Shown in pieces: positions 1 through 64,000 of a stretch of DNA of 64,000 nt (positions are counted from its first letter, which is position 1; each line of letters begins with the position of its first letter). The translations under genes and the position numbers were made by a program. The DNA is taken from positions 62,001 to 126,000 of the forward strand of contig WQUV01000001.1 in NCBI GenBank assembly GCA_009781895.1. Direction: 5' to 3'. The stretch is from Candidatus Saccharimonadota bacterium. Lineage in GTDB: Bacteria; Patescibacteriota; Saccharimonadia; Saccharimonadales; Saccharimonadaceae. The notes under the pieces were generated by a model that was given only the letters and a program-made list of their open reading frames with translations, ran no database searches and was not told the origin of the DNA.

Positions 1-5
1 ATCAC

Positions 6-21
6 AGTGCTTTTAGCACTC
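6..21. promoter_or_regulatory. Inverted repeat with CIRCE-like half site
   Basis: AGTGCT-TTT-AGCACT forms a palindrome, and 13-21 reads TTAGCACTC, identical to one half of the HrcA operator CIRCE. A second partial half (GCACTC, 53-58) lies inside the leftward promoter. The halves are not in the classical TTAGCACTC-N9-GAGTGCTAA order, so HrcA binding is only a suggestion. The regulated gene would lie left of the window. Confidence 0.35.
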
Positions 22-37
22 ACTGTATTACACTGCC

Positions 38-65
38 AGTATATCATACTCAGCACTCATGTCAA
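38..65 (-). promoter_or_regulatory. Leftward promoter for a gene outside the window
   Basis: On the minus strand TTGACA (60-65) is followed after 16 bases by TATACT (38-43). The predicted transcript starts near 31 and leaves the window, reading through the inverted repeat at 6-21. Confidence 0.55.
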
Positions 66-112
66 GCGTTTGCTAAAATTTTACATCAAGCCTCCAGCAT
101 CATCCTTAAGTC

Positions 113-141
113 TTGATCTTTTAACATAAGTATGATATAAC
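113..141 (+). promoter_or_regulatory. Promoter of the 193 gene
   Basis: TTGATC (113-118), 17-base spacer, TATAAC (136-141). This gives a leader of about 45 nt with AAGGAGG at 176-182, one of the strongest Shine-Dalgarno sites in the window. Confidence 0.6.
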
Positions 142-192
142 ATGGAGGGTAATATGTAGTACTAATTAAATCTCTAAGGAGGCACTACTATT

Positions 193-699
193 ATGGACCT
201 TGCAACTCAAGGAACTGAAATCCAGGCAATCACCATATCAACCGAACTAAAACCGCCTGCCGACAGCAACGGTAGCTCCAAGGAAGTAATCCTCTGTATC
301 ACCTTCAGCAACACGAGTGGCGAACGCTTCGACTCTATCGCTCTCCACGTCGTCCTACCGCCTCAACTCACACTTATCAGCAAGTCCACCCGCCTCTTCA
401 ACCGCACCAATCCCGACGGCATGCCTCACCTCGATGGCATAACCGAAGACTTCGCAGCCCTCGGTGGTTACGACCCACTCGATGACCAAGATCGTGGCCA
501 AGGCAAAGTCCTATTCTGTATGCGAGTCAATGGTGATGACTTGGTCAACGGCGTAAACACACTTAATGTCACTGCTCAAATCGCTGGATACCGAGATGAC
601 ACAATCGTCACCGACGCATTTAAATCCACCACGCTCGTCCATGTCATCCAATCCAAAGGCCTCTTATCTGCCGAGTATCACATCAACTTCAGCTCCTAA
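193..699 (+). CDS. Hypothetical protein with DUF11-like beta-rich fold
   Basis: A 168-residue protein I do not recognise with certainty. It has no signal peptide and no membrane segment. The pattern of a polar N-terminus, a segment resembling ITFSNTSGE, then alternating hydrophobic strands and a late VNGVNTLNVTAQI stretch, resembles the DUF11/CARDB type of Ig-like domain usually found in surface proteins; here it would be cytosolic or exported by an unknown route. The ATG at 193 is set by AAGGAGG ten bases upstream. The gene is monocistronic, with its own promoter and a terminator at 708-737. It stands just before the T4SS-like operon, but nothing shows that it belongs to it. Confidence 0.7.
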   Translation: MDLATQGTEIQAITISTELKPPADSNGSSKEVILCITFSNTSGERFDSIALHVVLPPQLTLISKSTRLFNRTNPDGMPHLDGITEDFAALGGYDPLDDQDRGQGKVLFCMRVNGDDLVNGVNTLNVTAQIAGYRDDTIVTDAFKSTTLVHVIQSKGLLSAEYHINFSS

Positions 700-707
700 G
701 ACTCCCT

Positions 708-737
708 AAGGCCACTCCAATTAAACGAGATGGCCTT
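708..737 (+). terminator. Rho-independent terminator after the 193 gene
   Basis: AAGGCCA (708-714) pairs with TGGCCTT (731-737); CTC/GAG pairing extends the stem inward, and TCTT follows. Confidence 0.6.
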
Positions 738-790
738 TCTTAAACCTCATTACTTAAACCATACTCACCATCAGCGCTCCTCAATAACGC

Positions 791-819
791 TTGTGTAATC
801 CATAAGAATAATATATAAT
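791..819 (+). promoter_or_regulatory. Promoter of the T4SS-like operon, leaderless
   Basis: TTGTGT (791-796), exactly 17 bases, TATAAT (814-819). The ATG at 826 begins 6 bases after the -10 box, at the expected transcription start, so there is no room for a ribosome binding site. Confidence 0.7.
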
Positions 820-825
820 TTATGC

Positions 826-1458
826 ATGGGCCATTATAAAGTTCCTCAAGATGTTGAGGCGGAGGATAAGCTTCTTGGGCCTTTTTCTTTCCGTCAGTTC
901 TTGTTTCTCATTGTAGCAGCCGCTCTCTTAGCTGCTGCTTTCGGTCTCTGGCGTGTAGGCCATATCGTTCAGCTCTTCGCTATCATTCCTGTCCCGCCAG
1001 CTCTGGTCTTAATTATCCTCGCTCTTCCGCTCCGTAAAGAACAAACCATGACACAGTACCTCGGCTCGGTTCTCCGCTTCCACCTCCAGCCGAAAGAACG
1101 CGTTTGGCAAGCCGATGGTATCCAGCACGATATCGTCATTGAAGCCCCGAAGTCCGCTGACCCACGCAGCCGTATTCGCAACATCGACCGTGGCGAGGCC
1201 GGCAAACGCCTTAGCTTCTTGGCCAATATCGTTGACTCCGAGGGTCGCGCTGTGAAAGAAAGCAACCTCAGTGACAACATCCTCATGGAAAGCGAAACTG
1301 CTCCCGATATGTTCGATAATTACTCCTTTGCGCTCGACTTTGATAAAACTGTCCAGCGTGGTAATATAAACTTAGATATGCAAAATGACGGAGGGATTAT
1401 GACAGCTTCACAGCCAACTAATACAAACGGGGGGACAAATGCAACCCCAGGCCAATAA
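826..1458 (+). CDS. PrgI family membrane protein (VirB3-like T4SS subunit)
   Basis: A 210-residue inner-membrane protein of the PrgI family, the VirB3-equivalent of Gram-positive and CPR type IV secretion systems. The N-terminus carries the family signature YKVPQDVEAEDK followed by GPFSFRQF. Two membrane helices follow (about 24-42 and 47-68) and then a basic segment. The last 120 residues are hydrophilic and end in a Ser/Thr/Asn/Gly-rich tail not typical of the core family. It is the first gene of the operon and overlaps the next gene by 20 bases, so the two are probably translationally coupled. The start is leaderless. Its link to the VirB4-like ATPase is established for the family; what it secretes is unknown. 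Confidence 0.8.
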   Translation: MGHYKVPQDVEAEDKLLGPFSFRQFLFLIVAAALLAAAFGLWRVGHIVQLFAIIPVPPALVLIILALPLRKEQTMTQYLGSVLRFHLQPKERVWQADGIQHDIVIEAPKSADPRSRIRNIDRGEAGKRLSFLANIVDSEGRAVKESNLSDNILMESETAPDMFDNYSFALDFDKTVQRGNINLDMQNDGGIMTASQPTNTNGGTNATPGQ

Positions 1459-2365
1459 TGCACCAGCTGGCGCTCCACCGAGCGTCCCACAGAATACTGG
1501 CTCCGTACCACCACCAACTGCTGCCGCAGTTTCCGCCAGCGCTGCTCGCGCCGCTGCTCCAAATGCCCAACAAATCGCCGCTCAGCAAAGTGCTGGTGGC
1601 GTCCCCATGGGTCACCCCACTGGTGCCAATGTCACTACTACTAATGTCCCAATCAAAGCACCACGCGCAAATACCGCTCAAAAATCACTTTTGATCTCCG
1701 AAATCCGCGACGGTCTCGTCATCATGAAAGACGGTACATTCCGCGCCGTAATCGCCGCGCAAAGCATCAACTTCGACCTCATGAGCCCAAACGAGCAAGA
1801 CAGCGTCGAGTACGCCTATCAGAGCTTCTTAAACTCGCTTTCTTTCGACATTCAGATTTCTATCCGCAGCCAAAAGATCGACATCGGCCCCTACCTCGAA
1901 AAACTCGCTAAGATACGTCGCGAACAAGACAATATGCTTCTAAACGTCCTAATGGACGACTATATGATATTCATTGACGCTCTCGCCAAGGAAGCCAACA
2001 TCATGGACAAAAGCTTCTTTATCTGCTTCTCTTACGGCGCCGAAGACCGCATGAAACAGCTCGGTGTCGACGCCAAGAAGGGCCTTGCTGCCCTCACCAA
2101 CCCTAATCCACAAGCTGTCAAGATTGGTCGTCCAGAGTTCGAGTCCGCCAAGACAGAAATGGCCCGTCGCTCTGCCTCCATCATTGATGGTCTCCGCGCT
2201 GTCGGTGTCCCTGCTGTCCGTCTCGATACGCGAGCCCTTGCTATGCTCTACTACAACTTCAACAACCCAGACACTGCCGTCAACCAGCCGCTCGTCGACT
2301 GGCAACGCTACACACATCTATACACAACTAAAGGTCAACGAGGACCTGAAGGTGAGGAGGCTTAA
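1439..2365 (+). CDS. TraC-like domain protein of the T4SS operon
   Basis: A 308-residue soluble protein. Residues 1-75 are a low-complexity Ala/Pro/Gln linker. From about residue 80 a folded domain (KSLLISEIRDGLVIMKDG onward) matches the TraC-like domain seen between PrgI and VirB4 in CPR genomes; it resembles the N-terminal part of VirB4 ATPases but has no P-loop. It may act as a partner or detached N-terminal module of the following ATPase, which starts 3 bases downstream. The ATG at 1439 lies inside the end of prgI, with a G-rich stretch (ACGGGGGG) upstream. Family membership is recognised from pattern only; its role in the complex is inferred from position. Confidence 0.65.
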   Translation: MQPQANNAPAGAPPSVPQNTGSVPPPTAAAVSASAARAAAPNAQQIAAQQSAGGVPMGHPTGANVTTTNVPIKAPRANTAQKSLLISEIRDGLVIMKDGTFRAVIAAQSINFDLMSPNEQDSVEYAYQSFLNSLSFDIQISIRSQKIDIGPYLEKLAKIRREQDNMLLNVLMDDYMIFIDALAKEANIMDKSFFICFSYGAEDRMKQLGVDAKKGLAALTNPNPQAVKIGRPEFESAKTEMARRSASIIDGLRAVGVPAVRLDTRALAMLYYNFNNPDTAVNQPLVDWQRYTHLYTTKGQRGPEGEEA

Positions 2366-2368
2366 ATT

Positions 2369-4171
2369 ATGGCTAAAAAACTAACCGCGGCACAAATCGC
2401 CGCTCAGCAACGTTTCATCGAAGACGCCGAGACCGAACACGCGTTTAATACTGGTATCACCACTCTCCGCGACCTTATTTCACCATCCAGCTACGAGATT
2501 AAATCCAGCTACTTCCAGCTCGGCACCAAATTCGGCCGCACCATCTTTGTTTACGCCTACCCTCGCATGCTTCATACGGGATGGCTCAGCCCCATCATCA
2601 ACCTCGATGAAGTCCTTGACGTCTCGATGTTCATCTACCCTATCGATACTGCGATTATCATGAAGAACCTCCGCAAAAAGGTCACCCAGCTCGAAGCCTC
2701 TATGACTGTCAACAGCGAAAAAGGCAAAGTTCGCGACCCAGAGCTCGAAGCCGCAACCGCCGACGCCGAAGAGCTCCGCGACAAACTCCAAATCGGCGCC
2801 GAAAAATTCTTCCGCTTTGGCCTTTACGTCACTATCTGGGGCAACACCCTCGAAGAGCTCGGCGAAAGCCAAAACCGCGTCGAGACCATCCTTGGCCAGC
2901 AAATGATCATGACCAAAGTCGCAACCTCCCAGCAGGAACCAGCCCTAAACTCCATCATGCCGCAAGCCACCGACCAGCTCCAGATTCGCCGCAACATGGA
3001 CACCGGCGCTATTTCGACCTCGTTCCCATTCACCAGCGCTGACCTTACTCAAGACACTGGCGTCCTCTACGGCGTCAATATGCACAACAACGGTCTTGTC
3101 ATCTTCGATCGCTACTCGCTCGAGAACGCCAATATGACCGTCTTCGCAAAATCGGGTGCTGGTAAGTCCTTCGCGGTTAAGCTCGAAGCTCTCCGCTCTA
3201 TGATGGTCGGCACCGAAATCATCATTATCGACCCAGAAAACGAGTACCAGAAAATGTGCGATGCCGTCGGCGGCTCATACATTCGTCTATCCCTTAACTC
3301 TGACGTCCGAATCAACCCATTTGATCTACCGAAAAACGTCGGAGCCGAAGACGCTGGTGACTCTCTCCGCTCTAACCTCGTCACACTTCACGGCCTCTTC
3401 CGCCTCATGCTCGGACAACAAACCGTCCAAGCCAATGGCGCAAGTACTACATTCCTAACACCAGTCGAAGAAGCCGATCTCGACCAAGCCCTCATCGACA
3501 CCTACGCTCGCGCTGGCATCACAGCTGACCCGCTCTCCCACAATAACCAACCACCAACTATCGCCAACCTGTACGACACCCTCCTCCATATGGGTAGCAC
3601 CGGTCCCGAGCTCGCGCAGCGCCTCCGCAAATTCACTTCTGGTACCTTCGCTGGCATCTTCTCGCAACAATCCAACGTCGACATCAGCAACCAAATGGTC
3701 GTCTTCAATATTCGCGACCTCGAGGACGAACTACGTCCAATCGCCATGTATATCGTCCTTTCTCACGTCTGGAATGTCGTCCGCGCCGACCGCCGTCGTC
3801 GCATGCTAATCGTCGACGAAGCCTGGCAGCTGATGAAATACGAAGATAGCGCAAACTTCCTCTTCTCTCTCGCCAAGCGTGCTCGTAAGTACCTCCTCGG
3901 CCTTACAACCATCACTCAAGATGTCGAGGACTTCATGTCTAGCCGCATGGGCCGCGCTATTGTCGCAAACGCCAGCATGCAGCTCCTCTTGAAGCAATCT
4001 CCAGCCGCCGTTGACGTTCTCGCCGATGTCTTTAAGCTAACCGAAGAAGAACGCAAACGACTCGGCAGCTTCCCAGTCGGTCAAGGTCTCTTCTTTGCAG
4101 GTCCGTCCCACGCTCACGTTCAGATTATCGCATCACATACGGAGGAAGCGCTGGTCACCACCAGTCGCTAA
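2369..4171 (+). CDS. virB4: VirB4/TraC-type conjugation ATPase
   Basis: A 600-residue cytoplasmic ATPase that powers T4SS assembly and transport. The Walker A motif KSGAGKSF is at 261-268. Walker B is MLIVDEAWQLM at about 479-489. A FAGPSHAHVQIIAS stretch near the C-terminus is typical of the family. The N-terminal 230 residues form the VirB4 N-domain, broken by a charged helical stretch (about 100-140). The length is shorter than proteobacterial VirB4 (about 790) but normal for CPR and Gram-positive relatives. ATG at 2369 follows GGTGAGGAGG, partly inside the preceding gene. It sits between the TraC-like gene and a GspE/PilB-type ATPase, so two different secretion ATPases share one transcript. 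Confidence 0.88.
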   Translation: MAKKLTAAQIAAQQRFIEDAETEHAFNTGITTLRDLISPSSYEIKSSYFQLGTKFGRTIFVYAYPRMLHTGWLSPIINLDEVLDVSMFIYPIDTAIIMKNLRKKVTQLEASMTVNSEKGKVRDPELEAATADAEELRDKLQIGAEKFFRFGLYVTIWGNTLEELGESQNRVETILGQQMIMTKVATSQQEPALNSIMPQATDQLQIRRNMDTGAISTSFPFTSADLTQDTGVLYGVNMHNNGLVIFDRYSLENANMTVFAKSGAGKSFAVKLEALRSMMVGTEIIIIDPENEYQKMCDAVGGSYIRLSLNSDVRINPFDLPKNVGAEDAGDSLRSNLVTLHGLFRLMLGQQTVQANGASTTFLTPVEEADLDQALIDTYARAGITADPLSHNNQPPTIANLYDTLLHMGSTGPELAQRLRKFTSGTFAGIFSQQSNVDISNQMVVFNIRDLEDELRPIAMYIVLSHVWNVVRADRRRRMLIVDEAWQLMKYEDSANFLFSLAKRARKYLLGLTTITQDVEDFMSSRMGRAIVANASMQLLLKQSPAAVDVLADVFKLTEEERKRLGSFPVGQGLFFAGPSHAHVQIIASHTEEALVTTSR

Positions 4172-4193
4172 GCATAGAATGGTGGGGCTCTAA

Positions 4194-5870
4194 GTGTCTA
4201 AAATTGATGACGGCGTAGCCAAACGACAAGCTGAAGACGAGCGACGCAAACAAGATTCGCGTCGCGACAACGAAGAGAAGTCAACTGCTAGACGTGCTGC
4301 TATTCTCGGCCTCCCCTATGTCGATACTCGATCTTTTGAAAACGATACGCCTCTAGTCGAAAATGTCGACGACATGATGGCTATCGAGGACATGCACAAA
4401 AACCTCGCCGTTCCTTTCAAGCGCGGTGGCGGCGAGCAGCCTTTCCGCTTCTTCGTCACATCTGCTACTCCTCGTAGCGTCATACTTAACCTCGGGCAAA
4501 AATACAAAGATTTGGGCGAGCACGTCGAATTCGCCCTCATATCCGAATCTGCTTATCGCGTCTGGATGCTCCGTTACGATCCACCCGAAGAAATCATCTA
4601 CGACGACATCAAGATCGCCAACACTGGCGACAGCGAAACCCTCAATCAAGTCAGCCAGACCCTCAATACCGTAGCGGTCGACCGCGTCTTTGACTTCCTC
4701 ATCGAGCAAGCCGACATGCTCGGCGCTTCCGACATCCACATCGAGAACCTCCGCGACGCCATCCGTGTCCGTCTCCGTGTCGACGGCATGCTACACGTTA
4801 TTGCCGAACTCCAACGCGATCGCTATCGCATCCTCCTCGGAGAACTATCAAGTCGCGCCAATCTCTCTCTTGCCGCTGCTAAGCCACAATCGGGCCACAT
4901 CCATAAAGACATCATTACTGACGGTCATAAGCACACCCTTAATATCCGTATAGAAACCGTCCCCACACTCTTCGGTCAGGATGCCGTAATGCGACTCTTT
5001 AACTTCAATGAGAGCCTGCTTAACCTCGACCTCCTCGGTATCACCAAGCGCGAACGAGACATTCTTACCGAGGTCATCAAGCACCCGCGCGGCCTCGTCA
5101 TGATGGTTGGTCCGACTGGCTCTGGTAAGTCAACCACTCTTTACTCGATTCTTAACGCCCTAAACACCAACGACCGCAAGATCATCACCCTAGAGGATCC
5201 TATCGAGTACTCTATCGGCGGCATCTCGCAAGTCCCCATCAAAACTACTGACGGCGCCCAGTTCGCCGACGCTCTCCGCTCCGTTCTTCGTCTCGACCCT
5301 GACGTCGTGATGGTTGGTGAGATCCGCGACTCCGACACAGCTCGCACCGCCATTCAAGCCTCAATTACCGGCCACTTAGTTCTTTCGTCTTTCCACGCCA
5401 ACTCTGCCTCAGCCGCTTTTGCCCGCATGATTGATCTCATCGGTCAAAACCCTATCTTTGCCTCCTCTGTCCGTATGGTTATCGCTCAACGACTTGTTCG
5501 CCGCCTTACAGACCACAAAACGCCGCGACCAGCCACCGAAGCCGAGAAGAAATACATCACTAATCTCTTTAAAAACACGACTCCCACCGCTCTCGAGTCC
5601 TATAGTGTCGACTTCAATAACATCACTCTTTACGATCCAGTTGTCAGCGACGATGCGCCGTTTGGCTTTGCGGGTCGCCTCTGTATCATGGAGCAGCTAA
5701 TCGTCGACGAAGAGATTCAGAAGTTCCTCCGTGGCGATGTCACTGAAGTTAATGCCGAAGCCATCGAAAAAGCCGCGAGAGAAGACCATATGCTCACTCT
5801 CGAACAAAAAGGCGTCCTTGCCGCCCTTGCTGGGCACACCACACTCAGCGAAATCGCCCGTGTGATCTAG
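4194..5870 (+). CDS. pilB: GspE/PilB family type II/IV secretion ATPase
   Basis: A 558-residue hexameric secretion ATPase of the type that polymerises type IV pilins. The N-terminus is charged and coiled, then a GspE N-domain (AAILGLPYVDTRSF, about 35-48). The core shows Walker A GPTGSGKS at 306-313, an Asp box around LEDPIEYS, Walker B VVMVGEIRD at 371-379 and the His box ITGHLVLSSFHAN at 391-403. The tetracysteine zinc loop of many GspE/PilB proteins is absent; after IAQRLVRRL there is a Lys/Pro-rich stretch instead. The GTG start at 4194 follows GGTGGGG. It is the only PilB-like gene in the window, while pilT, pilC and a pilin lie at 22-25 kb, so it could serve the pilus from within the T4SS operon. 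Confidence 0.85.
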   Translation: MSKIDDGVAKRQAEDERRKQDSRRDNEEKSTARRAAILGLPYVDTRSFENDTPLVENVDDMMAIEDMHKNLAVPFKRGGGEQPFRFFVTSATPRSVILNLGQKYKDLGEHVEFALISESAYRVWMLRYDPPEEIIYDDIKIANTGDSETLNQVSQTLNTVAVDRVFDFLIEQADMLGASDIHIENLRDAIRVRLRVDGMLHVIAELQRDRYRILLGELSSRANLSLAAAKPQSGHIHKDIITDGHKHTLNIRIETVPTLFGQDAVMRLFNFNESLLNLDLLGITKRERDILTEVIKHPRGLVMMVGPTGSGKSTTLYSILNALNTNDRKIITLEDPIEYSIGGISQVPIKTTDGAQFADALRSVLRLDPDVVMVGEIRDSDTARTAIQASITGHLVLSSFHANSASAAFARMIDLIGQNPIFASSVRMVIAQRLVRRLTDHKTPRPATEAEKKYITNLFKNTTPTALESYSVDFNNITLYDPVVSDDAPFGFAGRLCIMEQLIVDEEIQKFLRGDVTEVNAEAIEKAAREDHMLTLEQKGVLAALAGHTTLSEIARVI

Positions 5871-5889
5871 CTTTCAGTCTCGTCTAAGC

Positions 5890-5918
5890 TTGCAATTCAT
5901 ATGCTTATTATATATACT
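5890..5918 (+). promoter_or_regulatory. Promoter of the sugar transferase-tilS operon, leaderless
   Basis: TTGCAA (5890-5895), 17 bases, TATACT (5913-5918). The GTG start at 5927 is 8 bases after the -10 box, so transcription and translation should begin at nearly the same base. Confidence 0.65.
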
Positions 5919-5926
5919 AGAAGTTA

Positions 5927-6556
5927 GTGAAAAGGATCAGATACTACCAAATTAAGCGTGCTGGAGATTTCGTCCTCGCGCTAATCGGTTTAGCGGTGCT
6001 GGCAGCGCCGTTCTTTTTGGTCGCCCTAATTATCAAACTCGAAACCGATGGTCCAGCTATTCGCCGCGACAAACGCGTCGGCAAAAACGGCAAGAACTTC
6101 GTCATGTACAAGTTCCGTACCATGACTATGAACGCCCCGCAAAAAGCCACCGCTGATATCGACCACTCGCGATACGTCACCCGCTTTGGCGCTATCCTCC
6201 GCAAGTCTTCCTTCGACGAGCTTCCGCAACTTGTTAACGTCCTTCGTGGCGAAATGGCCCTCATCGGCCCACGCCCCGTCCTAGCGCTAGAAAAAACCAC
6301 CAATTCTCTCCGCCAAAAACACGGAGTCTTTGCTCTCCGCCCCGGTATCACTGGCTGGGCCCAAGTCAACGGCCGTGACACTGTCGGCGAAATCGAAAAA
6401 GTCGACTACGACCGCCATTATCTCGACAACCTCTCGCTCAAGATGGATTGCTTCTGCCTTCTCCGCACCTTTGGTGTGGTTTTGATTGGCGATGGCATTG
6501 TCGAGAACACCAAAGAATCCATCAAGGCTACCGTCAAGATTAATGTCAAGAAATAA
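5927..6556 (+). CDS. Sugar-phosphate transferase (WcaJ/PglC type)
   Basis: A 209-residue bacterial sugar transferase that moves a sugar 1-phosphate from a nucleotide sugar to undecaprenyl phosphate, the first membrane step in making a surface glycan. One hydrophobic segment near the N-terminus (12-37) should be the re-entrant membrane helix of the short PglC-like form. Family motifs are YKFRTM (61-66), SFDELPQ (95-101) and ALIGPRPV (111-118). The sugar cannot be read from the sequence. The start is a leaderless GTG. The gene overlaps tilS by 14 bases although the products are unrelated. The Stealth transferase at 49.4 kb may act in the same glycan pathway, which is inference. Confidence 0.88.
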   Translation: MKRIRYYQIKRAGDFVLALIGLAVLAAPFFLVALIIKLETDGPAIRRDKRVGKNGKNFVMYKFRTMTMNAPQKATADIDHSRYVTRFGAILRKSSFDELPQLVNVLRGEMALIGPRPVLALEKTTNSLRQKHGVFALRPGITGWAQVNGRDTVGEIEKVDYDRHYLDNLSLKMDCFCLLRTFGVVLIGDGIVENTKESIKATVKINVKK

Positions 6557-7418
6557 TAAACCAACCCTCCTAGCAGTTAGTGGGGGCGTGGACAGCATGC
6601 TAATGGCATGCGTTTTTACTTCTAGTAATACGCCAGCTAAGATCGCCCACTTCAACCACCACCTCCGCCCCGACAGCAACCTCGACGAAGCCCTCGTCCG
6701 TGACTTTTCCATCGCCAATAATATCGATCTCGTAGTCGGACACGGAGAGGACCTCAGCGGATCCGAAGAAGACGCCAGAAGAGCCCGCCATGCGTTCTTT
6801 GCAGGAGTGATAGCCGAGTCTGAGGCAGCCAAAGCTACTCCTGCCGAAGAAGCGACTTACTCGCTTGCTGTGGCCACAGGGCATCATCTCGATGATCTCG
6901 TCGAGTCGGTCGCCATCAATCTCCATCGCGGTACAGGCTGGCGCGGCCTTGCCGTCCTAAATCGCGACAACTATATTCGCCCACTCCTCGAGCTCGAAAA
7001 GTCTGAAGTCATCAGCCTCACTAAAGAACTAGGTGTCAAATGGCGCGAAGACTCCACCAATCAATCATCAGATTATCTCCGCAACCGCCTCCGTCAAAAA
7101 ACCGCCAGCCTATCCTTTGATACTAAGTGGCACCTCCTGAAGCTTCGACACCGCCAAGTATCGCTACTTCATGAAATCACTCAGATCATCAATCAGCTCA
7201 ACCTCGATTTAAGCAATCGTCACCTCTATAAATCACTCGATGATGATGTCGCTCTCGAACTCCTCCGCCACCACCACCAAGTATCACTGCTTCGTACCAC
7301 TCGCCCCGAACTCACTCGCCTCCTCGCTGCCATCCGCACCTACCAGCCCCAGAAGAAACACCAACTTTCAAACAACCACTTTATCCTCATTCGCAAAGAT
7401 GACTTCATCAAGATATAG
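6543..7418 (+). CDS. tilS: tRNA(Ile)-lysidine synthetase
   Basis: A 291-residue TilS that converts C34 of the CAU-anticodon tRNA-Ile to lysidine so that AUA codons are read as Ile. The PP-loop SGGVDS is at residues 13-18 and HFNHHLRPDSN follows at about 38-48; a later HHLDDLVES segment is also typical. The protein is short against the usual 400 or more residues: the C-terminal domains are reduced to about 90 residues with a His-rich stretch. ATG at 6543 lies within the end of the sugar transferase gene; no good start occurs nearer the PP-loop. Confidence 0.88.
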   Translation: MSRNNKPTLLAVSGGVDSMLMACVFTSSNTPAKIAHFNHHLRPDSNLDEALVRDFSIANNIDLVVGHGEDLSGSEEDARRARHAFFAGVIAESEAAKATPAEEATYSLAVATGHHLDDLVESVAINLHRGTGWRGLAVLNRDNYIRPLLELEKSEVISLTKELGVKWREDSTNQSSDYLRNRLRQKTASLSFDTKWHLLKLRHRQVSLLHEITQIINQLNLDLSNRHLYKSLDDDVALELLRHHHQVSLLRTTRPELTRLLAAIRTYQPQKKHQLSNNHFILIRKDDFIKI

Positions 7419-7474
7419 TTCTTTGCGAGACCCTCAAACACAAGAAGCCCCTTGTACATACTAAGTTTAGGACG

Positions 7475-9433
7475 TTAATTTTTCTTTAGATATATCGCAA
7501 ACCCACCACCTGACGCCATATGTATCGCCATATGATCACCATGTCGGATCTCTTGAGCCTCAATCTTGTACGCCATTTGGTTGTCCCTATAGTGCGCATT
7601 CTCATCATCTCGATATATTTCTGCCGTATACTTCGCGTCTTTATCTAGGAAATCGAAAAATAAGTTTATCTTGCGCGCATTCTCATTCGTTACGCCACCG
7701 ATGAACCAGTCTGTGCCATCCCGCACCTGTCGCGCCACTACCAAGTACTCACCAATCTCACCTAGCAGGTAGAGTGACCGACCCCACGTCGCTGGCACCA
7801 GCTGAATAAAACGAAATAGCGGATGATCTTTGTACATGTGTGGCCGATCCGACACCATCTGAAGCGCCGAGAAAATCACCACATAATACGCCAACTGCCG
7901 CGTAATCGTCGTTGCTACACGCTTTGTAAAGTTCGTCACATCAAAGATCCCGGGCGTATAGTCGAAGCTGCCAGCCAGCCCTCGAGTAAACGGGATGATC
8001 GTCGCATGATTTGGCGCAAGCGCCCCACCCTCATACTCCTGTCCACGCGCACCCTCGCGTGATAACAGATTCGGCCAAGTTCGCTCGATTCCCGTACCTT
8101 TAATTGGCTCATGGATATTAACCATCACTTGGTTTGCCGCCGCGATCTCCACCGTCCTCTGATAATGCCTTACGCCAATCTGCGAGTGGTGAAATTCCAG
8201 GTGGTTAATTCGTGACCCAACATAACCTGTCTTCAGGTAGTGGACATTCTTCGCTTTCAGGAAAGCATAGGCATCAGTCATCTGCTTCTCATAGTTCGCC
8301 ACATCCGCTGATGTCTCATGGTGCAGCATTAGCTTCACATTATTTTGTCTAGCATACTCTAAGCTCGCGTCAATATCAAATCCAGCCACTGGTTCGGTAA
8401 AATTAAACCGCTCGCCATGGTTCATCCAGTCACCATCCCAGCCTGTATTCCAGCCTTCAAGCAGCAATGCTGGCACACCATAAGTCGCGCAAGCATCTAC
8501 ATATTCTCGCACTCGCGCCGTCGTGATCGCCTGTCGTTCACCCGTACCCCAACTAAGCTCACCCAAATGCTGCGCCCACCATATCCCCATATACTTAGTC
8601 GCCTGGATCCACGATGTATCCTGTATTTTACATGGCGCATTCAGATTAAGCATCATTCGGTTCGCCATCAAGTCAGTCGGCGCCTGTCCTATTTCCACCA
8701 TGCGCCACGGCGTTTGCGCAGGCAACACCAGACCCACTCGCGTCCCGTTAGAGAGTGGCGTAATATCCGAAACTAGTCGTCCATCTTGTGGTCTGAGTGT
8801 CATCGCGCCATAGTCATAGAGCGCCGCCTCATGTACCGCCGCATAGCATCCGAGTGGCAACCGCATCGTAAACGGCGTATGCACTGGGTTTTCAAGATCG
8901 CTCAGCTGGCTCTTCGTGTAATTATATTCGTAACGATCAGGCTGATAAGCTGGGATCCACCAGCCCGTGCTATTCCAGTCAAAGGCAAACTCGGTGAACT
9001 CATTCACAATCTCCATCGCCTGCCAGTTAGGCTGCGCCGGGAACTCATAGCGCCACGCCACACCCTCATCAAATGCCCGCACTCGCACTGTCCAGAGTCG
9101 TTCGGCGCCATCCGTTTCTGCTAAGTAAATCGCTGCCTCATTATAGTGATTAGTGATGGTCTTTTCCTCGCCCCACACTGTCTCCCACTGTTCATTATGG
9201 GTTTTCTTGGCTGTACGAACAATCACCATATTCTTCGCTAGGGGTCGATCATTCTTCAACTCAAAACCAATCCTACTCGGATTAATCACTAGCCGCCCAT
9301 CACGTTTTATTTGGTACTGCAAAACTCCGCCCACCACCTCAAATTCAGCAATTAACCGCCTATCGGGGCTAGTCACTGTGGCCGTCTGCGGAACACCTTT
9401 ATGTTTAAACAGTTTACTAAAGATGTTAAACAT
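7475..9433 (-). CDS. Glycoside hydrolase family 97 (SusB-like)
   Basis: A 652-residue GH97 enzyme, a family of alpha-glucosidases and alpha-galactosidases best known from Bacteroidetes (SusB). The N-terminal beta-sandwich (about 15-260) has the family stretch WWIPAYQPDRYEYNYTKS. The barrel begins near KYMGIWWAQHLG and contains LLLEGWNTGWDGDW, a HHETS segment and LKTGYVG. The Gly of TGYVG stands where retaining members have Asp, so an inverting mechanism is likely, though I judge this from memory of the family. There is no signal peptide, unlike SusB, so the enzyme probably acts in the cytosol. Met at 9433 is the likely start: a TATAAT box ends exactly 6 bases before it. An ATG at 9439 abuts that box and is rejected. 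Transfer from Bacteroidetes is possible. Confidence 0.85.
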   Translation of the reverse strand: MFNIFSKLFKHKGVPQTATVTSPDRRLIAEFEVVGGVLQYQIKRDGRLVINPSRIGFELKNDRPLAKNMVIVRTAKKTHNEQWETVWGEEKTITNHYNEAAIYLAETDGAERLWTVRVRAFDEGVAWRYEFPAQPNWQAMEIVNEFTEFAFDWNSTGWWIPAYQPDRYEYNYTKSQLSDLENPVHTPFTMRLPLGCYAAVHEAALYDYGAMTLRPQDGRLVSDITPLSNGTRVGLVLPAQTPWRMVEIGQAPTDLMANRMMLNLNAPCKIQDTSWIQATKYMGIWWAQHLGELSWGTGERQAITTARVREYVDACATYGVPALLLEGWNTGWDGDWMNHGERFNFTEPVAGFDIDASLEYARQNNVKLMLHHETSADVANYEKQMTDAYAFLKAKNVHYLKTGYVGSRINHLEFHHSQIGVRHYQRTVEIAAANQVMVNIHEPIKGTGIERTWPNLLSREGARGQEYEGGALAPNHATIIPFTRGLAGSFDYTPGIFDVTNFTKRVATTITRQLAYYVVIFSALQMVSDRPHMYKDHPLFRFIQLVPATWGRSLYLLGEIGEYLVVARQVRDGTDWFIGGVTNENARKINLFFDFLDKDAKYTAEIYRDDENAHYRDNQMAYKIEAQEIRHGDHMAIHMASGGGFAIYLKKN

Positions 9434-9439
9434 AAGCAT

Positions 9440-9448
9440 ATTATATCA
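9440..9448 (-). promoter_or_regulatory. Extended -10 promoter of the GH97 gene
   Basis: On the minus strand TGA-TATAAT; the -10 box (9440-9445) ends 6 bases before the ATG at 9433. No good -35 hexamer at 17 bases (TTGTAA at 19), so the TGN extension probably compensates. Confidence 0.55.
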
Positions 9449-9455
9449 TATAAGA

Positions 9456-9486
9456 AAGGCCCCGTTACAACGAGACCTTAATTTTT
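9456..9486 (-). terminator. Hairpin terminator after the DegV gene
   Basis: AAGG(ccc)CGT pairs with ACG(aga)CCTT with internal mismatches. On the minus strand the stem is followed by TTTCTTAT; on the plus strand by ATTTTT. Confidence 0.45.
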
Positions 9487-9492
9487 GAAGCA

Positions 9493-10377
9493 TTAACGCT
9501 CCTTTGCACGAAAGAAGGCGCCAACGGCAGTCCCACCAGTATGAGCACCAGTCACCGGTCCAATTCTATGCAAGGATATCTTCACGTTTGAGCACAGCTC
9601 CCAGATAAACTCACTTAACTTATTAGCAGCCCATTCGCCACCTGAATCACCGTAGGACACCCATACCTCCTTTTCATCATCCTTTATTGCTTCATGTACC
9701 ATCGTCGCAAGCGTTTTTAGTACCCTTCGCATATCTCTTCCTGTCACCTTCTTTTTGAGACGAGCTATCCCTTCATAGGGTAAGTGCAGTATTGGCCTGA
9801 CCTGCATAACATCAGCAACGGTCGCCTTAAGACTACTAACTCTCCCTGAGCGCTTCAGTTGCTTGAAGTCGTCTACGGTAAAAAGGTGCACCATCTCTTT
9901 GGCGATCAACTCAACCTGCTCCATCGTTTGATCCAAGCAAGCTCCAGTATCACGCAATGTAGCAATTTCGGTAATCATACGTCCTAACCCCGATGCCACC
10001 GAATGCGTATTCGGTATCTCAATCCGACGGTCAGGATATTCTTCCCTCAGTTCTGATACGACGATATTCATACTATTCCAAGTTGCCTCCGACAGATCTG
10101 GGCTAATTCCCAGATACAGAATATCAATGTCCTCCTTCAGTACCAGCTCGAACGCTTCCATGATAGCCATCTGATTCAACCCTGAGGTTTTAGTCTGGCC
10201 GCTGCATTCTTTCTGCATCTGATAGAACTTATCCACATCTGGCATATTGCCGATGGCGTCAGAATACTCCACGCCGTTAATTGTCAGTATTAACGGCAAG
10301 CATGTCACTCCCAACCGCCTAAGCTCTTGTGGCGGCAAATCGCAACTCGTATCCGTAAAAATCCAATACTTTCTCAT
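9493..10377 (-). CDS. DegV family fatty-acid binding protein
   Basis: A 294-residue DegV/FakB-like protein. Relatives bind a fatty acid and present it to a FakA kinase so that host fatty acids enter phospholipids. The N-terminus FTDTSCDLP and the segment GQTKTSGLNQ match the nucleotide and fatty-acid site motifs; LKRSGRVS is the usual mid-protein motif and RIGPVTGAHTGGTAVG the usual C-terminal one. Length is normal. ATG at 10377 is preceded by GGAGGAAGG. The transcript has a leader of about 50 nt. No FakA partner is in the window. In an organism without fatty acid synthesis such a protein would make sense for scavenging, which is inference. Confidence 0.85.
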   Translation of the reverse strand: MRKYWIFTDTSCDLPPQELRRLGVTCLPLILTINGVEYSDAIGNMPDVDKFYQMQKECSGQTKTSGLNQMAIMEAFELVLKEDIDILYLGISPDLSEATWNSMNIVVSELREEYPDRRIEIPNTHSVASGLGRMITEIATLRDTGACLDQTMEQVELIAKEMVHLFTVDDFKQLKRSGRVSSLKATVADVMQVRPILHLPYEGIARLKKKVTGRDMRRVLKTLATMVHEAIKDDEKEVWVSYGDSGGEWAANKLSEFIWELCSNVKISLHRIGPVTGAHTGGTAVGAFFRAKER

Positions 10378-10435
10378 AATGCCTTCCTCCTAAAAATAAA
10401 AGTGCAACCCGCGTCAAACGCCAGCCACCCACATT

Positions 10436-10463
10436 ATTATAACATCTTTTTCCCATTCCGCAA
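10436..10463 (-). promoter_or_regulatory. Promoter of the DegV gene
   Basis: TTGCGG (10458-10463), 16 bases, TATAAT (10436-10441) on the minus strand. The -35 box lies in one arm of the hairpin element at 10456-10516. Confidence 0.5.
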
Positions 10464-10516
10464 TCCCTAGCGAGCCACGGAGACTTCAGTAAAGCTATAC
10501 GTCGGGGATCGCGGAA
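10456..10516. repeat. Hairpin element A sharing a core with 18290-18344
   Basis: TTCCGCAATCCC (10456-10467) pairs with GGGATCGCGGAA (10505-10516), 11 of 12 positions. The loop holds GCGAGCCACGGAGA (10470-10483) and ATACGTCG (10497-10504); both words recur in the intergenic element at 18290-18344. It lies just after the ftsX stop. Confidence 0.55.
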
Positions 10517-10522
10517 GCTCTC

Positions 10523-11530
10523 CTATCGGGGGTTTAGCTTAAGATATCGCCGCACCGCCAAATGCGCCGCAATAATCCCAATAAACACACCTAGCAACAG
10601 CAAGCCTAAAGCAATCGCCCACCAGTACTGATATGCAAAATCATAAGTTGGTCCAACCGTCACACCATAATCCTCTAGGTAGCCACGTAAACCACGGAAC
10701 AACGAGAATGCCAAGAGCGAGGTCGCAACCGCCGCAAGCACGCCATAAATCATCGCTTCCATAATGAACGGACCGCGAATAAATCCATGCGACGCCCCCA
10801 CGAGTCGCATCATATAAATCTCCTCGCGCCGATTAAAGATCGCCATACGGATCGTGTTAAAGACAATCAAGATCGCCACACCTATAAATAGTAAGCTCGC
10901 CGCCAGCCCCACTCGCTCCACGAAGCTTGTAGTTCGCGCGATATTGTCAATAATCTCACGCTTTTCGCCCTCGAATGACGGTGGTCGGCTCTCATCTAGC
11001 AACCCACGGACACTCGGATCAGTTCGTATGAACAATTCCACCTCATCAGTGTCTTGCGGATCATATACTTGGATATGCATAATCCATGGGAAGCGGTTCT
11101 GCGCCTCGAATGACGCATCAATCATCGCCTGGTCGTTTTGTGGATCGAGCCTATACAGCTCCATGGCTTCCTCTGGTGAGATCAGCGCCACAGTTCGAAC
11201 CGTATCCAGATCTCGTACTCGCTCGGCCGCAAGCTCAACACGGTCCCGCGTCAAATCATGCTCTAGAAATACCGAAAACGTCAAATTATCGCGTATGTCA
11301 GTCAGGGTATTATTAAGAATATCTCGTGAAATCAGCGCCACCACTACAATCATCAACGCCATAATCATCACAAAAGTCGCCGCAAGCGACAACCATGAGT
11401 TGCGCAAGAACGACTTTATGCCATACTTCATCTGACGAGACAGCTGCAACATCGGCCTCGACTGAGTCTTGGTTAGCGCTTTCAGGTTTCGCTTGTCCTC
11501 TGCTGTCTTCTTTACTTTTCGTCTTGCCAT
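10523..11530 (-). CDS. ftsX: Cell division protein FtsX
   Basis: A 335-residue membrane subunit of the FtsEX complex, which couples the divisome to activation of peptidoglycan hydrolases. After a basic N-terminus it has one membrane helix (about 46-66), an extracellular domain (about 70-205), then three helices (about 208-232, 258-280, 305-328). The family stretch EEIYMMRLVGASHGFIRGPF lies between the second and third helices. The start overlaps the ftsE stop in a TAATG junction, so the two are translationally coupled. Its hydrolase partner is not obvious in the window. Two copies of an unusual intergenic hairpin family exist, and one follows this gene. Confidence 0.9.
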   Translation of the reverse strand: MARRKVKKTAEDKRNLKALTKTQSRPMLQLSRQMKYGIKSFLRNSWLSLAATFVMIMALMIVVVALISRDILNNTLTDIRDNLTFSVFLEHDLTRDRVELAAERVRDLDTVRTVALISPEEAMELYRLDPQNDQAMIDASFEAQNRFPWIMHIQVYDPQDTDEVELFIRTDPSVRGLLDESRPPSFEGEKREIIDNIARTTSFVERVGLAASLLFIGVAILIVFNTIRMAIFNRREEIYMMRLVGASHGFIRGPFIMEAMIYGVLAAVATSLLAFSLFRGLRGYLEDYGVTVGPTYDFAYQYWWAIALGLLLLGVFIGIIAAHLAVRRYLKLNPR

Positions 11531-12222
11531 TATCTCACTACCTTTCCACGCGGCACATCCGCCACCACTTTACCGTCCTCAATGCGCACAGTCCGCGCAT
11601 TCAGCCTATGGACAATCTCCAAGTTGTGCGTAGTGAACAAGACCGTCGTACCGAGGTCGTTAATCTTCTTCACTAGGTCTACAATCTCCCAGGTGTTCTT
11701 GTTGTCCAAATTACCTGTCGGCTCATCAGCAATTAAAATCCTGGGCTGACGCGCCACCGACCTTGCGATAGCAACCCGCTGCTTTTCACCACCAGATAGC
11801 TGTGCTGGGAGCTTATTTATCTTGTCCGCCAATCCTACTAGCTCCAAAACCCGCGGCACGATATTCCGCGTCTCAGCATTAGTATGTCCGGCAATCTCTA
11901 GTGCAAACGCCACATTCTCACACACTGTACGATCTGGCAACAGCTTGAAATCCTGAAAAACCACACCAATTCGACGACGCAGGTGCGGTATGTGTTTCCG
12001 CGACAATGTGTCGTAGTCAATCCCGCCTACCATAATTCTGCCTTTATCCGGCAGTTCTTCACGCGTAATCATCTTTAATAGTGTCGACTTACCAGAACCA
12101 CTCGAGCCCACGATCACTACTAGCTCACGCGGATCAACATGCAAATTCACACTGTCCAGGGCTGGTGCCTCATCTGCTCGCAAGCCACCATATCTCTTAC
12201 TGACATCTTCGAGTGTAATCAT
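11530..12222 (-). CDS. ftsE: Cell division ATP-binding protein FtsE
   Basis: A 230-residue ABC ATPase, partner of FtsX. Walker A GSSGSGKST is at 39-47, the Q-loop at FQDFKLL, signature LSGGEKQR at 142-149 and Walker B ILIADEPTGNLD at 162-173. The length is standard. ATG at 12222 is 7 bases after a TATTAT -10 box, so the operon mRNA is probably leaderless. It runs divergently from ppa. Confidence 0.93.
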   Translation of the reverse strand: MITLEDVSKRYGGLRADEAPALDSVNLHVDPRELVVIVGSSGSGKSTLLKMITREELPDKGRIMVGGIDYDTLSRKHIPHLRRRIGVVFQDFKLLPDRTVCENVAFALEIAGHTNAETRNIVPRVLELVGLADKINKLPAQLSGGEKQRVAIARSVARQPRILIADEPTGNLDNKNTWEIVDLVKKINDLGTTVLFTTHNLEIVHRLNARTVRIEDGKVVADVPRGKVVR

Positions 12223-12229
12223 ATACTCT

Positions 12230-12259
12230 ATAATAACACATTTATACGTATACGTCCAA
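12230..12259 (-). promoter_or_regulatory. ftsEX promoter, leaderless
   Basis: TTGGAC (12254-12259), 18 bases, TATTAT (12230-12235) on the minus strand; 7 bases to the ftsE ATG. Confidence 0.5.
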
Positions 12260-12268
12260 ATCTAATTC

Positions 12269-12298
12269 TTGACTTTTCCACAGTAGTGGTGATATGAT
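12269..12298 (+). promoter_or_regulatory. ppa operon promoter
   Basis: TTGACT (12269-12274), 18 bases, TATGAT (12293-12298). The leader of about 27 nt contains AAGAGGAGAG, so this operon, unlike many neighbours, uses a Shine-Dalgarno site. Confidence 0.55.
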
Positions 12299-12331
12299 GT
12301 GATGGATAAGGATATATAAAGAGGAGAGAAT

Positions 12332-12865
12332 ATGGATTTCAACAAACTTTTGTCCCCTGGCGATTACGAGAGCGGTGAAATTACCGTTGTAGTCGAAATT
12401 CCCATGGGTAGCACACAAAAAATCGAGTTCCGCCGCGACCTCGGTCTATTTATGATTGACCGTGTCGAGCCAGATATTTTTGCGAAACCAACCAACTACG
12501 GCTTCATCCCACAGACTCTAGACGAAGACGGTGACGAACTAGACGTTCTACTGGTATCTCCACTACAGCTTGCCAGCGGCACTTTCGCTACCGCAAAGAT
12601 TCTAGGTGTCATGAAATTCGAAGACGATGGCGAAATCGACGACAAGATTATTGCCGTTATCGCTGATGACCGAAGCCAAGGCAACATCTACGAAACCTTT
12701 GAGGATTTGCCGCCAAAACTAATCGAACAAATCAACTTCCATTTCAGCCACTACAAAGACCTAAAGAAGCCTGGCACTACTATTGTTAAAGGCTTCGAAG
12801 GTATTGACGAAGCGAAGAAAGTAATCAAAACAGCAATCAAGCGCTGGGACGAACAGGCAAAATAA
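12332..12865 (+). CDS. ppa: Inorganic pyrophosphatase (family I)
   Basis: A 177-residue soluble family I pyrophosphatase that hydrolyses PPi to drive biosynthetic reactions. The metal-binding signature DEDGDELDVLL is at 64-74 and provides the three Asp residues. YGFIPQT just before it and the C-terminal HYKDLKKPG segment (Lys/Tyr of the active site) agree. Length is normal for bacteria. ATG at 12332 follows AAGAGGAGAG. The ABC transporter genes follow after 2 bases, so they are probably one operon although functionally unrelated. Confidence 0.93.
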   Translation: MDFNKLLSPGDYESGEITVVVEIPMGSTQKIEFRRDLGLFMIDRVEPDIFAKPTNYGFIPQTLDEDGDELDVLLVSPLQLASGTFATAKILGVMKFEDDGEIDDKIIAVIADDRSQGNIYETFEDLPPKLIEQINFHFSHYKDLKKPGTTIVKGFEGIDEAKKVIKTAIKRWDEQAK

Positions 12866-12867
12866 TT

Positions 12868-13671
12868 ATGGCGAAATCCACCAAGAAGACCGAAACACCA
12901 CTAGTTATCGATGCTCGCAACCTCACTAAGACCTACGGCAAAAAGCGTAGCGAGCACAAGTTCACCGCTCTCAAGAATGTCAGTCTAGAAATCGCCCAGG
13001 GCGAAAGCGTCGCCATTATAGGCAAATCTGGTTCAGGCAAGTCTACTCTCATGCACACCCTCGCCTTACTCGACAAACCGACCAAAGGCGAGCTCTACTT
13101 CGCTGGTCAGCGAATCGGCAAGCTCGGAAGCCGTGGCCTAAATCGCACTCGCAATCGCGAACTTGGCTTCGTCTTTCAGCAGTTCTTTATGAACGCCAAC
13201 GACACCGTCCTCAACAATGTCACCCTACCTCTTGTCATTGCTGGTAGGAGTTTCTTCACTCGCCGACGCCGCGCCATGGAAGCGCTCAGGGCTGTCGGCC
13301 TAGAAGACAAAGCCAAAAATAAGGCAAAGGATCTCTCTGGCGGACAAAAGCAACGTGTCTGTATCGCTCGCGCTCTAGTCAATAACCCAAGTGTTATCTT
13401 TGCCGATGAGCCAACTGGTAACCTCGACAGTGCAACTGGCGCTATGGTCGAGAAGATCCTCTTCGACCTCAATCGCAAGCAAGGCATCACTTTGATCATC
13501 GTCACTCACGATGAAGATATCGCCGCTAAATGTCAGCGCCAAGTCTATCTAAAAGACGGTGAAATTGTAAGCGACACTAAGAAATCAACTAAGTCCGCTA
13601 AAACTACTAAGAAGACCACCGCTAAGAAAGCCCCCAAGAAGAAAACAACAGCAAAGAAAGGCAAGAAATGA
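12868..13671 (+). CDS. MacB/LolD-type ABC transporter ATPase with Lys-rich tail
   Basis: A 267-residue ABC ATPase. Walker A GKSGSGKST is at 52-60, signature LSGGQKQRVCIARAL and Walker B VIFADEPTGNLD follow as in the MacB/LolD/FtsE class. The permease gene overlaps its stop by 4 bases (ATGA). From about residue 229 the protein adds a tail of almost only Lys, Thr, Ala and Ser, like histone H1 or HU tails; the MacB class normally ends soon after the D-loop. The tail could bind nucleic acid, acidic lipid or the partner. The substrate is unknown; the class handles lipoproteins, peptides or works mechanically in the envelope. Confidence 0.85.
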   Translation: MAKSTKKTETPLVIDARNLTKTYGKKRSEHKFTALKNVSLEIAQGESVAIIGKSGSGKSTLMHTLALLDKPTKGELYFAGQRIGKLGSRGLNRTRNRELGFVFQQFFMNANDTVLNNVTLPLVIAGRSFFTRRRRAMEALRAVGLEDKAKNKAKDLSGGQKQRVCIARALVNNPSVIFADEPTGNLDSATGAMVEKILFDLNRKQGITLIIVTHDEDIAAKCQRQVYLKDGEIVSDTKKSTKSAKTTKKTTAKKAPKKKTTAKKGKK

Positions 13672-14981
13672 ACCTCTTAGACATCATCCGCACCGCAAAC
13701 TCCAATCTTTTCCGCAATAAACTTCGCTCTCTGCTAACTATTATTGCAATCTTCGTTGGTTCTTTCACTATCATTCTTAACAACGGCATCAACTATGGCG
13801 TAAACAGCTATGTCGATACCCAGGTTGCTAACGCTGGTGGCCAAGGCTACCTCGAAGTCATCAAGACCGATCACGAGCTCGGTGTCAACATACAGATGGG
13901 CCCCAGTGGGCCAACTGAGTTTGACCCAGACGCTACTCCTATCTTCCAGCGTATCACCCAGGACGATCTAGAAACTCTACGTGGTGTCGAGGGCGTCCAG
14001 CGCGCTATCGGTCTCCCTATGGTTTCTGCTCGCTACATTCAGTCGTACGAAAACAACAAACGTTTCGAGCTCTCACTCCAAGCCTTCCCTAGTGACCGCC
14101 TCAACGTCGACATGATTAGCGGTCGCATGGTCAACAACAATCGCAACGCTCTAGAGATTGCACTAGCCCCAGACTTCGCCGAAGCCCTAGGCTACACAGA
14201 CGAAAGCGTGCTTGGACGACAAGTTCGCCTCGGTATCCGCCTACAGCAACTCGGCGACACGACTTCAGCTCCTGAAATCATCCGCCACATAGATGTCACA
14301 GTAGTCGGCGTACAAAACCGCAGTGTCGTTGGTATGGGCGCCAACTTCATCAATCTTACCACTGCCAACGCCATCCAAGATCTAATGCTCTCTGAAATAC
14401 CAGAAGCATTCCGTCCAGCTGACGACTTTATGTTCGCTATCGTCGAAGTTGACGAAGACGCAACTGACGAAGAGATCGCTGTGATCCAAGAGCTACTTCG
14501 CGAAAAAGGCTTCCAAGCTATGACTATCGCTGAGCAGGTTGGTATGGTAATGTCGATCTTCGATGCCATCACGACTATCCTTAACGTTTTTGGTGCTATC
14601 GCCCTACTTGCAGCCAGCATCGGTATCGTAAATACCCTATTCATGGCAGTCCAAGAGCGCACCAAAGAGATTGGCCTCATGAAGGCTATGGGTCTTTCAA
14701 GCAGCAAGATCTTCTTGATGTTCTCATCTGAAGCTATTATGCTCGGCTTCTGGGGTTCGGTAGTTGGTATTATCGCCGCCTCAATCGCTCGAGTCGTCGG
14801 TAATAACATCGCTAATAACACTTTCCTTGCCGATCTCCCGGGCTTCACCCTGATTGAGTTCAGTGTGCCGTCTACTCTATCCATTGTGTTCTTGATTATG
14901 TTCATCGCCTTCGTGGCCGGCACTCTACCTGCCCGCCGTGCTGCGCGCCAGAACCCAATCGATGCTCTCCGCTACGAATAA
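13668..14981 (+). CDS. MacB/FtsX-family ABC transporter permease
   Basis: A 437-residue permease with the MacB topology: one N-terminal membrane helix (about 20-40), a large extracellular domain (about 45-285) and three C-terminal helices (about 300-325, 350-378, 402-425). ERTKEIGLMKAMGLSSSKI before the third helix and LPARRAARQNPIDALRYE at the end are class hallmarks. It forms a type VII ABC system with the preceding ATPase. No membrane fusion protein gene adjoins, so it may work alone, as in Gram-positive bacteria. Its role is not readable from sequence. Confidence 0.87.
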   Translation: MNLLDIIRTANSNLFRNKLRSLLTIIAIFVGSFTIILNNGINYGVNSYVDTQVANAGGQGYLEVIKTDHELGVNIQMGPSGPTEFDPDATPIFQRITQDDLETLRGVEGVQRAIGLPMVSARYIQSYENNKRFELSLQAFPSDRLNVDMISGRMVNNNRNALEIALAPDFAEALGYTDESVLGRQVRLGIRLQQLGDTTSAPEIIRHIDVTVVGVQNRSVVGMGANFINLTTANAIQDLMLSEIPEAFRPADDFMFAIVEVDEDATDEEIAVIQELLREKGFQAMTIAEQVGMVMSIFDAITTILNVFGAIALLAASIGIVNTLFMAVQERTKEIGLMKAMGLSSSKIFLMFSSEAIMLGFWGSVVGIIAASIARVVGNNIANNTFLADLPGFTLIEFSVPSTLSIVFLIMFIAFVAGTLPARRAARQNPIDALRYE

Positions 14982-15002
14982 CACAAACACTTAAATCCGA
15001 AA

Positions 15003-15027
15003 TACCCGAGTATCTCTCGGGTATTTT
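15003..15027. terminator. Bidirectional terminator between convergent genes
   Basis: TACCCGAG (15003-15010), loop TATCT, CTCGGGTA (15016-15023), then TTTT; A-rich on the other side, so it can serve both strands. Confidence 0.75.
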
Positions 15028-15038
15028 CCGTACTTTAA

Positions 15039-18000
15039 TTAGCTCAAAGCTACAATCTTGCTCTCAAGAAACTCTCGGAATGTCTTAGCAGGTCCTGTTT
15101 CAGGCACCTCTCGGAAGTCCATCTTCACAATCCTCTGCCAGACCAGTTGCACCAGCTGCCAGACCAGAGCCTCCTCAGCTGAGTCAAACTCCATCGCAAG
15201 AGACTTACTAAGTTTGCCATCACTATCAGCGCCGACAAACTCAATTCGCCCCCCTGTCACTGGCGTTCCTCTCTCACTTTCCACCAACATCTTATAGAAA
15301 TACAACTGCACTTTCGCCCGATGCGTCTTATCATCAGACGCTCCGCCGACCTTACCAGTCTTGAAGTCTACTACTATCCGCGCCTCGCCGTCACTCTCTA
15401 CTCGGTCAACCTTGCCCCACATCCTAACCCCATCCTTCTCACGCGAGAACCACTTCTCCGCCTTCGCTTTTGACGACAGTAAGCCCATATTCGCCGCTAA
15501 GTATATAGGTAGCTCATATTCGCCTTGCTCACCTAGCAATCGACGATCACGCTCGCTTACCCCCCGCATCTGCAGTAAGTCATGTCTAAATCTCTCCATC
15601 GCCTGCTCAACCGTTCGCCGCTTGTCGCTATTCGCTGTTTCCGTCATATCTTGTAGCACCGCATGCACCAATGTGCCATAGCTCATCATACGCGATGGCG
15701 CGCTGGGGACTCTTAGCACCCTGTCTCGATAGAACCTTTCCGCCCCACCATATTTACTGTCAATCCAAATATTCACATCGCTCGCCGCAAGCGTATAGTC
15801 GGCCACGAACTGCTCAGCAATTATCGCAAGATCTGGGCTCGTCTCTAACCGCCTCACTTCGTCCGCCAAAACTTTAGTTGCTGGCTGCTCATCCGCCGCT
15901 TCGCCCATTATCACATCCTGATGACCCTCAGGTAACGCCAAAGCTACCGTTCGTCCATCTTCGTCACGCTCGTCCAGATACTCAATCGGCTCATAGTTCT
16001 TCGAACCATCAAAGCTCATCTTCGCCCTTGTCACATACAGCATGTTCTTGGCCCGCGTCGCCGCCACATAAAGTAGCCGCCGCTTATCATCGTCTCGATC
16101 ACCCGAATGGCTAATTGCCTGCATGTTGGGCGGCAAAGTCGATCCTTTGTGACTACCCGTTTTCACCCAGTTCGCATTATGTGCGCCAATCACAAACACT
16201 ACTTCAAACTCCAAGCCCTTCGCCTTATGCGCCGACAGCAGACTCACCGCATCCGCCGCCGCTCGGTATGGGCTTTTATCTAGCAAGTTCAACTCAGCCG
16301 CAATCATCGAGTCCGCATATCTGACTAGGTCATGTAAAGTCCCGTCCACCGCACCCAGCAAAATCAACAGCGCCGAGTTCAATGTATATGATTCTTCATC
16401 GCTAACCCCCCACATCGTGACTAGTTCATGGACAGCCTCACCTAGCGGCACATCAGCCAATCGTCCAGACAACTCCTCTACCTTCTCCGCCGCCCGCCTC
16501 ATATCTTCATTCTCACTCGCCAGCATCGCCGGAATCCACGCGCCTGCCTCTCGTGCCTCTCGCGCTATCTTATAAAGCTCAACTACTGGCAAGTCCCAAT
16601 GCTTCGCATAGAATACTCTCGCCGCAAGTTCACTCTCATTTCCCTTGCCTCCTCTTAGAGCTACTAGTAGCCTACATAGATCCAAAAACTCCCGCACAAT
16701 ACGTTGTTCAGTCAAGATATCATTTTGTCGATCATAACGAATCTTCACATCACCGAGATGCTTCGCCACACTGTCGAGCTCACTATTCTTCCGCGCCAAG
16801 ACCGCGATCTCACTCGGATTCGTACCGTTCGCAATTAACTCTTTAATCTTCTCCGCCACCCAGTTGCGTTCGACCACATCGCTACGAAAGTCTATACGCT
16901 GGATAATTGCATCTGGAGCCTTCGTGATACCTGGCTCAGCGACCTTAGCCGCTATCAGTTGCTTATCTTCTCCCGTCAGACCCTTATACACACCGTCCAA
17001 GATCGTCTTTCTGAAGCCCGCCGCAAACCCTACGATCTCAGCACTCGATCTGTAATTCTTGCTCAAGTTGATCAACTTCACATCCACATACCTTCGGTAG
17101 AAATCCGCCAAGTTCGACGCTAGCGCCCCCTGAAAGGCATAAATTGCCTGATCGTCATCGCCCACTGCCAGCACATTTGGCTGCCCCTCCCACATTGGGT
17201 TATCTAGCAGTAACTCGACGATCCGACTCTGTGCTGCATTCGTGTCCTGATACTCATCAAGCAAGACATATTGATACCTCTCCTGTAATTCCGCACGCAA
17301 ATCATCATTCGATTCCATCGCCGAGATCGCCTCAAGAATTATATCGTCAAAGTCATATAGTCCTTCCGCCCGTATAATATCATTATATCTCTCATAGACA
17401 TCCGCGAGCACCTTTAGCCGTTCGTTGCTCTTTCGCACTTTCAGCCGAAATTGATCATCCACCCGCTCCATGATATTCGACTTATATTTCGATAGCGGCG
17501 TTGACTTCCCTGACTCCGCCGCCCGCCTCACTGCCAGCTCAAGCTCCGTCAGATAGGTCTGCGCTAACGAAGGAATATTATCTGTAGGGGCGGCAACCTG
17601 CCGCCCGCCAGCCGCCACAAGTGCCTCTCTCCACTTCTCAAACATCGGCATCACAGCATCGAGTTTGCTTGGCATCCTAGCCGGAAACACCTCATTCGCC
17701 ACCTGCTCAAGTTGATCAACTACTCGATTTCCCTCTGTTACCAAGTTGCGCAACTTCGCGGGTGTCAGTGCCGCCTTCTTCACGTCACCCACCAGCGCCT
17801 TCACTCCAGCCCACTCCTTATAGCGCAAAGCATTCGTATAGCTCATCTCCTCGACCAAACCATTAAAGATCTGGTAAGCCTTCAGGTCATCAATCAAAGT
17901 CAGGTATCGCCTACCAAGAAAATATTCGGGGTAATCCCGCAAGATCGTCTGCCCAAACTCATGATACGTCCCCACCGTCACCTTGTAGCTCGCCTCGCCA

Positions 18001-18212
18001 ATCAGGCCACGTAGACGTTCTCGCATATTCCTGGCGCCATCATTAGTAAAGGTCAAACAAAGAATGTTACTCGCATCTGCATCAGTCTTTTCTAAGATAT
18101 TCTGCACACGAGCCGCTAAAAGCTGAGTCTTGCCCGTCCCCGGCCCCGCCACCACCAGCACTGGCCCCTCAATCGCGTCAACTGCCGCCTGTTGCTCTGC
18201 ATTCAATCTCAT
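15039..18212 (-). CDS. UvrD/REP-like helicase fused to PD-(D/E)XK nuclease
   Basis: A 1057-residue superfamily 1A helicase with a RecB-type nuclease at the C-terminus. Walker A AGPGTGKT is at 22-29, then CLTFTNDGARNMRERL (motif Ia), LLDEYQDTN (motif II), GDDDQAIYAFQGA (motif III), SAHKAKGLEFEVVFV (motif V) and LLYVAATRAKNML (motif VI). The nuclease core is GKVDRVE followed by VVDFKTGK (near 925-945) and QLYFYK. It resembles the fused helicase-nucleases used for double-strand break repair instead of RecBCD. Met at 18212 is chosen because TATAAT ends 6 bases before it; an ATG at 18218 touches that box. A palindromic repeat (17585-17610) is inserted in frame and encodes AGGRQVAAPT. Confidence 0.88.
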   Translation of the reverse strand: MRLNAEQQAAVDAIEGPVLVVAGPGTGKTQLLAARVQNILEKTDADASNILCLTFTNDGARNMRERLRGLIGEASYKVTVGTYHEFGQTILRDYPEYFLGRRYLTLIDDLKAYQIFNGLVEEMSYTNALRYKEWAGVKALVGDVKKAALTPAKLRNLVTEGNRVVDQLEQVANEVFPARMPSKLDAVMPMFEKWREALVAAGGRQVAAPTDNIPSLAQTYLTELELAVRRAAESGKSTPLSKYKSNIMERVDDQFRLKVRKSNERLKVLADVYERYNDIIRAEGLYDFDDIILEAISAMESNDDLRAELQERYQYVLLDEYQDTNAAQSRIVELLLDNPMWEGQPNVLAVGDDDQAIYAFQGALASNLADFYRRYVDVKLINLSKNYRSSAEIVGFAAGFRKTILDGVYKGLTGEDKQLIAAKVAEPGITKAPDAIIQRIDFRSDVVERNWVAEKIKELIANGTNPSEIAVLARKNSELDSVAKHLGDVKIRYDRQNDILTEQRIVREFLDLCRLLVALRGGKGNESELAARVFYAKHWDLPVVELYKIAREAREAGAWIPAMLASENEDMRRAAEKVEELSGRLADVPLGEAVHELVTMWGVSDEESYTLNSALLILLGAVDGTLHDLVRYADSMIAAELNLLDKSPYRAAADAVSLLSAHKAKGLEFEVVFVIGAHNANWVKTGSHKGSTLPPNMQAISHSGDRDDDKRRLLYVAATRAKNMLYVTRAKMSFDGSKNYEPIEYLDERDEDGRTVALALPEGHQDVIMGEAADEQPATKVLADEVRRLETSPDLAIIAEQFVADYTLAASDVNIWIDSKYGGAERFYRDRVLRVPSAPSRMMSYGTLVHAVLQDMTETANSDKRRTVEQAMERFRHDLLQMRGVSERDRRLLGEQGEYELPIYLAANMGLLSSKAKAEKWFSREKDGVRMWGKVDRVESDGEARIVVDFKTGKVGGASDDKTHRAKVQLYFYKMLVESERGTPVTGGRIEFVGADSDGKLSKSLAMEFDSAEEALVWQLVQLVWQRIVKMDFREVPETGPAKTFREFLESKIVALS
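17585..17610. repeat. Palindromic repeat copy 1, inside helicase gene
   Basis: TAGGGGCGGCA followed by ACC and TGCCGCCCGCCA; GGGCGGCA and TGCCGCCC pair. It matches the copy at 47950-47975 in 23 of 26 bases, and keeps the helicase frame open. Confidence 0.65.
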
Positions 18213-18218
18213 ATCCAT

Positions 18219-18224
18219 ATTATA
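18219..18224 (-). promoter_or_regulatory. -10 box of the helicase-nuclease gene
   Basis: TATAAT on the minus strand ending 6 bases before the ATG at 18212; no clear -35 hexamer. Confidence 0.45.
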
Positions 18225-18289
18225 GCCCCTAGCTCCTGCAATATCCAGATGAGATGCTGGGCAAAATCGCCTGCAGTGAACAAAGCTGC

Positions 18290-18344
18290 ATCTAGCATAC
18301 GTCGAAGCGAGCCACGGAGATTTTAATACCGCAGCTCGCTAGAT
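18290..18344. repeat. Hairpin element B related to 10456-10516
   Basis: ATCTAGC (18290-18296) can pair with GCTAGAT (18338-18344), and AGCGAGC (18306-18312) with GCTCGCT (18334-18340); the two stems are mutually exclusive. It contains GCGAGCCACGGAGA (18307-18320) and ATACGTCG (18297-18304), both also in element A. Confidence 0.5.
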
Positions 18345-18354
18345 TTTGTAAGAG

Positions 18355-19311
18355 CTATACTTGGGCGCGGCTTGCTCGTCGGAAGAGGATATATACTGTT
18401 GCTAGACCCATAGCTAGTAGCGCTACGATGATCGCTAGGAATGCGTCCTCGCTTGCCATTGTTAGGAATCCGCCACCGACACCAGTGTCCGGCACATCAA
18501 TCGCATCTGGGTCTATAGTATTAATCGTCACACATACTCGCTCACCATTTGTGCCAGTACCACAAATCACAATAGTCGCTATGCCATCTTCATTCTCTGG
18601 ATAATCACTCTTATCAATGCGACATCGCACCTGACCTGAAGTTTGGTTAACAATCACACAGTTGCTGAAAGGTACTTCAACACCATTAATGGTCACCGAG
18701 TCAATATCTTCCATGTTATTGTACGATAGAACCACATCAAACAAATCGCCCTCGGGTAGTTCCCAAATCCCACCTGGCAACAAGTGTCCACCTGGAATAT
18801 CCTGCACCACCATACCTGGAGCAAGTGCATGTGCTGGGTCTACAATATTGACATCGCTCGAACATCGAGTCGCCTCAACACCATTAATATAACCTACAAT
18901 CACTATACGATTACGACCCTCATTACTCAAATTAAAGTTAGCAACAAAAGTTTCGTTGGTCCATACATTGATCGCTGAGACACTCCTTGTCTCCATCAAA
19001 CCAACTCCGCCTATACCACAGTTCGCGATATCCGCACCGTGACATAAGAAGTAACGAATCTCATTGCTGCGTACCGTACTTACCTGGATTGGATAATTCG
19101 AGACGCTAATAGTTGCTAGGTTCTCGAGTGGCTGCCCCGCGTTTCCACCTAGCGGATCATTAACCGTACAGCTAGCATTCGGCGGCACAATACTCACTTC
19201 TACAGCACCGTCACTGCCTGCCTCCATCCGATCGTTCATGAATCCAGCTGCCCCAACGGCCGCCAGTATTACAGCACTAGCCAGTACAGTGCCGATGATT
19301 TGCTTCTTCAT
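18355..19311 (-). CDS. Secreted surface protein with PDTG sorting signal
   Basis: A 318-residue exported protein of unknown function. An N-terminal signal peptide (MKKQ, then a hydrophobic run to about residue 25) precedes a Cys-containing beta-rich ectodomain with two or three Ig-like repeats. The C-terminus reads VPDTG at 273-277, then a Gly-rich spacer, a membrane helix (about 290-310) and a basic end FRRASRAQV. That is the architecture of a sortase substrate with Leu replaced by Val in LPXTG. The same PDTG arrangement ends the giant protein at 41-47 kb, and a sortase is at 60.6 kb. ATG at 19311 follows AAAGGAAAGG. It has its own promoter. Confidence 0.72.
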   Translation of the reverse strand: MKKQIIGTVLASAVILAAVGAAGFMNDRMEAGSDGAVEVSIVPPNASCTVNDPLGGNAGQPLENLATISVSNYPIQVSTVRSNEIRYFLCHGADIANCGIGGVGLMETRSVSAINVWTNETFVANFNLSNEGRNRIVIVGYINGVEATRCSSDVNIVDPAHALAPGMVVQDIPGGHLLPGGIWELPEGDLFDVVLSYNNMEDIDSVTINGVEVPFSNCVIVNQTSGQVRCRIDKSDYPENEDGIATIVICGTGTNGERVCVTINTIDPDAIDVPDTGVGGGFLTMASEDAFLAIIVALLAMGLATVYILFRRASRAQV

Positions 19312-19352
19312 GCTACCTTTCCTTTTTGCTTGTATTTTTATTGTTTGTTTTA

Positions 19353-19380
19353 TTTATACACCTCTAGTCTGACACATCAA
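19353..19380 (-). promoter_or_regulatory. Promoter of the PDTG surface protein
   Basis: TTGATG (19375-19380), 16 bases, TATAAA (19353-19358) on the minus strand, with a leader of about 35 nt. The remainder of 19312-19478 holds the inverted words CTAGTCT (19365-) and AGACTAG (19431-) about 60 bases apart and no gene. Confidence 0.5.
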
Positions 19381-19478
19381 AAAGCTTATGTCAATACCTT
19401 AATACTACTTCTTCAGCTTTTCACACTTCTAGACTAGTTTTCCACAGACTTTAACGCTATACTGCATCGAAGGAAGAG

Positions 19479-20753
19479 TTATTGAGTGAGGTGTCGGATC
19501 GCCGCATCTAGCTGAGGATCACGCAAAGCGTTGATGTCATCTAATGTCATCTCAACCTCAATGTCTGGCGTTAGACCGTTGCGGCTCAAGTCCACACCGT
19601 TCGGTGTCAGCCATCGTGCTGTTGTCACGCGTAGCAACCCGCCATTTCGTAGTGCTACCTGAGACTGCATGCTTCCTTTACCGAATGTCGACTCACCTAT
19701 CAAAGTTGCCGCTCTATGATCTCTTAAAGCTGCGGCCAAGATCTCACTTGCCGAAGCTGTCCCGCCATTAATCAACACGACAGTATTACGTCCCGCTAAA
19801 ATCTGATTTGTACCAGTCGAACGAAAAGTCCTATCGCCCGTCATAGATCGCTCAGTCAAGATCACTTGACTCGCCAACCACAAACCAGCTACTTCTTGCG
19901 TTACCTGCACGTACCCACCACCATTACCACGCAAATCCAACACTACATTCCTGATATTTCGCGCCTGGGCTTGCTGTGCCGCCTCATTCATCAAACGCGG
20001 TGTTTCGCGATCAAAACGGTACATGGTGATAATCGCCACATCATCACGAAACTCCGAGATCACACTGACGTTATTGATCCGCTCTCGTGTCATCGTAAAA
20101 TCCAGCTCTCTATCGCCTCGTCGTACCGTAATCGTCACGTTCGACCCAGCAGCGCCTCGCACCAATCCTGCCACAATATCAGCATCCTGACCCTCGACAT
20201 CACGACCATTCACCGCGATAATCTCGTCTCGCTGCTGGATACCAGCCCGTCCCGCTGGATTGTCTGGTAGAGTTCTGAGGATCAATACGCGCCCGTCGCG
20301 CACACCAATCTCCACGCCAATACCAGCACCTACGTCACCCTGTAAGCTCGCCTGAAACTGCCGATTCTCTTCAGGCGTCAAGAACGCCGTGTAAGGATCG
20401 CCCGCCGCCTGCACTAAACCACGCATCGCGCCCTCTATCAGCCGCTGTCGATCCAAGTGCCCATCAAAATTCCAGCTCAGCTGATCATATAATTCTTGTA
20501 GCGGCTCAAAATCCAACGCCACACTTCTCTGAAAACCAAAAAACGGCCGAACTTCATTCCAGATCGCTGGGAATCGCACGCCAACCACAAACCCCAGCAC
20601 CAAAGTGATACCAGCGATACCCGCCAGCAGCTTAGTACTCCATCTCTGATGTGATAAGTCCTGTCGCTCTTCTACCTTCTGCGCCTCTACTGGCTGCTCA
20701 GGTTGCTTTTTCACACCAGTCTGCTTCTTGCTATCTTTAACCTCTTGCTTCAT
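19479..20753 (-). CDS. ctpA: S41 family C-terminal processing protease
   Basis: A 424-residue membrane-anchored serine protease of the Ctp family, which trims or degrades envelope proteins. A Lys/Glu/Gln-rich cytosolic segment (1-38) precedes a membrane helix (about 42-62). Then come an S41 cap region, a PDZ domain (about 115-200, with GIGVEIGVRDGRV and GRAGIQQRDEIIAVNG) and the S41 core with VLDLRGNGGG, NGGTASASEI (catalytic Ser) and TFGKGSMQSQ (catalytic Lys). Met at 20753 is selected because a TGG-TATAAT box ends 7 bases upstream; an ATG at 20762 overlaps the box. Confidence 0.9.
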   Translation of the reverse strand: MKQEVKDSKKQTGVKKQPEQPVEAQKVEERQDLSHQRWSTKLLAGIAGITLVLGFVVGVRFPAIWNEVRPFFGFQRSVALDFEPLQELYDQLSWNFDGHLDRQRLIEGAMRGLVQAAGDPYTAFLTPEENRQFQASLQGDVGAGIGVEIGVRDGRVLILRTLPDNPAGRAGIQQRDEIIAVNGRDVEGQDADIVAGLVRGAAGSNVTITVRRGDRELDFTMTRERINNVSVISEFRDDVAIITMYRFDRETPRLMNEAAQQAQARNIRNVVLDLRGNGGGYVQVTQEVAGLWLASQVILTERSMTGDRTFRSTGTNQILAGRNTVVLINGGTASASEILAAALRDHRAATLIGESTFGKGSMQSQVALRNGGLLRVTTARWLTPNGVDLSRNGLTPDIEVEMTLDDINALRDPQLDAAIRHLTQ

Positions 20754-20760
20754 ATCACCC

Positions 20761-20769
20761 ATTATACCA
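20761..20769 (-). promoter_or_regulatory. Extended -10 promoter of the Ctp gene, leaderless
   Basis: TGG-TATAAT on the minus strand (-10 box 20761-20766), 7 bases before the ATG at 20753. No convincing -35 hexamer. Confidence 0.5.
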
Positions 20770-20796
20770 CACCTCACCATGTGATTTACTGAAGAC

Positions 20797-21216
20797 CTAG
20801 CCTTGTTCGCGAGCTAAATTGGCAGCCGCATCAGCAGCCTCATTCCCTGGGTCATTATTATGCCCCCGCACCCACTCAATCTGTGGCTTAGCTTCATTAA
20901 ACAAGGCAAACAATCGCTTAACCAAATCCAGATTCTCAATTTCACCCTTGCTGCTCTTCTTCCAGCCCTTAGCCTCCCAACCTGGTGCCCACTTCGTCAA
21001 CACATTACACCAAAACATACTGTCAGTCATAATCTTATATGACCGCCCCGACTTCACACCCTCTTGGATTGCCGCCCCTAAAGCATAGCCCTCCATTCGA
21101 ATATTGGTCGTATTCTTCGCCGCACCCGAAGCCACTGTCTCACCATTCAGCACCACCGCCCAACCGCCATCACCTGGATTTGGCGCCGTGCTACCATCTG
21201 TATAGTACACATTCAT
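20797..21216 (-). CDS. rnhA: Ribonuclease HI
   Basis: A 139-residue RNase H1 that cuts RNA in RNA-DNA hybrids. YYTDGS places the first catalytic Asp at residue 7; the Glu lies in RMEGYALGAA, the next Asp in IMTDSMFW, and the last acidic site in NDPGNEAADAAA after the VRGHN loop. Size is typical. A TGA-TATACT box ends 8 bases before the ATG, which suggests a leaderless mRNA, although GAGAGGG between them could act as a weak binding site. Confidence 0.92.
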   Translation of the reverse strand: MNVYYTDGSTAPNPGDGGWAVVLNGETVASGAAKNTTNIRMEGYALGAAIQEGVKSGRSYKIMTDSMFWCNVLTKWAPGWEAKGWKKSSKGEIENLDLVKRLFALFNEAKPQIEWVRGHNNDPGNEAADAAANLAREQG

Positions 21217-21240
21217 ACCCTCTCAGTATATCACTTCTCC

Positions 21241-21269
21241 TTGTATTCCTCACCTTAATATGCTATACT
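21241..21269 (+). promoter_or_regulatory. tRNA-Phe/tRNA-Ala promoter
   Basis: TTGTAT (21241-21246), 17 bases, TATACT (21264-21269) with a TGC extension; transcription would begin one or two bases before the tRNA. Confidence 0.65.
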
Positions 21270-21277
21270 GTCTCCAT

Positions 21278-21353
21278 GGTTCTGTAGCTCAGTTGGTAGA
21301 GCAGAGGCCTGAAGAGCCTTGTGTCGCTGGTTCAAGTCCAGCCGGAACCACCA
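21278..21353 (+). tRNA. tRNA-Phe (GAA)
   Basis: 76 nt with encoded CCA. Acceptor GGTTCTG pairs with CGGAACC; D-arm GCTC/GAGC; anticodon arm GAGGC-CTGAAGA-GCCTT gives GAA; T-arm GCTGG-TTCAAGT-CCAGC. Confidence 0.95.
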
Positions 21354-21387
21354 GGACACATTCATATACTATATTTAGATGTCATTT

Positions 21388-21464
21388 GGGGCGTTAGCTC
21401 AGTTGGCTAGAGCACCTGCTTTGCAAGCAGGGGGTCCAGGGTTCGAGTCCCTGACGCTCCACCA
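21388..21464 (+). tRNA. tRNA-Ala (TGC)
   Basis: 77 nt with encoded CCA. Acceptor GGGGCGT/ACGCTCC contains the G3-U70 wobble pair that marks tRNA-Ala. Anticodon loop TTTGCAA gives TGC; T-loop is TTCGAGT. It lies 34 bases after tRNA-Phe, probably in one transcript. Confidence 0.95.
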
Positions 21465-21494
21465 TTTCACATTTAAAATAGCACCAAGGAAAAC

Positions 21495-21515
21495 CCAGCC
21501 AGAAGGCTGGTTTTT
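21495..21515 (+). terminator. Terminator of the tRNA pair
   Basis: CCAGCC-AGAA-GGCTGG followed by TTTTT. Confidence 0.8.
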
Positions 21516-21583
21516 CGCTTTCCGCTCCCATCCCGCAACTCAGCACCTTTTAATAACTCCTGATGATGCAAGTGGGCTGCTCG

Positions 21584-22501
21584 CTAAAACAGTAGCGTCA
21601 CTACAATCGGCAACGTTATCACCGATATAATCGTCGAAATCGCAACTAGCTCACTAGCTGTCTTATCATCACCACCATACCTCCTCGCAAATAGCGCCAG
21701 CGAAGTCGCTGTCGGCAGCGCCTGCAATACCACTACCACAGTCCGCTCCACTCCAGTCATACCAATCGCCGTTAGCACACCAAAAGTAATCAGTGGTCCC
21801 AAGGTCAGTTGCGCCGCAGCTGTGATAAACAGCTTACGCTTCTTAAAGATCTTCTTTAGATTCGCCTGAGACAACATAAAGCCCACACAAATCAGCGATA
21901 ATGGCGCCGTCGCACCCGCCACACTCCCCACCGCCGCCGTCAAAAACTCTGGTACTGGCAGAGATAAAATAAACACCACTGACCCTAGCAGCACCGCTAA
22001 AATATTTGGGTTCGTTATAGTCTTAAGGGCTAACTTCCAGTTTAACTTTCGTTCGAATAGCCAGATACCATAGGAGAACAACGCGATATTAAATATAATA
22101 ATAAATCCACAAAACGCCATCAAGCCGTCTGTGCCAAAAGTCGAAGAAATCAACGGATACCCAATAAAAGTCGCGTTATTAAAAATAAAGGCAAATTGTG
22201 CCGACCACCTAAAATCATCCTTCATAAACTTCTTATTAAAGAGGATGCGCGAGATGATTATTACCGCAGACAACACTACTGCGCCCGCGATCAAACCATT
22301 AATAAAATTACCAAACACCGCATAGTCAAACTCTTGTGGGAAAGCCGAGAATAGCGATGCTGGCATCAGCACCGACAGCAGCAAGTTAACAAAAACTAAG
22401 TTGACTTTGTCATTCAGAATCTTCTTACGACCAAGCAAAAAACCCAGTGCCACCACCAAGATGATGACACCGAGTCTTGTATAAAAGATCCCTAGATCCA
22501 T
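21584..22501 (-). CDS. AEC (auxin efflux carrier) family transporter
   Basis: A 305-residue polytopic membrane protein with about ten hydrophobic segments, belonging to the AEC family of secondary transporters for malate, malonate or similar organic acids. The spacing of two five-helix bundles around a more hydrophilic middle (near FERKLNWKLALKTI) and the motif LLLSVLMPASLF near helix 2 fit the family. Substrate is not predictable. ATG at 22501 lies 8 bases after TAGAAT, so leaderless. It follows the pilin gene on the same strand but has its own promoter. Confidence 0.82.
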   Translation of the reverse strand: MDLGIFYTRLGVIILVVALGFLLGRKKILNDKVNLVFVNLLLSVLMPASLFSAFPQEFDYAVFGNFINGLIAGAVVLSAVIIISRILFNKKFMKDDFRWSAQFAFIFNNATFIGYPLISSTFGTDGLMAFCGFIIIFNIALFSYGIWLFERKLNWKLALKTITNPNILAVLLGSVVFILSLPVPEFLTAAVGSVAGATAPLSLICVGFMLSQANLKKIFKKRKLFITAAAQLTLGPLITFGVLTAIGMTGVERTVVVVLQALPTATSLALFARRYGGDDKTASELVAISTIISVITLPIVVTLLF

Positions 22502-22523
22502 AGCTTAGTATTCTAGCTAAGCC

Positions 22524-23048
22524 TTACGCTCCACCACCCGCGCCGTTGTCGACACAGTATGTACCTGCGCCCTCAAGTGAGATTCGGAACGCTACACGTC
22601 GCGCACCAGCGGCAACTGATCGGACACCTTCACCATGACATTCTGCACCATGGAACACATAGATTGGTACGCAATCTGTAAACGCCTGACCGTCAACTAC
22701 TGTATTTGCTGGACACGGCATAGTGCGTAAAAGCGTAGTTGGCTGGTTCTGCACCGATGATACCGTGAACATAAACGGCTGACCGTTCGGGTCAATGAAG
22801 AAGTCGCTACCGACACGCATGTAAGCAGCAGCAAAAGCGTTCCAGCCATCGTTAGCTGGAATACGACCCTGGTTGTTACCCATGAACTGCTGCACCTGAG
22901 ATGCAACCCTACCTAACTCATTACGGCGCTGCGTATCACGCTGGTTACGCTGTAGTGTTGGGAGTGCGAGGAAGACCATCAAGAAGATGAGACCCGCAAT
23001 CGCCAAGACCAAGACGACTTCAATAATTGTAAAACCTTGTTTTTTCAT
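22524..23048 (-). CDS. Type IV pilin-like protein
   Basis: A 174-residue prepilin. The leader MKKQG is followed by FTIIEVVLVLAIAG, so prepilin peptidase should cut after Gly5 and Glu5 of the mature pilin is present. A hydrophobic N-helix (6-29) continues into an amphipathic helix. The C-terminal domain has four Cys (in PCPAN, TDC, AEC and TYC), able to form two disulfides, and ends in Gly/Ala. No prepilin peptidase gene is in the window. ATG at 23048 follows AAGGAAAG. It is transcribed from its own promoter 158 bases after pilC. Confidence 0.87.
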   Translation of the reverse strand: MKKQGFTIIEVVLVLAIAGLIFLMVFLALPTLQRNQRDTQRRNELGRVASQVQQFMGNNQGRIPANDGWNAFAAAYMRVGSDFFIDPNGQPFMFTVSSVQNQPTTLLRTMPCPANTVVDGQAFTDCVPIYVFHGAECHGEGVRSVAAGARRVAFRISLEGAGTYCVDNGAGGGA

Positions 23049-23078
23049 TTCTTTCCTTGTTAATACTTATTCCCCTAC

Positions 23079-23108
23079 ATAATAACACAAGCGTTTTAAG
23101 TAAGTCAA
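23079..23108 (-). promoter_or_regulatory. Pilin promoter
   Basis: TTGACT (23103-23108), 18 bases, TATTAT (23079-23084) on the minus strand. The rest of the pilC-pilin gap (23109-23205) has a short inverted repeat (TTTCTTG, later CAAGAAA, 23160-23183) and no gene. Confidence 0.6.
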
Positions 23109-23205
23109 GTGTTTCATCTTAATTGAGCGGATCCTCTCTTCAGCCAGACAATCCTCAGCTTTCTTGTGACAAGGACAAGAAACACACCAAAAGATTAGAG
23201 CGTCT

Positions 23206-24405
23206 CTAAACGAGCGAGACGAGCGAGTAGATAGGGAATAATATCGCACCAATCATACCACCTGCCATTACAGCAAGAATCAACATCAAAATCGGCTCAA
23301 TCAGCGTCGAAATAGTTCGCACCAATTCATCCAGTTCTTCCTCTAGTACAGTTGCAGCCTTACCTAACATCTCATCAATCTTACCCGAGCTCTCGCCAAT
23401 CGCCACCATCTGCGGTACGATCGGCATAATATACTTCTGAATCTTCAAGCTATCAGACAATGCTTTACCATTCGCTACGCGCACCGTCGCCTTCTCTAAG
23501 CTATCCTGAACGATCACGTTGTTCACCGCATCCGAAGAAATCTTCAGGCTGTCCACCATTGGTACGCCCGTTGACAAAAGAATCTGACTGGTTCGCGCAA
23601 ATCGCGCCATATAAAGACGCAGGAATAACTGCTTAAACATCGGTACGTTGAGATAAAATAAGTCACGTAGCTCAATTCCTTTCTTGCTTTTTGAGAATTG
23701 GAACATCATGTAGACTATAATACCAACAATGATCAAGACAGCCCACCAATAATTCATCAAGAAGTCAGCAAACGAAACCATGATTTGCGTCAAGGCTGGC
23801 AATGGCTCATTAAGGTCTCGGTAAAGATTCTCAACTTGCGGAACAATCGTAAAGAGCATGAAGCCCATCACGCCAATAATCACCACGATCACAATCACTG
23901 GATACATCATTGCCGAACGAATCTTCGCAAGTACAGCCGCGTCTTTCTCTAACTGATCGGCAAGGCGTTGTAAAGCCTTATCAAGTGTGCCCGAAAGCTC
24001 ACCCGCCTTAATGAGCTCAATGTAGACTTTATTAAAAGTCTTCGGATAGCGCGCCATTGAATTCGCTAGCGGTTCACCTGCATCAACCGAAGTCGTGATA
24101 TCTTCAATCACTGCCTTCATCGCCTTATTGTCAGTCTGCGCGGCAACCGTAGTCAAGCTCTCCGAGAGCGGGACACCCGCGCCAATCAGAGTGGCAAACT
24201 GCCGCGTAAAATTAATGCGATCTTTCGCAGAGATGCGATTAGTGTAACGGTCAAGGAAGCTTGCACCAAACTCTTTGATTTGCCGCGGTACCATATTGCG
24301 CTCAACCAATAGCTTACCAGCTGCCAATTCGCTCTCGGCCTGGATGCTTCCCTTAATTATCTCGCCAGTCTTGTTGTCTTTCGCAACATAGTTATAGCGA
24401 TTCAT
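23206..24405 (-). CDS. pilC: Type IV pilus inner-membrane platform protein PilC
   Basis: A 399-residue GspF/PilC protein, the inner-membrane platform on which pilins are polymerised. It starts YNYVAKDNKTGEIIKGSI as usual, contains two GspF repeats (about 65-185 and 265-390) with the motifs FTRQFATLIGAGVPLSESL and FARTSQILLSTGVPMVDSL, and three membrane segments (about 165-190, 215-240, 370-395). Its ATG directly follows the pilT stop codon, so translation is coupled. Length is normal. Confidence 0.92.
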   Translation of the reverse strand: MNRYNYVAKDNKTGEIIKGSIQAESELAAGKLLVERNMVPRQIKEFGASFLDRYTNRISAKDRINFTRQFATLIGAGVPLSESLTTVAAQTDNKAMKAVIEDITTSVDAGEPLANSMARYPKTFNKVYIELIKAGELSGTLDKALQRLADQLEKDAAVLAKIRSAMMYPVIVIVVIIGVMGFMLFTIVPQVENLYRDLNEPLPALTQIMVSFADFLMNYWWAVLIIVGIIVYMMFQFSKSKKGIELRDLFYLNVPMFKQLFLRLYMARFARTSQILLSTGVPMVDSLKISSDAVNNVIVQDSLEKATVRVANGKALSDSLKIQKYIMPIVPQMVAIGESSGKIDEMLGKAATVLEEELDELVRTISTLIEPILMLILAVMAGGMIGAILFPIYSLVSLV

Positions 24406-25572
24406 CTATTGGAGCGCCCTTTCAAACTCATTGAAGTCAACTGCCGCTGTCCGCGCTACGTCATAAGACACAATACCAGTCTTCACCATTTTTGCTAGCG
24501 TCCGATCCATTGTCTGCATCCCGACGTCGACACCAGTTTGGATCACTGTATCCAGCTGGTGACTCTTACCCTCACGGATAATACCACGTACCGCGTTATT
24601 CGCAATCAGAATCTCACAAGCCGCAATACGACCACCCGCCAACTTCGGCAGAAGTCGCTGCGAACAAATTGCCATCAGAATATTCGCGAGCTGCGTACGA
24701 ATCATCTGTTGCTGTCCTGATGGGAAAACGTCCACCAAACGATCAATCGACTGCGCCGCCGAGTTAGTATGTAGCGTCCCTAACACCAAGTGACCTGTTT
24801 CTGCCAAAGTAATCGCACTCGAAATCGTCTCAAGGTCACGCATCTCACCAATCAAAATCACATCCGGGTCTTGGCGAAGCGCGCTGCGTAACGCCGCAGC
24901 ATATGAGAAGGTGTCATGATGAACTTCACGCTGCGCAATCACCGCACGCCGTGGTGTGTAAGTATACTCAATTGGGTCTTCGATTGTCACAATGTGAGTT
25001 GGTCGCTCGTTATTAATCTTCTCTACCAGTGCCGCAAGAGTCGTCGTCTTACCCGATCCAGTCGGGCCAGTCACCAATACCAAACCACGCGGGTAATCAG
25101 CAAAGTTCTCAATCACCGATGGTACGCCCAGTTCTGCAAAATTCGGGATCCGCGCCGGGATCAAACGTAAAGCCGCCGCTGGCAAGCCCTTCTCATGAAA
25201 GGCATTAATACGAAACCGCGCATGCTCCGCAAAGGCAAACGAGAAGTCTAGCTCACGGTTCTTGTTATAATTCTCATACTGCTCATCAGTCATCATCTCA
25301 CGAATCAAGCTATTCACCTGTTCGAGTGTCAGTCGCACACTACCGATTGGCACCAGGATGCCATCTAAGCGAAAAATCACTGGGCTGTTTACTTGAATAT
25401 GTATATCCGAAGCATTCTTCGAAACCGCCGCTTCCATCAAAGTTCCGATATGCACTTCTTGAACTGCACCACCTTCTTGTGGCACTTGCGTCCCAGCCAC
25501 TGATGGTGGCACAACAATCGTCGGCTCATCCTGCGCTGGTTGCATCACTACCCCACCTGTCCCATCTTCCAT
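24406..25572 (-). CDS. pilT: Pilus retraction ATPase PilT
   Basis: A 388-residue hexameric ATPase that depolymerises pili and drives twitching. Walker A GPTGSGKTT is at 169-177, the Asp box at TIEDPIEY, Walker B VILIGEMRD near 231-239, the His box at ETGHLVLGTLHTN, and the C-terminal QRLLPK. The first 36 residues are an extra Pro/Gln/Val-rich stretch absent from most PilT. The start at 25572 lies 6 bases after TATATT. Presence of pilT suggests retractile pili, in line with twitching described for some Saccharibacteria. Confidence 0.92.
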   Translation of the reverse strand: MEDGTGGVVMQPAQDEPTIVVPPSVAGTQVPQEGGAVQEVHIGTLMEAAVSKNASDIHIQVNSPVIFRLDGILVPIGSVRLTLEQVNSLIREMMTDEQYENYNKNRELDFSFAFAEHARFRINAFHEKGLPAAALRLIPARIPNFAELGVPSVIENFADYPRGLVLVTGPTGSGKTTTLAALVEKINNERPTHIVTIEDPIEYTYTPRRAVIAQREVHHDTFSYAAALRSALRQDPDVILIGEMRDLETISSAITLAETGHLVLGTLHTNSAAQSIDRLVDVFPSGQQQMIRTQLANILMAICSQRLLPKLAGGRIAACEILIANNAVRGIIREGKSHQLDTVIQTGVDVGMQTMDRTLAKMVKTGIVSYDVARTAAVDFNEFERALQ

Positions 25573-25578
25573 GTATAT

Positions 25579-25608
25579 AATATATCATAGCATAAACAAA
25601 ATGCACAA
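25579..25608 (-). promoter_or_regulatory. pilTC promoter, leaderless
   Basis: TTGTGC (25603-25608), 18 bases, TATATT (25579-25584) on the minus strand; 6 bases to the ATG. Confidence 0.55.
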
Positions 25609-25626
25609 CCCCATCTTACACGACGC

Positions 25627-27192
25627 CTACTGTCGCTCCACATGTGGCGCCGTAATCGTCCACGGTCTCGCTGCCGCTGTGGACGTCGCCTGATGAATCG
25701 TACTGCCAAATTGTTGTCTTGTCGCATCCGCCACGCCTATTCCCCATAAAGTCGTCCCATCCACACTTAATACATACGCATTATCAAATCCCCCCGCCGT
25801 CATCCCTACATTTCCCGCTATATCAGCCATCGACGATAGCCACGGCGTTGTCCTCGTTGTCGTGTTCCCACCAAATAACTCACCAAAATTCGCTCGCCCT
25901 ATTCCATATACATCATTTCCCACCACCATATGAGTAAAGTCCGCCCCCGCATTGATGAACCGCACTCCGCTAATACTCCCTACTCGTACTGGCGTCGTCT
26001 GATTACCTGCACCACCATTAACACCTCGCGCCCGCCCCCAGCCCCACACCTCACCTCGCTCCGTCAAAGCCATCACAAAGCCAAACGCTCCATCACCACC
26101 ATAACTCACCTGACGAATATTTCCCGGTAGACCGCTTACTATGCTCGGTCGACTAGTCGTCGCATTAGACGCCGTAGTATTGCCGCGTGCTAACTGTCCG
26201 TGCGCGTTCGTCCCCCACACCATCACATCACCTCCGTCCGTAATCGCCGCTCCACCGCTCGGACCCTGCGACACATAAACAATATTACCCGTTTCCGTAA
26301 TTCTCGTCGGTCGTGATTGGTTACTCGTGCTGCCCGTCCCCAAAGTGAATCCACCTCCAAACCCCCAGGTATACACATCACCATTCGACCCGAGCGCGCC
26401 AAAAGCACCGCGCGCGCCATCCCCTTTCGACCCAGAAATCTGCCGAAAAGTCACTCCGCTCGGCATCCGCACGATCCATGGCATCGTAGAGTCAAAGATG
26501 CCGCCATCTCCCAGCTGCCCTGCGCTATTACTGCCCCAGCAGTGAGCTATACCAGCACTATTTAACACGCACGACGTATGGTGCGCCGCCGCAATATCTA
26601 TTACCGGCAAGTCATTAAAACGTCTTTGTGGTATCAAAGTCGGCGCCCTAAATGTCGCCGCACTCGCTACGCTACTAGCAATCCCTCGCTGCCCACTCCC
26701 ATTCCAACCCCAAGTCCAAACCGAACCATTTGACCCGAGCGCTAGCCCATGCGATGTCCCGTTCGCGATGTTTATGAACTGCCAAATCACTATACTCATC
26801 GTTATTGGTATCGCCTGCCGCCCAGCAGTATCTTGCACTTGATAGGTAACAGTATAATTACCCATCTCCCACTCCTGCCATCTAATAGGACAAACTACCA
26901 ACACATCCCCACGCCTACACTCTCGCGTAATCCGTGACGTGATGTCGCCATCCATCTCGCTCGTTGCTCGTATCCGCGCATGCATTTGTGCTGGCGTAAA
27001 ATCCGTATCGCCACGAAATATCTCGAAATCTCGATTCGCATTATTTGCAGTCAATTCTGGCCCACCAATCGGCTCAAAGTATCCTTGCCCTTCAATCACT
27101 AATGTGTTCGAAACATCTGCAAAAGCAACTCCCGCACACACCACCGCCAGACACAATATCCCTGCCACCGCTGCCAGACGCTTCGTCTTCAC
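25627..27192 (-). CDS. Secreted RCC1-repeat protein with DUF5011-like domain
   Basis: A 521-residue exported protein. A signal peptide (KTKR, then hydrophobic to about residue 26, AFA) is followed by an Ig-like domain of DUF5011 type (SEMDGDITSRI, then GNYTVTYQVQDTAGR). From about residue 145 come RCC1/BLIP-II beta-propeller repeats, recognised by recurring GxxHGLALGSNGSVWTWGWNGSGQ-like units (about seven, each near 50 residues). Such propellers in bacteria are surface binding domains. The GTG at 27192 is chosen: it sits two bases after the signal peptidase stop with GGGAGGGA just upstream, and gives a proper signal peptide. There is no sortase motif or C-terminal anchor. Confidence 0.8.
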   Translation of the reverse strand: MKTKRLAAVAGILCLAVVCAGVAFADVSNTLVIEGQGYFEPIGGPELTANNANRDFEIFRGDTDFTPAQMHARIRATSEMDGDITSRITRECRRGDVLVVCPIRWQEWEMGNYTVTYQVQDTAGRQAIPITMSIVIWQFINIANGTSHGLALGSNGSVWTWGWNGSGQRGIASSVASAATFRAPTLIPQRRFNDLPVIDIAAAHHTSCVLNSAGIAHCWGSNSAGQLGDGGIFDSTMPWIVRMPSGVTFRQISGSKGDGARGAFGALGSNGDVYTWGFGGGFTLGTGSTSNQSRPTRITETGNIVYVSQGPSGGAAITDGGDVMVWGTNAHGQLARGNTTASNATTSRPSIVSGLPGNIRQVSYGGDGAFGFVMALTERGEVWGWGRARGVNGGAGNQTTPVRVGSISGVRFINAGADFTHMVVGNDVYGIGRANFGELFGGNTTTRTTPWLSSMADIAGNVGMTAGGFDNAYVLSVDGTTLWGIGVADATRQQFGSTIHQATSTAAARPWTITAPHVERQ

Positions 27193-27194
27193 AG

Positions 27195-28286
27195 CTACAT
27201 CCCTCCCTGAGTCACACCAGACACCCAAAGAGTCGGATGCCCAACTAGCGGCAACTTTAGTCTAGTCGTACCAATCACCTCGTCTTCTCTTACCACCCAG
27301 GCATCTGGTGAGCTATTTGCATCGCCTTGAGTTGTAAATTCTAGCTGACCACTCCCATCCTCTTCGATCGCCACAATCCTATGCACCACCATTCGTTCAC
27401 GCTTACTGAACACCAGGACATCACCCTCTACTAAGCTAGCGATTTGCCCGCTGTTCAATTTCTCTACAATTATAAAATCGCCCACATTAATGTTTGGCGC
27501 CATCGATCCCGTCGCCACCGCCAGCGGATAAAAGCGAAACCCCCCGCTAAACAACATCACTACCAAAATAGCCACGCTCGCCAATGCTCCCGCACCAACT
27601 ATTCGCCACGCTTTGCTTGACTGTCTGTGCTTTCTTGGCTCATCGCGTTCCAGTGTCAGCTTATACAACAAGAAATAGCAAACTACTGGGATGAATAAAT
27701 GAGCGCTACTCATCATGAAGTCGCTAAGGTTCGGATAAATCGGCAGAAACATCAGTGGCAATACGGTCATCACTCGATATGCAGTCGTCGCCTGCCATCC
27801 GCCCTTACCAGCCAGGAAAGTCATAAAGATACTACTAAATACCCACGGTAATAAGCCTATAAATACAAACTGCGCCACTCGCAAATTGTTCGCCAAACTC
27901 ATTACCGCAAGCAAAGGCAGCCCACCAATCAGCGTCGCGAGCAACGTCACTACTACCATCATAACTTTGCTTTTACCGCTTTTTCTCAGCAAGCTCACTC
28001 GCATCAATTCTGTCACAATAATCACCAATACCATCGGCAGTAAATTTAGTAAAATATAATTTTCTGGCCTGGCTTGCAACACAAGTCCAACTACTATCCC
28101 TAGCAAAAATTGTAGCGCCAACCAAACCGCACAAATTACCACAACCATAGCTACTATCACACTCTGCTCACGCTGACGCCCTAACTCTAACCCAAAGACT
28201 TTCGCTGTCACAGCTAAAGCTGCAACACTTATTCCTGCTGCCAACCAAATAGTCATCGGCAACCATATAGCTATTATCACTACCAC
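27195..28286 (-). CDS. Signal peptidase I, S26B/SipW type, with membrane domain
   Basis: A 363-residue or longer membrane protein. The N-terminal 235 residues hold about seven hydrophobic helices; the C-terminal 120 form a signal peptidase I domain. VATGSMAPNINVGDF carries the catalytic Ser (about 261) and MVVHRIVAI has His (about 300) where the bacterial type has Lys, so this is the archaeal/ER/SipW class. GDANSSPDAWVV is the later conserved Asp region. SipW enzymes process a few dedicated substrates such as TasA. The flanking TasA-like and DUF5305-like genes support that. GTG at 28286 is a conservative start; the frame stays open upstream to the previous stop and may begin at a CTG near 28346. 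Confidence 0.82.
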   Translation of the reverse strand: MVVIIAIWLPMTIWLAAGISVAALAVTAKVFGLELGRQREQSVIVAMVVVICAVWLALQFLLGIVVGLVLQARPENYILLNLLPMVLVIIVTELMRVSLLRKSGKSKVMMVVVTLLATLIGGLPLLAVMSLANNLRVAQFVFIGLLPWVFSSIFMTFLAGKGGWQATTAYRVMTVLPLMFLPIYPNLSDFMMSSAHLFIPVVCYFLLYKLTLERDEPRKHRQSSKAWRIVGAGALASVAILVVMLFSGGFRFYPLAVATGSMAPNINVGDFIIVEKLNSGQIASLVEGDVLVFSKRERMVVHRIVAIEEDGSGQLEFTTQGDANSSPDAWVVREDEVIGTTRLKLPLVGHPTLWVSGVTQGGM

Positions 28287-28367
28287 AGTGAAGATCCCGC
28301 CTATAATGACGAGTATCTTCCTGCAGTATCTAGTTAGCAGCTTCAGCCTTCCCCCTAAACCTTGAAG

Positions 28368-28967
28368 CTAGTCAACATATGTGATAGTTTGATTACCGAT
28401 AGCAATATCTACCGCGCCAGGTCTGCCGACTGTCGGCACCGCCGCAAGCTCTACCACCACTCGCACTTCCACGCTATCTCCTGCCGCGAGCTCGTCACCC
28501 GCTACAATAGCATTACCATCTGCATATTGAAATATGTATGTGATATTCCTGCATAGCGCATCCGCGAACACTACGTCAGCTGCGCCTTGTGCTGTACACG
28601 TGATGGTTGGTGTATTTAACGTAGAGACAGAAGCCTTTGCCCCACCTACGTTTTCGATCGTCGCCCGTACAGTTGCTGAGCCCGCCGCGCTAAATTGCAC
28701 CATATACGACGCAATAGTTAGTTGGTCTGCACTCACATCCGTAGTAACCGTACTATCAAAACCACCACCCCCAGTCTGGGCGTGAGTCACCGATCCAGCC
28801 TTCCATCGCACCAGCGGATCATTCTGCGTATACTCCGCTCCACCCATAATCGTCAATGTTTGACTATACGCCGCAAACACTACACCACCTATCACCAGCG
28901 CTACAGCCAGAATCCCGACTGCCGCCCATTTCTTATTCACTCTGCTATTTCCATTTACCTTTTTCAT
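28368..28967 (-). CDS. TasA/camelysin-like secreted protein, putative SipW substrate
   Basis: A 199-residue protein with a basic start (KKVNGNSRVNKK), one hydrophobic segment (about 14-32) ending VVFAAYSQ, and a beta-rich Thr/Val/Ala domain with one probable disulfide (CTAQG and LCRN). The segment after the hydrophobic run (SQTLTIMGGAEY) resembles the N-termini of SipW-dependent proteins such as TasA, camelysin and archaeal relatives. It lies directly upstream of the S26B signal peptidase. It could form a surface fibre; this is inferred from context, and similarity is weak. ATG at 28967 follows AAAGG. Confidence 0.6.
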   Translation of the reverse strand: MKKVNGNSRVNKKWAAVGILAVALVIGGVVFAAYSQTLTIMGGAEYTQNDPLVRWKAGSVTHAQTGGGGFDSTVTTDVSADQLTIASYMVQFSAAGSATVRATIENVGGAKASVSTLNTPTITCTAQGAADVVFADALCRNITYIFQYADGNAIVAGDELAAGDSVEVRVVVELAAVPTVGRPGAVDIAIGNQTITYVD

Positions 28968-29022
28968 AATTACCTTTCTTGCTTCATTCTACTCACTAAA
29001 AACACCACGTTTACTCCATCCC

Positions 29023-30132
29023 CTACCTCCCCTTCTTTGTTTTCTTCGTCGACAACGACCGCTTCCAGTGTGGAGAGCCGTACAAGAACACATGCTCCCT
29101 CTCTACCACCGCGTATGCTGTCCTTCCGCTCGGCATCTCAAAGTAGAGAATGTTCTGCATCACGCGATCCGCCTTGTCTACCAAATCCTCAAATTCTTCC
29201 ACTTCATAGGCATACTTATAGTCACTCCTCTTCAGCGGCGTCTTTAGGTCCACTATAATTCGCCCATATTCTTTATGTATCTTCATGTCATATCGCTCGC
29301 AAGGATTCTTCGGTCGACGCTTATACTTTATATAAAATATTATAATTACAATTACCGCCGTCATTACCGACATGCCACTCAATATTACACGACGCATCGC
29401 CGCTCCGTCTTGCTCCGCACCCATGAACACTAATAAATCCTCTTGGTCTGGCAGCCTCCCTAACCGCACACTATAAGTCTGCTTCGCGAGCGGCACCACG
29501 AAACCTAAATTAATCTGGCGACTAACCGAACGCTCATCATCAGTCTTAGCCACCAAATCTATTCTCATATCAACTTCCAGTATCGCCTCTCCTGCCAGTC
29601 CATTGTCGACCATAAACTGAATCGCCTGCTGATTAAACTCTTGGAAGTTTAATCCGTAAGTCTCATTAACAACTAGCATGCCAGCGCCCCTATTTAAACC
29701 CCTAATCTCATCTTGCAAAACAAACTGCTGATTATATATTTGCCGCTCCCGGTTTTCCCGATCAAACACAATCACCCGCCCCACAATCGTGTACGAATAT
29801 TTGTACTCTAGCGGTTTATCCGTAGAAAGCTCGTAGTTGAATTGTAGATTGATCGTATCGGTCAGTAGCGATAGATATTGTCGCCCCGCTGGCTGACATC
29901 GCTCATCAAAGAACACATTTGGCAACAAGCAAACCTCGTAACTCTGATCTACCATATGTCGCGCCGATAGGTTCATCGCCTCGTACATCACCGCCTGACT
30001 CGGTTCATTCAGCGCCCAGCTTTTGTAGTTCAACGCCCCAGCCAACACCATAATAGCCCCCACAAACAGCGCCCGTCGCCAAGGCCGATTGCGTCTCCTA
30101 GTCTTTACTCGCCAGATACCTCTATATGCCAT
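29023..30132 (-). CDS. DUF5305-like membrane protein
   Basis: A 369-residue protein with a basic N-terminus, a membrane helix (about 22-42), an extracellular domain of about 200 residues, a second helix (about 252-272) and a basic cytosolic tail of about 95 residues. The ectodomain pattern (EYKYSYTIVGRVIVFDRENRE, later a GLNFQEFNQQAIQFM helix) resembles DUF5305, a family that neighbours SipW-type signal peptidases in archaea and Firmicutes. It is the first gene of the four-gene island. A TATGTT box ends 5 bases before the ATG. Function unknown; a chaperone or anchor for the neighbouring secreted protein would fit. Confidence 0.6.
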   Translation of the reverse strand: MAYRGIWRVKTRRRNRPWRRALFVGAIMVLAGALNYKSWALNEPSQAVMYEAMNLSARHMVDQSYEVCLLPNVFFDERCQPAGRQYLSLLTDTINLQFNYELSTDKPLEYKYSYTIVGRVIVFDRENRERQIYNQQFVLQDEIRGLNRGAGMLVVNETYGLNFQEFNQQAIQFMVDNGLAGEAILEVDMRIDLVAKTDDERSVSRQINLGFVVPLAKQTYSVRLGRLPDQEDLLVFMGAEQDGAAMRRVILSGMSVMTAVIVIIIFYIKYKRRPKNPCERYDMKIHKEYGRIIVDLKTPLKRSDYKYAYEVEEFEDLVDKADRVMQNILYFEMPSGRTAYAVVEREHVFLYGSPHWKRSLSTKKTKKGR

Positions 30133-30201
30133 AGTTCAACATAAGCTTAAACTATCAAGCCACTCGAAGGTCAAGAGCTTTCTTCTGCCAAGCGCTATTC
30201 T

Positions 30202-32166
30202 CTAAAATACATCTTCATACACATCGTCCACTCCATCATAGCAAGCCTGCACCTCTCCACCATCGAGCGAGCTATCAATCTCATTACACAATAGAGGTTT
30301 GAGAAATCGCGACTCGTCGTGCATCTTCGATGAACCACCCCAACCCATGGACTGCTCATAGCTCGTCACATATAGCTTCTTCCGTGCTCGTGTCATCGCC
30401 ACATAAAGCAACCGCCGCTCTTCTTCTATCGCTTCTCCACCCTCCTGGTCGAGCGCCCGCTTAGTCGGCAAGATTCCGTCATTTAGGCCCGCCACAAAAA
30501 CCTCATCCCACTCTAAGCCCTTCGCCGAGTGCACTGTCATCAAAGTCACCGCCTCATTAGACACGGTCTCATCTCCACTTGAGAACAGAGCTAGCGATCC
30601 GAGAAAGTCGTCCAGTGACTCGTATTCACCCGCCTCACGAATAAACTCTTTCACATTCTCCACTCTTGCATCCGCCCGCTCATCTTTCCGCGTCGCAAGA
30701 TACTCCAGATACTGTAGTCTCTCCACTAATTCTTCTACGATTTCTCGTGGTCGCGCCAACTTAGTTTTCTCTCGTAAATCCGCGAGTAACTTCTGAAACT
30801 CCTCTAGTCCCACACCAGCCTTGCCGCCAACTTTCTCACCCGCCAGATATTTCTCTACTGATTTCGGCCCAATTCCACGCGTCGGCACATTTATCGCCCG
30901 CCTTAAGCTCACTGAGTCATTCGGCGCGATCAATAAGTTCAAATATGCCACCACATCCTTCACTTCCGTACGATCATAGAATCTCTGCCCGCCGATAATT
31001 TTATATGGAATCTGATTCTGCACAAATACCTTTTCAAATGGCAAACTCTGCGAGTTCATTCTGTATAATATCGCAAACTCATCATACCGCGCTCCACCAC
31101 CGTCTACAGCCACGCCAATTGTCTGAGCCACAAATCGCGCTTCGTCAAATGCATTACAGAATCGTCGCACCTTAATCGGTATCGAGCTCTCATTGTCCGT
31201 CCAGATTGTCTTATCTGTCCGATTCGCGTTTTCTTTTATGACTTTATTTGCCGCCTCTAGGATCGACTTGGTCGAGCGATAATTCTGTTCCAGCTTAATC
31301 ACCGTCGCTCCCTTAAAGTCCCGTTCAAAGTTCAAGATATTTTGATAGTCCGCACCACGCCACGCGTAGATCGACTGCCAATCGTCACCCACCACACAGA
31401 TATTCCGCTGCTCATTCACCAGCAACTTCACAATTTGATACTGAATTTTATTTGTGTCCTGGTACTCGTCAATCAATATATGTTCAAATCTCTGCCGATA
31501 CTTCTCGCGCACTTCAGGCTGCTCCATTAACCGCAGCCAATATAACAGTAGGTCGTCAAAGTCGAGCGCTCCATTCTTAATCCGCTCTTGCTCGTAGCCC
31601 CGATACACCTGCGCCACATCCTGCTCGTAATTCGTGCTCGCCTGCGCCAAGAACTCACTTGCATCAATATTGTGGTTTTTCGCGTTCGATATATCGCCCT
31701 CAATATCACGTAGCCCGCCTCGCGACACCTCCATTCCGAGGCCTTTCATCACATTCTTGATTAATAGTCGCCGATCGTCCGCATCGTATATTATAAAGTT
31801 TGATGCGAGACCAATCGCCTCGCCATCAAATCTTAATATCTTCAACGCAATCCCATGAAACGTTCCCATGAACGGCAGCTGGAGGCCCTGCCAATTTTGA
31901 GATAGTAAAGGCTGCTCCTGTCTCGCGGCAGTCATAGTTTCCAGCAGCTTCGTAGTCCGACTTCTCATCTCCGCTGCCGCCTTATTAGTGAATGTCACTG
32001 CCAAGATTCGCCGTGCATCCATACCACGATCAATCAAATTCGCAACTCGGTGTGTCAAAGTCTTAGTCTTACCTGAACCAGCGCCCGCCAAAATCAGCAT
32101 AGGCCCCTCCAGCGTCTCCACCGCCCGCCGCTGTTCTGGGTTCAGTCCCTCCAAGATTTTATTCAT
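30202..32166 (-). CDS. pcrA: UvrD/PcrA-type DNA helicase
   Basis: A 654-residue 3'-5' superfamily 1 helicase for nucleotide excision repair, mismatch repair or removal of recombinase filaments. Walker A AGAGSGKT is at 27-34, motif Ia VTFTNKAAAEM, motif II ILIDEYQDTN, motif III GDDWQSIYAWRGAD, motif IV KLEQNYRS, motif V VHSAKGLEWDEVFV, motif VI LLYVAMTRARK. It lacks the extended C-terminal tail of PcrA and has no nuclease, unlike the paralogue at 15-18 kb. Met at 32166 is chosen since TGC-TATAAT ends 6 bases before it. Confidence 0.92.
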   Translation of the reverse strand: MNKILEGLNPEQRRAVETLEGPMLILAGAGSGKTKTLTHRVANLIDRGMDARRILAVTFTNKAAAEMRSRTTKLLETMTAARQEQPLLSQNWQGLQLPFMGTFHGIALKILRFDGEAIGLASNFIIYDADDRRLLIKNVMKGLGMEVSRGGLRDIEGDISNAKNHNIDASEFLAQASTNYEQDVAQVYRGYEQERIKNGALDFDDLLLYWLRLMEQPEVREKYRQRFEHILIDEYQDTNKIQYQIVKLLVNEQRNICVVGDDWQSIYAWRGADYQNILNFERDFKGATVIKLEQNYRSTKSILEAANKVIKENANRTDKTIWTDNESSIPIKVRRFCNAFDEARFVAQTIGVAVDGGGARYDEFAILYRMNSQSLPFEKVFVQNQIPYKIIGGQRFYDRTEVKDVVAYLNLLIAPNDSVSLRRAINVPTRGIGPKSVEKYLAGEKVGGKAGVGLEEFQKLLADLREKTKLARPREIVEELVERLQYLEYLATRKDERADARVENVKEFIREAGEYESLDDFLGSLALFSSGDETVSNEAVTLMTVHSAKGLEWDEVFVAGLNDGILPTKRALDQEGGEAIEEERRLLYVAMTRARKKLYVTSYEQSMGWGGSSKMHDESRFLKPLLCNEIDSSLDGGEVQACYDGVDDVYEDVF

Positions 32167-32172
32167 GGAAAC

Positions 32173-32181
32173 ATTATAGCA
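32173..32181 (-). promoter_or_regulatory. Extended -10 promoter of the UvrD gene, leaderless
   Basis: TGC-TATAAT on the minus strand (-10 box 32173-32178), 6 bases before the ATG. It is back to back with the promoter at 32203-32231. Confidence 0.55.
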
Positions 32182-32202
32182 CAATTCAGGGGTGATCCCC
32201 GC

Positions 32203-32231
32203 TTGCAATATAACGTAAGTGGGTATATAAT
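32203..32231 (+). promoter_or_regulatory. Promoter of the VirB6-like gene
   Basis: TTGCAA (32203-32208), 17 bases, TATAAT (32226-32231); 10 bases to the ATG at 32242, so the leader is about 4 nt. Confidence 0.65.
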
Positions 32232-32241
32232 ATTATCAATT

Positions 32242-35200
32242 ATGCATAAGCGATTTGGGCGAAAACAGTTTCGGATAAAACGGTTCAGTAAACTACCGGT
32301 TGTATTGGGTGTCACCGTCCCTATTTTCACTCTCGCTGCCCTTGCTACCGCTCATTTCGCTATACCTCGAGACGCTCAAGCATCCGCAACCATCGCAATC
32401 ACCTGTCGTCGAGCCAATAGTGCCCTTACTGACAGCGACTGCGCTGGCCGATCTGTACATTTCAACCATAATGGGAGCCCAGTCGACCGTGGATGGAATG
32501 GTCAAGCTGGCAGGTCAAGCATCCAGACTGGTAGCAGTGGGCTACAGGTGCGCACAACAGGCGGGCTTGGCTGGGCAATCATTAGTACACCGCCAGGGGT
32601 AACTCTCAATCCAATCACTGGTGCTGTTGGTACGGCCAACACTAATGTCGGAGTAACCGTAGGCGCAAATCCAAGACTCGGCGAAGGACGCGATGGCGTC
32701 CTCACATTTAGAACTGGGCAGCACGGCCCCACTGCCTCCATAAACTTCTCTCAAGACGGGGGGCTGTGTCCATCTGCAGGCGCAATGGTCGGCGGCACAC
32801 GCTGCTTGATGGACCTCCAGTCTCGAGGAGTAATTGCTAATAATACTAGATTTAATATGCCAGCACATGGCGGCGATCTAGACTTCTTCATATATCATGA
32901 CCCTCTCTTTTCTGGCACAACAGTAGATTCTCAGCGCCCTAGTCTTGGGAATGGTTGTGATAACTGGACCATAAGTGCACCAAGCGCTCTTGCTAACCGC
33001 ACTTTTCGCTCAACCATTACCGCTCCACAAAACGATGCCATCGGCACAAGAGCCTGCACAATTACTGTAGGCTCTCGGAATTTCTTTATCGATCAACCTC
33101 GGTTTACATCCCAACTACTGACTCTTGACAACACCCCGACAGTCAATCTCGACCGCACTGCCGGCAGCACTACTACCACTACCATCCGACGAAGAATCGG
33201 TGGCGGTGGCTGGACCCCAACCGACAACTTCACTATCGTCAGCACGACAGCAGTGCCTGGGACTCCTAACTGCGACTGGCTGACCTCGGACAGACAGGGA
33301 ACCAATCTTGTTCTCAGCACTGCAACTGGTCCCGCGGGGGCTAACAACAACCTTAGCCCCCGCCAATGTCAAGTCAGAGTCAGGCAACTTGACCCTACTA
33401 TCAATCCAGAGGCAGCCTACTGGAACGTCATCGTTACACAACAGGGTACCGACAACATCCAAGCGCGGATCGAGCCATCAGACCTAATATTCACTGCCGA
33501 AGGCGACGCTCGAACCTTTGATTTTCAAACCCGTGAAGGCGACGCTGGCACATTCAGCAATACTGTACCTGCACCGCTCTCACCTAACCCAGTATCTATC
33601 ACCTTTGGCGCTGGCGGCACCGGATGGGCTAGATTCACCAGGACCGGAAGCTCTATTACGCTTACTGTCGACCCGAACGACGGACCAGACGAACGCACCG
33701 CCACACTGAATATTATGTACGGCGGCGTCCTCCGACCTTTCGATATCAGACAATTCCCTGAAATTATCGCTGGTCCTGGTAGCCCAGACGGTGGCGAAGG
33801 CGAAGCCATTGAAGTAACCTGCGACCTCGGCCCGCTTGGCTGGGCGCTTTGTCCTATTATTACAGGCCTTAACGACATGCTTGGCAGTATGTATGGCTGG
33901 CTTGAAAACAATTTCCTGCGCATGGAACTCAGCTTCTATGACACTGACACTCCCACACATTATGCATGGGGGACCTTCCGTAATATCGCCAACGTCCTCT
34001 TCGTTATCTTCTTCCTTGTCGTTATCTTCTCTCAAGTCACCAGTATTGGTATCAGTAACTATGGCATCAAGAAGATGTTGCCAGAAATTATTGTGGCGGC
34101 TGTTCTCATCAATCTCTCCTTCTTTATCACTCAGGCTATGATTGATCTCTCAAATATCATTGGCTATCAGATCCACCAGCTACTCACTGGCATTGCCAGC
34201 CAAATTGGAAACATACAATTTGGTGCAGGCGAAGGAGGGCTCCTGGGTACACTTGCCCTGATCTTGGGTATAGCTGGAACAGTCTCAGTCGTTGGCATGG
34301 TTTTAACTGGTGGATTCGGCGCACTCTTCGCAGTAGCAATGATATTCTTAATTTCTGCATTAATTGCTATTGTCATGCTGTTCGTTATATTGGTCATGAG
34401 GCAGGTTGGCATAATTATCCTGGTTGTAATCGCACCACTTGCTTTCGCTGCCCGCATCCTACCTAACACCGCCAGACTCTTTAATTCATGGTGGAAGATG
34501 TTTGTGTCCCTGCTCGTCGTTTATCCTGCCTGTAGCCTGGTAATTGGTGCTGGAGTATTGGCCGGAACCATCATTACAAATGGCGTCGTACTCAATGAAG
34601 ACGCCAGTGCCGCCGACCAAATTAGAGGTATAGCCGGTATGATTGCGATGATTGCACCTTACTTCGCAGTCATTACTATTATCAAGGGTTCCCTCGGAGG
34701 CCTCGGCAAGATCGGCGCCATGGTCACAGGCGCCGCAGTAGGCGCTGGATTAACCGCTAAAATGATGAGTTCCCGCGCCGCGAACTACGGTGGTAAAAAG
34801 ATTAACGAAGGATATGGCCACGAACAACGCCTCCAGGCCAAAGCTGCTGCTGCCAAGGCTAAAGCAGATAAGAAAACAGCTGAACTTACCGCAAGCGCAA
34901 AATATGGCAAAGGCACGTTCGGCAAGCTCCAACAAGCTCAATCCGAATTTGACCAATACAGAAGCGCGGCTGAAATGGCAAGTGCCAGCGAGTACGACGG
35001 TGAGACAGTCACAAAGCAAGGACGACAATGGGCTGCCATTAGTCGTGACGGCGCTATTGAGCTAGGAAAATATAAAGAGGGCGATATCAACTATGATCGC
35101 GATTTTGCCGCCGAAGAAAAGAAAGCTCTAGACAGCGGATTATCTGCTACGGCTGCTAAGGACAAGGCCACCAGCAAACTTGCTAATAATCGAAGGATTA

Positions 35201-36216
35201 GTAGTAAGAATGGTGGTGTGTATCAAGTAGGTGACGCTAGCTATGACGCCGACATGCGGAAAGCTACATCAATGCCTCCAGGTGCTGCGCGCAATAACAG
35301 AATAAAAGAAATCGAAGAAGCAGCCTCAATGAGTAGTATGGCAGCTGGTACTTACTCACCTGGTAGCGCAAATTATGTTAGAGATCTAGCAGCTAATAGC
35401 GGTGTTGAAAGCAAGTTAATGAAGTCAAGGCGCGAGCAAAGTGCAAAAAATGCCGTTCACCCAGATGCTCACTCCCGAACTAACCGACGCGCTATCGCCC
35501 AGACCGCTATCAATAAGCGCGATGCCGAGCAAGGCAAAGAAGCCGACTTGGCTCTATCAAGCATGAATACGGCATCAGCCCAAGGTTACGGCGCAGATGC
35601 TATCGCTAACGGAGACTATATTAAAGCCACTCGTGCAATCGCGAAACTTCAGTCGGACGGGAAAGTCGACGAAGCACGTCGCCTCACTCAAGACTATACT
35701 TCATCAGGCATTGGTGGTGTCCGTGGACGTTCTGCTCTTGGACAGGTTGGCAAGAATAAAGAAACCAAAGCTGATGCCTTCGGAGACTACGCCTACTACA
35801 AGTACATAACTGAAAACCCAGACAGTACCGGGACAATTGATGAGTACTATGCTGGTGCCGGCGAGTTTGCGACAAATGGCAAAAGCTTTGCAGATGACGT
35901 TGCCAGTGGCAAGTATACTCACTCTTATGCAACCATGGATAACGACACTGCTAAGCATATTGCTACCGCTGACGCTACCGGCGATCAGGCCGTAGCCATG
36001 CTCAGCCAGATGGATGCCCAGAAAGTCGGTCAGCTTGGAGAGCAGAACTTAATCGACCTTATGCGCACAGCAGATGCACGCGCCACATCCGACCCAACAT
36101 TCGCTACACACTACAACACTATTCGCGACACCATCCGTGATAACTACCGCGATGCTGGCGCAAACGCTGCTACATTCGGCTATACAGCTGGCATGAAGAG
36201 TAAGTTTGGCATATAA
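32242..36216 (+). CDS. VirB6/TrbL-like T4SS channel with BACON-like ectodomain
   Basis: A 1324-residue membrane protein. A basic start and hydrophobic segment (about 15-45) resemble a signal anchor. Residues about 50-520 are a Cys- and Thr-rich ectodomain of four or five repeats ending in strands such as ASINFSQDGG, FFIDQP, VIVTQQGTDN and FDIRQ, the pattern of BACON-type Ig-like domains. A hydrophobic block (about 545-845) with at least six helices matches the VirB6/TrbL conjugation channel. The tail (about 850-1324) is hydrophilic, helical and Ala/Lys-rich, with three YxxGxxxYxxD repeats. Its 30-kb distance from prgI-virB4 is notable. FemAB follows after 15 bases. Confidence 0.75.
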   Translation: MHKRFGRKQFRIKRFSKLPVVLGVTVPIFTLAALATAHFAIPRDAQASATIAITCRRANSALTDSDCAGRSVHFNHNGSPVDRGWNGQAGRSSIQTGSSGLQVRTTGGLGWAIISTPPGVTLNPITGAVGTANTNVGVTVGANPRLGEGRDGVLTFRTGQHGPTASINFSQDGGLCPSAGAMVGGTRCLMDLQSRGVIANNTRFNMPAHGGDLDFFIYHDPLFSGTTVDSQRPSLGNGCDNWTISAPSALANRTFRSTITAPQNDAIGTRACTITVGSRNFFIDQPRFTSQLLTLDNTPTVNLDRTAGSTTTTTIRRRIGGGGWTPTDNFTIVSTTAVPGTPNCDWLTSDRQGTNLVLSTATGPAGANNNLSPRQCQVRVRQLDPTINPEAAYWNVIVTQQGTDNIQARIEPSDLIFTAEGDARTFDFQTREGDAGTFSNTVPAPLSPNPVSITFGAGGTGWARFTRTGSSITLTVDPNDGPDERTATLNIMYGGVLRPFDIRQFPEIIAGPGSPDGGEGEAIEVTCDLGPLGWALCPIITGLNDMLGSMYGWLENNFLRMELSFYDTDTPTHYAWGTFRNIANVLFVIFFLVVIFSQVTSIGISNYGIKKMLPEIIVAAVLINLSFFITQAMIDLSNIIGYQIHQLLTGIASQIGNIQFGAGEGGLLGTLALILGIAGTVSVVGMVLTGGFGALFAVAMIFLISALIAIVMLFVILVMRQVGIIILVVIAPLAFAARILPNTARLFNSWWKMFVSLLVVYPACSLVIGAGVLAGTIITNGVVLNEDASAADQIRGIAGMIAMIAPYFAVITIIKGSLGGLGKIGAMVTGAAVGAGLTAKMMSSRAANYGGKKINEGYGHEQRLQAKAAAAKAKADKKTAELTASAKYGKGTFGKLQQAQSEFDQYRSAAEMASASEYDGETVTKQGRQWAAISRDGAIELGKYKEGDINYDRDFAAEEKKALDSGLSATAAKDKATSKLANNRRISSKNGGVYQVGDASYDADMRKATSMPPGAARNNRIKEIEEAASMSSMAAGTYSPGSANYVRDLAANSGVESKLMKSRREQSAKNAVHPDAHSRTNRRAIAQTAINKRDAEQGKEADLALSSMNTASAQGYGADAIANGDYIKATRAIAKLQSDGKVDEARRLTQDYTSSGIGGVRGRSALGQVGKNKETKADAFGDYAYYKYITENPDSTGTIDEYYAGAGEFATNGKSFADDVASGKYTHSYATMDNDTAKHIATADATGDQAVAMLSQMDAQKVGQLGEQNLIDLMRTADARATSDPTFATHYNTIRDTIRDNYRDAGANAATFGYTAGMKSKFGI

Positions 36217-36231
36217 GGGCAACGTAAGCCT

Positions 36232-37212
36232 ATGATTACCACATACATTATTCCAAAACAATGGGATAACCTTGTCGACAGTCATCATGGTCACCCCTTA
36301 CAGCTCTTCGGCTGGGGTGAGGTCAAGAAGGTCACTGGTTCATGGCAAGTCACGCGCCTTGCTAATGACAACTACTTTGCGCAAATCCTCATCAGAAAGA
36401 CTCCGCTCGGTCGCTTCGGCTATATACCGCGTGGCAACAACTTCGACTCTGACTTCCTCCGCGAACTTAAGGCTTTCGCACAAAAAGAAAACCTCTTCAT
36501 GCTCCGCTTCGAGCCCAACGTCAAAGCCACCGACTGGCACCATAAGCTCAAGAAGGCCCGAGACCATGTTCTCCTAGCCCGCACCATCCAGCTCGACCTC
36601 ACCAAATCCAAAGAAGAACTACTAGCCACTATGGACTCTAAAACCCGTCAATATATCCGTCGCTCCGAGCGAGACAATAACACCACAATCCGCAAAGCCC
36701 GAGAGTCCGATCTCGACCGAATCCTTACAATCTACCGCGAAACCGCCAAGCGCGCTGGTTTCCCTATCCACCCCGACAGTTACTACCGCACCATCTTTAA
36801 ACAAATGGGCCAAAACAACCACATCCACGTCGCCGAAATCAATGGCCAGGTCGAAGCCTTCCTCTGGTGCGTCAAGACACCCGAAGTCTGCATCGAACTA
36901 TATGGCGGTGCCACCGACCTCGCCTTCCAGAAGCGTGCCAACTATACATTAAAGTGGCATACCATCTTGACCGCGAAAGGCATATGCTTGGAGACAGTAA
37001 AGGCTGCTCCTGACTCTAAGCCTGTGCCTTCGCGAAGCTATGACGTTAATGGTCTTTTAAATGACGGTATCTCCAAGTTCAAGCTCGGCTTCTCCGGTGG
37101 CGCCGAAATCCAGCTCGCTGCAACCTCAGACCTCGTAATCAAACCGCTAAACTACTTCTTCTTCGCTACGCTCTTGCCACTCTTTAAGCGCTTGAGCTCG
37201 CGTCGCACCTGA
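36232..37212 (+). CDS. FemAB family peptidoglycan aminoacyltransferase
   Basis: A 326-residue FemX/FemAB-like protein. Such enzymes transfer an amino acid from aminoacyl-tRNA to the stem peptide of lipid II, forming the interpeptide bridge. The protein shows two GNAT-like halves: HHGHPLQLFGWGEVK at the start, LDLTKSKEELLATMDSKTRQYIRRSER in the middle, then a second domain with AFLWCVK and ELYGGATD, ending in GISKFKLGFSGG. The coiled-coil arm of staphylococcal Fem proteins is absent. The amino acid used is not predictable. Its 3' end overlaps the convergent MurE-like gene by 61 bases. It is probably co-transcribed with the VirB6-like gene. Confidence 0.85.
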   Translation: MITTYIIPKQWDNLVDSHHGHPLQLFGWGEVKKVTGSWQVTRLANDNYFAQILIRKTPLGRFGYIPRGNNFDSDFLRELKAFAQKENLFMLRFEPNVKATDWHHKLKKARDHVLLARTIQLDLTKSKEELLATMDSKTRQYIRRSERDNNTTIRKARESDLDRILTIYRETAKRAGFPIHPDSYYRTIFKQMGQNNHIHVAEINGQVEAFLWCVKTPEVCIELYGGATDLAFQKRANYTLKWHTILTAKGICLETVKAAPDSKPVPSRSYDVNGLLNDGISKFKLGFSGGAEIQLAATSDLVIKPLNYFFFATLLPLFKRLSSRRT

Positions 37213-38456
37213 TCGGCTTCTGAGTACGGTATCGGCCCGTCGACCGTCTCAATCTCTCGCTCGTGCCCTTTACCCAGGAATAACACCACGTCATTCTTCT
37301 TCGCCATCTCTACCGCAAATCGCACCGCTTCTGACCGATTATGGATCTTATATAGGTCTTTCTTTGGAAACCTCGCCTTATAAATCCCCTCTTCAAGATC
37401 AGTAAAGATCTCCTCTGGCGGAGTATCATAATCACCGTCCTCTGTTAGAATAATCACATCTGCATACTTACCTGCCCACTCACCACGCGGCGCTCGCGTA
37501 CTTGCGTCACGCTTACCGCCTGCCGCACCAAACATCGTAATCAGTCGTCCACCCTTCTCTTTAGCTGCCCGTTTCATGTCCGGCATCAGCTTTTCAAAAG
37601 CATCTGGGGTATGTGCAAAGTCAATGATAGCCGTAAAGTTCTGTCCCTCATCTACTGCCTCCATGCGCCCATCAATCACGTCAAGGTTCGAAATCCCATC
37701 CGCAATCTCGGACAAGTTCAATCCATAATGTAAACCAACTGCTGCTGCTGCCAAGGCATTATAGACGTTAAACTCTCCTGCGATATTGGAGCGTAACGGC
37801 ATCTTCGGGTTCGTGCAAAAATCTCGGTAGCAAATCGAAAACTCTACATAGTCACTACCTAGCTTAATATTACTCGCCCTTAATTCACCTTCTTCCACGC
37901 CATAATTCATGAACTTCGGCACACTCGCTTCAAACAATCTTGCGACACCATCTTCAGCATTCACAACACCAAACTTTGACTTCCAAAACAATCGTCGTTT
38001 TGCCTTCACGTAACGCTCAAACGTGCCATGATAATCCAAGTGCTCATGTGTCATATTAGTTAAGACACCCGTGTCGAAATTAATTCCAAAAACTCGCTTC
38101 TGCGCCAGAGCATGCGAGGTCGTCTCTAGCACCAAATAGTCAATCCCCTGCTTACGTAGTTCCTTTAGCATTCTATTCAGCATCCTAGGATGCGGCGTTG
38201 TCACATGCTCATCTGGTGCTTTCAGTCGCCCGTTTGCACCATAGCCAACCGTCGTCACAATCCCCGTGCGCTTACCTGCCGCTCGCAATATCTCATAGAT
38301 CATAAAGCAAGTCGTCGTTTTGCCGTTAGTACCAGTCACGCCAATCACTGTCATTCCACGAGTCGGAAAACCATATAGTAGCGCCCAAATAAACCCTTGC
38401 CAATAATGATACGGCAACGAGATAACGTCCCTAATACGACGCCGTCTTGCCTGCAC
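37152..38456 (-). CDS. murE: MurE-like Mur ligase
   Basis: A 434-residue Mur ligase most like MurE, which adds the third amino acid to UDP-MurNAc-dipeptide. The ATP site GVTGTNGKTTT is at 39-49; TTPHPRMLNRML and ETTSHAL are MurE-typical, as are VLTNMTHEHLDYHG and FAHTPDAFEKLMPD. The N-terminal UDP-binding domain is nearly missing (about 35 residues instead of 90). The DNPR motif of diaminopimelate-adding enzymes is replaced around LTEDGDYDTPPEEIF, so the substrate may be Lys or another diamino acid. GTG at 38456 directly follows the PBP stop. It ends opposite FemAB with a 61-base overlap. Confidence 0.87.
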   Translation of the reverse strand: MQARRRRIRDVISLPYHYWQGFIWALLYGFPTRGMTVIGVTGTNGKTTTCFMIYEILRAAGKRTGIVTTVGYGANGRLKAPDEHVTTPHPRMLNRMLKELRKQGIDYLVLETTSHALAQKRVFGINFDTGVLTNMTHEHLDYHGTFERYVKAKRRLFWKSKFGVVNAEDGVARLFEASVPKFMNYGVEEGELRASNIKLGSDYVEFSICYRDFCTNPKMPLRSNIAGEFNVYNALAAAAVGLHYGLNLSEIADGISNLDVIDGRMEAVDEGQNFTAIIDFAHTPDAFEKLMPDMKRAAKEKGGRLITMFGAAGGKRDASTRAPRGEWAGKYADVIILTEDGDYDTPPEEIFTDLEEGIYKARFPKKDLYKIHNRSEAVRFAVEMAKKNDVVLFLGKGHEREIETVDGPIPYSEADQVRRELKRLKSGKSVAKKK

Positions 38457-41006
38457 TTAGTAACCCCATCGATTGCGAGGTAGCAGCATAAGAGGGTTCC
38501 CAGCGCTATTCCAAAAACCAGAAATCAGCTCATTCTCTGGTGGCTCTGCTGGCCCACATACCAGATTATCTTCGTTAATCGGCTCCAAATCCCAGCCCTC
38601 AGGTCCGCCAAACGCGCTGACCGTACCAGACATCTGATCCACTAGACCCATCGCCCGCACAGTCGTGCGATTCTGCGGCAAAGTACAGCGAGTTGCTAGT
38701 CGTCGAGTCGCAGTATCTACTTCAAAGTCCATCTCTGACCAGCCAGTATTACCACGGTTTGTCCATGACGACGCGATGTCAGTCACACCCGCAATCCCCA
38801 TCGTGTGAATACCTGCAGGTCGCGGCAGCGGCTGGTTCAATCGATAACGACCCTCCGCAATGTAAATCTCATGATGTATATATTCAATAGTATACGCCGC
38901 CGCCCGTCGCACATGAATACCGCACGATCGGCTAATCGGCTGCCCATCATGCCGCGCACACCAGAATGATGTCGACAGTACTGGTGAAACACTAGTAAAC
39001 CAGTTATTAGTAATTCGGTTGTTTAGGCCAGTCGAGGTACCAGTCTTTGTGCCAGTCCATACGCCAGGCGTAATCCAACCAGCCGATGCTGGACCTGTAG
39101 TCTGTGCACCAAGCGTTCGTCGTGGCACTGGGTCATGCAGAATGTGCATCGCCATATACGCCGCTTGCGGATCAAACACTGGCACACCCCGCACATCGTT
39201 CCACTGTCGCATCACTCGACCTTCACCATTCACTGCCCGTAATATATATACCAATGGCTTGTAATTGCCGCCACGCGCCAAAGTTGCAAGCGCGTTCGTA
39301 TGCTCATCCATTCGTACGTTACAGCCGTTACCGATTGCCGCTGATAGTCCACCCTCCCAACCTTGAGCGCAGTATGAGTGGTTGCCCGCATTTCGAATCG
39401 CCTGCAAAGTCGGCTGCACTCCGATGATATCCATCGCTTTCACCGCAGGACGATTCAAAGACGCGCCTAGTGAGTGCCTGATTGTCACTTGAGGATTGTG
39501 TGCCGACGTGGTGTTTTGAATATTTGTGCCATACCACTCTTCAATGTTCTCATCACGGATAATCGAACCAGGACCAAAGTTACGTCCTGCGCGCTGATTA
39601 AACAACTCAGCAAAAATCAAATTCTTAATCGTCGACCCTGGCTCGATCAACGATCGCGCTGCATTAGTTTGACCATAACCTGGTGTATCCCAGCCAATCG
39701 ACCCGACCATCGCAATCACTTGCCCAGTATCCACATCTACTGACGTCCCTGCCATATTATTTGCTGTACCTGCACCCGTCATCATCAACGGAGCCTCGAC
39801 CGCTACCGCTCGCTCCATTGCTCGTTGCGCCCTTATATCAAGTGTCGTGTAAATCCTCCAACCCCCCGCCCGCACCGCTGCCACGCCAAACTCTTCTTCA
39901 AGTTGACGCCTCACCTCCACCACAAAGTGCGGTGCCTGGATATCCGTAAACTGCGTGTCCATCGGACGGATAGTTGCAATGATGTCGTGCGTCAACGCCT
40001 CGTCTGCCTGCTCTCGGGTAATAAAGCCCATGTCAACCATCGCATTAATACCGTGCCGCTGTCGCGCTAGTAGCGCCGCTCTTCGCGCATTACAGCTATC
40101 GGGAGTTTCGTATCGACCACAGAATGGCGTAAATCGGCTCGGGTTCTGCGGGATTGATACTAATAGCGCCGCCTCAGCAATCGTCAACTCAGCCGCACTC
40201 TTGCCGAAGTAAGCCCGCGCACCAGACTCTATACCATTACGTCGTCCACCAAATGGCGACTGATTTAGATACATTGTCATAATTTCTTCTTTTGTAAAGC
40301 GTCGCTCTACCTCCATCGCCAATATAATCTCACGCACCTTACGTGGTACGCCAGTAATCGTCTGGTCGCGCGGCTCATCACCAAAGAACACTTGGTTCAC
40401 CAACTGTTGAGTAATTGTCGATCCGCCCTGCACTTGCTGACCCGTCAAAGTCATCCAGAGCGCACGGATCGTATCTCGTGGACTCACACCTATATGATTC
40501 TCGAAATTCCTATCCTCTAACGCAATCACCGCCCAAACCGCATACTGACTGATCTCGTCCGCCTCAACTGCAATTCGATAGTCACCATCACCTCGATCCT
40601 CCCAAAGCACAACGCCATTCCGGTCTAAGTATATATTAGTCGTTGAGATCACCTTATTCCGCAAGGCATCTGGGCTTAGCATCGCAATGTCACGTGCAAA
40701 CCATAAGAATAACACGCCTATAAACAACGCTAACCCGATAAAAATCGTACCCCAAATCTTTAGGGATAGAACCACGCCTCGCTTACTAAACCAGAAACGA
40801 AAAAATCGTCGCCCAAGATTCGTAAACCACACCCCCACAAACGCCAATATTGACTTCGCCCACGATCCAAATCCGTCTTCAGATAAGCTCGCTATCTTTG
40901 GTAGGCGCGGCAATGGACGCTCATCTCGCCGTGAACGACCTTTATTTCGTCGCCCCTCTCGATCAGAGTCTTCTTGAAATCGCGCTACTCGCTTTTTCGC
41001 TTTCAT
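38457..41006 (-). CDS. Class A penicillin-binding protein (PBP1)
   Basis: An 849-residue bifunctional peptidoglycan synthase. A charged cytosolic head (1-60) and a membrane helix (about 80-105) precede a GT51 glycosyltransferase domain with ALEDRNFENHIG, GGSTITQQLVNQ and RKVREIILAMEVER. The transpeptidase domain has PGSTIKN (catalytic Ser near 455), SLNRP (SxN) and KTGTS (near 654). The C-terminal region is an extra 120 residues with Cys. ATG at 41006 follows a TAGAAT box by 7 bases and is preferred to an adjacent GTG at 41009. The MurE-like gene follows directly, an envelope operon. Confidence 0.92.
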   Translation of the reverse strand: MKAKKRVARFQEDSDREGRRNKGRSRRDERPLPRLPKIASLSEDGFGSWAKSILAFVGVWFTNLGRRFFRFWFSKRGVVLSLKIWGTIFIGLALFIGVLFLWFARDIAMLSPDALRNKVISTTNIYLDRNGVVLWEDRGDGDYRIAVEADEISQYAVWAVIALEDRNFENHIGVSPRDTIRALWMTLTGQQVQGGSTITQQLVNQVFFGDEPRDQTITGVPRKVREIILAMEVERRFTKEEIMTMYLNQSPFGGRRNGIESGARAYFGKSAAELTIAEAALLVSIPQNPSRFTPFCGRYETPDSCNARRAALLARQRHGINAMVDMGFITREQADEALTHDIIATIRPMDTQFTDIQAPHFVVEVRRQLEEEFGVAAVRAGGWRIYTTLDIRAQRAMERAVAVEAPLMMTGAGTANNMAGTSVDVDTGQVIAMVGSIGWDTPGYGQTNAARSLIEPGSTIKNLIFAELFNQRAGRNFGPGSIIRDENIEEWYGTNIQNTTSAHNPQVTIRHSLGASLNRPAVKAMDIIGVQPTLQAIRNAGNHSYCAQGWEGGLSAAIGNGCNVRMDEHTNALATLARGGNYKPLVYILRAVNGEGRVMRQWNDVRGVPVFDPQAAYMAMHILHDPVPRRTLGAQTTGPASAGWITPGVWTGTKTGTSTGLNNRITNNWFTSVSPVLSTSFWCARHDGQPISRSCGIHVRRAAAYTIEYIHHEIYIAEGRYRLNQPLPRPAGIHTMGIAGVTDIASSWTNRGNTGWSEMDFEVDTATRRLATRCTLPQNRTTVRAMGLVDQMSGTVSAFGGPEGWDLEPINEDNLVCGPAEPPENELISGFWNSAGNPLMLLPRNRWGY

Positions 41007-41013
41007 CACCTCT

Positions 41014-41042
41014 ATTCTAACATTTTACGAGGATTTATGCAA
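41014..41042 (-). promoter_or_regulatory. PBP-murE promoter, leaderless
   Basis: TTGCAT (41037-41042), 17 bases, TAGAAT (41014-41019) on the minus strand; 7 bases to the ATG at 41006. It touches the stop of the giant protein gene. Confidence 0.6.
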
Positions 41043-41043
41043 A

Positions 41044-44000
41044 CTAAAATCGCCGCCGTTTACGTAATGCGAAGCATCCGACCCCTGTCGCTATAACTGC
41101 TCCTAGGCCACCAAAGACAGCCGCCACTACCACTCCAGACCCAGCCTCAAAAACCCCCGTATCTGGTGCATCTATATCAGTATCACCGCCTCCACCGTTT
41201 TCGCCACCACCACTATCACTTACTAAAATTACAGCACTTTGACTACCCAAACTACCCACACCAGCATTCGCATCCGTCGCTGTAATCGTAATCTGCCCCA
41301 ATCTAGTTGGCGTATATGTGAATGTCATGCCGCTCGGCATATCAGGGCCATTTACGCCCGTCCAGTCAAGCTCTGTAAATATAATGGTGGTCGGCATAAA
41401 CTCACCATTTGCTGTCGCATCTGTTAAGTTAAATGTCAGCTCACCCTCAAACAACCCGTTAGGCGTGATCGTAAATGTCGTAGGCTGCCCTAGCTCACCC
41501 ACTGCCGATGTCGGTGTCAGGGTAAAACCGTCTGCCAATACATATACTACCATCTCCTGACTACCTAGAGCGCTCGCCACAGTAACCACATGCCGCCCTG
41601 GTGCTGTCGGCGTAAATGTGAACGTCTTTGCTATGTCCACATTGTCTGTCGTCGCATACTCGCTAGGTGTAAAGCTTAAATTATTAGGGCTGAAGTTTCC
41701 CGCTCCCGTCGAGCCTAGGCTAAATATTCCATCAAACACCGCATTAGGCGTGATAGTAAAGGTCACTACATCACCCACCCGCATAGTCCTCTGCGCATCT
41801 GATGTCATGGCAAAGTCATTCGCCATGATCGTCGTCACCATATTTGCTGTTGGCAATGCTCGACTACCAGGTGCTGTCTCTGCTGTTATTGTAATATGAT
41901 TTGAGCTTAAGCCCGCTGGCAAAGTAATCGTAAAGTCGCACGACGTCGTATTAGTTGTCGCATCATAGTCACTCAAACCAAATGTACAGAACTCGCTGTT
42001 CGCCACCAGCGTCGCACCAGGAATCGCTGCCCCAGTCGCCGTGTCCCGCACCGACAAGTCCACCGTGCCGACATATGGCCCATGGATATTTAGCGTGAAC
42101 AGCCCGCTCATCGCACTGCCCAGCTGGATCGACTCTGGCCCAGTCAAGCTCATCGACTCTGCTAAAGTCATTAATCGCACCGTTTCCGTCCCTAAGCTCG
42201 AGGTAACCGTCACAATACTTTCACCAAAATGCTTTGGCGTGTAGATAAAGGCCTGACTCGGTCGCGTGGTCTGATCATTCGGCCAGTCATTCGCTGAAAA
42301 GTTCACTACTGTACTACTAAATATTCCATCGCCGTGATCATCGCTCAAGCTAAAGTTGCCCGCGAACAGTCGATTCGGCTGAATCGTGAACGTATACGGC
42401 GTATCTAGCGTCGCATCTAGAACCTCTGCAGGTGTTACCGTAAAGGCGTTAGCTAACACCGCCACGTCATGCGTATCCTGATCCGTACCATCATCCGAAC
42501 GAATCTGCACCCAATTACCCTCAAAAGTCGCTGGCAATGTGAAAATGAACGTACAGGTCGTCAGGCCTGTTGCTGCATCCATGTCGCTATTCGTAAACGT
42601 ACAGCTCGATCCACCTTGGCTAGTCGTAATTGTCGCTCCACTGATTTCTGTACCTGCAAAGTTATCCCAAATCGAGAAATTCACCACGCCATTAAACTCA
42701 CCTGGAACTGTATATAAATATGTGCCACTCGTCTGCTCCCAGACAATAGTGTTCGGTCCACCAATCGCTGGCGCATCATGCACGTGGATCTCGATAATCT
42801 GCGAGCTCATTGCAATGCCACTATCACTCGGTATCGGCGTCACCTCGATACATACTCGACCAGCGCTTTGTGGTGTGAATGTGAAATCCTGACTGATCGG
42901 ATCCTGACTGCGATCCGCTAAAAACTGTAAGTAAGTATAAGTAATTGTGCTCGTATCAAAAACCCCATTAAATCCTGCTGTCGCCATACACCCATTGCCC
43001 GACGGAACAATCGCCATCTGAAACTGTCCGTCAAACATCGCATTCGGCGTGATAGTAAATGCAATAGGATTATTAATCTTTTGGTTTTGCAGTTCTGGTC
43101 CTGGTGTTACTGTAAAGTCACTAGCCACTAACTCAACACCAGCCACGCCAACAAGCGGCGACGAGAATATCTCTACTGTATTCACATAGCTCACCGCTGG
43201 GTCAATCAGCGCTGTAAAAGTGAAGTTACACGAAGTTGTATTAGTCACTGGGTCCCAGTCCGCTAGCGTAAAGGTGCATGAAGTCGGCGCGATATCATGT
43301 AGTGCATTGCCTGCAATCGGCAACGAACTATCAATATCAATCGTCCCTTCATATGGCCCATTTAAGGTCAAAGTGAAATTACCAGTCTGTCCACGCACTA
43401 CCCGACTCGGTCCAGTAATTGTCGCCTCATTCGCCATAACCAACAATGTCACCGTCTTTGTATCCAAGCTCTCTGCACCTACTGGCACCGCCACACCAGT
43501 CCGCGTCGCGTCAAACGTCAACGTGATTTCACCTGTCTCTAGCGGTACATAGGTCACACTTCGTGTTTGCGTGGTTTGGTCATTAACTGCTGGCCATTCT
43601 GCCTGCGATACCAAGATTCGAGTCATCGGCGTAAAGAAGCCTCTCGCCCCACCATCATCAAAACTGTAGATGCCCGCGAACAACGCATTTGGCGAGAAGG
43701 TGAACATCAACGGTGTGCCGACTGTCGTTGTGATCACATTTGCCGTTACATCCGCCCCCTCAAACAAGATCTCGTAATCATCAGCGATAATACCAATCAC
43801 TTTCGATGCGATATTTAACCCAGGATCGCTCGGCACTAACGCCCGCGCTTCAAAGTAATTATATCCCGCAAACACATCGACCGTATTGTTTGGCGCATTG
43901 TCCGCCATGCATGCTGTCGTTGTGTTCGTTACTGGGTCCCACATACTATATGTCACCACGCATTCAAATAGACCGCCACCTAGACTCGTCACATTTGTGC

Positions 44001-47000
44001 CCGTAATCATTGTATTTGTCACCAGAGTCGAAGTTGTGCCATCATTTCGCCAAATCCCAAACTGGATCGCCCCCTCATATGGCCCGTTCAGCACAAACGA
44101 AAACCTTGGCGAAGTCGGCGCGTCATCACGCGCGATAAAGTCTGGTCCCAAAATCTCCAAGTCATCCGCAATCACATATACCGTCATAGTAAACACGTCA
44201 CCTACGTTAATACCGCTCGGTCCATCAACCTCAATTACTGTCGCGGTCAAAGTCTTGATGCCTGGTGTTGCCGGCGTATACTCAAAGTCAAACTCGTTAC
44301 TATCTGAATCCCAAGACGCAATACCGCCATCACTAAATAGACTATTTGGATCACCGTCACTCAGCTGCACCCTGCCCGTAAACACACCGTTTGGTCGAAG
44401 CATGTAATCCTGTAGTTGTCCAACCCGTGCTATCTGACAATCTGGCGAAGTCGGCGCACAGTAGAAGTCAATATAGTCTGGTACCACTGTGATAATAGCC
44501 CAGTTAGTATCACCTGTAGTTGTATTCTCGCCCACAACTCGCACTCGTGACCACTCATTCGCTAGCACGCTCGGTACAGTATAAGTAAAGGTTCGGACAA
44601 ATGTCTCACCCGTGCAATCCGTCCCGCCATTGCCGCCACAGAACGCGTAAGTTCGCCCGCTCATTGTCCCGCTCGGATTACTTGTCGAGCCTGAAGTATC
44701 CGTAAACACCCCATCACCCACCGCAACATCTGACATTCCAATCATAATATCGCTCAAGTCAATCTCAAAGCCTGTATTACCGTCTACACCCGAATAAGTC
44801 AGCGTACAATCAACGCTCTGCCCACGCGCCGCATGATCTGGCGTACAGATAATTGATATGTGCGACTCAATCACGAGGAATGAGATCGAAGCATCCGCGA
44901 TCACTGGTCCACTACTTGTGCCAGAAATCGTATGGACACCATCATCGCCCACTACATTCGGTGTGTAGCTGAAGTTCGTGTCCGCACCCGAACCATTAAA
45001 CTCGATATCAAAAGTCGGTGTCTGTGCACTTGCACCACGACTAAATAGCCCACCCTGCTGAGCTACACCACCTACCACCACACTACTATCTAGCGTGATT
45101 GTACCAAAATACGGCGCGTTAAAAGTAGAGATATTAAATCGCGTTCCACAACCCAAACATGTATGCGCGCCACTCGGCAAGCCAACTTGCGGCACATCAA
45201 TTGATACAATTTCGTAAGCTTGAGCCAGTAGCCCGACTGAAACCATATTCTGCGAACCAGTCAGCATCGGTGTCGCATTCGCTGTGATTACTGGCCAGAA
45301 TACCGAATAGCCGTTCGTCCCATCAAACTGATTATCCATAATCCACTGCCAGCTTGGGCTGGTGTAGACAAAGCTCAGTGTTTGATCAATAATTTCTGTT
45401 GTATTTTCAATAGTCGTCGTAAACACTCCGCCAGCAAATCGCGCATCATCACTAGTAAATATACCACCAAGCATGTCAACCGAACCTATGTCCATAATGT
45501 CTGCCAGGCTAATCGTCCCCTCATATGCACCCTGCAAGATGATTCGACAAGGCAACGCTGCCCCTGGTGTCACAAATGTATTCTGCACCCAGTCGCTACC
45601 ATCATAGCACTCCATAGCAAAAGTTCGCGCCAAGACATTCACCATAATGTCAATCCGACCATTATCAACATAGCTATTACCCGAATCAGCAATAATCGTA
45701 ATTTGTCCACGGTAATCTTCTGGAGGCGTGTAATTAAACTGCGCTAAACGCGTACCATCAAAATAAATCTGATTACCATTCTGGATATAAGTACCGCTAA
45801 ACGTCCCGCCGAGACCACCATCAGTCAAGGTCACCCAGCCTGTATAGTTATAGTCGAGACTAATCACGTAGCTACCACCACTCGTACCTATCGAAGTCGG
45901 GCCAGTTATTGTCAAGCTATCTGTAAACGTGAATCCATTCGCCAAAATCGACGTCACACCCGCCACCGTCACTGCCACATCCGCCAAACCCGCGCTATGC
46001 GCTGGTGTCACACAGGAAATCTCAGTGTCGCTAACAACCTGCATATCCTGACAGCCCAAACCACCAATAGTCACGTCAACTGCAAGTAGTGTCACTCGAG
46101 CAAAACCATTTCCTGACTGCCCTGTCTGCGTACCACCACCTGGTGCTGGCATCGTACCAATCGGGCTACCATCAACTGTCGAGGCATTAGATAAGAGTTG
46201 AGTATTATTTAGCAAGAAGTTCCCGCCAATTACCGAGCTATTAACATTGCTTGTCGCGGTAAAGACAAAACCCGAACCACCACCACCAGAGAGTCCGCCG
46301 CCGCCGCCAAACCAACCGCCGCCGCCGCCAGAAGAATTACCGTTAGTTAATGAACATTGCGCAACACCCGTGCCAAATGTACCCGTGCCTGTACAGCCCG
46401 AGGCATTATTCGCGCCTCCGATAGTCTGCGTACCTGCACCGCCACCATACGTACCCGTACTCATTAATCCGCTCGCACCGCCACCCGCACCGCCTGGGAC
46501 CGCGCCAAAGTCGTTGCCTGCCGCACCGCCGCCGCCGCCAGCTACAATCGCCCGCGCGTAAAGCGAATTAATGCCAATTCGGATATCTGTCGCACCACCA
46601 CCTGAGGCCGTCTCGTGACCATTACCATTGTCTGTGCGATAAGCTCCGCCACCACCATTGAAGCCACCTGGCCACGGTGAGGTTGAGGTTCGTGACGCCT
46701 GTGTACCCGCACCGCCGACACATATATAAATAACAGTCCCAGCGGTCAAACGCACGTCACCCACCGAGTATCCACCGCGCCCACCAACATTCGTATTCGC
46801 ATTACCACCTTGCGCCCCCCAGGTCTCAAGTCGGTAAATACCATCCTGTGGCACCGTCCATGGCTGGCACGCACCAGTATAGCTAAAGCTTACACCTGGA
46901 GCTTGAGTGTAATCCGTAAAACCACTACCTGTGATAGTTACACGGTCACCGCCCAGGCTCGTACCACGGTTCGGAGTTACACCAGTAATCATGTTCGCTG

Positions 47001-47148
47001 ATGCCATCAATAGCCCAATCGCCAAAACCACGCCAAGAGTCGGCACTACTGTCACAATCGCCTTCATGCGCTTGGTTCGAGGTATTAGATTCCTCCAATT
47101 CCTCCCGATCCTAAATGGAGTGTCGCCACCCCGCTTGCTAAACCCCAT
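41044..47148 (-). CDS. Giant surface protein: IPT/TIG, ALK-like Gly-rich domain, Ig-like repeats, PDTG anchor
   Basis: A 2034-residue putative adhesin. A basic start and hydrophobic segment (about 30-52) form the export signal. An IPT/TIG domain begins ITGVTPNRGTSLGG; after its first strands a Gly-rich domain (about 93-350) resembling the glycine-rich domain of ALK/LTK receptors (WGAQGG, AGGGGGAAG, GWFGGGGG) is inserted, and the TIG domain resumes at GGLGCQDMQVVSDTEISC. Then come about 14 Ig-like repeats of 90-120 residues with words like GPYEGTI and ITPNAVFDGIFSL. The end is APDTG (1994-1998), a helix and RKRRRF, a sortase-type signal. ATG at 47148 has AAGAGG upstream; an ATG at 47184 is the alternative. 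Confidence 0.82.
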   Translation of the reverse strand: MGFSKRGGDTPFRIGRNWRNLIPRTKRMKAIVTVVPTLGVVLAIGLLMASANMITGVTPNRGTSLGGDRVTITGSGFTDYTQAPGVSFSYTGACQPWTVPQDGIYRLETWGAQGGNANTNVGGRGGYSVGDVRLTAGTVIYICVGGAGTQASRTSTSPWPGGFNGGGGAYRTDNGNGHETASGGGATDIRIGINSLYARAIVAGGGGGAAGNDFGAVPGGAGGGASGLMSTGTYGGGAGTQTIGGANNASGCTGTGTFGTGVAQCSLTNGNSSGGGGGWFGGGGGLSGGGGSGFVFTATSNVNSSVIGGNFLLNNTQLLSNASTVDGSPIGTMPAPGGGTQTGQSGNGFARVTLLAVDVTIGGLGCQDMQVVSDTEISCVTPAHSAGLADVAVTVAGVTSILANGFTFTDSLTITGPTSIGTSGGSYVISLDYNYTGWVTLTDGGLGGTFSGTYIQNGNQIYFDGTRLAQFNYTPPEDYRGQITIIADSGNSYVDNGRIDIMVNVLARTFAMECYDGSDWVQNTFVTPGAALPCRIILQGAYEGTISLADIMDIGSVDMLGGIFTSDDARFAGGVFTTTIENTTEIIDQTLSFVYTSPSWQWIMDNQFDGTNGYSVFWPVITANATPMLTGSQNMVSVGLLAQAYEIVSIDVPQVGLPSGAHTCLGCGTRFNISTFNAPYFGTITLDSSVVVGGVAQQGGLFSRGASAQTPTFDIEFNGSGADTNFSYTPNVVGDDGVHTISGTSSGPVIADASISFLVIESHISIICTPDHAARGQSVDCTLTYSGVDGNTGFEIDLSDIMIGMSDVAVGDGVFTDTSGSTSNPSGTMSGRTYAFCGGNGGTDCTGETFVRTFTYTVPSVLANEWSRVRVVGENTTTGDTNWAIITVVPDYIDFYCAPTSPDCQIARVGQLQDYMLRPNGVFTGRVQLSDGDPNSLFSDGGIASWDSDSNEFDFEYTPATPGIKTLTATVIEVDGPSGINVGDVFTMTVYVIADDLEILGPDFIARDDAPTSPRFSFVLNGPYEGAIQFGIWRNDGTTSTLVTNTMITGTNVTSLGGGLFECVVTYSMWDPVTNTTTACMADNAPNNTVDVFAGYNYFEARALVPSDPGLNIASKVIGIIADDYEILFEGADVTANVITTTVGTPLMFTFSPNALFAGIYSFDDGGARGFFTPMTRILVSQAEWPAVNDQTTQTRSVTYVPLETGEITLTFDATRTGVAVPVGAESLDTKTVTLLVMANEATITGPSRVVRGQTGNFTLTLNGPYEGTIDIDSSLPIAGNALHDIAPTSCTFTLADWDPVTNTTSCNFTFTALIDPAVSYVNTVEIFSSPLVGVAGVELVASDFTVTPGPELQNQKINNPIAFTITPNAMFDGQFQMAIVPSGNGCMATAGFNGVFDTSTITYTYLQFLADRSQDPISQDFTFTPQSAGRVCIEVTPIPSDSGIAMSSQIIEIHVHDAPAIGGPNTIVWEQTSGTYLYTVPGEFNGVVNFSIWDNFAGTEISGATITTSQGGSSCTFTNSDMDAATGLTTCTFIFTLPATFEGNWVQIRSDDGTDQDTHDVAVLANAFTVTPAEVLDATLDTPYTFTIQPNRLFAGNFSLSDDHGDGIFSSTVVNFSANDWPNDQTTRPSQAFIYTPKHFGESIVTVTSSLGTETVRLMTLAESMSLTGPESIQLGSAMSGLFTLNIHGPYVGTVDLSVRDTATGAAIPGATLVANSEFCTFGLSDYDATTNTTSCDFTITLPAGLSSNHITITAETAPGSRALPTANMVTTIMANDFAMTSDAQRTMRVGDVVTFTITPNAVFDGIFSLGSTGAGNFSPNNLSFTPSEYATTDNVDIAKTFTFTPTAPGRHVVTVASALGSQEMVVYVLADGFTLTPTSAVGELGQPTTFTITPNGLFEGELTFNLTDATANGEFMPTTIIFTELDWTGVNGPDMPSGMTFTYTPTRLGQITITATDANAGVGSLGSQSAVILVSDSGGGENGGGGDTDIDAPDTGVFEAGSGVVVAAVFGGLGAVIATGVGCFALRKRRRF
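41400..45900 (-). repeat. Degenerate Ig-like domain repeats within the giant gene
   Basis: The protein repeats two alternating unit types: GPYEGT/GPYVGT units and FxGxFSLxD/NxxFxG units, each 90-120 residues. Similar DNA words recur about every 300 bases but are diverged, so these are old duplications. Confidence 0.6.
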
Positions 47149-47205
47149 AAACCATAACCTCTTGCTTATGCTTATATACAGCATAACACAAAGAGAGAAC
47201 GAAAG

Positions 47206-47934
47206 CTAGCTCGATGCGCTACGAATCACGTCTACTAGCGGCTGATAAATATCATCCTCTGGCTTAATCTTAAAGTCCTTCATTGACGCGCCCTCATCAA
47301 AGACTATGTTCTTATAGCCACGCAAAATCACCACAGGCTGCGTCTCTGCTCCTTCACCCATCAATAGAGTCGCCATTCCAGCCAGTGCATCTATCCTGTT
47401 CACCTGCGTCACCTTCATCTCTCGTCCGAAGATATCAGGTTTACCTCGAATATCCTCTAGCGGCTCTACTCCAGCTAGCCCAATAGCAATACCAACTACC
47501 CCCCAACGAAGCGGTGTGGTATGGCTATCTGTCGTCACCACCCCTAGGTCCTTTAAGCCGTGCTTCGCCACTAATCGCGCTCGGATCTCCGCGCAAATCT
47601 CGTCAGGATTTGATGGCCACATTACGTAATAGCCATTCGAGTTACTTTCGTCAATCCCCGCTGATGCCATCAACACATTCTGCACGATTGTCAAATTACA
47701 CTTATACCCAGCACGATGCGTGTATGGCAGCCAATGCTCCGCTTCCTGTCTAATCAGGTCTTCTTTCTCCACCTCGTCCATCTTCGCTGTCCGCCCCTCA
47801 TGAATCCCTAAGATTTTCGAAGTGATAAAAACGATATCACCCTCCTTAACATCTAAGCTATCAATAATATCCCAAATCTCATCTTTTGGCGGCTGCACTA
47901 TCCGCGTCTTAATCGGTATGAAGTTTAGTATCAT
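47206..47934 (-). CDS. F420-0/folate gamma-glutamyl ligase-like protein
   Basis: A 242-residue protein of the CofE/FbiB-like F420 ligase family, which in CPR genomes is usually annotated as a putative folate metabolism gamma-glutamate ligase. Signs are PIKTRIVQPPKDE, EGDIVFITSKILGI, GVVTTDSHTTPLRWGVVGIAIG and a late QVNRIDALAG. No F420 or folate biosynthesis gene is near, so the substrate is open. ATG at 47934 follows GAAGGAGA. A TTG further upstream lies within a palindromic repeat and is rejected. Confidence 0.78.
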   Translation of the reverse strand: MILNFIPIKTRIVQPPKDEIWDIIDSLDVKEGDIVFITSKILGIHEGRTAKMDEVEKEDLIRQEAEHWLPYTHRAGYKCNLTIVQNVLMASAGIDESNSNGYYVMWPSNPDEICAEIRARLVAKHGLKDLGVVTTDSHTTPLRWGVVGIAIGLAGVEPLEDIRGKPDIFGREMKVTQVNRIDALAGMATLLMGEGAETQPVVILRGYKNIVFDEGASMKDFKIKPEDDIYQPLVDVIRSASS

Positions 47935-47949
47935 ATTTCGTCTCCTTCG

Positions 47950-47975
47950 TAGGGGCGACATTCTGCCGCCCGCCA
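47950..47975. repeat. Palindromic repeat copy 2, intergenic
   Basis: TAGGGGCGACATTCTGCCGCCCGCCA; the arms GGGCGaCA and TGcCGCCC pair. Compare 17585-17610. It fills most of the gap between the gamma-glutamyl ligase-like gene and the upstream transporter gene. Confidence 0.65.
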
Positions 47976-47983
47976 ATCATTAT

Positions 47984-48691
47984 CTATTTAGTCGCCGACA
48001 CAAGAGCAGCAGCCTTGACCGTCTCTTTCTCATCTTGCTTCGCTTTCAGAAACTTCACAAAAGCATACACTACCGGTGTCGTCACCAAGCTCATCGCGCA
48101 CTTGGCAATAGTCAGCGGGATGATAATACTAACCATAAAGTTCGCGTTCGCGCCAAAACCAATACCAACCGTCCAGAACGCCAACACTACAAAGATTGTC
48201 GAATCCATAAACTGCGCTGACCAGTCAGACACATTGTTGCGGAACCACAGCAATCGACCTTCGCCATGTCGCGCCTTTAACTTGCTAAATACTAGCAGGT
48301 TCATGATCGCCGAAATCGCAAACGCCGTCAGCGACGCCAAACCAAAGCGGATCGAAATCGTAAAGATCTGATTATACGCCGCTTCCATCGGTAGGAATCG
48401 CTCTGCCGACGGCATAGCCACCGCAAAAGTCGCAAATAGCGTCATAAATGCTACAGTCACAATCCCCGCATTCACCATACTCTTCGCGCGCTCTTTATTG
48501 TAGACTTCGCACACCGCATCCGTAATCGAGAACAGTAGCGGCATCAAAACAATCGCCACACTGATATTAAAATTGAAACCCAGGAACGAACCTAGAGGCA
48601 TCACTTTAGCGCCCATCAGATTCATCAAGATCACACTCGCGATATAAATCGCAAACAAGATATCCAGCCGTTGATATTTTAGTAATTTCAT
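47984..48691 (-). CDS. Queuosine precursor transporter (YhhQ/VUT family)
   Basis: A 235-residue membrane protein with six hydrophobic helices, of the DUF165/YhhQ family that imports preQ0, preQ1 or queuine for tRNA wobble modification. NLMGAKVMPLG, SITDAVCEVYNKERAK and a later FRNNVSDWSAQFMDSTIFV are family marks. No queuosine genes and no preQ1 riboswitch-like aptamer were found next to it. ATG at 48691 follows GAAAGGG. An auxotroph salvaging queuosine precursors would fit a reduced genome. Confidence 0.88.
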   Translation of the reverse strand: MKLLKYQRLDILFAIYIASVILMNLMGAKVMPLGSFLGFNFNISVAIVLMPLLFSITDAVCEVYNKERAKSMVNAGIVTVAFMTLFATFAVAMPSAERFLPMEAAYNQIFTISIRFGLASLTAFAISAIMNLLVFSKLKARHGEGRLLWFRNNVSDWSAQFMDSTIFVVLAFWTVGIGFGANANFMVSIIIPLTIAKCAMSLVTTPVVYAFVKFLKAKQDEKETVKAAALVSATK

Positions 48692-48776
48692 AAAACCCTT
48701 TCGTTAATAATCTATATTATCCACCGAACTAATTTCATGAAACTAACTACAACATCATATACTCCCTAAAGACTTC

Positions 48777-49298
48777 CTACTCGTCTCTATGCCTCTTTAT
48801 AAATTCACAAATACTCACCGCGCTACCAGTAGCCTCGCCACTTAACATACCTGCAATTTCGCCGTTACGGATAAACTGGAAAGTCGGCACAAACTCAATT
48901 CCTAATCGCTCAAATAATACAGCTCGTCCCGCCTCATTCTGGGCTGCATCAGTATCAAAGTAAACTATCTCGCCGGTCATATCTAGCTCTAGCACTACAT
49001 TCGCCAAGCGTGGCGTAAACTGCTGACAAAACGGACAAGTATCTCGTCCAGTATAGAGGAAGCCCGTCCAGCCATCGTCCAGTTTAGTGATAATATTTGC
49101 CGTTGGCATCCGCTCCAAAAGCCCCGTGCCATCACCCGCAAAGGTATGTGATCGCTCAGCTAATGCCTCACAGCCACTCACATCAACGCTAGTATCATCA
49201 GCTGGTCGCATCATCCAGGCCAAAAGCCCAATTAGTCCAATACCCACAACAGCCACTATCGCTAGCCTAACTAGTCTTGATCGATTCTCATTCTCCAT
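48777..49298 (-). CDS. Membrane-anchored thioredoxin-like protein
   Basis: A 173-residue protein with an N-terminal membrane helix (about 10-30) and an extracellular thioredoxin fold. The redox motif CPFC lies near residue 89 (GRDTCPFCQQF) and the cis-Pro region is FVPTFQF. It resembles bacteriocin transport accessory proteins and other extracytoplasmic thiol oxidoreductases. It may make or repair disulfides in the many Cys-containing surface proteins encoded here (pilin, VirB6-like ectodomain), which is inference. TAGAAT ends 9 bases before the ATG. Confidence 0.82.
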   Translation of the reverse strand: MENENRSRLVRLAIVAVVGIGLIGLLAWMMRPADDTSVDVSGCEALAERSHTFAGDGTGLLERMPTANIITKLDDGWTGFLYTGRDTCPFCQQFTPRLANVVLELDMTGEIVYFDTDAAQNEAGRAVLFERLGIEFVPTFQFIRNGEIAGMLSGEATGSAVSICEFIKRHRDE

Positions 49299-49307
49299 AA
49301 TACTCCC

Positions 49308-49337
49308 ATTCTACCACACCTCCCAGCAACATGCCAA
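49308..49337 (-). promoter_or_regulatory. Promoter of the thioredoxin-like gene
   Basis: TTGGCA (49332-49337), 18 bases, TAGAAT (49308-49313) on the minus strand; 9 bases to the ATG. Confidence 0.5.
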
Positions 49338-49364
49338 CCTGGCTATCCTGAGGTTTTAGAAACT

Positions 49365-49393
49365 TTGACTATCCTAGACAATCACGCTATAAT
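49365..49393 (+). promoter_or_regulatory. Stealth gene promoter, leaderless
   Basis: TTGACT (49365-49370), 17 bases, TATAAT (49388-49393); 7 bases to the ATG at 49401. The upstream in-frame TTG is itself the -35 box. Confidence 0.7.
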
Positions 49394-49400
49394 TATTACA

Positions 49401-50423
49401 ATGAAAATCGATGTCGTAGTCCCTTGGGTCACCAGTAACGACCCCAAATGGCAAGCCCTCCGCCAACAACACCTGCCTAATAACACCAAGTCCGACCAAG
49501 GCGCCGATAACGACGAGGAACTCTTCCGCGACTGGGACACTCTCCGCTATCTCCTCCGCGGCATTCATTCTCACATGCCCTGGGCCAATCGCATCTTTCT
49601 CGTCACCATGAACCAGCGGCCAAAGTGGCTCGCCGACCTCGCAAAGCTCTCAAACGGCAAACTAGCCCTCATCGACCACAAAGATTTCATCCCCAAGGAG
49701 TATCTGCCTACCTTCTCTTCTCACACCATCGAACTCAACTTCCATCGCATTCCCGACCTCTCCGAGCACTTCATTTATTTCAACGATGACATGCTCCCCG
49801 TCCAAGATCTCCAACCAGCTCACTTTTTCGACCATGCTGGCCTACCTAAAGACCAAGCTTCACTCTGGCGCATCTCTCAGCCCAACTACGCCTCTATCTA
49901 CGGACACATTCTACTAAATAACATCTCCCTCCTCAACCAACATTTTTCAACCCAAGACCTCAAATCCAAGCGTAAAATCTACTCCCTTCGCCAAGGCACC
50001 CGCCGCGTCCTCGCAAGCCTCCCCTACCTCCGCTACCGCAACCTGCCTGGCTTCTTCAACCCTCACGGCCCTCAACCCTTCCTTAAATCCACCTTCGAAA
50101 AACTCTGGGAACTTGAGCCTGAAGTACTCGCCAAAACCTGTCAGAACAAATTCCGCACCATCCACGATGTCAATCAATATGTCTTCCGCGACTACCAGCT
50201 CCTCATGGGATCCTATTCGCCAGACAATATTTCTGCCCGCGTTCGCTTTTTCAAAGATTTTCCTGGGCAATTCTCCGCCCTCGAGTCAGCTCTCAAGAAC
50301 CCAAAAATCAAAATGATCTGCATCAATGACGACATCACCGATGACTTCCAAAAGTCTAACGACAAGATGCGTTCCATCCTCGATTCTCACTTACCTACCC
50401 CCGCCCCATGGGAAGTCACTTGA
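49401..50423 (+). CDS. Stealth family sugar-phosphotransferase
   Basis: A 340-residue Stealth protein, a family that transfers sugar 1-phosphate or hexose phosphate units to build capsule-like phosphoglycans. Conserved region 1 is VVVPWVTSNDPKW; CR2 spans LRYLLRGIHSHMPWANRIFLVT, RPKWL, HKDFIP and FIYFNDDM; CR3 and CR4 elements follow (INDD late in the protein). No signal peptide or membrane segment. Start set by the leaderless promoter. With the WcaJ/PglC-like transferase at 5.9 kb it suggests a phosphate-containing surface glycan, which is inference. Confidence 0.87.
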   Translation: MKIDVVVPWVTSNDPKWQALRQQHLPNNTKSDQGADNDEELFRDWDTLRYLLRGIHSHMPWANRIFLVTMNQRPKWLADLAKLSNGKLALIDHKDFIPKEYLPTFSSHTIELNFHRIPDLSEHFIYFNDDMLPVQDLQPAHFFDHAGLPKDQASLWRISQPNYASIYGHILLNNISLLNQHFSTQDLKSKRKIYSLRQGTRRVLASLPYLRYRNLPGFFNPHGPQPFLKSTFEKLWELEPEVLAKTCQNKFRTIHDVNQYVFRDYQLLMGSYSPDNISARVRFFKDFPGQFSALESALKNPKIKMICINDDITDDFQKSNDKMRSILDSHLPTPAPWEVT

Positions 50424-50448
50424 CTTTTTAGCATAAACATGATACAAT
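50420..50448 (+). promoter_or_regulatory. Upstream promoter of tRNA-Leu
   Basis: TTGACT (50420-50425), 17 bases, TACAAT (50443-50448), overlapping the Stealth stop codon. Confidence 0.5.
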
Positions 50449-50488
50449 CATCATAATAGGGGTATTATACCTCTCCGCACTCCTCTCT

Positions 50489-50516
50489 TTTACACTCTTT
50501 GGTTTTATGTTATAAT
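50489..50516 (+). promoter_or_regulatory. Proximal promoter of tRNA-Leu (TAA)
   Basis: TTTACA (50489-50494), 16 bases, TATAAT (50511-50516) with TGT extension, 8 bases before the tRNA. Confidence 0.5.
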
Positions 50517-50524
50517 AACAGTGT

Positions 50525-50610
50525 GCGCGAGTGGCGGAATTGGTATACGCGGCAGACTTAAAATTTGCTGGCCAAAAGCCTTATGGGTTCAAGTCCCATC
50601 TCGCGCACCA
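50525..50610 (+). tRNA. tRNA-Leu (TAA)
   Basis: 86 nt with encoded CCA and a long variable arm. Acceptor GCGCGAG/CTCGCGC, anticodon arm GCAGA-CTTAAAA-TTTGC gives TAA, T-arm ATGGG-TTCAAGT-CCCAT. Confidence 0.95.
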
Positions 50611-50635
50611 AGCAATCTCAATTAAATTATATAAA

Positions 50636-51814
50636 ATGCGAAAGCAAACTAAAAAACTCATACTCTCTGGTGCGATCACTCTACTTATCGCAGGAGCTAG
50701 CCTCGCCTCTTACAGGATTATCTCTGCCAGCACATCAACGCATTTCATGCAAACCTACCAACCAGCCCAGAGCGAACCTATTCTAGATCTGCCATCTCGT
50801 AGCGCAGTCAGCATGGGTGGGCATCTTCTTAGCGCCAGCAAAGACAACGCCCTCGCCACACCTACCGCCAGCACAGCCAAAATGATTCTCGCCCTAATAA
50901 TTCGTGAGCAACACCCCTTCGACCTAGGCGAAGTTGGCGAAACCATCACTCTCAACCAAAACGATGTGGCGCTACTTCGGACCTGCCAGTCGCTAAATGG
51001 TTCCTGTTCACCAGTTATAGTTGGTGCCGAGATGACCATGTTTGACGCCCTAGCCACCGTCATGATTGTCTCTAGCAACAACCTTTCAGACTCCCTCGCT
51101 ATCCGTAATTTTGGTTCGCTTGAAGCCTATCGAACTCACGCCAACGCCAGACTACAAGAATGGGGCATCTATAACACCCACGTCGGCACCGATGCTAGCG
51201 GTCGCGACGCCAGCTCCACTTCGACTCCAGAAGACCTAGTAAGGCTCGGCGAAAAGATCCTCGCCGACCCAGTACTAAACAAAATCGTCAACACCACGGA
51301 AATGACCGTCCCAGTAGCTGGTCGCATCGTCAATCAAAATCGCGCCCTGACCGATCGTGGCTTCACTCGCGTCAGAACCGGCTGGATCGGCACGCCTAGC
51401 GGATTCAATATGGTCGCATCCGCGAAGCACTTGGGTGAAGATATCGTTGTCGCTGTCATGGGTCGCGCCGAACGACCAGATTCTTCCCGAGACGCTATAC
51501 AGATCCTAGAGCAAATCAAAGACAAGATCAATATGCAGACGCTCATATCCACTGGCCAAAAAATCGGCTACGTAGACACCTGGTGGCACGAACCAATCCC
51601 TGTCTTTGCAAGCGCAGATATCGAAGTCATCGGCAAAGGTCTCGACTGGCAAATCCAAATCCAAACAAACAACATCAGAGCTGGCCAGTCCGCTGGACAA
51701 ATCGGTACACTCACCGTCACGCACGGCAACCAGCAACTCACAGCCCCAATCAAAATCACATCCGACATACCCAGCCCCAGCCTTTTAGCTAGGTTGACGC
51801 GCCGCCCCACTTAG
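50636..51814 (+). CDS. dacA: D-Ala-D-Ala carboxypeptidase-like (S11) protein
   Basis: A 392-residue secreted or membrane-anchored penicillin-binding protein that trims stem peptides. N-terminal signal anchor RKQTKKLILSGAITLLIAG. The active-site SxxK is STAKM (near residue 82), SxN is SSNNLSD, and the third motif, normally KTG, reads RTGWIGTPSGF. The S11 C-terminal beta domain follows, but the usual amphipathic membrane helix at the end is short (LLARLTRRPT). ATG at 50636 lies 25 bases after tRNA-Leu; a longer frame would run through the tRNA and is rejected. Confidence 0.85.
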   Translation: MRKQTKKLILSGAITLLIAGASLASYRIISASTSTHFMQTYQPAQSEPILDLPSRSAVSMGGHLLSASKDNALATPTASTAKMILALIIREQHPFDLGEVGETITLNQNDVALLRTCQSLNGSCSPVIVGAEMTMFDALATVMIVSSNNLSDSLAIRNFGSLEAYRTHANARLQEWGIYNTHVGTDASGRDASSTSTPEDLVRLGEKILADPVLNKIVNTTEMTVPVAGRIVNQNRALTDRGFTRVRTGWIGTPSGFNMVASAKHLGEDIVVAVMGRAERPDSSRDAIQILEQIKDKINMQTLISTGQKIGYVDTWWHEPIPVFASADIEVIGKGLDWQIQIQTNNIRAGQSAGQIGTLTVTHGNQQLTAPIKITSDIPSPSLLARLTRRPT

Positions 51815-51822
51815 GCTATAAA
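51794..51822 (+). promoter_or_regulatory. Promoter of the PgeF-like gene
   Basis: TTGACG (51794-51799), 17 bases, TATAAA (51817-51822); 10 bases to the ATG. It overlaps the end of dacA. Confidence 0.5.
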
Positions 51823-51832
51823 TATACTTAAT

Positions 51833-52504
51833 ATGACCATTCAAGAACACCCTGGGCTCCGCATTATTGTCTCTGATAAACGCGATGGCAATATGCGTAT
51901 CACCAATAACCCAGCTCCCATAGAAGCGCTCGAGAATCAAACCAAAATAGCCAGCGCCCTCGACCTTCCCTTCACTCAAGCCCTCCGTATCAATACCACC
52001 TATGGTCGCCCAAGCTATACCGAATACCTAGCAAATCCTGATCCATTCACTCACAATATCGCCGAAATCAATCACGCTCCCGTCTCCGATGGTATCCTCG
52101 TCTCAAACTCTGATACTGGCATAATTCTCACTCTCGCCGACTGCCTCGGCATAGTCCTATTCGACCCGACCAATCGACTCCTTATGCTCGTTCATTCTGG
52201 ACGTCGCAATATCGGGCAAGACGGCCCAAAACTCGCCGTCGAGTTTATGAAGCAGCATGGTGCTGACCCCAGCCAAATTCATGCCTATTTCTCACCTTCC
52301 GCCGACGCTGACGTCTATCCCCTCTACAAATACGACAACAAGTCTCAATCCGAAGTCGCCACTGAGCAACTCCTCGCCGCTGGTATCCCGGCCGACCACA
52401 TCCACCCTTGCGATAACGATATCTCTAGTAGTTACAATCTCTATTGGTCTAACCATCAGGATGACAAATCCGACCGCTTCGTTATTGCCGTCCGCATGAC
52501 TTAG
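51833..52504 (+). CDS. pgeF: YfiH/PgeF-like laccase-domain protein
   Basis: A 223-residue protein of the YfiH family (COG1496). In E. coli PgeF removes wrongly added L-Ser from wall precursors made by MurC; other members act on purine nucleosides. The family core TLADCLGIVLFD and LVHSGRRNIGQ is present, with SGRR where most members have AGWRG. Length is near normal. It lies 25 bases before murC, which supports a role in precursor editing. Near-leaderless start. Confidence 0.82.
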   Translation: MTIQEHPGLRIIVSDKRDGNMRITNNPAPIEALENQTKIASALDLPFTQALRINTTYGRPSYTEYLANPDPFTHNIAEINHAPVSDGILVSNSDTGIILTLADCLGIVLFDPTNRLLMLVHSGRRNIGQDGPKLAVEFMKQHGADPSQIHAYFSPSADADVYPLYKYDNKSQSEVATEQLLAAGIPADHIHPCDNDISSSYNLYWSNHQDDKSDRFVIAVRMT

Positions 52505-52514
52505 ACCGTCAGTA

Positions 52515-52523
52515 TGCTATAAT
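52515..52523 (+). promoter_or_regulatory. Extended -10 promoter of murC, leaderless
   Basis: TGC-TATAAT (-10 box 52518-52523), 6 bases before the ATG at 52530; no strong -35. Confidence 0.55.
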
Positions 52524-52529
52524 ACCTCT

Positions 52530-53801
52530 ATGAACATCTACTTTTCAGGCATTATGGGCGTCGGCATTGGTCCTCTCGCCGTCCTTTCGGCTAAGGTTGG
52601 TCACCGCATCTTTGGCTCAGACCGAAAGCCCTCATTGATGGAGCAATCCTTAGTCAACCAGAGCGCCACCATCGAAATCGGCGATCAAAATGGCGACTTC
52701 TTGGCACAGATGCACCACGAACACAACATCGACTGGTTCGTCCACAGCTCCGCCATCAAAGACGACCACCCTGAGCTCATCAGAGCTCGCGAGCTCGGTC
52801 TCAAGATCAGCAAACGCGACGAGCTCATCAACGAAATCATCCACGAAAAAAACCTCAAACTCATCGCTGTCGCTGGCACTCATGGCAAGACCACCACAAC
52901 TTCTCTCTTCATCTGGTGCTTCAAACAACTCAGCATACCAGTGTCATTCCTAAATGGCACCACTCTATCCTTCGCCCCACCTTCGGACTACCAAGAAGGT
53001 AGCCAATTCTTCATTTATGAAGCCGATGAGTTCGACCGTAACTTCCTCCATTTTCGTCCTTACCTCGCCGTCCTGCCTGCTGTCACATACGATCACCCCG
53101 ATATCTACCCAACCGAAGACGACTACCGTGACGCTTTCCGCCAATTCATTTCCGAGAGCCAGCACTCCTTGTCTTGGGCTAGCGACTCTCTCGATGGTAG
53201 TCTCACCGAATCAAATCCTGACATCACCCTACTCGGCGCCCACAATCGCAAAAACGCCACTCTCGTCTTCGAAGCCATCCATCAATTCATGCCAGACGTC
53301 GAGCCGAACGCTATCATCCAGGCCATCAATTCCTTCCCCGGCGCCCAGCGTCGCTTCGAAAAAATCGCGGACAATATATACAGCGACTACGCCCACCACC
53401 CAAACGAAGTCCATGCCACCCTCCAGCTCGCCCGCGAACTGGCCGACCAGACTGGACAAAAAGTCGTCGCGATCTACGAGCCTCACCAGAACATGCGCCA
53501 AAAGCTCGTCATCGACCAATACCCATGGGCTTTCGAGCAAGCTGACCATATTATTTGGCTACCAACCAATCTCTCGCGTGAGAACAGCGACGAGTCGCCT
53601 ATTCCGCCTTCGGTTTTTGTCGAGCTACTAAGATCTCATGGCAAAACCGCCGAGCCAGGCGCTCTCGACGAAGCCCTCATCGCTAATATCCGCGAGCTAT
53701 CCAAAGATAATATCGTCGTTCTTCTCAGCGACACTGGCCTCGACGCCTTCGCTCGCGTCCATCTTGCTACCTCTTGTAATAGTTGCGCGTATATGCTATA
53801 A
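52530..53801 (+). CDS. murC: UDP-N-acetylmuramate-alanine ligase (MurC-like)
   Basis: A 423-residue Mur ligase. The N-terminal Rossmann domain starts IYFSGIMGVGIGPLAVL, the MurC/Mpl pattern. ATP site AGTHGKTTTT is near 114-123, YEADEFDRNFLHF and YDHPDIYP are the MurC/Mpl middle motifs, and YSDYAHHPNEVHATLQ gives the third domain. A recycling Mpl enzyme would look similar, but no other MurC candidate is in the window and PgeF lies next to it, so MurC is preferred. The rpsP promoter overlaps its 3' end. Confidence 0.87.
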   Translation: MNIYFSGIMGVGIGPLAVLSAKVGHRIFGSDRKPSLMEQSLVNQSATIEIGDQNGDFLAQMHHEHNIDWFVHSSAIKDDHPELIRARELGLKISKRDELINEIIHEKNLKLIAVAGTHGKTTTTSLFIWCFKQLSIPVSFLNGTTLSFAPPSDYQEGSQFFIYEADEFDRNFLHFRPYLAVLPAVTYDHPDIYPTEDDYRDAFRQFISESQHSLSWASDSLDGSLTESNPDITLLGAHNRKNATLVFEAIHQFMPDVEPNAIIQAINSFPGAQRRFEKIADNIYSDYAHHPNEVHATLQLARELADQTGQKVVAIYEPHQNMRQKLVIDQYPWAFEQADHIIWLPTNLSRENSDESPIPPSVFVELLRSHGKTAEPGALDEALIANIRELSKDNIVVLLSDTGLDAFARVHLATSCNSCAYML

Positions 53802-53802
53802 T
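53774..53802 (+). promoter_or_regulatory. rpsP promoter
   Basis: TTGTAA (53774-53779), 17 bases, TATAAT (53797-53802) with TGC extension; the -10 box overlaps the murC stop. The short leader holds AAAGGAGA. Confidence 0.6.
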
Positions 53803-53826
53803 ACCGAAGTAAATTAAAGGAGAACA

Positions 53827-54261
53827 ATGCTAGCAATCCGATTGCAACGTAATGGTCGAAGCGGTTATGCCGTTTATCGAATAGTCGTTCAGGAAGCTTC
53901 TCGCCACCCATTAAGCGGTCGAGTCGTGGCTGAACTAGGGTCATACAACCCTCACACCAAGGCTATGAACCTCAATAAAGAATTGGTGGAAAAATTCTTG
54001 TCAAACGGCGCCCAGCCATCTAGCCGTGTCGTTTCCCTTCTTGTCAAAGAAGGCATCAAGCTACCAAAGTGGGTTAAGCTACCAATCAAAAAGGAAAGCG
54101 CCATCCGCCGTGCTGACAAGCTCCGTAAGAACCAGCCAGCCGAAGAGCCAGCAGTCGAGGAAGCACCAGCAACCGAAACTCCTGTCGAGGCTGAAGCTCC
54201 TGAGGCAACCGAAGCCCCAGCAGAGCCAACTACAGAAGAAGCTGCTCCAGCTGCTGAGTAA
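53827..54261 (+). CDS. rpsP: 30S ribosomal protein S16 with acidic extension
   Basis: A 144-residue S16. The core (1-85) starts MLAIRLQRNGRSGYAVYRIVV and includes LGSYNPHTK. After a basic linker the last 45 residues are Pro/Ala/Glu/Thr repeats (variants of PAEEPAVEEAPATE), an acidic unstructured tail beyond the usual 80-90 residue protein. AAAGGAGA sets the ATG. It is monocistronic here, without the usual rimM-trmD partners. Confidence 0.92.
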   Translation: MLAIRLQRNGRSGYAVYRIVVQEASRHPLSGRVVAELGSYNPHTKAMNLNKELVEKFLSNGAQPSSRVVSLLVKEGIKLPKWVKLPIKKESAIRRADKLRKNQPAEEPAVEEAPATETPVEAEAPEATEAPAEPTTEEAAPAAE

Positions 54262-54275
54262 TAAACGACATGCCC

Positions 54276-54307
54276 AAATCAGACCAGATTCACTCTGTGT
54301 CTGATTT
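54276..54307. terminator. Hairpin between rpsP and enolase
   Basis: AAATCAGAC (54276-54284) and GTCTGATTT (54299-54307) form a 9-bp stem between convergent genes; no long T run follows. Confidence 0.55.
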
Positions 54308-54350
54308 GCTTAACCAAAGGAACGGCAGAGAGCCTCAGTTCTATGAGTGA

Positions 54351-55628
54351 CTAAAAAGGTTTACTGAATGGTAGTGCCGGATTAAACTCAGCAATTCTTA
54401 GTAGTTCATTATACTTCGCTACACGATCAGATCGCGACAGCGACCCGGTCTTGATCTCATCACAACCAAGCCCCACCGCCAAGTGAGAAATCGTCACATC
54501 TTCAGTCTCACCAGAGCGATGGCTCATCACAGTGCGGAAGCCATTCGCCTTTGCCAAGTTCACGGTAGCAATCGTCTCACTGAGAGTACCAATCTGGTTC
54601 GGCTTCACGAGAATCGCATTACACGCCTTCTCATCAATCGCCCGTTGCAATAATTCTGGATTAGTCACCAGCAAATCATCACCAACAATCTGCATCTTCT
54701 CGCCTAATCGTTCAGTCAGCTGCTTCCAGCCATCCCAGTCGTCTTCACCTAAGCCATCCTCAACACTTCGCACATTGTATTGATCATGCAGCGCCGAGTA
54801 CCAATTAATCATATCGTCACTCGACTTGAACTCACCATTCGTCTTCAGCTGGTAGCCATCACCCGAACGAAACTCAGTCGCCGCAATATCCTGCGCCAAA
54901 ACAAAGTCCCGCCCCACATCATAGCCCGCCATCTTGCAAGCCTCAACGATTCGCTCTAGCGGCTCGTTGTTACCATCACGCACACGCGGCGCATAACCGC
55001 CCTCGTCACCAGTCAATGTATCATATCCATTACTCTTCAACACTTTCGCGAGCGCCTGGAAGACCTCCGCCCCCATTCGAACAGCGTCAGCAATCGTCTG
55101 TGCGCTCTTCGGCACAATCATGTATTCCTGGAAGTCAGTCGCCCAACCACCATGCGCGCCACCATTCTGAACATTCATCAGTGGCATCGGTAGCTTCAGA
55201 TCCTCATTGTGCGCCAAAATAGCAAAATGCTGGTAATAAGTCTGGTGTCGTGAAATCGCCGCCGCCTTTGCTGTCGCTAACGACACTGCAAGAATCGCGT
55301 TCGCACCTAACTTTGACTTATTCTCAGTGCCATCCAGCTCCAACATGATCTGGTCAACTTTAGCCTGATCAGTAGCATCAATATCAACTAGGGCTGGCGC
55401 GATCACGCTACGTATATTATTTACAGCATTGGTTACACCTTTACCGCCAAAAGCTACACCACCATCACGAAGCTCTAATGCTTCGCCTGAGCCAGTACTC
55501 GCACCACTTGGCACAATCGCCCTCCCAAAAGCACCGCTCGCCAAGTAAACATCTGCCTCAACGGTCGGATTGCCACGTGAATCCAGAACCCATCGGGCCA
55601 AAACTTCTTTGATTTTATGATTTTCCAT
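54351..55628 (-). CDS. eno: Enolase
   Basis: A 425-residue enolase (2-phosphoglycerate to phosphoenolpyruvate). SGASTGSGEALELRDG (about 38-53) is the N-terminal loop with substrate contacts; LMNVQNGGAHGGWATDFQEYMI and the metal ligands in VEDGLGEDDWDGW and GDDLLVTN follow; the C-terminal VMSHRSGETEDV is the active-site signature. Length is standard. ATG at 55628 follows GGTGGGT with a leader of about 28 nt from TGG-TAGAAT. Confidence 0.96.
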   Translation of the reverse strand: MENHKIKEVLARWVLDSRGNPTVEADVYLASGAFGRAIVPSGASTGSGEALELRDGGVAFGGKGVTNAVNNIRSVIAPALVDIDATDQAKVDQIMLELDGTENKSKLGANAILAVSLATAKAAAISRHQTYYQHFAILAHNEDLKLPMPLMNVQNGGAHGGWATDFQEYMIVPKSAQTIADAVRMGAEVFQALAKVLKSNGYDTLTGDEGGYAPRVRDGNNEPLERIVEACKMAGYDVGRDFVLAQDIAATEFRSGDGYQLKTNGEFKSSDDMINWYSALHDQYNVRSVEDGLGEDDWDGWKQLTERLGEKMQIVGDDLLVTNPELLQRAIDEKACNAILVKPNQIGTLSETIATVNLAKANGFRTVMSHRSGETEDVTISHLAVGLGCDEIKTGSLSRSDRVAKYNELLRIAEFNPALPFSKPF

Positions 55629-55688
55629 AGCTACCCACCATATATTACTTATACTTATTCTACCATACCCTCCAGAGATAAGTCAAGG

Positions 55689-56927
55689 TCAGGCAGAAGC
55701 CGCTGGCACATCAAACGATAATCCAGCATAATCACCATCTTCGTCTGGATGAGACAGATGGTACGCGGTCCTTAACTCCTCCACCGACCCTACGCATTCG
55801 AATGGCTTCTCAATACCCTCAATCCCCAGCAGCCCCTTGTAAGTATGTTGCAGGCTCTCTTTTGCAAATAAATCCTGCCCATCAAATAGCGGTAGTAATT
55901 CCTCGCTCGGCAAATACGGCGCAAACAGCAAGAACGCATTTGCACACTTCGGGCAATCACCGCACCATTTTAGCTCTCGATTATCTGCGTGCTGACGATA
56001 ATTCGCCACATTACAACTCGAAAACTCACCACCTAGGTCCTTCCAGCACTTCTTCGCAAACAGCTCTGCAATCTTCAGCTCACTCGTATCGCGCAGTGGC
56101 GAGTAGACCTTATAGCCACCGCCTAATTCTTCCTCCAGATACTTCATGTAAAGCTCGCTCGCCTCGCGCGTCTTGCTCCACTGATGGTTCACATCTAGCG
56201 GCGCCTCATAATCAACATCGCCCTCTGACCCAATCGCTGGCATCGTCGAATGTGGCTCCGTACCTTCATCGCCAATCGCTACTACTACTGTTTTCGCACC
56301 CAATATAATCGCCTGCACCAACGCCAAGCTCTGCAAGACATAAGTGATCGGAATGTGTCCATTCTTGCCGCCGAGTGTCGCTGCTTTCACCAGACCCTCA
56401 CGATCAATCGTCCGTGTCGCCAGTAAAAGATCATCTAGCTTATCCAGCACTTTTGGACGATGCTCTCCCGACCGCATAAACCACGGCACGAAGTTAACTT
56501 TCCGCTCTTTCAGCATTGTCGCTAGTAGCAAACTATCCTTCCCGCCACTCTGCATACTGATAATCTCTGGCTTCAAGTCTGTCTGCGCGAACTCCACTAT
56601 TTCTTGATACCTCAAATCACCGCAAGAATAGTTAAATGTAGCTTTAATACCATCAAAAGCATAACCATCGAACGAAAAAACTTGTTCGCTTGCCACCGCG
56701 CGCTCATCAAAATGCGCCAAATCCGCCCGAGTCAATTTATTCTCATAAGCAAACTGCCCCAGCCCCTCCTGATAAGCAGCGTTAAACAGCTCAATCTGCA
56801 CAGGCGACAACTGCTCACCTTCTGGCAGTCGAATATGTCGTGTCGGAAAAGCCTTGTAGTAGCTTATGCCAGATAATATATAAGCTAAGAACAATGCTTT
56901 GTCTAAGTCTAGGTCACGCACATCCAT
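55689..56927 (-). CDS. murL: MurL-type UDP-MurNAc-Ala-Glu epimerase
   Basis: A 412-residue protein of the MurL family. MurL converts the terminal L-Glu of UDP-MurNAc-L-Ala-L-Glu to D-Glu using ATP, replacing glutamate racemase. The PP-loop-like SGGKDS is at 127-132, followed by PWFMRSGEHRPKV and GDEGTEPHS; WCGDCPKCANAFLLF is a Cys motif near the C-terminus. ATG at 56927 directly follows the MurD2 stop, with GGAGG inside the end of murD2, so the pair is coupled. Known pairs of MurD2 and MurL support the assignment. Confidence 0.82.
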   Translation of the reverse strand: MDVRDLDLDKALFLAYILSGISYYKAFPTRHIRLPEGEQLSPVQIELFNAAYQEGLGQFAYENKLTRADLAHFDERAVASEQVFSFDGYAFDGIKATFNYSCGDLRYQEIVEFAQTDLKPEIISMQSGGKDSLLLATMLKERKVNFVPWFMRSGEHRPKVLDKLDDLLLATRTIDREGLVKAATLGGKNGHIPITYVLQSLALVQAIILGAKTVVVAIGDEGTEPHSTMPAIGSEGDVDYEAPLDVNHQWSKTREASELYMKYLEEELGGGYKVYSPLRDTSELKIAELFAKKCWKDLGGEFSSCNVANYRQHADNRELKWCGDCPKCANAFLLFAPYLPSEELLPLFDGQDLFAKESLQHTYKGLLGIEGIEKPFECVGSVEELRTAYHLSHPDEDGDYAGLSFDVPAASA

Positions 56928-58136
56928 TTACGCCTCCAATTTATTTACTATAGCGTGAAACTGTTCGCCACGATCCTTAAAATCTTTAAACATGTCAAAG
57001 CTCGGCGTCCCCGGACTCATCAACACTACTCCGCCATCACCCTTTAACTCCAAGAACGCCCCCTCTACCGCCGCCTCCAATGTGTCAAAAATCTCATACT
57101 TGTCCCTTGGCAAACTATGTAAGAACTCCGCAATCTTTGGAGCAGTCTGACCTATTAGCGCCACGAAGCGCAGATCATTTGCCGCGAGCATCGCCTCGGC
57201 AATCTCTTCATAGTTATCCAGCTGCCTATCGAACCCGCCCGCAATCACCGCCAGTGGCTCATCAAAAGTCTTCGCCGCAACCTCCAGCGCTGGTAGCGCG
57301 CTCGAATAATTATCATCAATAAACTTCACATTATCCACCTCTCGCACCATCTCCAATCGATGCGGTAGCCCGCGGAAGTTTACTAGCGCCACGTCTAGCG
57401 CATCTTCAAACTCAATGTCTTCCAGATGCAAGAATCGCTCATTATAGGCTCGTGCCGCCGCAATCGCTGATAACGCATTTTCATGATTATGCTTACCACG
57501 TAACTGTAAAGCCGAAGTATCCGACCCTAGGTTCTCGCCATAACGAATCACCGTATCGCCCTCTTTCTGGTAGCGCGCCAAATTCTTCTTCGACTGCAAG
57601 TAATCCTCTAAATCTCGGTGCACATCCAAGTGGTCTACACCAATTGGCGTATATACCGCAATCGTAGGACTCTGCTTCAAATCCCACAACTGAAAACTCG
57701 ACAACTCATATACTACTACGTCATCTTTTTTAATCTTTGGCAAGACTTCGAGCGCCGGCTGACCGATGTTTCCTACCAGCCAAACTTTCCGTTGTGGTCC
57801 CGATGGATCTTTTGCGTTAACTACCTTTACCACCTCTTCCATGATTGCCGCAATAATCGCAGAAGTTGTACTCTTACCCTTCGTACCAGTAATTCCAATC
57901 ACATTCGCCGTACACTTCTTGAAAAACTCAATGGTGTTACTAGTGATTTCTTTTGCGCTCTCTAGTAGGTATGGCGAAATCGACGGCGTCCTAACCACAA
58001 AATCAAAGCTAGAGTAGTCTTCCTTGCCAAAATCAACCTTGTCGAAGATCTCAATCGCTGCATCTTTATACATATCTCGGAAATACTTCTCCGCCGCCTT
58101 GCCCTCTAAACCATACCCTAAAATCGCAATTTTCAT
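56928..58136 (-). CDS. murD2: MurD2-like UDP-MurNAc-L-Ala L-glutamate ligase
   Basis: A 402-residue Mur ligase of MurD type. N-terminal ILGYGLEGKAAEKYF, ATP site GITGTKGKSTTS (81-92), SSFQLWDLKQSP, and C-terminal LMSPGTPSFDMFKDFKDRGEQF (typical MurD end). MurD adds D-Glu; the coupling with murL suggests this one adds L-Glu (MurD2), which cannot be read from motifs alone. TGG-TATAAT ends 6 bases before the ATG at 58136. Confidence 0.82.
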   Translation of the reverse strand: MKIAILGYGLEGKAAEKYFRDMYKDAAIEIFDKVDFGKEDYSSFDFVVRTPSISPYLLESAKEITSNTIEFFKKCTANVIGITGTKGKSTTSAIIAAIMEEVVKVVNAKDPSGPQRKVWLVGNIGQPALEVLPKIKKDDVVVYELSSFQLWDLKQSPTIAVYTPIGVDHLDVHRDLEDYLQSKKNLARYQKEGDTVIRYGENLGSDTSALQLRGKHNHENALSAIAAARAYNERFLHLEDIEFEDALDVALVNFRGLPHRLEMVREVDNVKFIDDNYSSALPALEVAAKTFDEPLAVIAGGFDRQLDNYEEIAEAMLAANDLRFVALIGQTAPKIAEFLHSLPRDKYEIFDTLEAAVEGAFLELKGDGGVVLMSPGTPSFDMFKDFKDRGEQFHAIVNKLEA

Positions 58137-58142
58137 ACACTT

Positions 58143-58151
58143 ATTATACCA
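58143..58151 (-). promoter_or_regulatory. Extended -10 promoter of murD2-murL, leaderless
   Basis: TGG-TATAAT on the minus strand (-10 box 58143-58148), 6 bases before the ATG. Confidence 0.55.
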
Positions 58152-58176
58152 TATCTAGTCATCCATCGGTCAGCTC

Positions 58177-58205
58177 TTGACGTGTATAAACGCTTATGTT
58201 ATACT
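58177..58205 (+). promoter_or_regulatory. Promoter of the small-protein pair, leaderless
   Basis: TTGACG (58177-58182), 17 bases, TATACT (58200-58205) with TGT extension; 6 bases to the ATG at 58212. Confidence 0.65.
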
Positions 58206-58211
58206 TAAATC

Positions 58212-58454
58212 ATGGATTTCGCAACACAAGTAATCATGCTCATCTTGGCGGCTACGCTCGCCCTATTTTTAACTCTATCAATCGTTTTAATTGTCAAACT
58301 TATTAAATTATCCAACGAAATCGCTGAAGTTGCTACCAGCGTCAAGAACACCGCATTCTCTATTGAGTCCGCAGCAAAATCTGTCGAGCAAGTAGCAAAC
58401 CCGCAAGGTATCTTAAAGGTTCTAGCAGGGCTACTTTCAAAGGCAAAAAAATAG
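58212..58454 (+). CDS. Small membrane protein with coiled helix
   Basis: An 80-residue protein: one membrane helix (about 8-32), then an amphipathic helix (SNEIAEVATSVKNTAFSIES) and a Lys-rich end. The arrangement resembles DUF948-like proteins and other single-pass proteins with a coiled tail, often linked to the cell envelope. I cannot assign a function. Very good leaderless promoter; the next small gene begins 7 bases later, after GGAGGGTT. Confidence 0.65.
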   Translation: MDFATQVIMLILAATLALFLTLSIVLIVKLIKLSNEIAEVATSVKNTAFSIESAAKSVEQVANPQGILKVLAGLLSKAKK

Positions 58455-58461
58455 GAGGGTT

Positions 58462-58695
58462 ATGGGCAAACTAGGAATCGGAATAGCTATAGGCGCACTA
58501 ATCGGTGGAGCAGCTGTCGCTGCAAAAACCACCAAGACTGGTCGCAAAGTCACCAAGCGAGTCGGCAACGAGCTTAAGCATGATGCAAAAGTCGTCGGCC
58601 GTGCCGCGAAACGCTCTACAACCCGCGCTGTCAAAACCGCTACCAAAACTGCGACTCGCACTGCCCGCAAGGTCACTCGCAAAGTCGCAAAGTAG
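58462..58695 (+). CDS. Small basic protein with Gly-rich N-terminal helix
   Basis: A 77-residue protein. GIGIAIGALIGGAAVAA is a Gly-rich hydrophobic segment like that of YtxH-type proteins; the rest is almost only Lys, Arg, Thr, Ala and Val. It could sit in the membrane with a basic cytosolic tail that binds acidic partners such as DNA or phospholipid. It is not a true histone or HU. GGAGGGTT precedes the ATG; co-transcribed with the preceding gene. Confidence 0.65.
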   Translation: MGKLGIGIAIGALIGGAAVAAKTTKTGRKVTKRVGNELKHDAKVVGRAAKRSTTRAVKTATKTATRTARKVTRKVAK

Positions 58696-58713
58696 TCTCA
58701 AATAGTATATAAT
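58685..58713 (+). promoter_or_regulatory. Promoter of the PEGA gene
   Basis: TCGCAA (58685-58690), 17 bases, TATAAT (58708-58713); 9 bases to the ATG at 58723. The overlapping TATACT (58714-58719) is an alternative. Confidence 0.45.
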
Positions 58714-58722
58714 TATACTTAT

Positions 58723-60291
58723 ATGACCAAAGACACCAATCGAAAAGTACGCATCGTCTTTCACGAAATCCTCTTCATGTCCGCCGTCGCCCTATTCTTC
58801 ATTGTCCTCGTGATGATCGCCATGGGCTATCGTCTCCGCCGCCACAGTGAGGGCGGCGTTCTGCCCTCCTGGGAACGCACCACAATGCTACGCGTTGGCT
58901 CTTTCCCGACTGGCGCCAATATCACCCTAAACGGCAACGACACTGGGCGCCGCACCACCCTCTCTTCCCAACGCCTCGTCATATCTACCGGCAATCACTC
59001 CATTCGCGTCGCACGTGATGGCTTTCATCCATGGTCACACAGCTTCACCGCAGTCGAGGGCGAGATAACTTGGTTTGATTACATTCAACTCTTCCCCATC
59101 AATCGCTCAAGCGACATCGTCCAATCTTTTAGTTCAGCCCGCCAGGTCTGGCATTCGCCAGTTGGTGAGCGCGCGCTCGTCATTGCGCCTGCCGCAGCTG
59201 ATATCAGCCAGCGCCTCCATATCATCTCTCTTGCAACTACCAATGTCAGCAGCTCTTCCGTTCACCTTCCATCCAACATCACTAATCCAGATATGATTGT
59301 CTGGTCGCGCGATGAAGGCCTCGTTCTCCTCTGTGAACGCAAAGACCCTGAGATCGTCCAACTCTCTGCCGCCGCCCGTCGCGCTGCCAATGCCACGGAC
59401 CGCTGCGTTATGGTTGACGCCGATCGTGGTCGTCTCACCGCTACTAATTTACCAATTCAAAGCACCGAGAATCTTCTTAGCGCTGCCTTCGTTAATTCTC
59501 GTACTATGCTCGTAGTCACTTCATCTCGTGCTTTCCTCTTTGACATCAACAGCAGCACCGCTCAAGAGCTCGACGTACAGCTACCAGAGAACAATCTCCC
59601 AGAACAGCTAGCTATTACCGCTACTGATGTTACCCTCCTATATCATACTCGCGTCTCTGCTGGTGGTGAGACCACCTATCATCTATCCACCGTCAATGCA
59701 AACGGCACTATTACCACCATCTTCACTGACGAACAGCCCTTCGAGTTCACCGCTACTCGCTATCTAAACGACTTCGTAGTCGCCATCACCAATAATTATC
59801 AGCTTCGCATCTACTTCTCGAGTTCTAGCGGTCTTTTCAGTAATATCAATGGTCTCGACCTCCAGTATGACTTTGCTATGCCAACCGCCATCAGTACCAT
59901 TGTCGCCCGCGGTCGCTTCATCACCACCACTAACGGCCTCGCTGTCGACTTAGAGCGCAACGTCATCACAGAATTCGATAACGTCTGCCACAGTACGCGC
60001 TGGCAGAATCTCTCCAGCGCCCAGCTCTTCTGCCCTAACAGCAACGATCTACTCATAAAAGACTTCGACGGCACCAACCGCATCTCTATCCGCATGCCCG
60101 ATGACGTCACTATGCCAGCGCCTATCACCCCTAGCGGCGAAGAAGAGATCGTCTATAGTATACCTGTCGGCTTCCCAGTTCAACCAGTCATGCCAGCTAC
60201 CATCGTCAATCGTCGCACCCTCTACTACTGGACTATCGCCTACATCAACGATATCCCTCAACTCCAACTTCGTCAACTCCGCCTCAACTAA
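58723..60291 (+). CDS. PEGA-domain membrane protein
   Basis: A 522-residue protein. Membrane helix about 18-40; a PEGA domain follows (GSFPTGANITLNG, GRRTTLSS, GNHSIRVARDGFHPW; about 60-115), a small beta domain of surface proteins. The rest (about 120-520) is beta-rich with WxxxGERALVIAPAA-like blades and may form a WD/PQQ-like propeller. No sortase motif, so it is anchored by its N-terminal helix. Function unknown. Its coding sequence includes a word (58853-58871) similar to the palindromic repeat family. Confidence 0.72.
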   Translation: MTKDTNRKVRIVFHEILFMSAVALFFIVLVMIAMGYRLRRHSEGGVLPSWERTTMLRVGSFPTGANITLNGNDTGRRTTLSSQRLVISTGNHSIRVARDGFHPWSHSFTAVEGEITWFDYIQLFPINRSSDIVQSFSSARQVWHSPVGERALVIAPAAADISQRLHIISLATTNVSSSSVHLPSNITNPDMIVWSRDEGLVLLCERKDPEIVQLSAAARRAANATDRCVMVDADRGRLTATNLPIQSTENLLSAAFVNSRTMLVVTSSRAFLFDINSSTAQELDVQLPENNLPEQLAITATDVTLLYHTRVSAGGETTYHLSTVNANGTITTIFTDEQPFEFTATRYLNDFVVAITNNYQLRIYFSSSSGLFSNINGLDLQYDFAMPTAISTIVARGRFITTTNGLAVDLERNVITEFDNVCHSTRWQNLSSAQLFCPNSNDLLIKDFDGTNRISIRMPDDVTMPAPITPSGEEEIVYSIPVGFPVQPVMPATIVNRRTLYYWTIAYINDIPQLQLRQLRLN

Positions 60292-60316
60292 CGCTGCTCA
60301 CCTATAACAACGTAAA

Positions 60317-60342
60317 ATAGCCACTATTTATTCTTGGCTATC
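60317..60342. terminator. Hairpin after the PEGA gene and tRNA-Leu
   Basis: ATAGCCA and TGGCTAT pair around a 12-base loop; the minus-strand side is followed by TTTTACG. Confidence 0.45.
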
Positions 60343-60365
60343 TTACTTAATCAATTTTCTTTAGG

Positions 60366-60394
60366 CAGTTTTTCTTTTATTAGAAGAAAAACTG
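60366..60394. terminator. Perfect 11-bp AT-rich hairpin by tRNA-Leu
   Basis: CAGTTTTTCTT (60366-60376), 7-base loop, AAGAAAAACTG (60384-60394), immediately downstream of the minus-strand tRNA. It probably ends or shapes the 3' end of the tRNA precursor. Confidence 0.5.
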
Positions 60395-60401
60395 AAAGTC
60401 T

Positions 60402-60487
60402 TGGTGGGCGAGGAGGGACTTGAACCCTCACGACCTTGCGATCAGCAGATTTTGAGTCTGCCGCGTATACCATTCCGCCACTCGCCC
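60402..60487 (-). tRNA. tRNA-Leu (CAA)
   Basis: 86 nt with encoded CCA and a long variable arm. Acceptor GGGCGAG/CTCGCCC; anticodon arm GCAGA-CTCAAAA-TCTGC gives CAA; T-loop TTCAAGT. Confidence 0.95.
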
Positions 60488-60496
60488 GACAAAGCT

Positions 60497-60525
60497 ATTA
60501 TAGCATAGGGTGCTATATCTGGCAA
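60497..60525 (-). promoter_or_regulatory. tRNA-Leu (CAA) promoter
   Basis: On the minus strand TTGCCA (60520-60525), 17 bases, TATAAT (60497-60502) with TGC extension. Its -35 hexamer is the same DNA as that of the sortase promoter. Confidence 0.6.
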
Positions 60526-60548
60526 CCACGAGCATAATATGGTATATT
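60520..60548 (+). promoter_or_regulatory. Sortase promoter, leaderless
   Basis: TGGCAA (60520-60525), 17 bases, TATATT (60543-60548) with TGG extension; 7 bases to the ATG at 60556. Confidence 0.55.
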
Positions 60549-60555
60549 AGAGTAA

Positions 60556-61788
60556 ATGGACGATGATCAGAAGAAGCGAGTCGAAGAATTAGCGCGCGAA
60601 CGAGTCAAGATGGCGTTCGGGCAACAACGCATCGACACAGACGCTTCTACTGAAGTCAACCAACTTCTCGCCAAGGAGGAGTCAGTTAAAAACTCCGACG
60701 ACAGCATTTTCGGCACAAGCGGACTACTGCAAGCCGCACAGAGCCAACCTCAAAATGACGGCGTGCAAGACACACACGACCCTCAAGCCTCAGGAGGCTA
60801 CGTCGAAGCCACCACCACTGTCAGCTCAAGCACATCTCGTGTCACCGACAACGTCGAAGAATACCATAAAGCTTGGTCGGAATACTACCATAAATACTAC
60901 CAGCACCACTTCGGACAAGAAATGCAGAAAAAAGATGAAGAATACCAAGCCGAAGTTAGCAACCTCCTAGCACAAGAAGACACCATTGATCGTGACGCCC
61001 GACTAATGCAGCGCCTCCGCCAGCAAGTACGGTCAAAAACCCGTACTAGCGCGCGCAAGTTTCGTCGCAGCAAGCACTATATCCCCCTACTGTTTGGCTT
61101 ATTAGTATTTGTCAGCCTATTATTCATCCAATATAATCGCGTCTTTTTCGCCCTCATCACGACATACGTCACACCAGTTGGTAACGCGCGCGGGCTAGAC
61201 CTACTAGCCAACGACGATCCAGACGGACCGCCACGACTCATTATTCCGAAGATTAACTTAAGCGTTGGTATCAATTTTGATTGCGGCATGGATCGCGAGA
61301 GCCAGCAGGAGTGCATGCGCGACGGCATCCTGCACTTCCGTGTATCTGGCGCCAACTCGCGCCCAGGAGAAAATGGCAACTTTGCCCTGTCTGGGCACTC
61401 ATCTAATGACGCTTTCGGCCCTGGCGACTATAAGTTTATCTTTGCCCAGCTACCACGGCTCGTAGTCGGCGACCTGGCTTATGTTAACTATAATGGCGTG
61501 CGCTACACCTATCGAGTAACGCGAACAGAAGTCGTTGCGCCAAATGACGTCGAGGCTCTAAGGATCGGCAACGATCGCCCCGCGATGACCCTTATCACCT
61601 GCTACCCAATCGGCACATTACGTCAACGTATGCTGGTATTCTTTGAGCAAATCTCTCCGGTACCCGACGGCGAGACACCTGGCCCTTCCGCCGACTACGA
61701 TAGCGACCAAGAAGTGGTAATGGCAGGAGCCGTACCAACTCTATTCGAAAGACTTTGGGCGCGACTCACTGGCCGTCCGCTAGATTAA
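60556..61788 (+). CDS. Sortase family transpeptidase
   Basis: A 410-residue sortase. An unusually long charged N-terminus (1-170; Glu/Gln/His/Lys-rich, with coiled stretches) precedes a membrane helix (about 176-196). The beta-barrel has LIIPKINLSVGI, ALSGHSS with catalytic His281, TLITCYPIGT with catalytic Cys349, and Arg356 or Arg358 two strands on. The form TxxTCYPxGTxxxR is normal for sortases; I cannot fix the class. It is the only sortase in the window and is the candidate enzyme for the PDTG proteins at 18.4-19.3 and 41-47.1 kb. Its 3' end overlaps the convergent ABC-F gene by 23 bases. Confidence 0.88.
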   Translation: MDDDQKKRVEELARERVKMAFGQQRIDTDASTEVNQLLAKEESVKNSDDSIFGTSGLLQAAQSQPQNDGVQDTHDPQASGGYVEATTTVSSSTSRVTDNVEEYHKAWSEYYHKYYQHHFGQEMQKKDEEYQAEVSNLLAQEDTIDRDARLMQRLRQQVRSKTRTSARKFRRSKHYIPLLFGLLVFVSLLFIQYNRVFFALITTYVTPVGNARGLDLLANDDPDGPPRLIIPKINLSVGINFDCGMDRESQQECMRDGILHFRVSGANSRPGENGNFALSGHSSNDAFGPGDYKFIFAQLPRLVVGDLAYVNYNGVRYTYRVTRTEVVAPNDVEALRIGNDRPAMTLITCYPIGTLRQRMLVFFEQISPVPDGETPGPSADYDSDQEVVMAGAVPTLFERLWARLTGRPLD

Positions 61789-63409
61789 CTACCATTCCGC
61801 CGATCTTATCGCGGAAATAATTGTCATGCGATATGTATAAGCAGGCACCACGATACTTAGCTAGAGCCGCTTCTAACTCTTCAATCGACGGTAGATCCAA
61901 GTGCGAAGTCGGCTCGTCAAATACTAGCAAATCTGGGTCAATTGCCAGCATCGCTATTATCTGCAATCGCGCCTTTTGCCCTCCCGACAAATCCCGCACT
62001 TTCACATTTCGGTCTGCCTCTTCGAAAAGGTAATTATTCATAATACTCCTTACCTTTTGGTCAGTGCAATTCACACCTCGCTCCATATAAATCTTCGCAA
62101 TCGCATCTGGCAGCAGTAAGTCAAACAGCCAACTATCCACCTCCTGTTCGTATACGCTGATCTTCGCATTTCCGTCCAGCTTAACCAAACCCTCAAAAAT
62201 CTTCGGTCCAGACCTCCCTAATATCGCCTTGATCAGCGTTGTCTTACCTGCGCCATTTCGTCCACGAATCTCTAGCGATTCACCCTCGCATAGGTTAAAG
62301 TTTACACCTTGAAGTAGCGCTACTTCGTAGCCCACCGCAAGTTCGCTCACCCGAACCAACGACCGGCAACTTCGTGATTCCGTCGACTTTAGATTGATCC
62401 GAATATTCTTTGCCTTGTATTTCTCGTAACGCGAAGCATTCTTGTAATCCAGCTCGCTCGCACTCAACTTGTCTATCCAAAAACTTGGCTTTTCAACCCC
62501 TTGTAGCTTCTTTAATTCTCGTAAGCATCTCTCCTCAATCACTACAAACGGATTCTTCTTGTCTGCCGTGCCACCCCACCCAGCTTTTTTCGCTCGCGCT
62601 GCCGCAATCTGCTTCTTTAGATTCTCGATCCGTCGCTGCACAATCTCATACTCGTTCATGCTCGTTACCGTCCTGGTCGAGTTCTGTACTAAGTAGTCAT
62701 TGTAGTTACCAGGGTAACTAAATGCCCCGCCGTCCTTAATCTCAATAATCCTATCCACATTCATCAAGACATCACGATCATGCGTGATCACCAACAGAGC
62801 TTCTGGTGTCTCTTGTAGCCACTCAATAAACTGCGCCTTTGCTACATAGTCCATATAGTTAGTCGGCTCATCAATCAAAGCCAAGTGCGAGTCAGATAGC
62901 ATGATCTTCACAATCTCGCTTAACCTCTTCTCTCCACCCGACAAGGTCCTAAAAGGCCGATCTGCTAAATGCTCCAGCTGGAACCCTTCTAGCGCTCTTC
63001 GAATCTTGTCTTCGATGAAATAATATTCCTTGTCCGAGAATCTCTCAATCGCTGCCGAGTATTCTGCGACCTGTCTACCTGTCGGCTTCTCTAGTCCACC
63101 AAAACCATTAATTGTCTTCTCTAGCTCCGCAAACTCTGGCAGCCCGCTTGTGATATATTCCATCGTCGTCTGCTCGCCTACATCATGATACTCCTGCGAC
63201 GTTGCAACCATTGTCGTCCCACGCCGCAAAATCACCTCACCAGAAAAATCCTTGTCGCTACCCGCTAATATATTAAAGAGCGTCGTCTTGCCAATCCCAT
63301 TTCGACCGATCACTCCTACCTTCTCGCCCTTCTCTACCGAAAAATCGAGTCCCGTAAAGAGCGTCTTTGACCCAAACGATTTCTCGTTTATATCTACTGA
63401 TAATATCAT
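61766..63409 (-). CDS. ABC-F family ATPase
   Basis: A 547-residue cytosolic protein with two ABC domains and no membrane segment. Domain 1: Walker A GRNGIGKTT (35-43), signature LSGGEKRL, Walker B LALIDEPTNYMD. Domain 2: Walker A GRNGAGKTT (near 387), signature LSGGQKARL, Walker B LLVFDEPTSHLD. The linker is charged. ABC-F proteins act on the ribosome E site, either in translation quality control or antibiotic resistance; the subgroup cannot be told, and the short length is closer to Lsa/Vga-like than to EttA. TGG-TAGAAT ends 8 bases before the ATG. Confidence 0.87.
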   Translation of the reverse strand: MILSVDINEKSFGSKTLFTGLDFSVEKGEKVGVIGRNGIGKTTLFNILAGSDKDFSGEVILRRGTTMVATSQEYHDVGEQTTMEYITSGLPEFAELEKTINGFGGLEKPTGRQVAEYSAAIERFSDKEYYFIEDKIRRALEGFQLEHLADRPFRTLSGGEKRLSEIVKIMLSDSHLALIDEPTNYMDYVAKAQFIEWLQETPEALLVITHDRDVLMNVDRIIEIKDGGAFSYPGNYNDYLVQNSTRTVTSMNEYEIVQRRIENLKKQIAAARAKKAGWGGTADKKNPFVVIEERCLRELKKLQGVEKPSFWIDKLSASELDYKNASRYEKYKAKNIRINLKSTESRSCRSLVRVSELAVGYEVALLQGVNFNLCEGESLEIRGRNGAGKTTLIKAILGRSGPKIFEGLVKLDGNAKISVYEQEVDSWLFDLLLPDAIAKIYMERGVNCTDQKVRSIMNNYLFEEADRNVKVRDLSGGQKARLQIIAMLAIDPDLLVFDEPTSHLDLPSIEELEAALAKYRGACLYISHDNYFRDKIGGMVVNLADGQ

Positions 63410-63417
63410 CTACCTCA

Positions 63418-63426
63418 ATTCTACCA
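63418..63426 (-). promoter_or_regulatory. Extended -10 promoter of the ABC-F gene, leaderless
   Basis: TGG-TAGAAT on the minus strand (-10 box 63418-63423), 8 bases before the ATG; no strong -35. Confidence 0.45.
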
Positions 63427-63494
63427 TATTGCGAAAATCAGTCGGGATTTTACCCTCGACTAAATTTTCTTTTCTTAAAAGAGAATCGGAAGCT

Positions 63495-64000
63495 TTATTC
63501 CCATCGAAATAGACGAATAGCCGCAATATATATAACGGCTGCCCACGCCGCCAGCATTCCGATCTGTGGCAGCACCTGCACTAGCGAATAATTCTCTGTG
63601 ATGATCAAGCGGATACCCTCAACCACTGGCGTCAACGGGATAAACTCCGAGATCCTCTGCACAATTTCTGGCATCAGGAATAACGGGAAGAACACACCAG
63701 ACAAGAACATCATCGGGAACATCAATACGCTCGCCGCCGCTTCCGCCTGTTGGTTATTCTTCGCCCAGCCACCAATCAATAATCCAAATCCTAGCATCAT
63801 CAATACCGCCAGCAACGCAAACACTCCGAAGTTCACCCAACTACCACGCATATAGAAATCAAACACCACGATACCCAATCCAATCATCAACGCGAAGATT
63901 AATACGCCGAAGAAGAGCATTGTGGTCGCATAGGATAGGATTAGTTGCGACTTAGTTAGTATTGTCGCTCGGAGTCGCCTAGTCGCGCCGCCCTTCTTGT
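63495..64000 (-). CDS. ABC-2 type transporter permease (partial)
   Basis: The C-terminal 168 residues of a permease whose start lies beyond the right edge; the frame is open to base 64000. The first part (GATRRLRATILTKSQLILSY) is the usual cytosolic coupling loop; then four to five membrane helices follow, with VLMFPMMFLSGVFFPLFLMP between them, the ABC-2 signature region. It probably pairs with an ATPase gene outside the window. Substrates of the class are drugs or polysaccharides; not predictable here. Confidence 0.85.
   Translation of the reverse strand, partial: KKGGATRRLRATILTKSQLILSYATTMLFFGVLIFALMIGLGIVVFDFYMRGSWVNFGVFALLAVLMMLGFGLLIGGWAKNNQQAEAAASVLMFPMMFLSGVFFPLFLMPEIVQRISEFIPLTPVVEGIRLIITENYSLVQVLPQIGMLAAWAAVIYIAAIRLFRWE

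Follow-up and report, generated by a model that had tools for sequence, protein, structure and literature searches.

Four tightly packed genes on the minus strand (30132-25627) of a 64,000-nucleotide stretch of DNA from a Candidatus Saccharimonadota bacterium, the whole of which is called the window here, encode a DUF5305 membrane protein, a small secreted protein, a long S26B signal peptidase and an RCC1 propeller protein. Judging from their sequences, we consider it fairly probable that these four genes constitute one dedicated, sortase-independent route for a TasA/AbpX-like surface fibre, with the RCC1 propeller as its binding head. As far as the literature that we searched shows, the cassette is real, conserved and undescribed in Saccharibacteria: nothing relevant joining TasA or SipW with these bacteria was found, in a search whose limited coverage does not make this a proof of absence. 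For host recognition and attachment in ultrasmall epibionts, the explanations given so far are chiefly type IV pili, together with a small number of adhesins. To these the cassette would add another candidate filament, one that is genetically compact and divides the labour between peptidase, partner, subunit and cap.

Gene organization and host genome

The source genome (678 kb, 14 contigs, 98.8% complete) has MAGs labelled Candidatus Saccharibacteria as its nearest named relatives, and these presumably come from termite guts, as read from their isolate codes. The bacterium itself is tiny and is probably attached to other bacteria. The original prediction placed three adjacent genes at 27195-30132, and all three are present there on the minus strand (Table 1). 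In the order DUF5305-subunit-S26B-RCC1, the genes are separated by 55 nt, about 27 nt (measured to the CTG start proposed below) and 2 nt. We count the RCC1 gene in the set because its start lies 2 nt beyond the stop codon of the peptidase and its leader is shared with the subunit; its proposed position as last gene of the route is borne out by this common leader, which was recovered with a profile search of the whole genome. Promoter or terminator signals exceeding the shuffled background were not found. Elsewhere in the window, 32203-36216 and 41044-47184 encode very large proteins, membrane-bound or secreted, of 1337 and 2046 aa. The former has no match in NCBIfam and looks like a membrane component of type IV secretion.

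Table 1. Genes of the cassette, with window coordinates and main sequence evidence.
Feature	Position	Strand	Evidence
DUF5305 membrane protein, 369 aa	29023..30132	minus	PF17231, 43.5 bits (cut-off 29)
Secreted fibre-subunit candidate, 199 aa	28368..28967	minus	Family profile, AF2 model, 34-member alignment
Long S26B signal peptidase	27195..28340 (called start GTG 28286; probable start CTG 28340)	minus	TIGR02228, 71.1 bits
RCC1 propeller protein, 521 aa, proposed cap/adhesin	25627..27192 (GTG 27192)	minus	PF00415 and PF25390 above cut-off

The long S26B signal peptidase

The assignment of the peptidase to S26B is confirmed, with scores above the cut-offs of TIGR02228 (51.85) and PF10502 (30.9 bits versus 22.9). 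Ser261 and His302 are invariant in alignments of 10 saccharibacterial and 17 mixed S26B homologues, and the Lys of bacterial-type signal peptidases is unconserved in the homologues aligned. On this basis the enzyme carries a Ser/His catalytic dyad in place of Ser/Lys, as had been proposed. Its description as SipW-type holds for S26B membership and fails for standard SipW: it scores 54.8 bits with the SipW equivalog model NF046067, below the cut-off of 190, and a hydropathy count predicts eight transmembrane helices ahead of the catalytic domain, compared with two in short S26B enzymes. SipW is a small enzyme with one transmembrane helix on either side of its catalytic domain. By sequence, the cassette enzyme is a long eight-helix S26B and not a standard SipW. 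Its membrane domain contains invariant E93/R96 and P182 (17 homologues aligned), and no Pfam family matched the N-terminal domain consistently.

The true start of the gene probably lies upstream of the called GTG, at a codon that is neither ATG nor GTG, namely CTG 28340. This is proposed because the profile match continues past the GTG for 33 bases in the upstream direction (genome position 90319, window 28319) and because the in-frame codons in this missing part complete the first transmembrane helix (KILVIIGGIFTVVVIIAIWLPM), behind a basic stretch. The sequence GGGGGAAGG sits six bases ahead of CTG 28340. Such a start escapes ORF callers restricted to ATG, GTG and TTG.

Distribution and history of the cassette

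To search the genome collections for the peptidase we used a profile made from four closer S26B members. Among 61 near relatives, the peptidase is found in 11 and DUF5305, above its cut-off, in 10, and all ten coincide; the eleventh peptidase genome (G058) has a short S26B. The lifestyle thus does not depend on the cassette, which only 10 of these 61 genomes have. Of 393 genomes from the order, 30 have DUF5305, 29 the long S26B and 29 both (hypergeometric p=4e-43), the thirtieth DUF5305 genome being G112, outside the 29 that are shared. In two of the 29, G185 (L146) and G259 (L147), the peptidase frame is interrupted or split, through decay or sequencing error, whereas DUF5305 is intact. In a search across the phylum (380 genomes), four members of the window's own family were the only genomes with DUF5305.

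The expectation that the cluster would be conserved in relatives is well supported. In 44 of 46 distinct cassettes DUF5305 is beside the peptidase, and 42 of the 46 have one to five subunit genes on the same strand, with up to five paralogues in tandem; all exceptions, lacking DUF5305 or a subunit, are at contig ends. This count used a subunit profile from which the 25 loci L143-L167 had been left out, and no match was obtained with reversed-sequence controls (0/1173). DUF5305 was never found beside the short two-helix S26B loci.

The cassette is present in Saccharibacteria and in low-GC gut Bacilli. In a tree of 44 long peptidases the nine copies from Bacilli are not monophyletic: well-supported branches force four or more changes between the groups, and a topology with all of these copies in one clade is rejected by the AU test (p=1e-42). 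These phylogenetic data suggest that the cassette has probably moved between Bacilli and Saccharibacteria more than once. Contamination or a binning error as the source of the Bacilli copies is unlikely, because the GC content of their contigs (25-30%) differs from that of the saccharibacterial contigs (39-56%) and their gene content is Bacilli-like. We also considered a mobile element or a defence system. This reading is without support: the plasmid search gave no DUF5305 match and peptidase matches confined to the catalytic domain, a single partial match to the catalytic domain came from viral contigs, and PADLOC gave none.

The DUF5305 partner

PF17231, the basis of the original DUF5305 assignment that the window protein clearly upholds, is matched by all 16 homologues tested. 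The AF2 model (pLDDT 79.4) gives a transmembrane helix at 17-42, an extracellular long-strand beta-sandwich at about 57-215, a second transmembrane helix at 243-271 and a cytoplasmic alpha/beta domain at 277-355. The outer domain resembles Ig/LEA14-like sandwiches, the best Foldseek match being 3but (E=2.5e-4, with low TM-scores). In G112, a single 721-residue protein (L166:6613-8778) has an S26 domain and, C-terminal to it, a DUF5305-like part, and this natural fusion argues for joint action of the two. Given the strict pairing with the peptidase and the G112 fusion, DUF5305 is most likely an obligate membrane partner of the long peptidase, and we infer that it retains the subunit after cleavage or passes it on.

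Alternatively, DUF5305 might be a regulatory or sensory protein that perceives the fibre or the host through its outer domain and signals through its cytoplasmic one. Two transmembrane helices joined to a conserved cytoplasmic alpha/beta domain would suit such a protein, and so would the orphan DUF5305 genes that flank a glycan cluster in G001. The near-strict pairing with the long peptidase and the S26 fusion fit assembly or processing better, and a sensor therefore seems unlikely to us. The orphan genes, with no S26B nearby, are L042:1644-2663 and 10740-12236 in G001, on either side of a glycosyltransferase/flippase cluster, and L043:1014-2078 in G002. Our literature search found no paper naming DUF5305, within a coverage limited enough that publication elsewhere is possible. 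The cassette provides this unknown family with a first functional setting.

The 199-residue subunit family

The small protein has a leader helix (residues 12-35) and the segment FAAYSQTLTIMGGA. As a single sequence it finds nothing in Pfam, NCBIfam or the PDB, so that a family profile was required. Subunits of both phyla (34 sequences) align over the leader, the motif YAAxSxxLxIxG and a sandwich with PGDxxT...NxGxxxA. The 34-member profile (A7) matches AbpX in PDB entries 9sj2 (E=9.1e-7) and 9rhp (2.3e-5), and an 18-member profile matches an AbpX entry at 0.0015. Solved TasA is matched weakly by the subunit profiles, at E=0.23 and 1.4. The TasA/camelysin models NF046066 and PF12389 do not match the 199-residue protein and have weak matches in 1 and 2 of the 18 family members, respectively. 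According to these profiles, the family is homologous to the donor-strand fibre subunit AbpX, and the 199-residue subunit resembles AbpX more closely than TasA and is not itself a TasA. The original label of TasA-like must thus be narrowed to the AbpX match, the relation to TasA proper being weak.

The AF2 model (pLDDT 79.5) consists of the leader helix and a beta-sandwich, at 53-198. The putative donor strand, at about 31-46, is the conserved strand motif directly after the leader; the model leaves it unplaced, with residues 41-47 poorly positioned (pLDDT below 50). A significant structural match was not obtained: Foldseek returned nothing below E=0.001, TasA was absent from the top 50, and the top ranks, all non-significant, included donor-strand pilins, FimG with its donor strand and the AAP filament.

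The weak TasA match, the non-significant Foldseek result and the fact that fibres are unseen would all suit a secretion set without any fibre. The peptidase would then free the 199-residue protein as a surface protein, either soluble or forming a coat, the RCC1 protein would be a separate receptor and DUF5305 a secretion accessory. We regard this as improbable, in view of the profile homology to the fibre subunit AbpX, a conserved strand just past the leader in 34 proteins, tandem arrays of as many as five paralogous subunits, and caps that repeat the subunit domain. A fibre remains our preferred reading.

The RCC1 protein and other caps

The RCC1 protein is made of a SipW-type leader with the strand that follows it (GVAFADVSNTLVIEGQG), an Ig-like segment and RCC1 repeats (domain score 88.8 versus a cut-off of 21.7). 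Searching the whole genome with the subunit profile gave two loci only, the 199-residue gene (1.3e-44) and the RCC1 leader with its following strand (3.7e-4, profile positions 9-44). A second RCC1 protein of the same genome (664 aa, L201:4538-6532, G000 contig 3) has no SipW-type leader. In relatives, a large protein with the same leader as the subunit often lies beside the peptidase; RCC1 caps adjoin the cassette in L044, L045, L048, L049 and L054, and other modules are found elsewhere. In many caps, among them the RCC1 proteins of L048 and L049, the leader is followed by a complete subunit-like domain. The alignment shows that the RCC1 protein of the window's clade is without this domain and passes from leader and strand to the Ig-like part and the repeats.

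PilX2 of Nanosynbacter lyticus, which has an RCC1 propeller, is needed for normal host binding (PMC12206443): the wild type was reported to bind 10.6% of hosts and the PilX2 mutant 4.6%. By analogy, a host-binding role for the window's propeller is plausible, since the PilX2 propeller serves this function. The same analogy raises the question of whether the RCC1 protein is a PilX2-like type IV pilus adhesin that neighbours a three-gene system by chance. Prepilin, PilC/GspF and PilT genes indeed follow directly downstream on the same strand (22524-25572). However, the subunit profile, applied to the whole genome, picks out the RCC1 leader, and in the five relatives with an RCC1 gene beside the cassette no pilus genes are listed in the stretches concerned. 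The RCC1 protein also has no TIGR02532 match and no class III prepilin motif (GFxxxE), unlike the prepilin at 22524-23048; this last point is not decisive because PilX2 itself has no predicted PilD leader (PMC12206443). Taken together, a pilus adhesin is very unlikely, and we retain the RCC1 protein as the fourth member of the cassette.

Several other caps deserve mention. A Hint (intein-like) module with an invariant CL..GT is found in those of L052, L055, L056, L065, L149, L154, L158, L163, L165 and L167, in saccharibacterial and Bacilli genomes, and its profile matches 6tmm, the structure of an intein-like domain from bacteria (E=1.6e-5). It would be unusual for a fibre cap to process itself through such a module. 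In a cassette subtype (L036, L037, L038, L143-L145, L147, L148 and L152), a leader-bearing protein of 266-275 residues is encoded between the subunits and the peptidase; that of L036 has a weak CBM2 match. The cassette offers a testable set of caps.

Proposed mechanism

Structural work on related fibres provides the frame for our proposal. The N-terminal residues of TasA that follow the leader are the donor strand (PMC9674648), TapA starts TasA fibres through its N-terminal strand (PMC10151520), and ABPx of Pyrodictium abyssi is a donor-strand-exchanged fibre like TasA and ABP (PMC11952670). The cassette most likely works like these TasA/ABPx systems, and we infer for it a sequence of leader cleavage, donor-strand assembly, capping and host binding. 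The 199-residue and RCC1 proteins would be exported through Sec on their special leader, and the long S26B would cut both precursors just before the conserved strand (A-x-x-S-x-T-L-x-I-x-G). The freed N-terminal strand of a subunit could then insert into the groove of the next one, so that a fibre grows by donor-strand exchange, while the outer beta-domain of DUF5305 may hold the cut subunit or hand it over. Because it has kept the strand and lacks an acceptor domain, the RCC1 protein may complement one subunit and end the fibre, a role that we liken to that of TapA for TasA. Its propeller would be displayed for binding, with the host cell as a plausible target.

A broader proposal is put forward tentatively, as something possible and less probable than the route itself. 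The eight-helix S26B and DUF5305 might form a membrane platform for assembly, on which leader cleavage is coupled to growth of the fibre by donor-strand exchange and which accepts interchangeable caps (RCC1, LamG, or fn3 with a self-processing Hint). Passed between gut Bacilli and Saccharibacteria, it might provide epibionts with a host-attachment fibre besides type IV pili.

Comparison with known systems

Among the closest parallels are the Bacillus tapA-sipW-tasA and sipW-calY operons and Clostridium sipW-bsaA, which likewise combine a dedicated S26B with one or more small leader-bearing beta-sandwich proteins, independently of sortase, and which also have an accessory protein sharing the leader of the subunit. 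In contrast to these operons, the cassette peptidase has eight transmembrane helices, is paired with DUF5305 and fails the SipW equivalog model; compared with the Bacillus operons, no TapA homologue was found in the cassette, and its caps are modular (RCC1, LamG, fn3/Hint). Archaea provide two further comparisons. Among the bundling pili AbpA/ABPx of Pyrodictium, AbpX is the best solved-structure match of the subunit family (E=9e-7); ABPx is a donor-strand-exchange fibre, and its similarity to the cassette subunit is distant and drawn from the subunit sequence alone. The haloarchaeal plasmid loci also have an S26B amid several proteins with SipW-type leaders. The archaeal parallel of the original prediction therefore holds for the leaders and not for DUF5305, which was not found among the neighbours of S26B tested on three plasmids. 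The last comparison is with PilX2, the type IV minor pilin of Nanosynbacter lyticus, likewise a saccharibacterial, filament-displayed RCC1 beta-propeller with an atypical leader and a part in host binding. Unlike PilX2, the propeller described here, without a class III prepilin motif, is carried on a SipW-type leader within a TasA/AbpX-like cassette.
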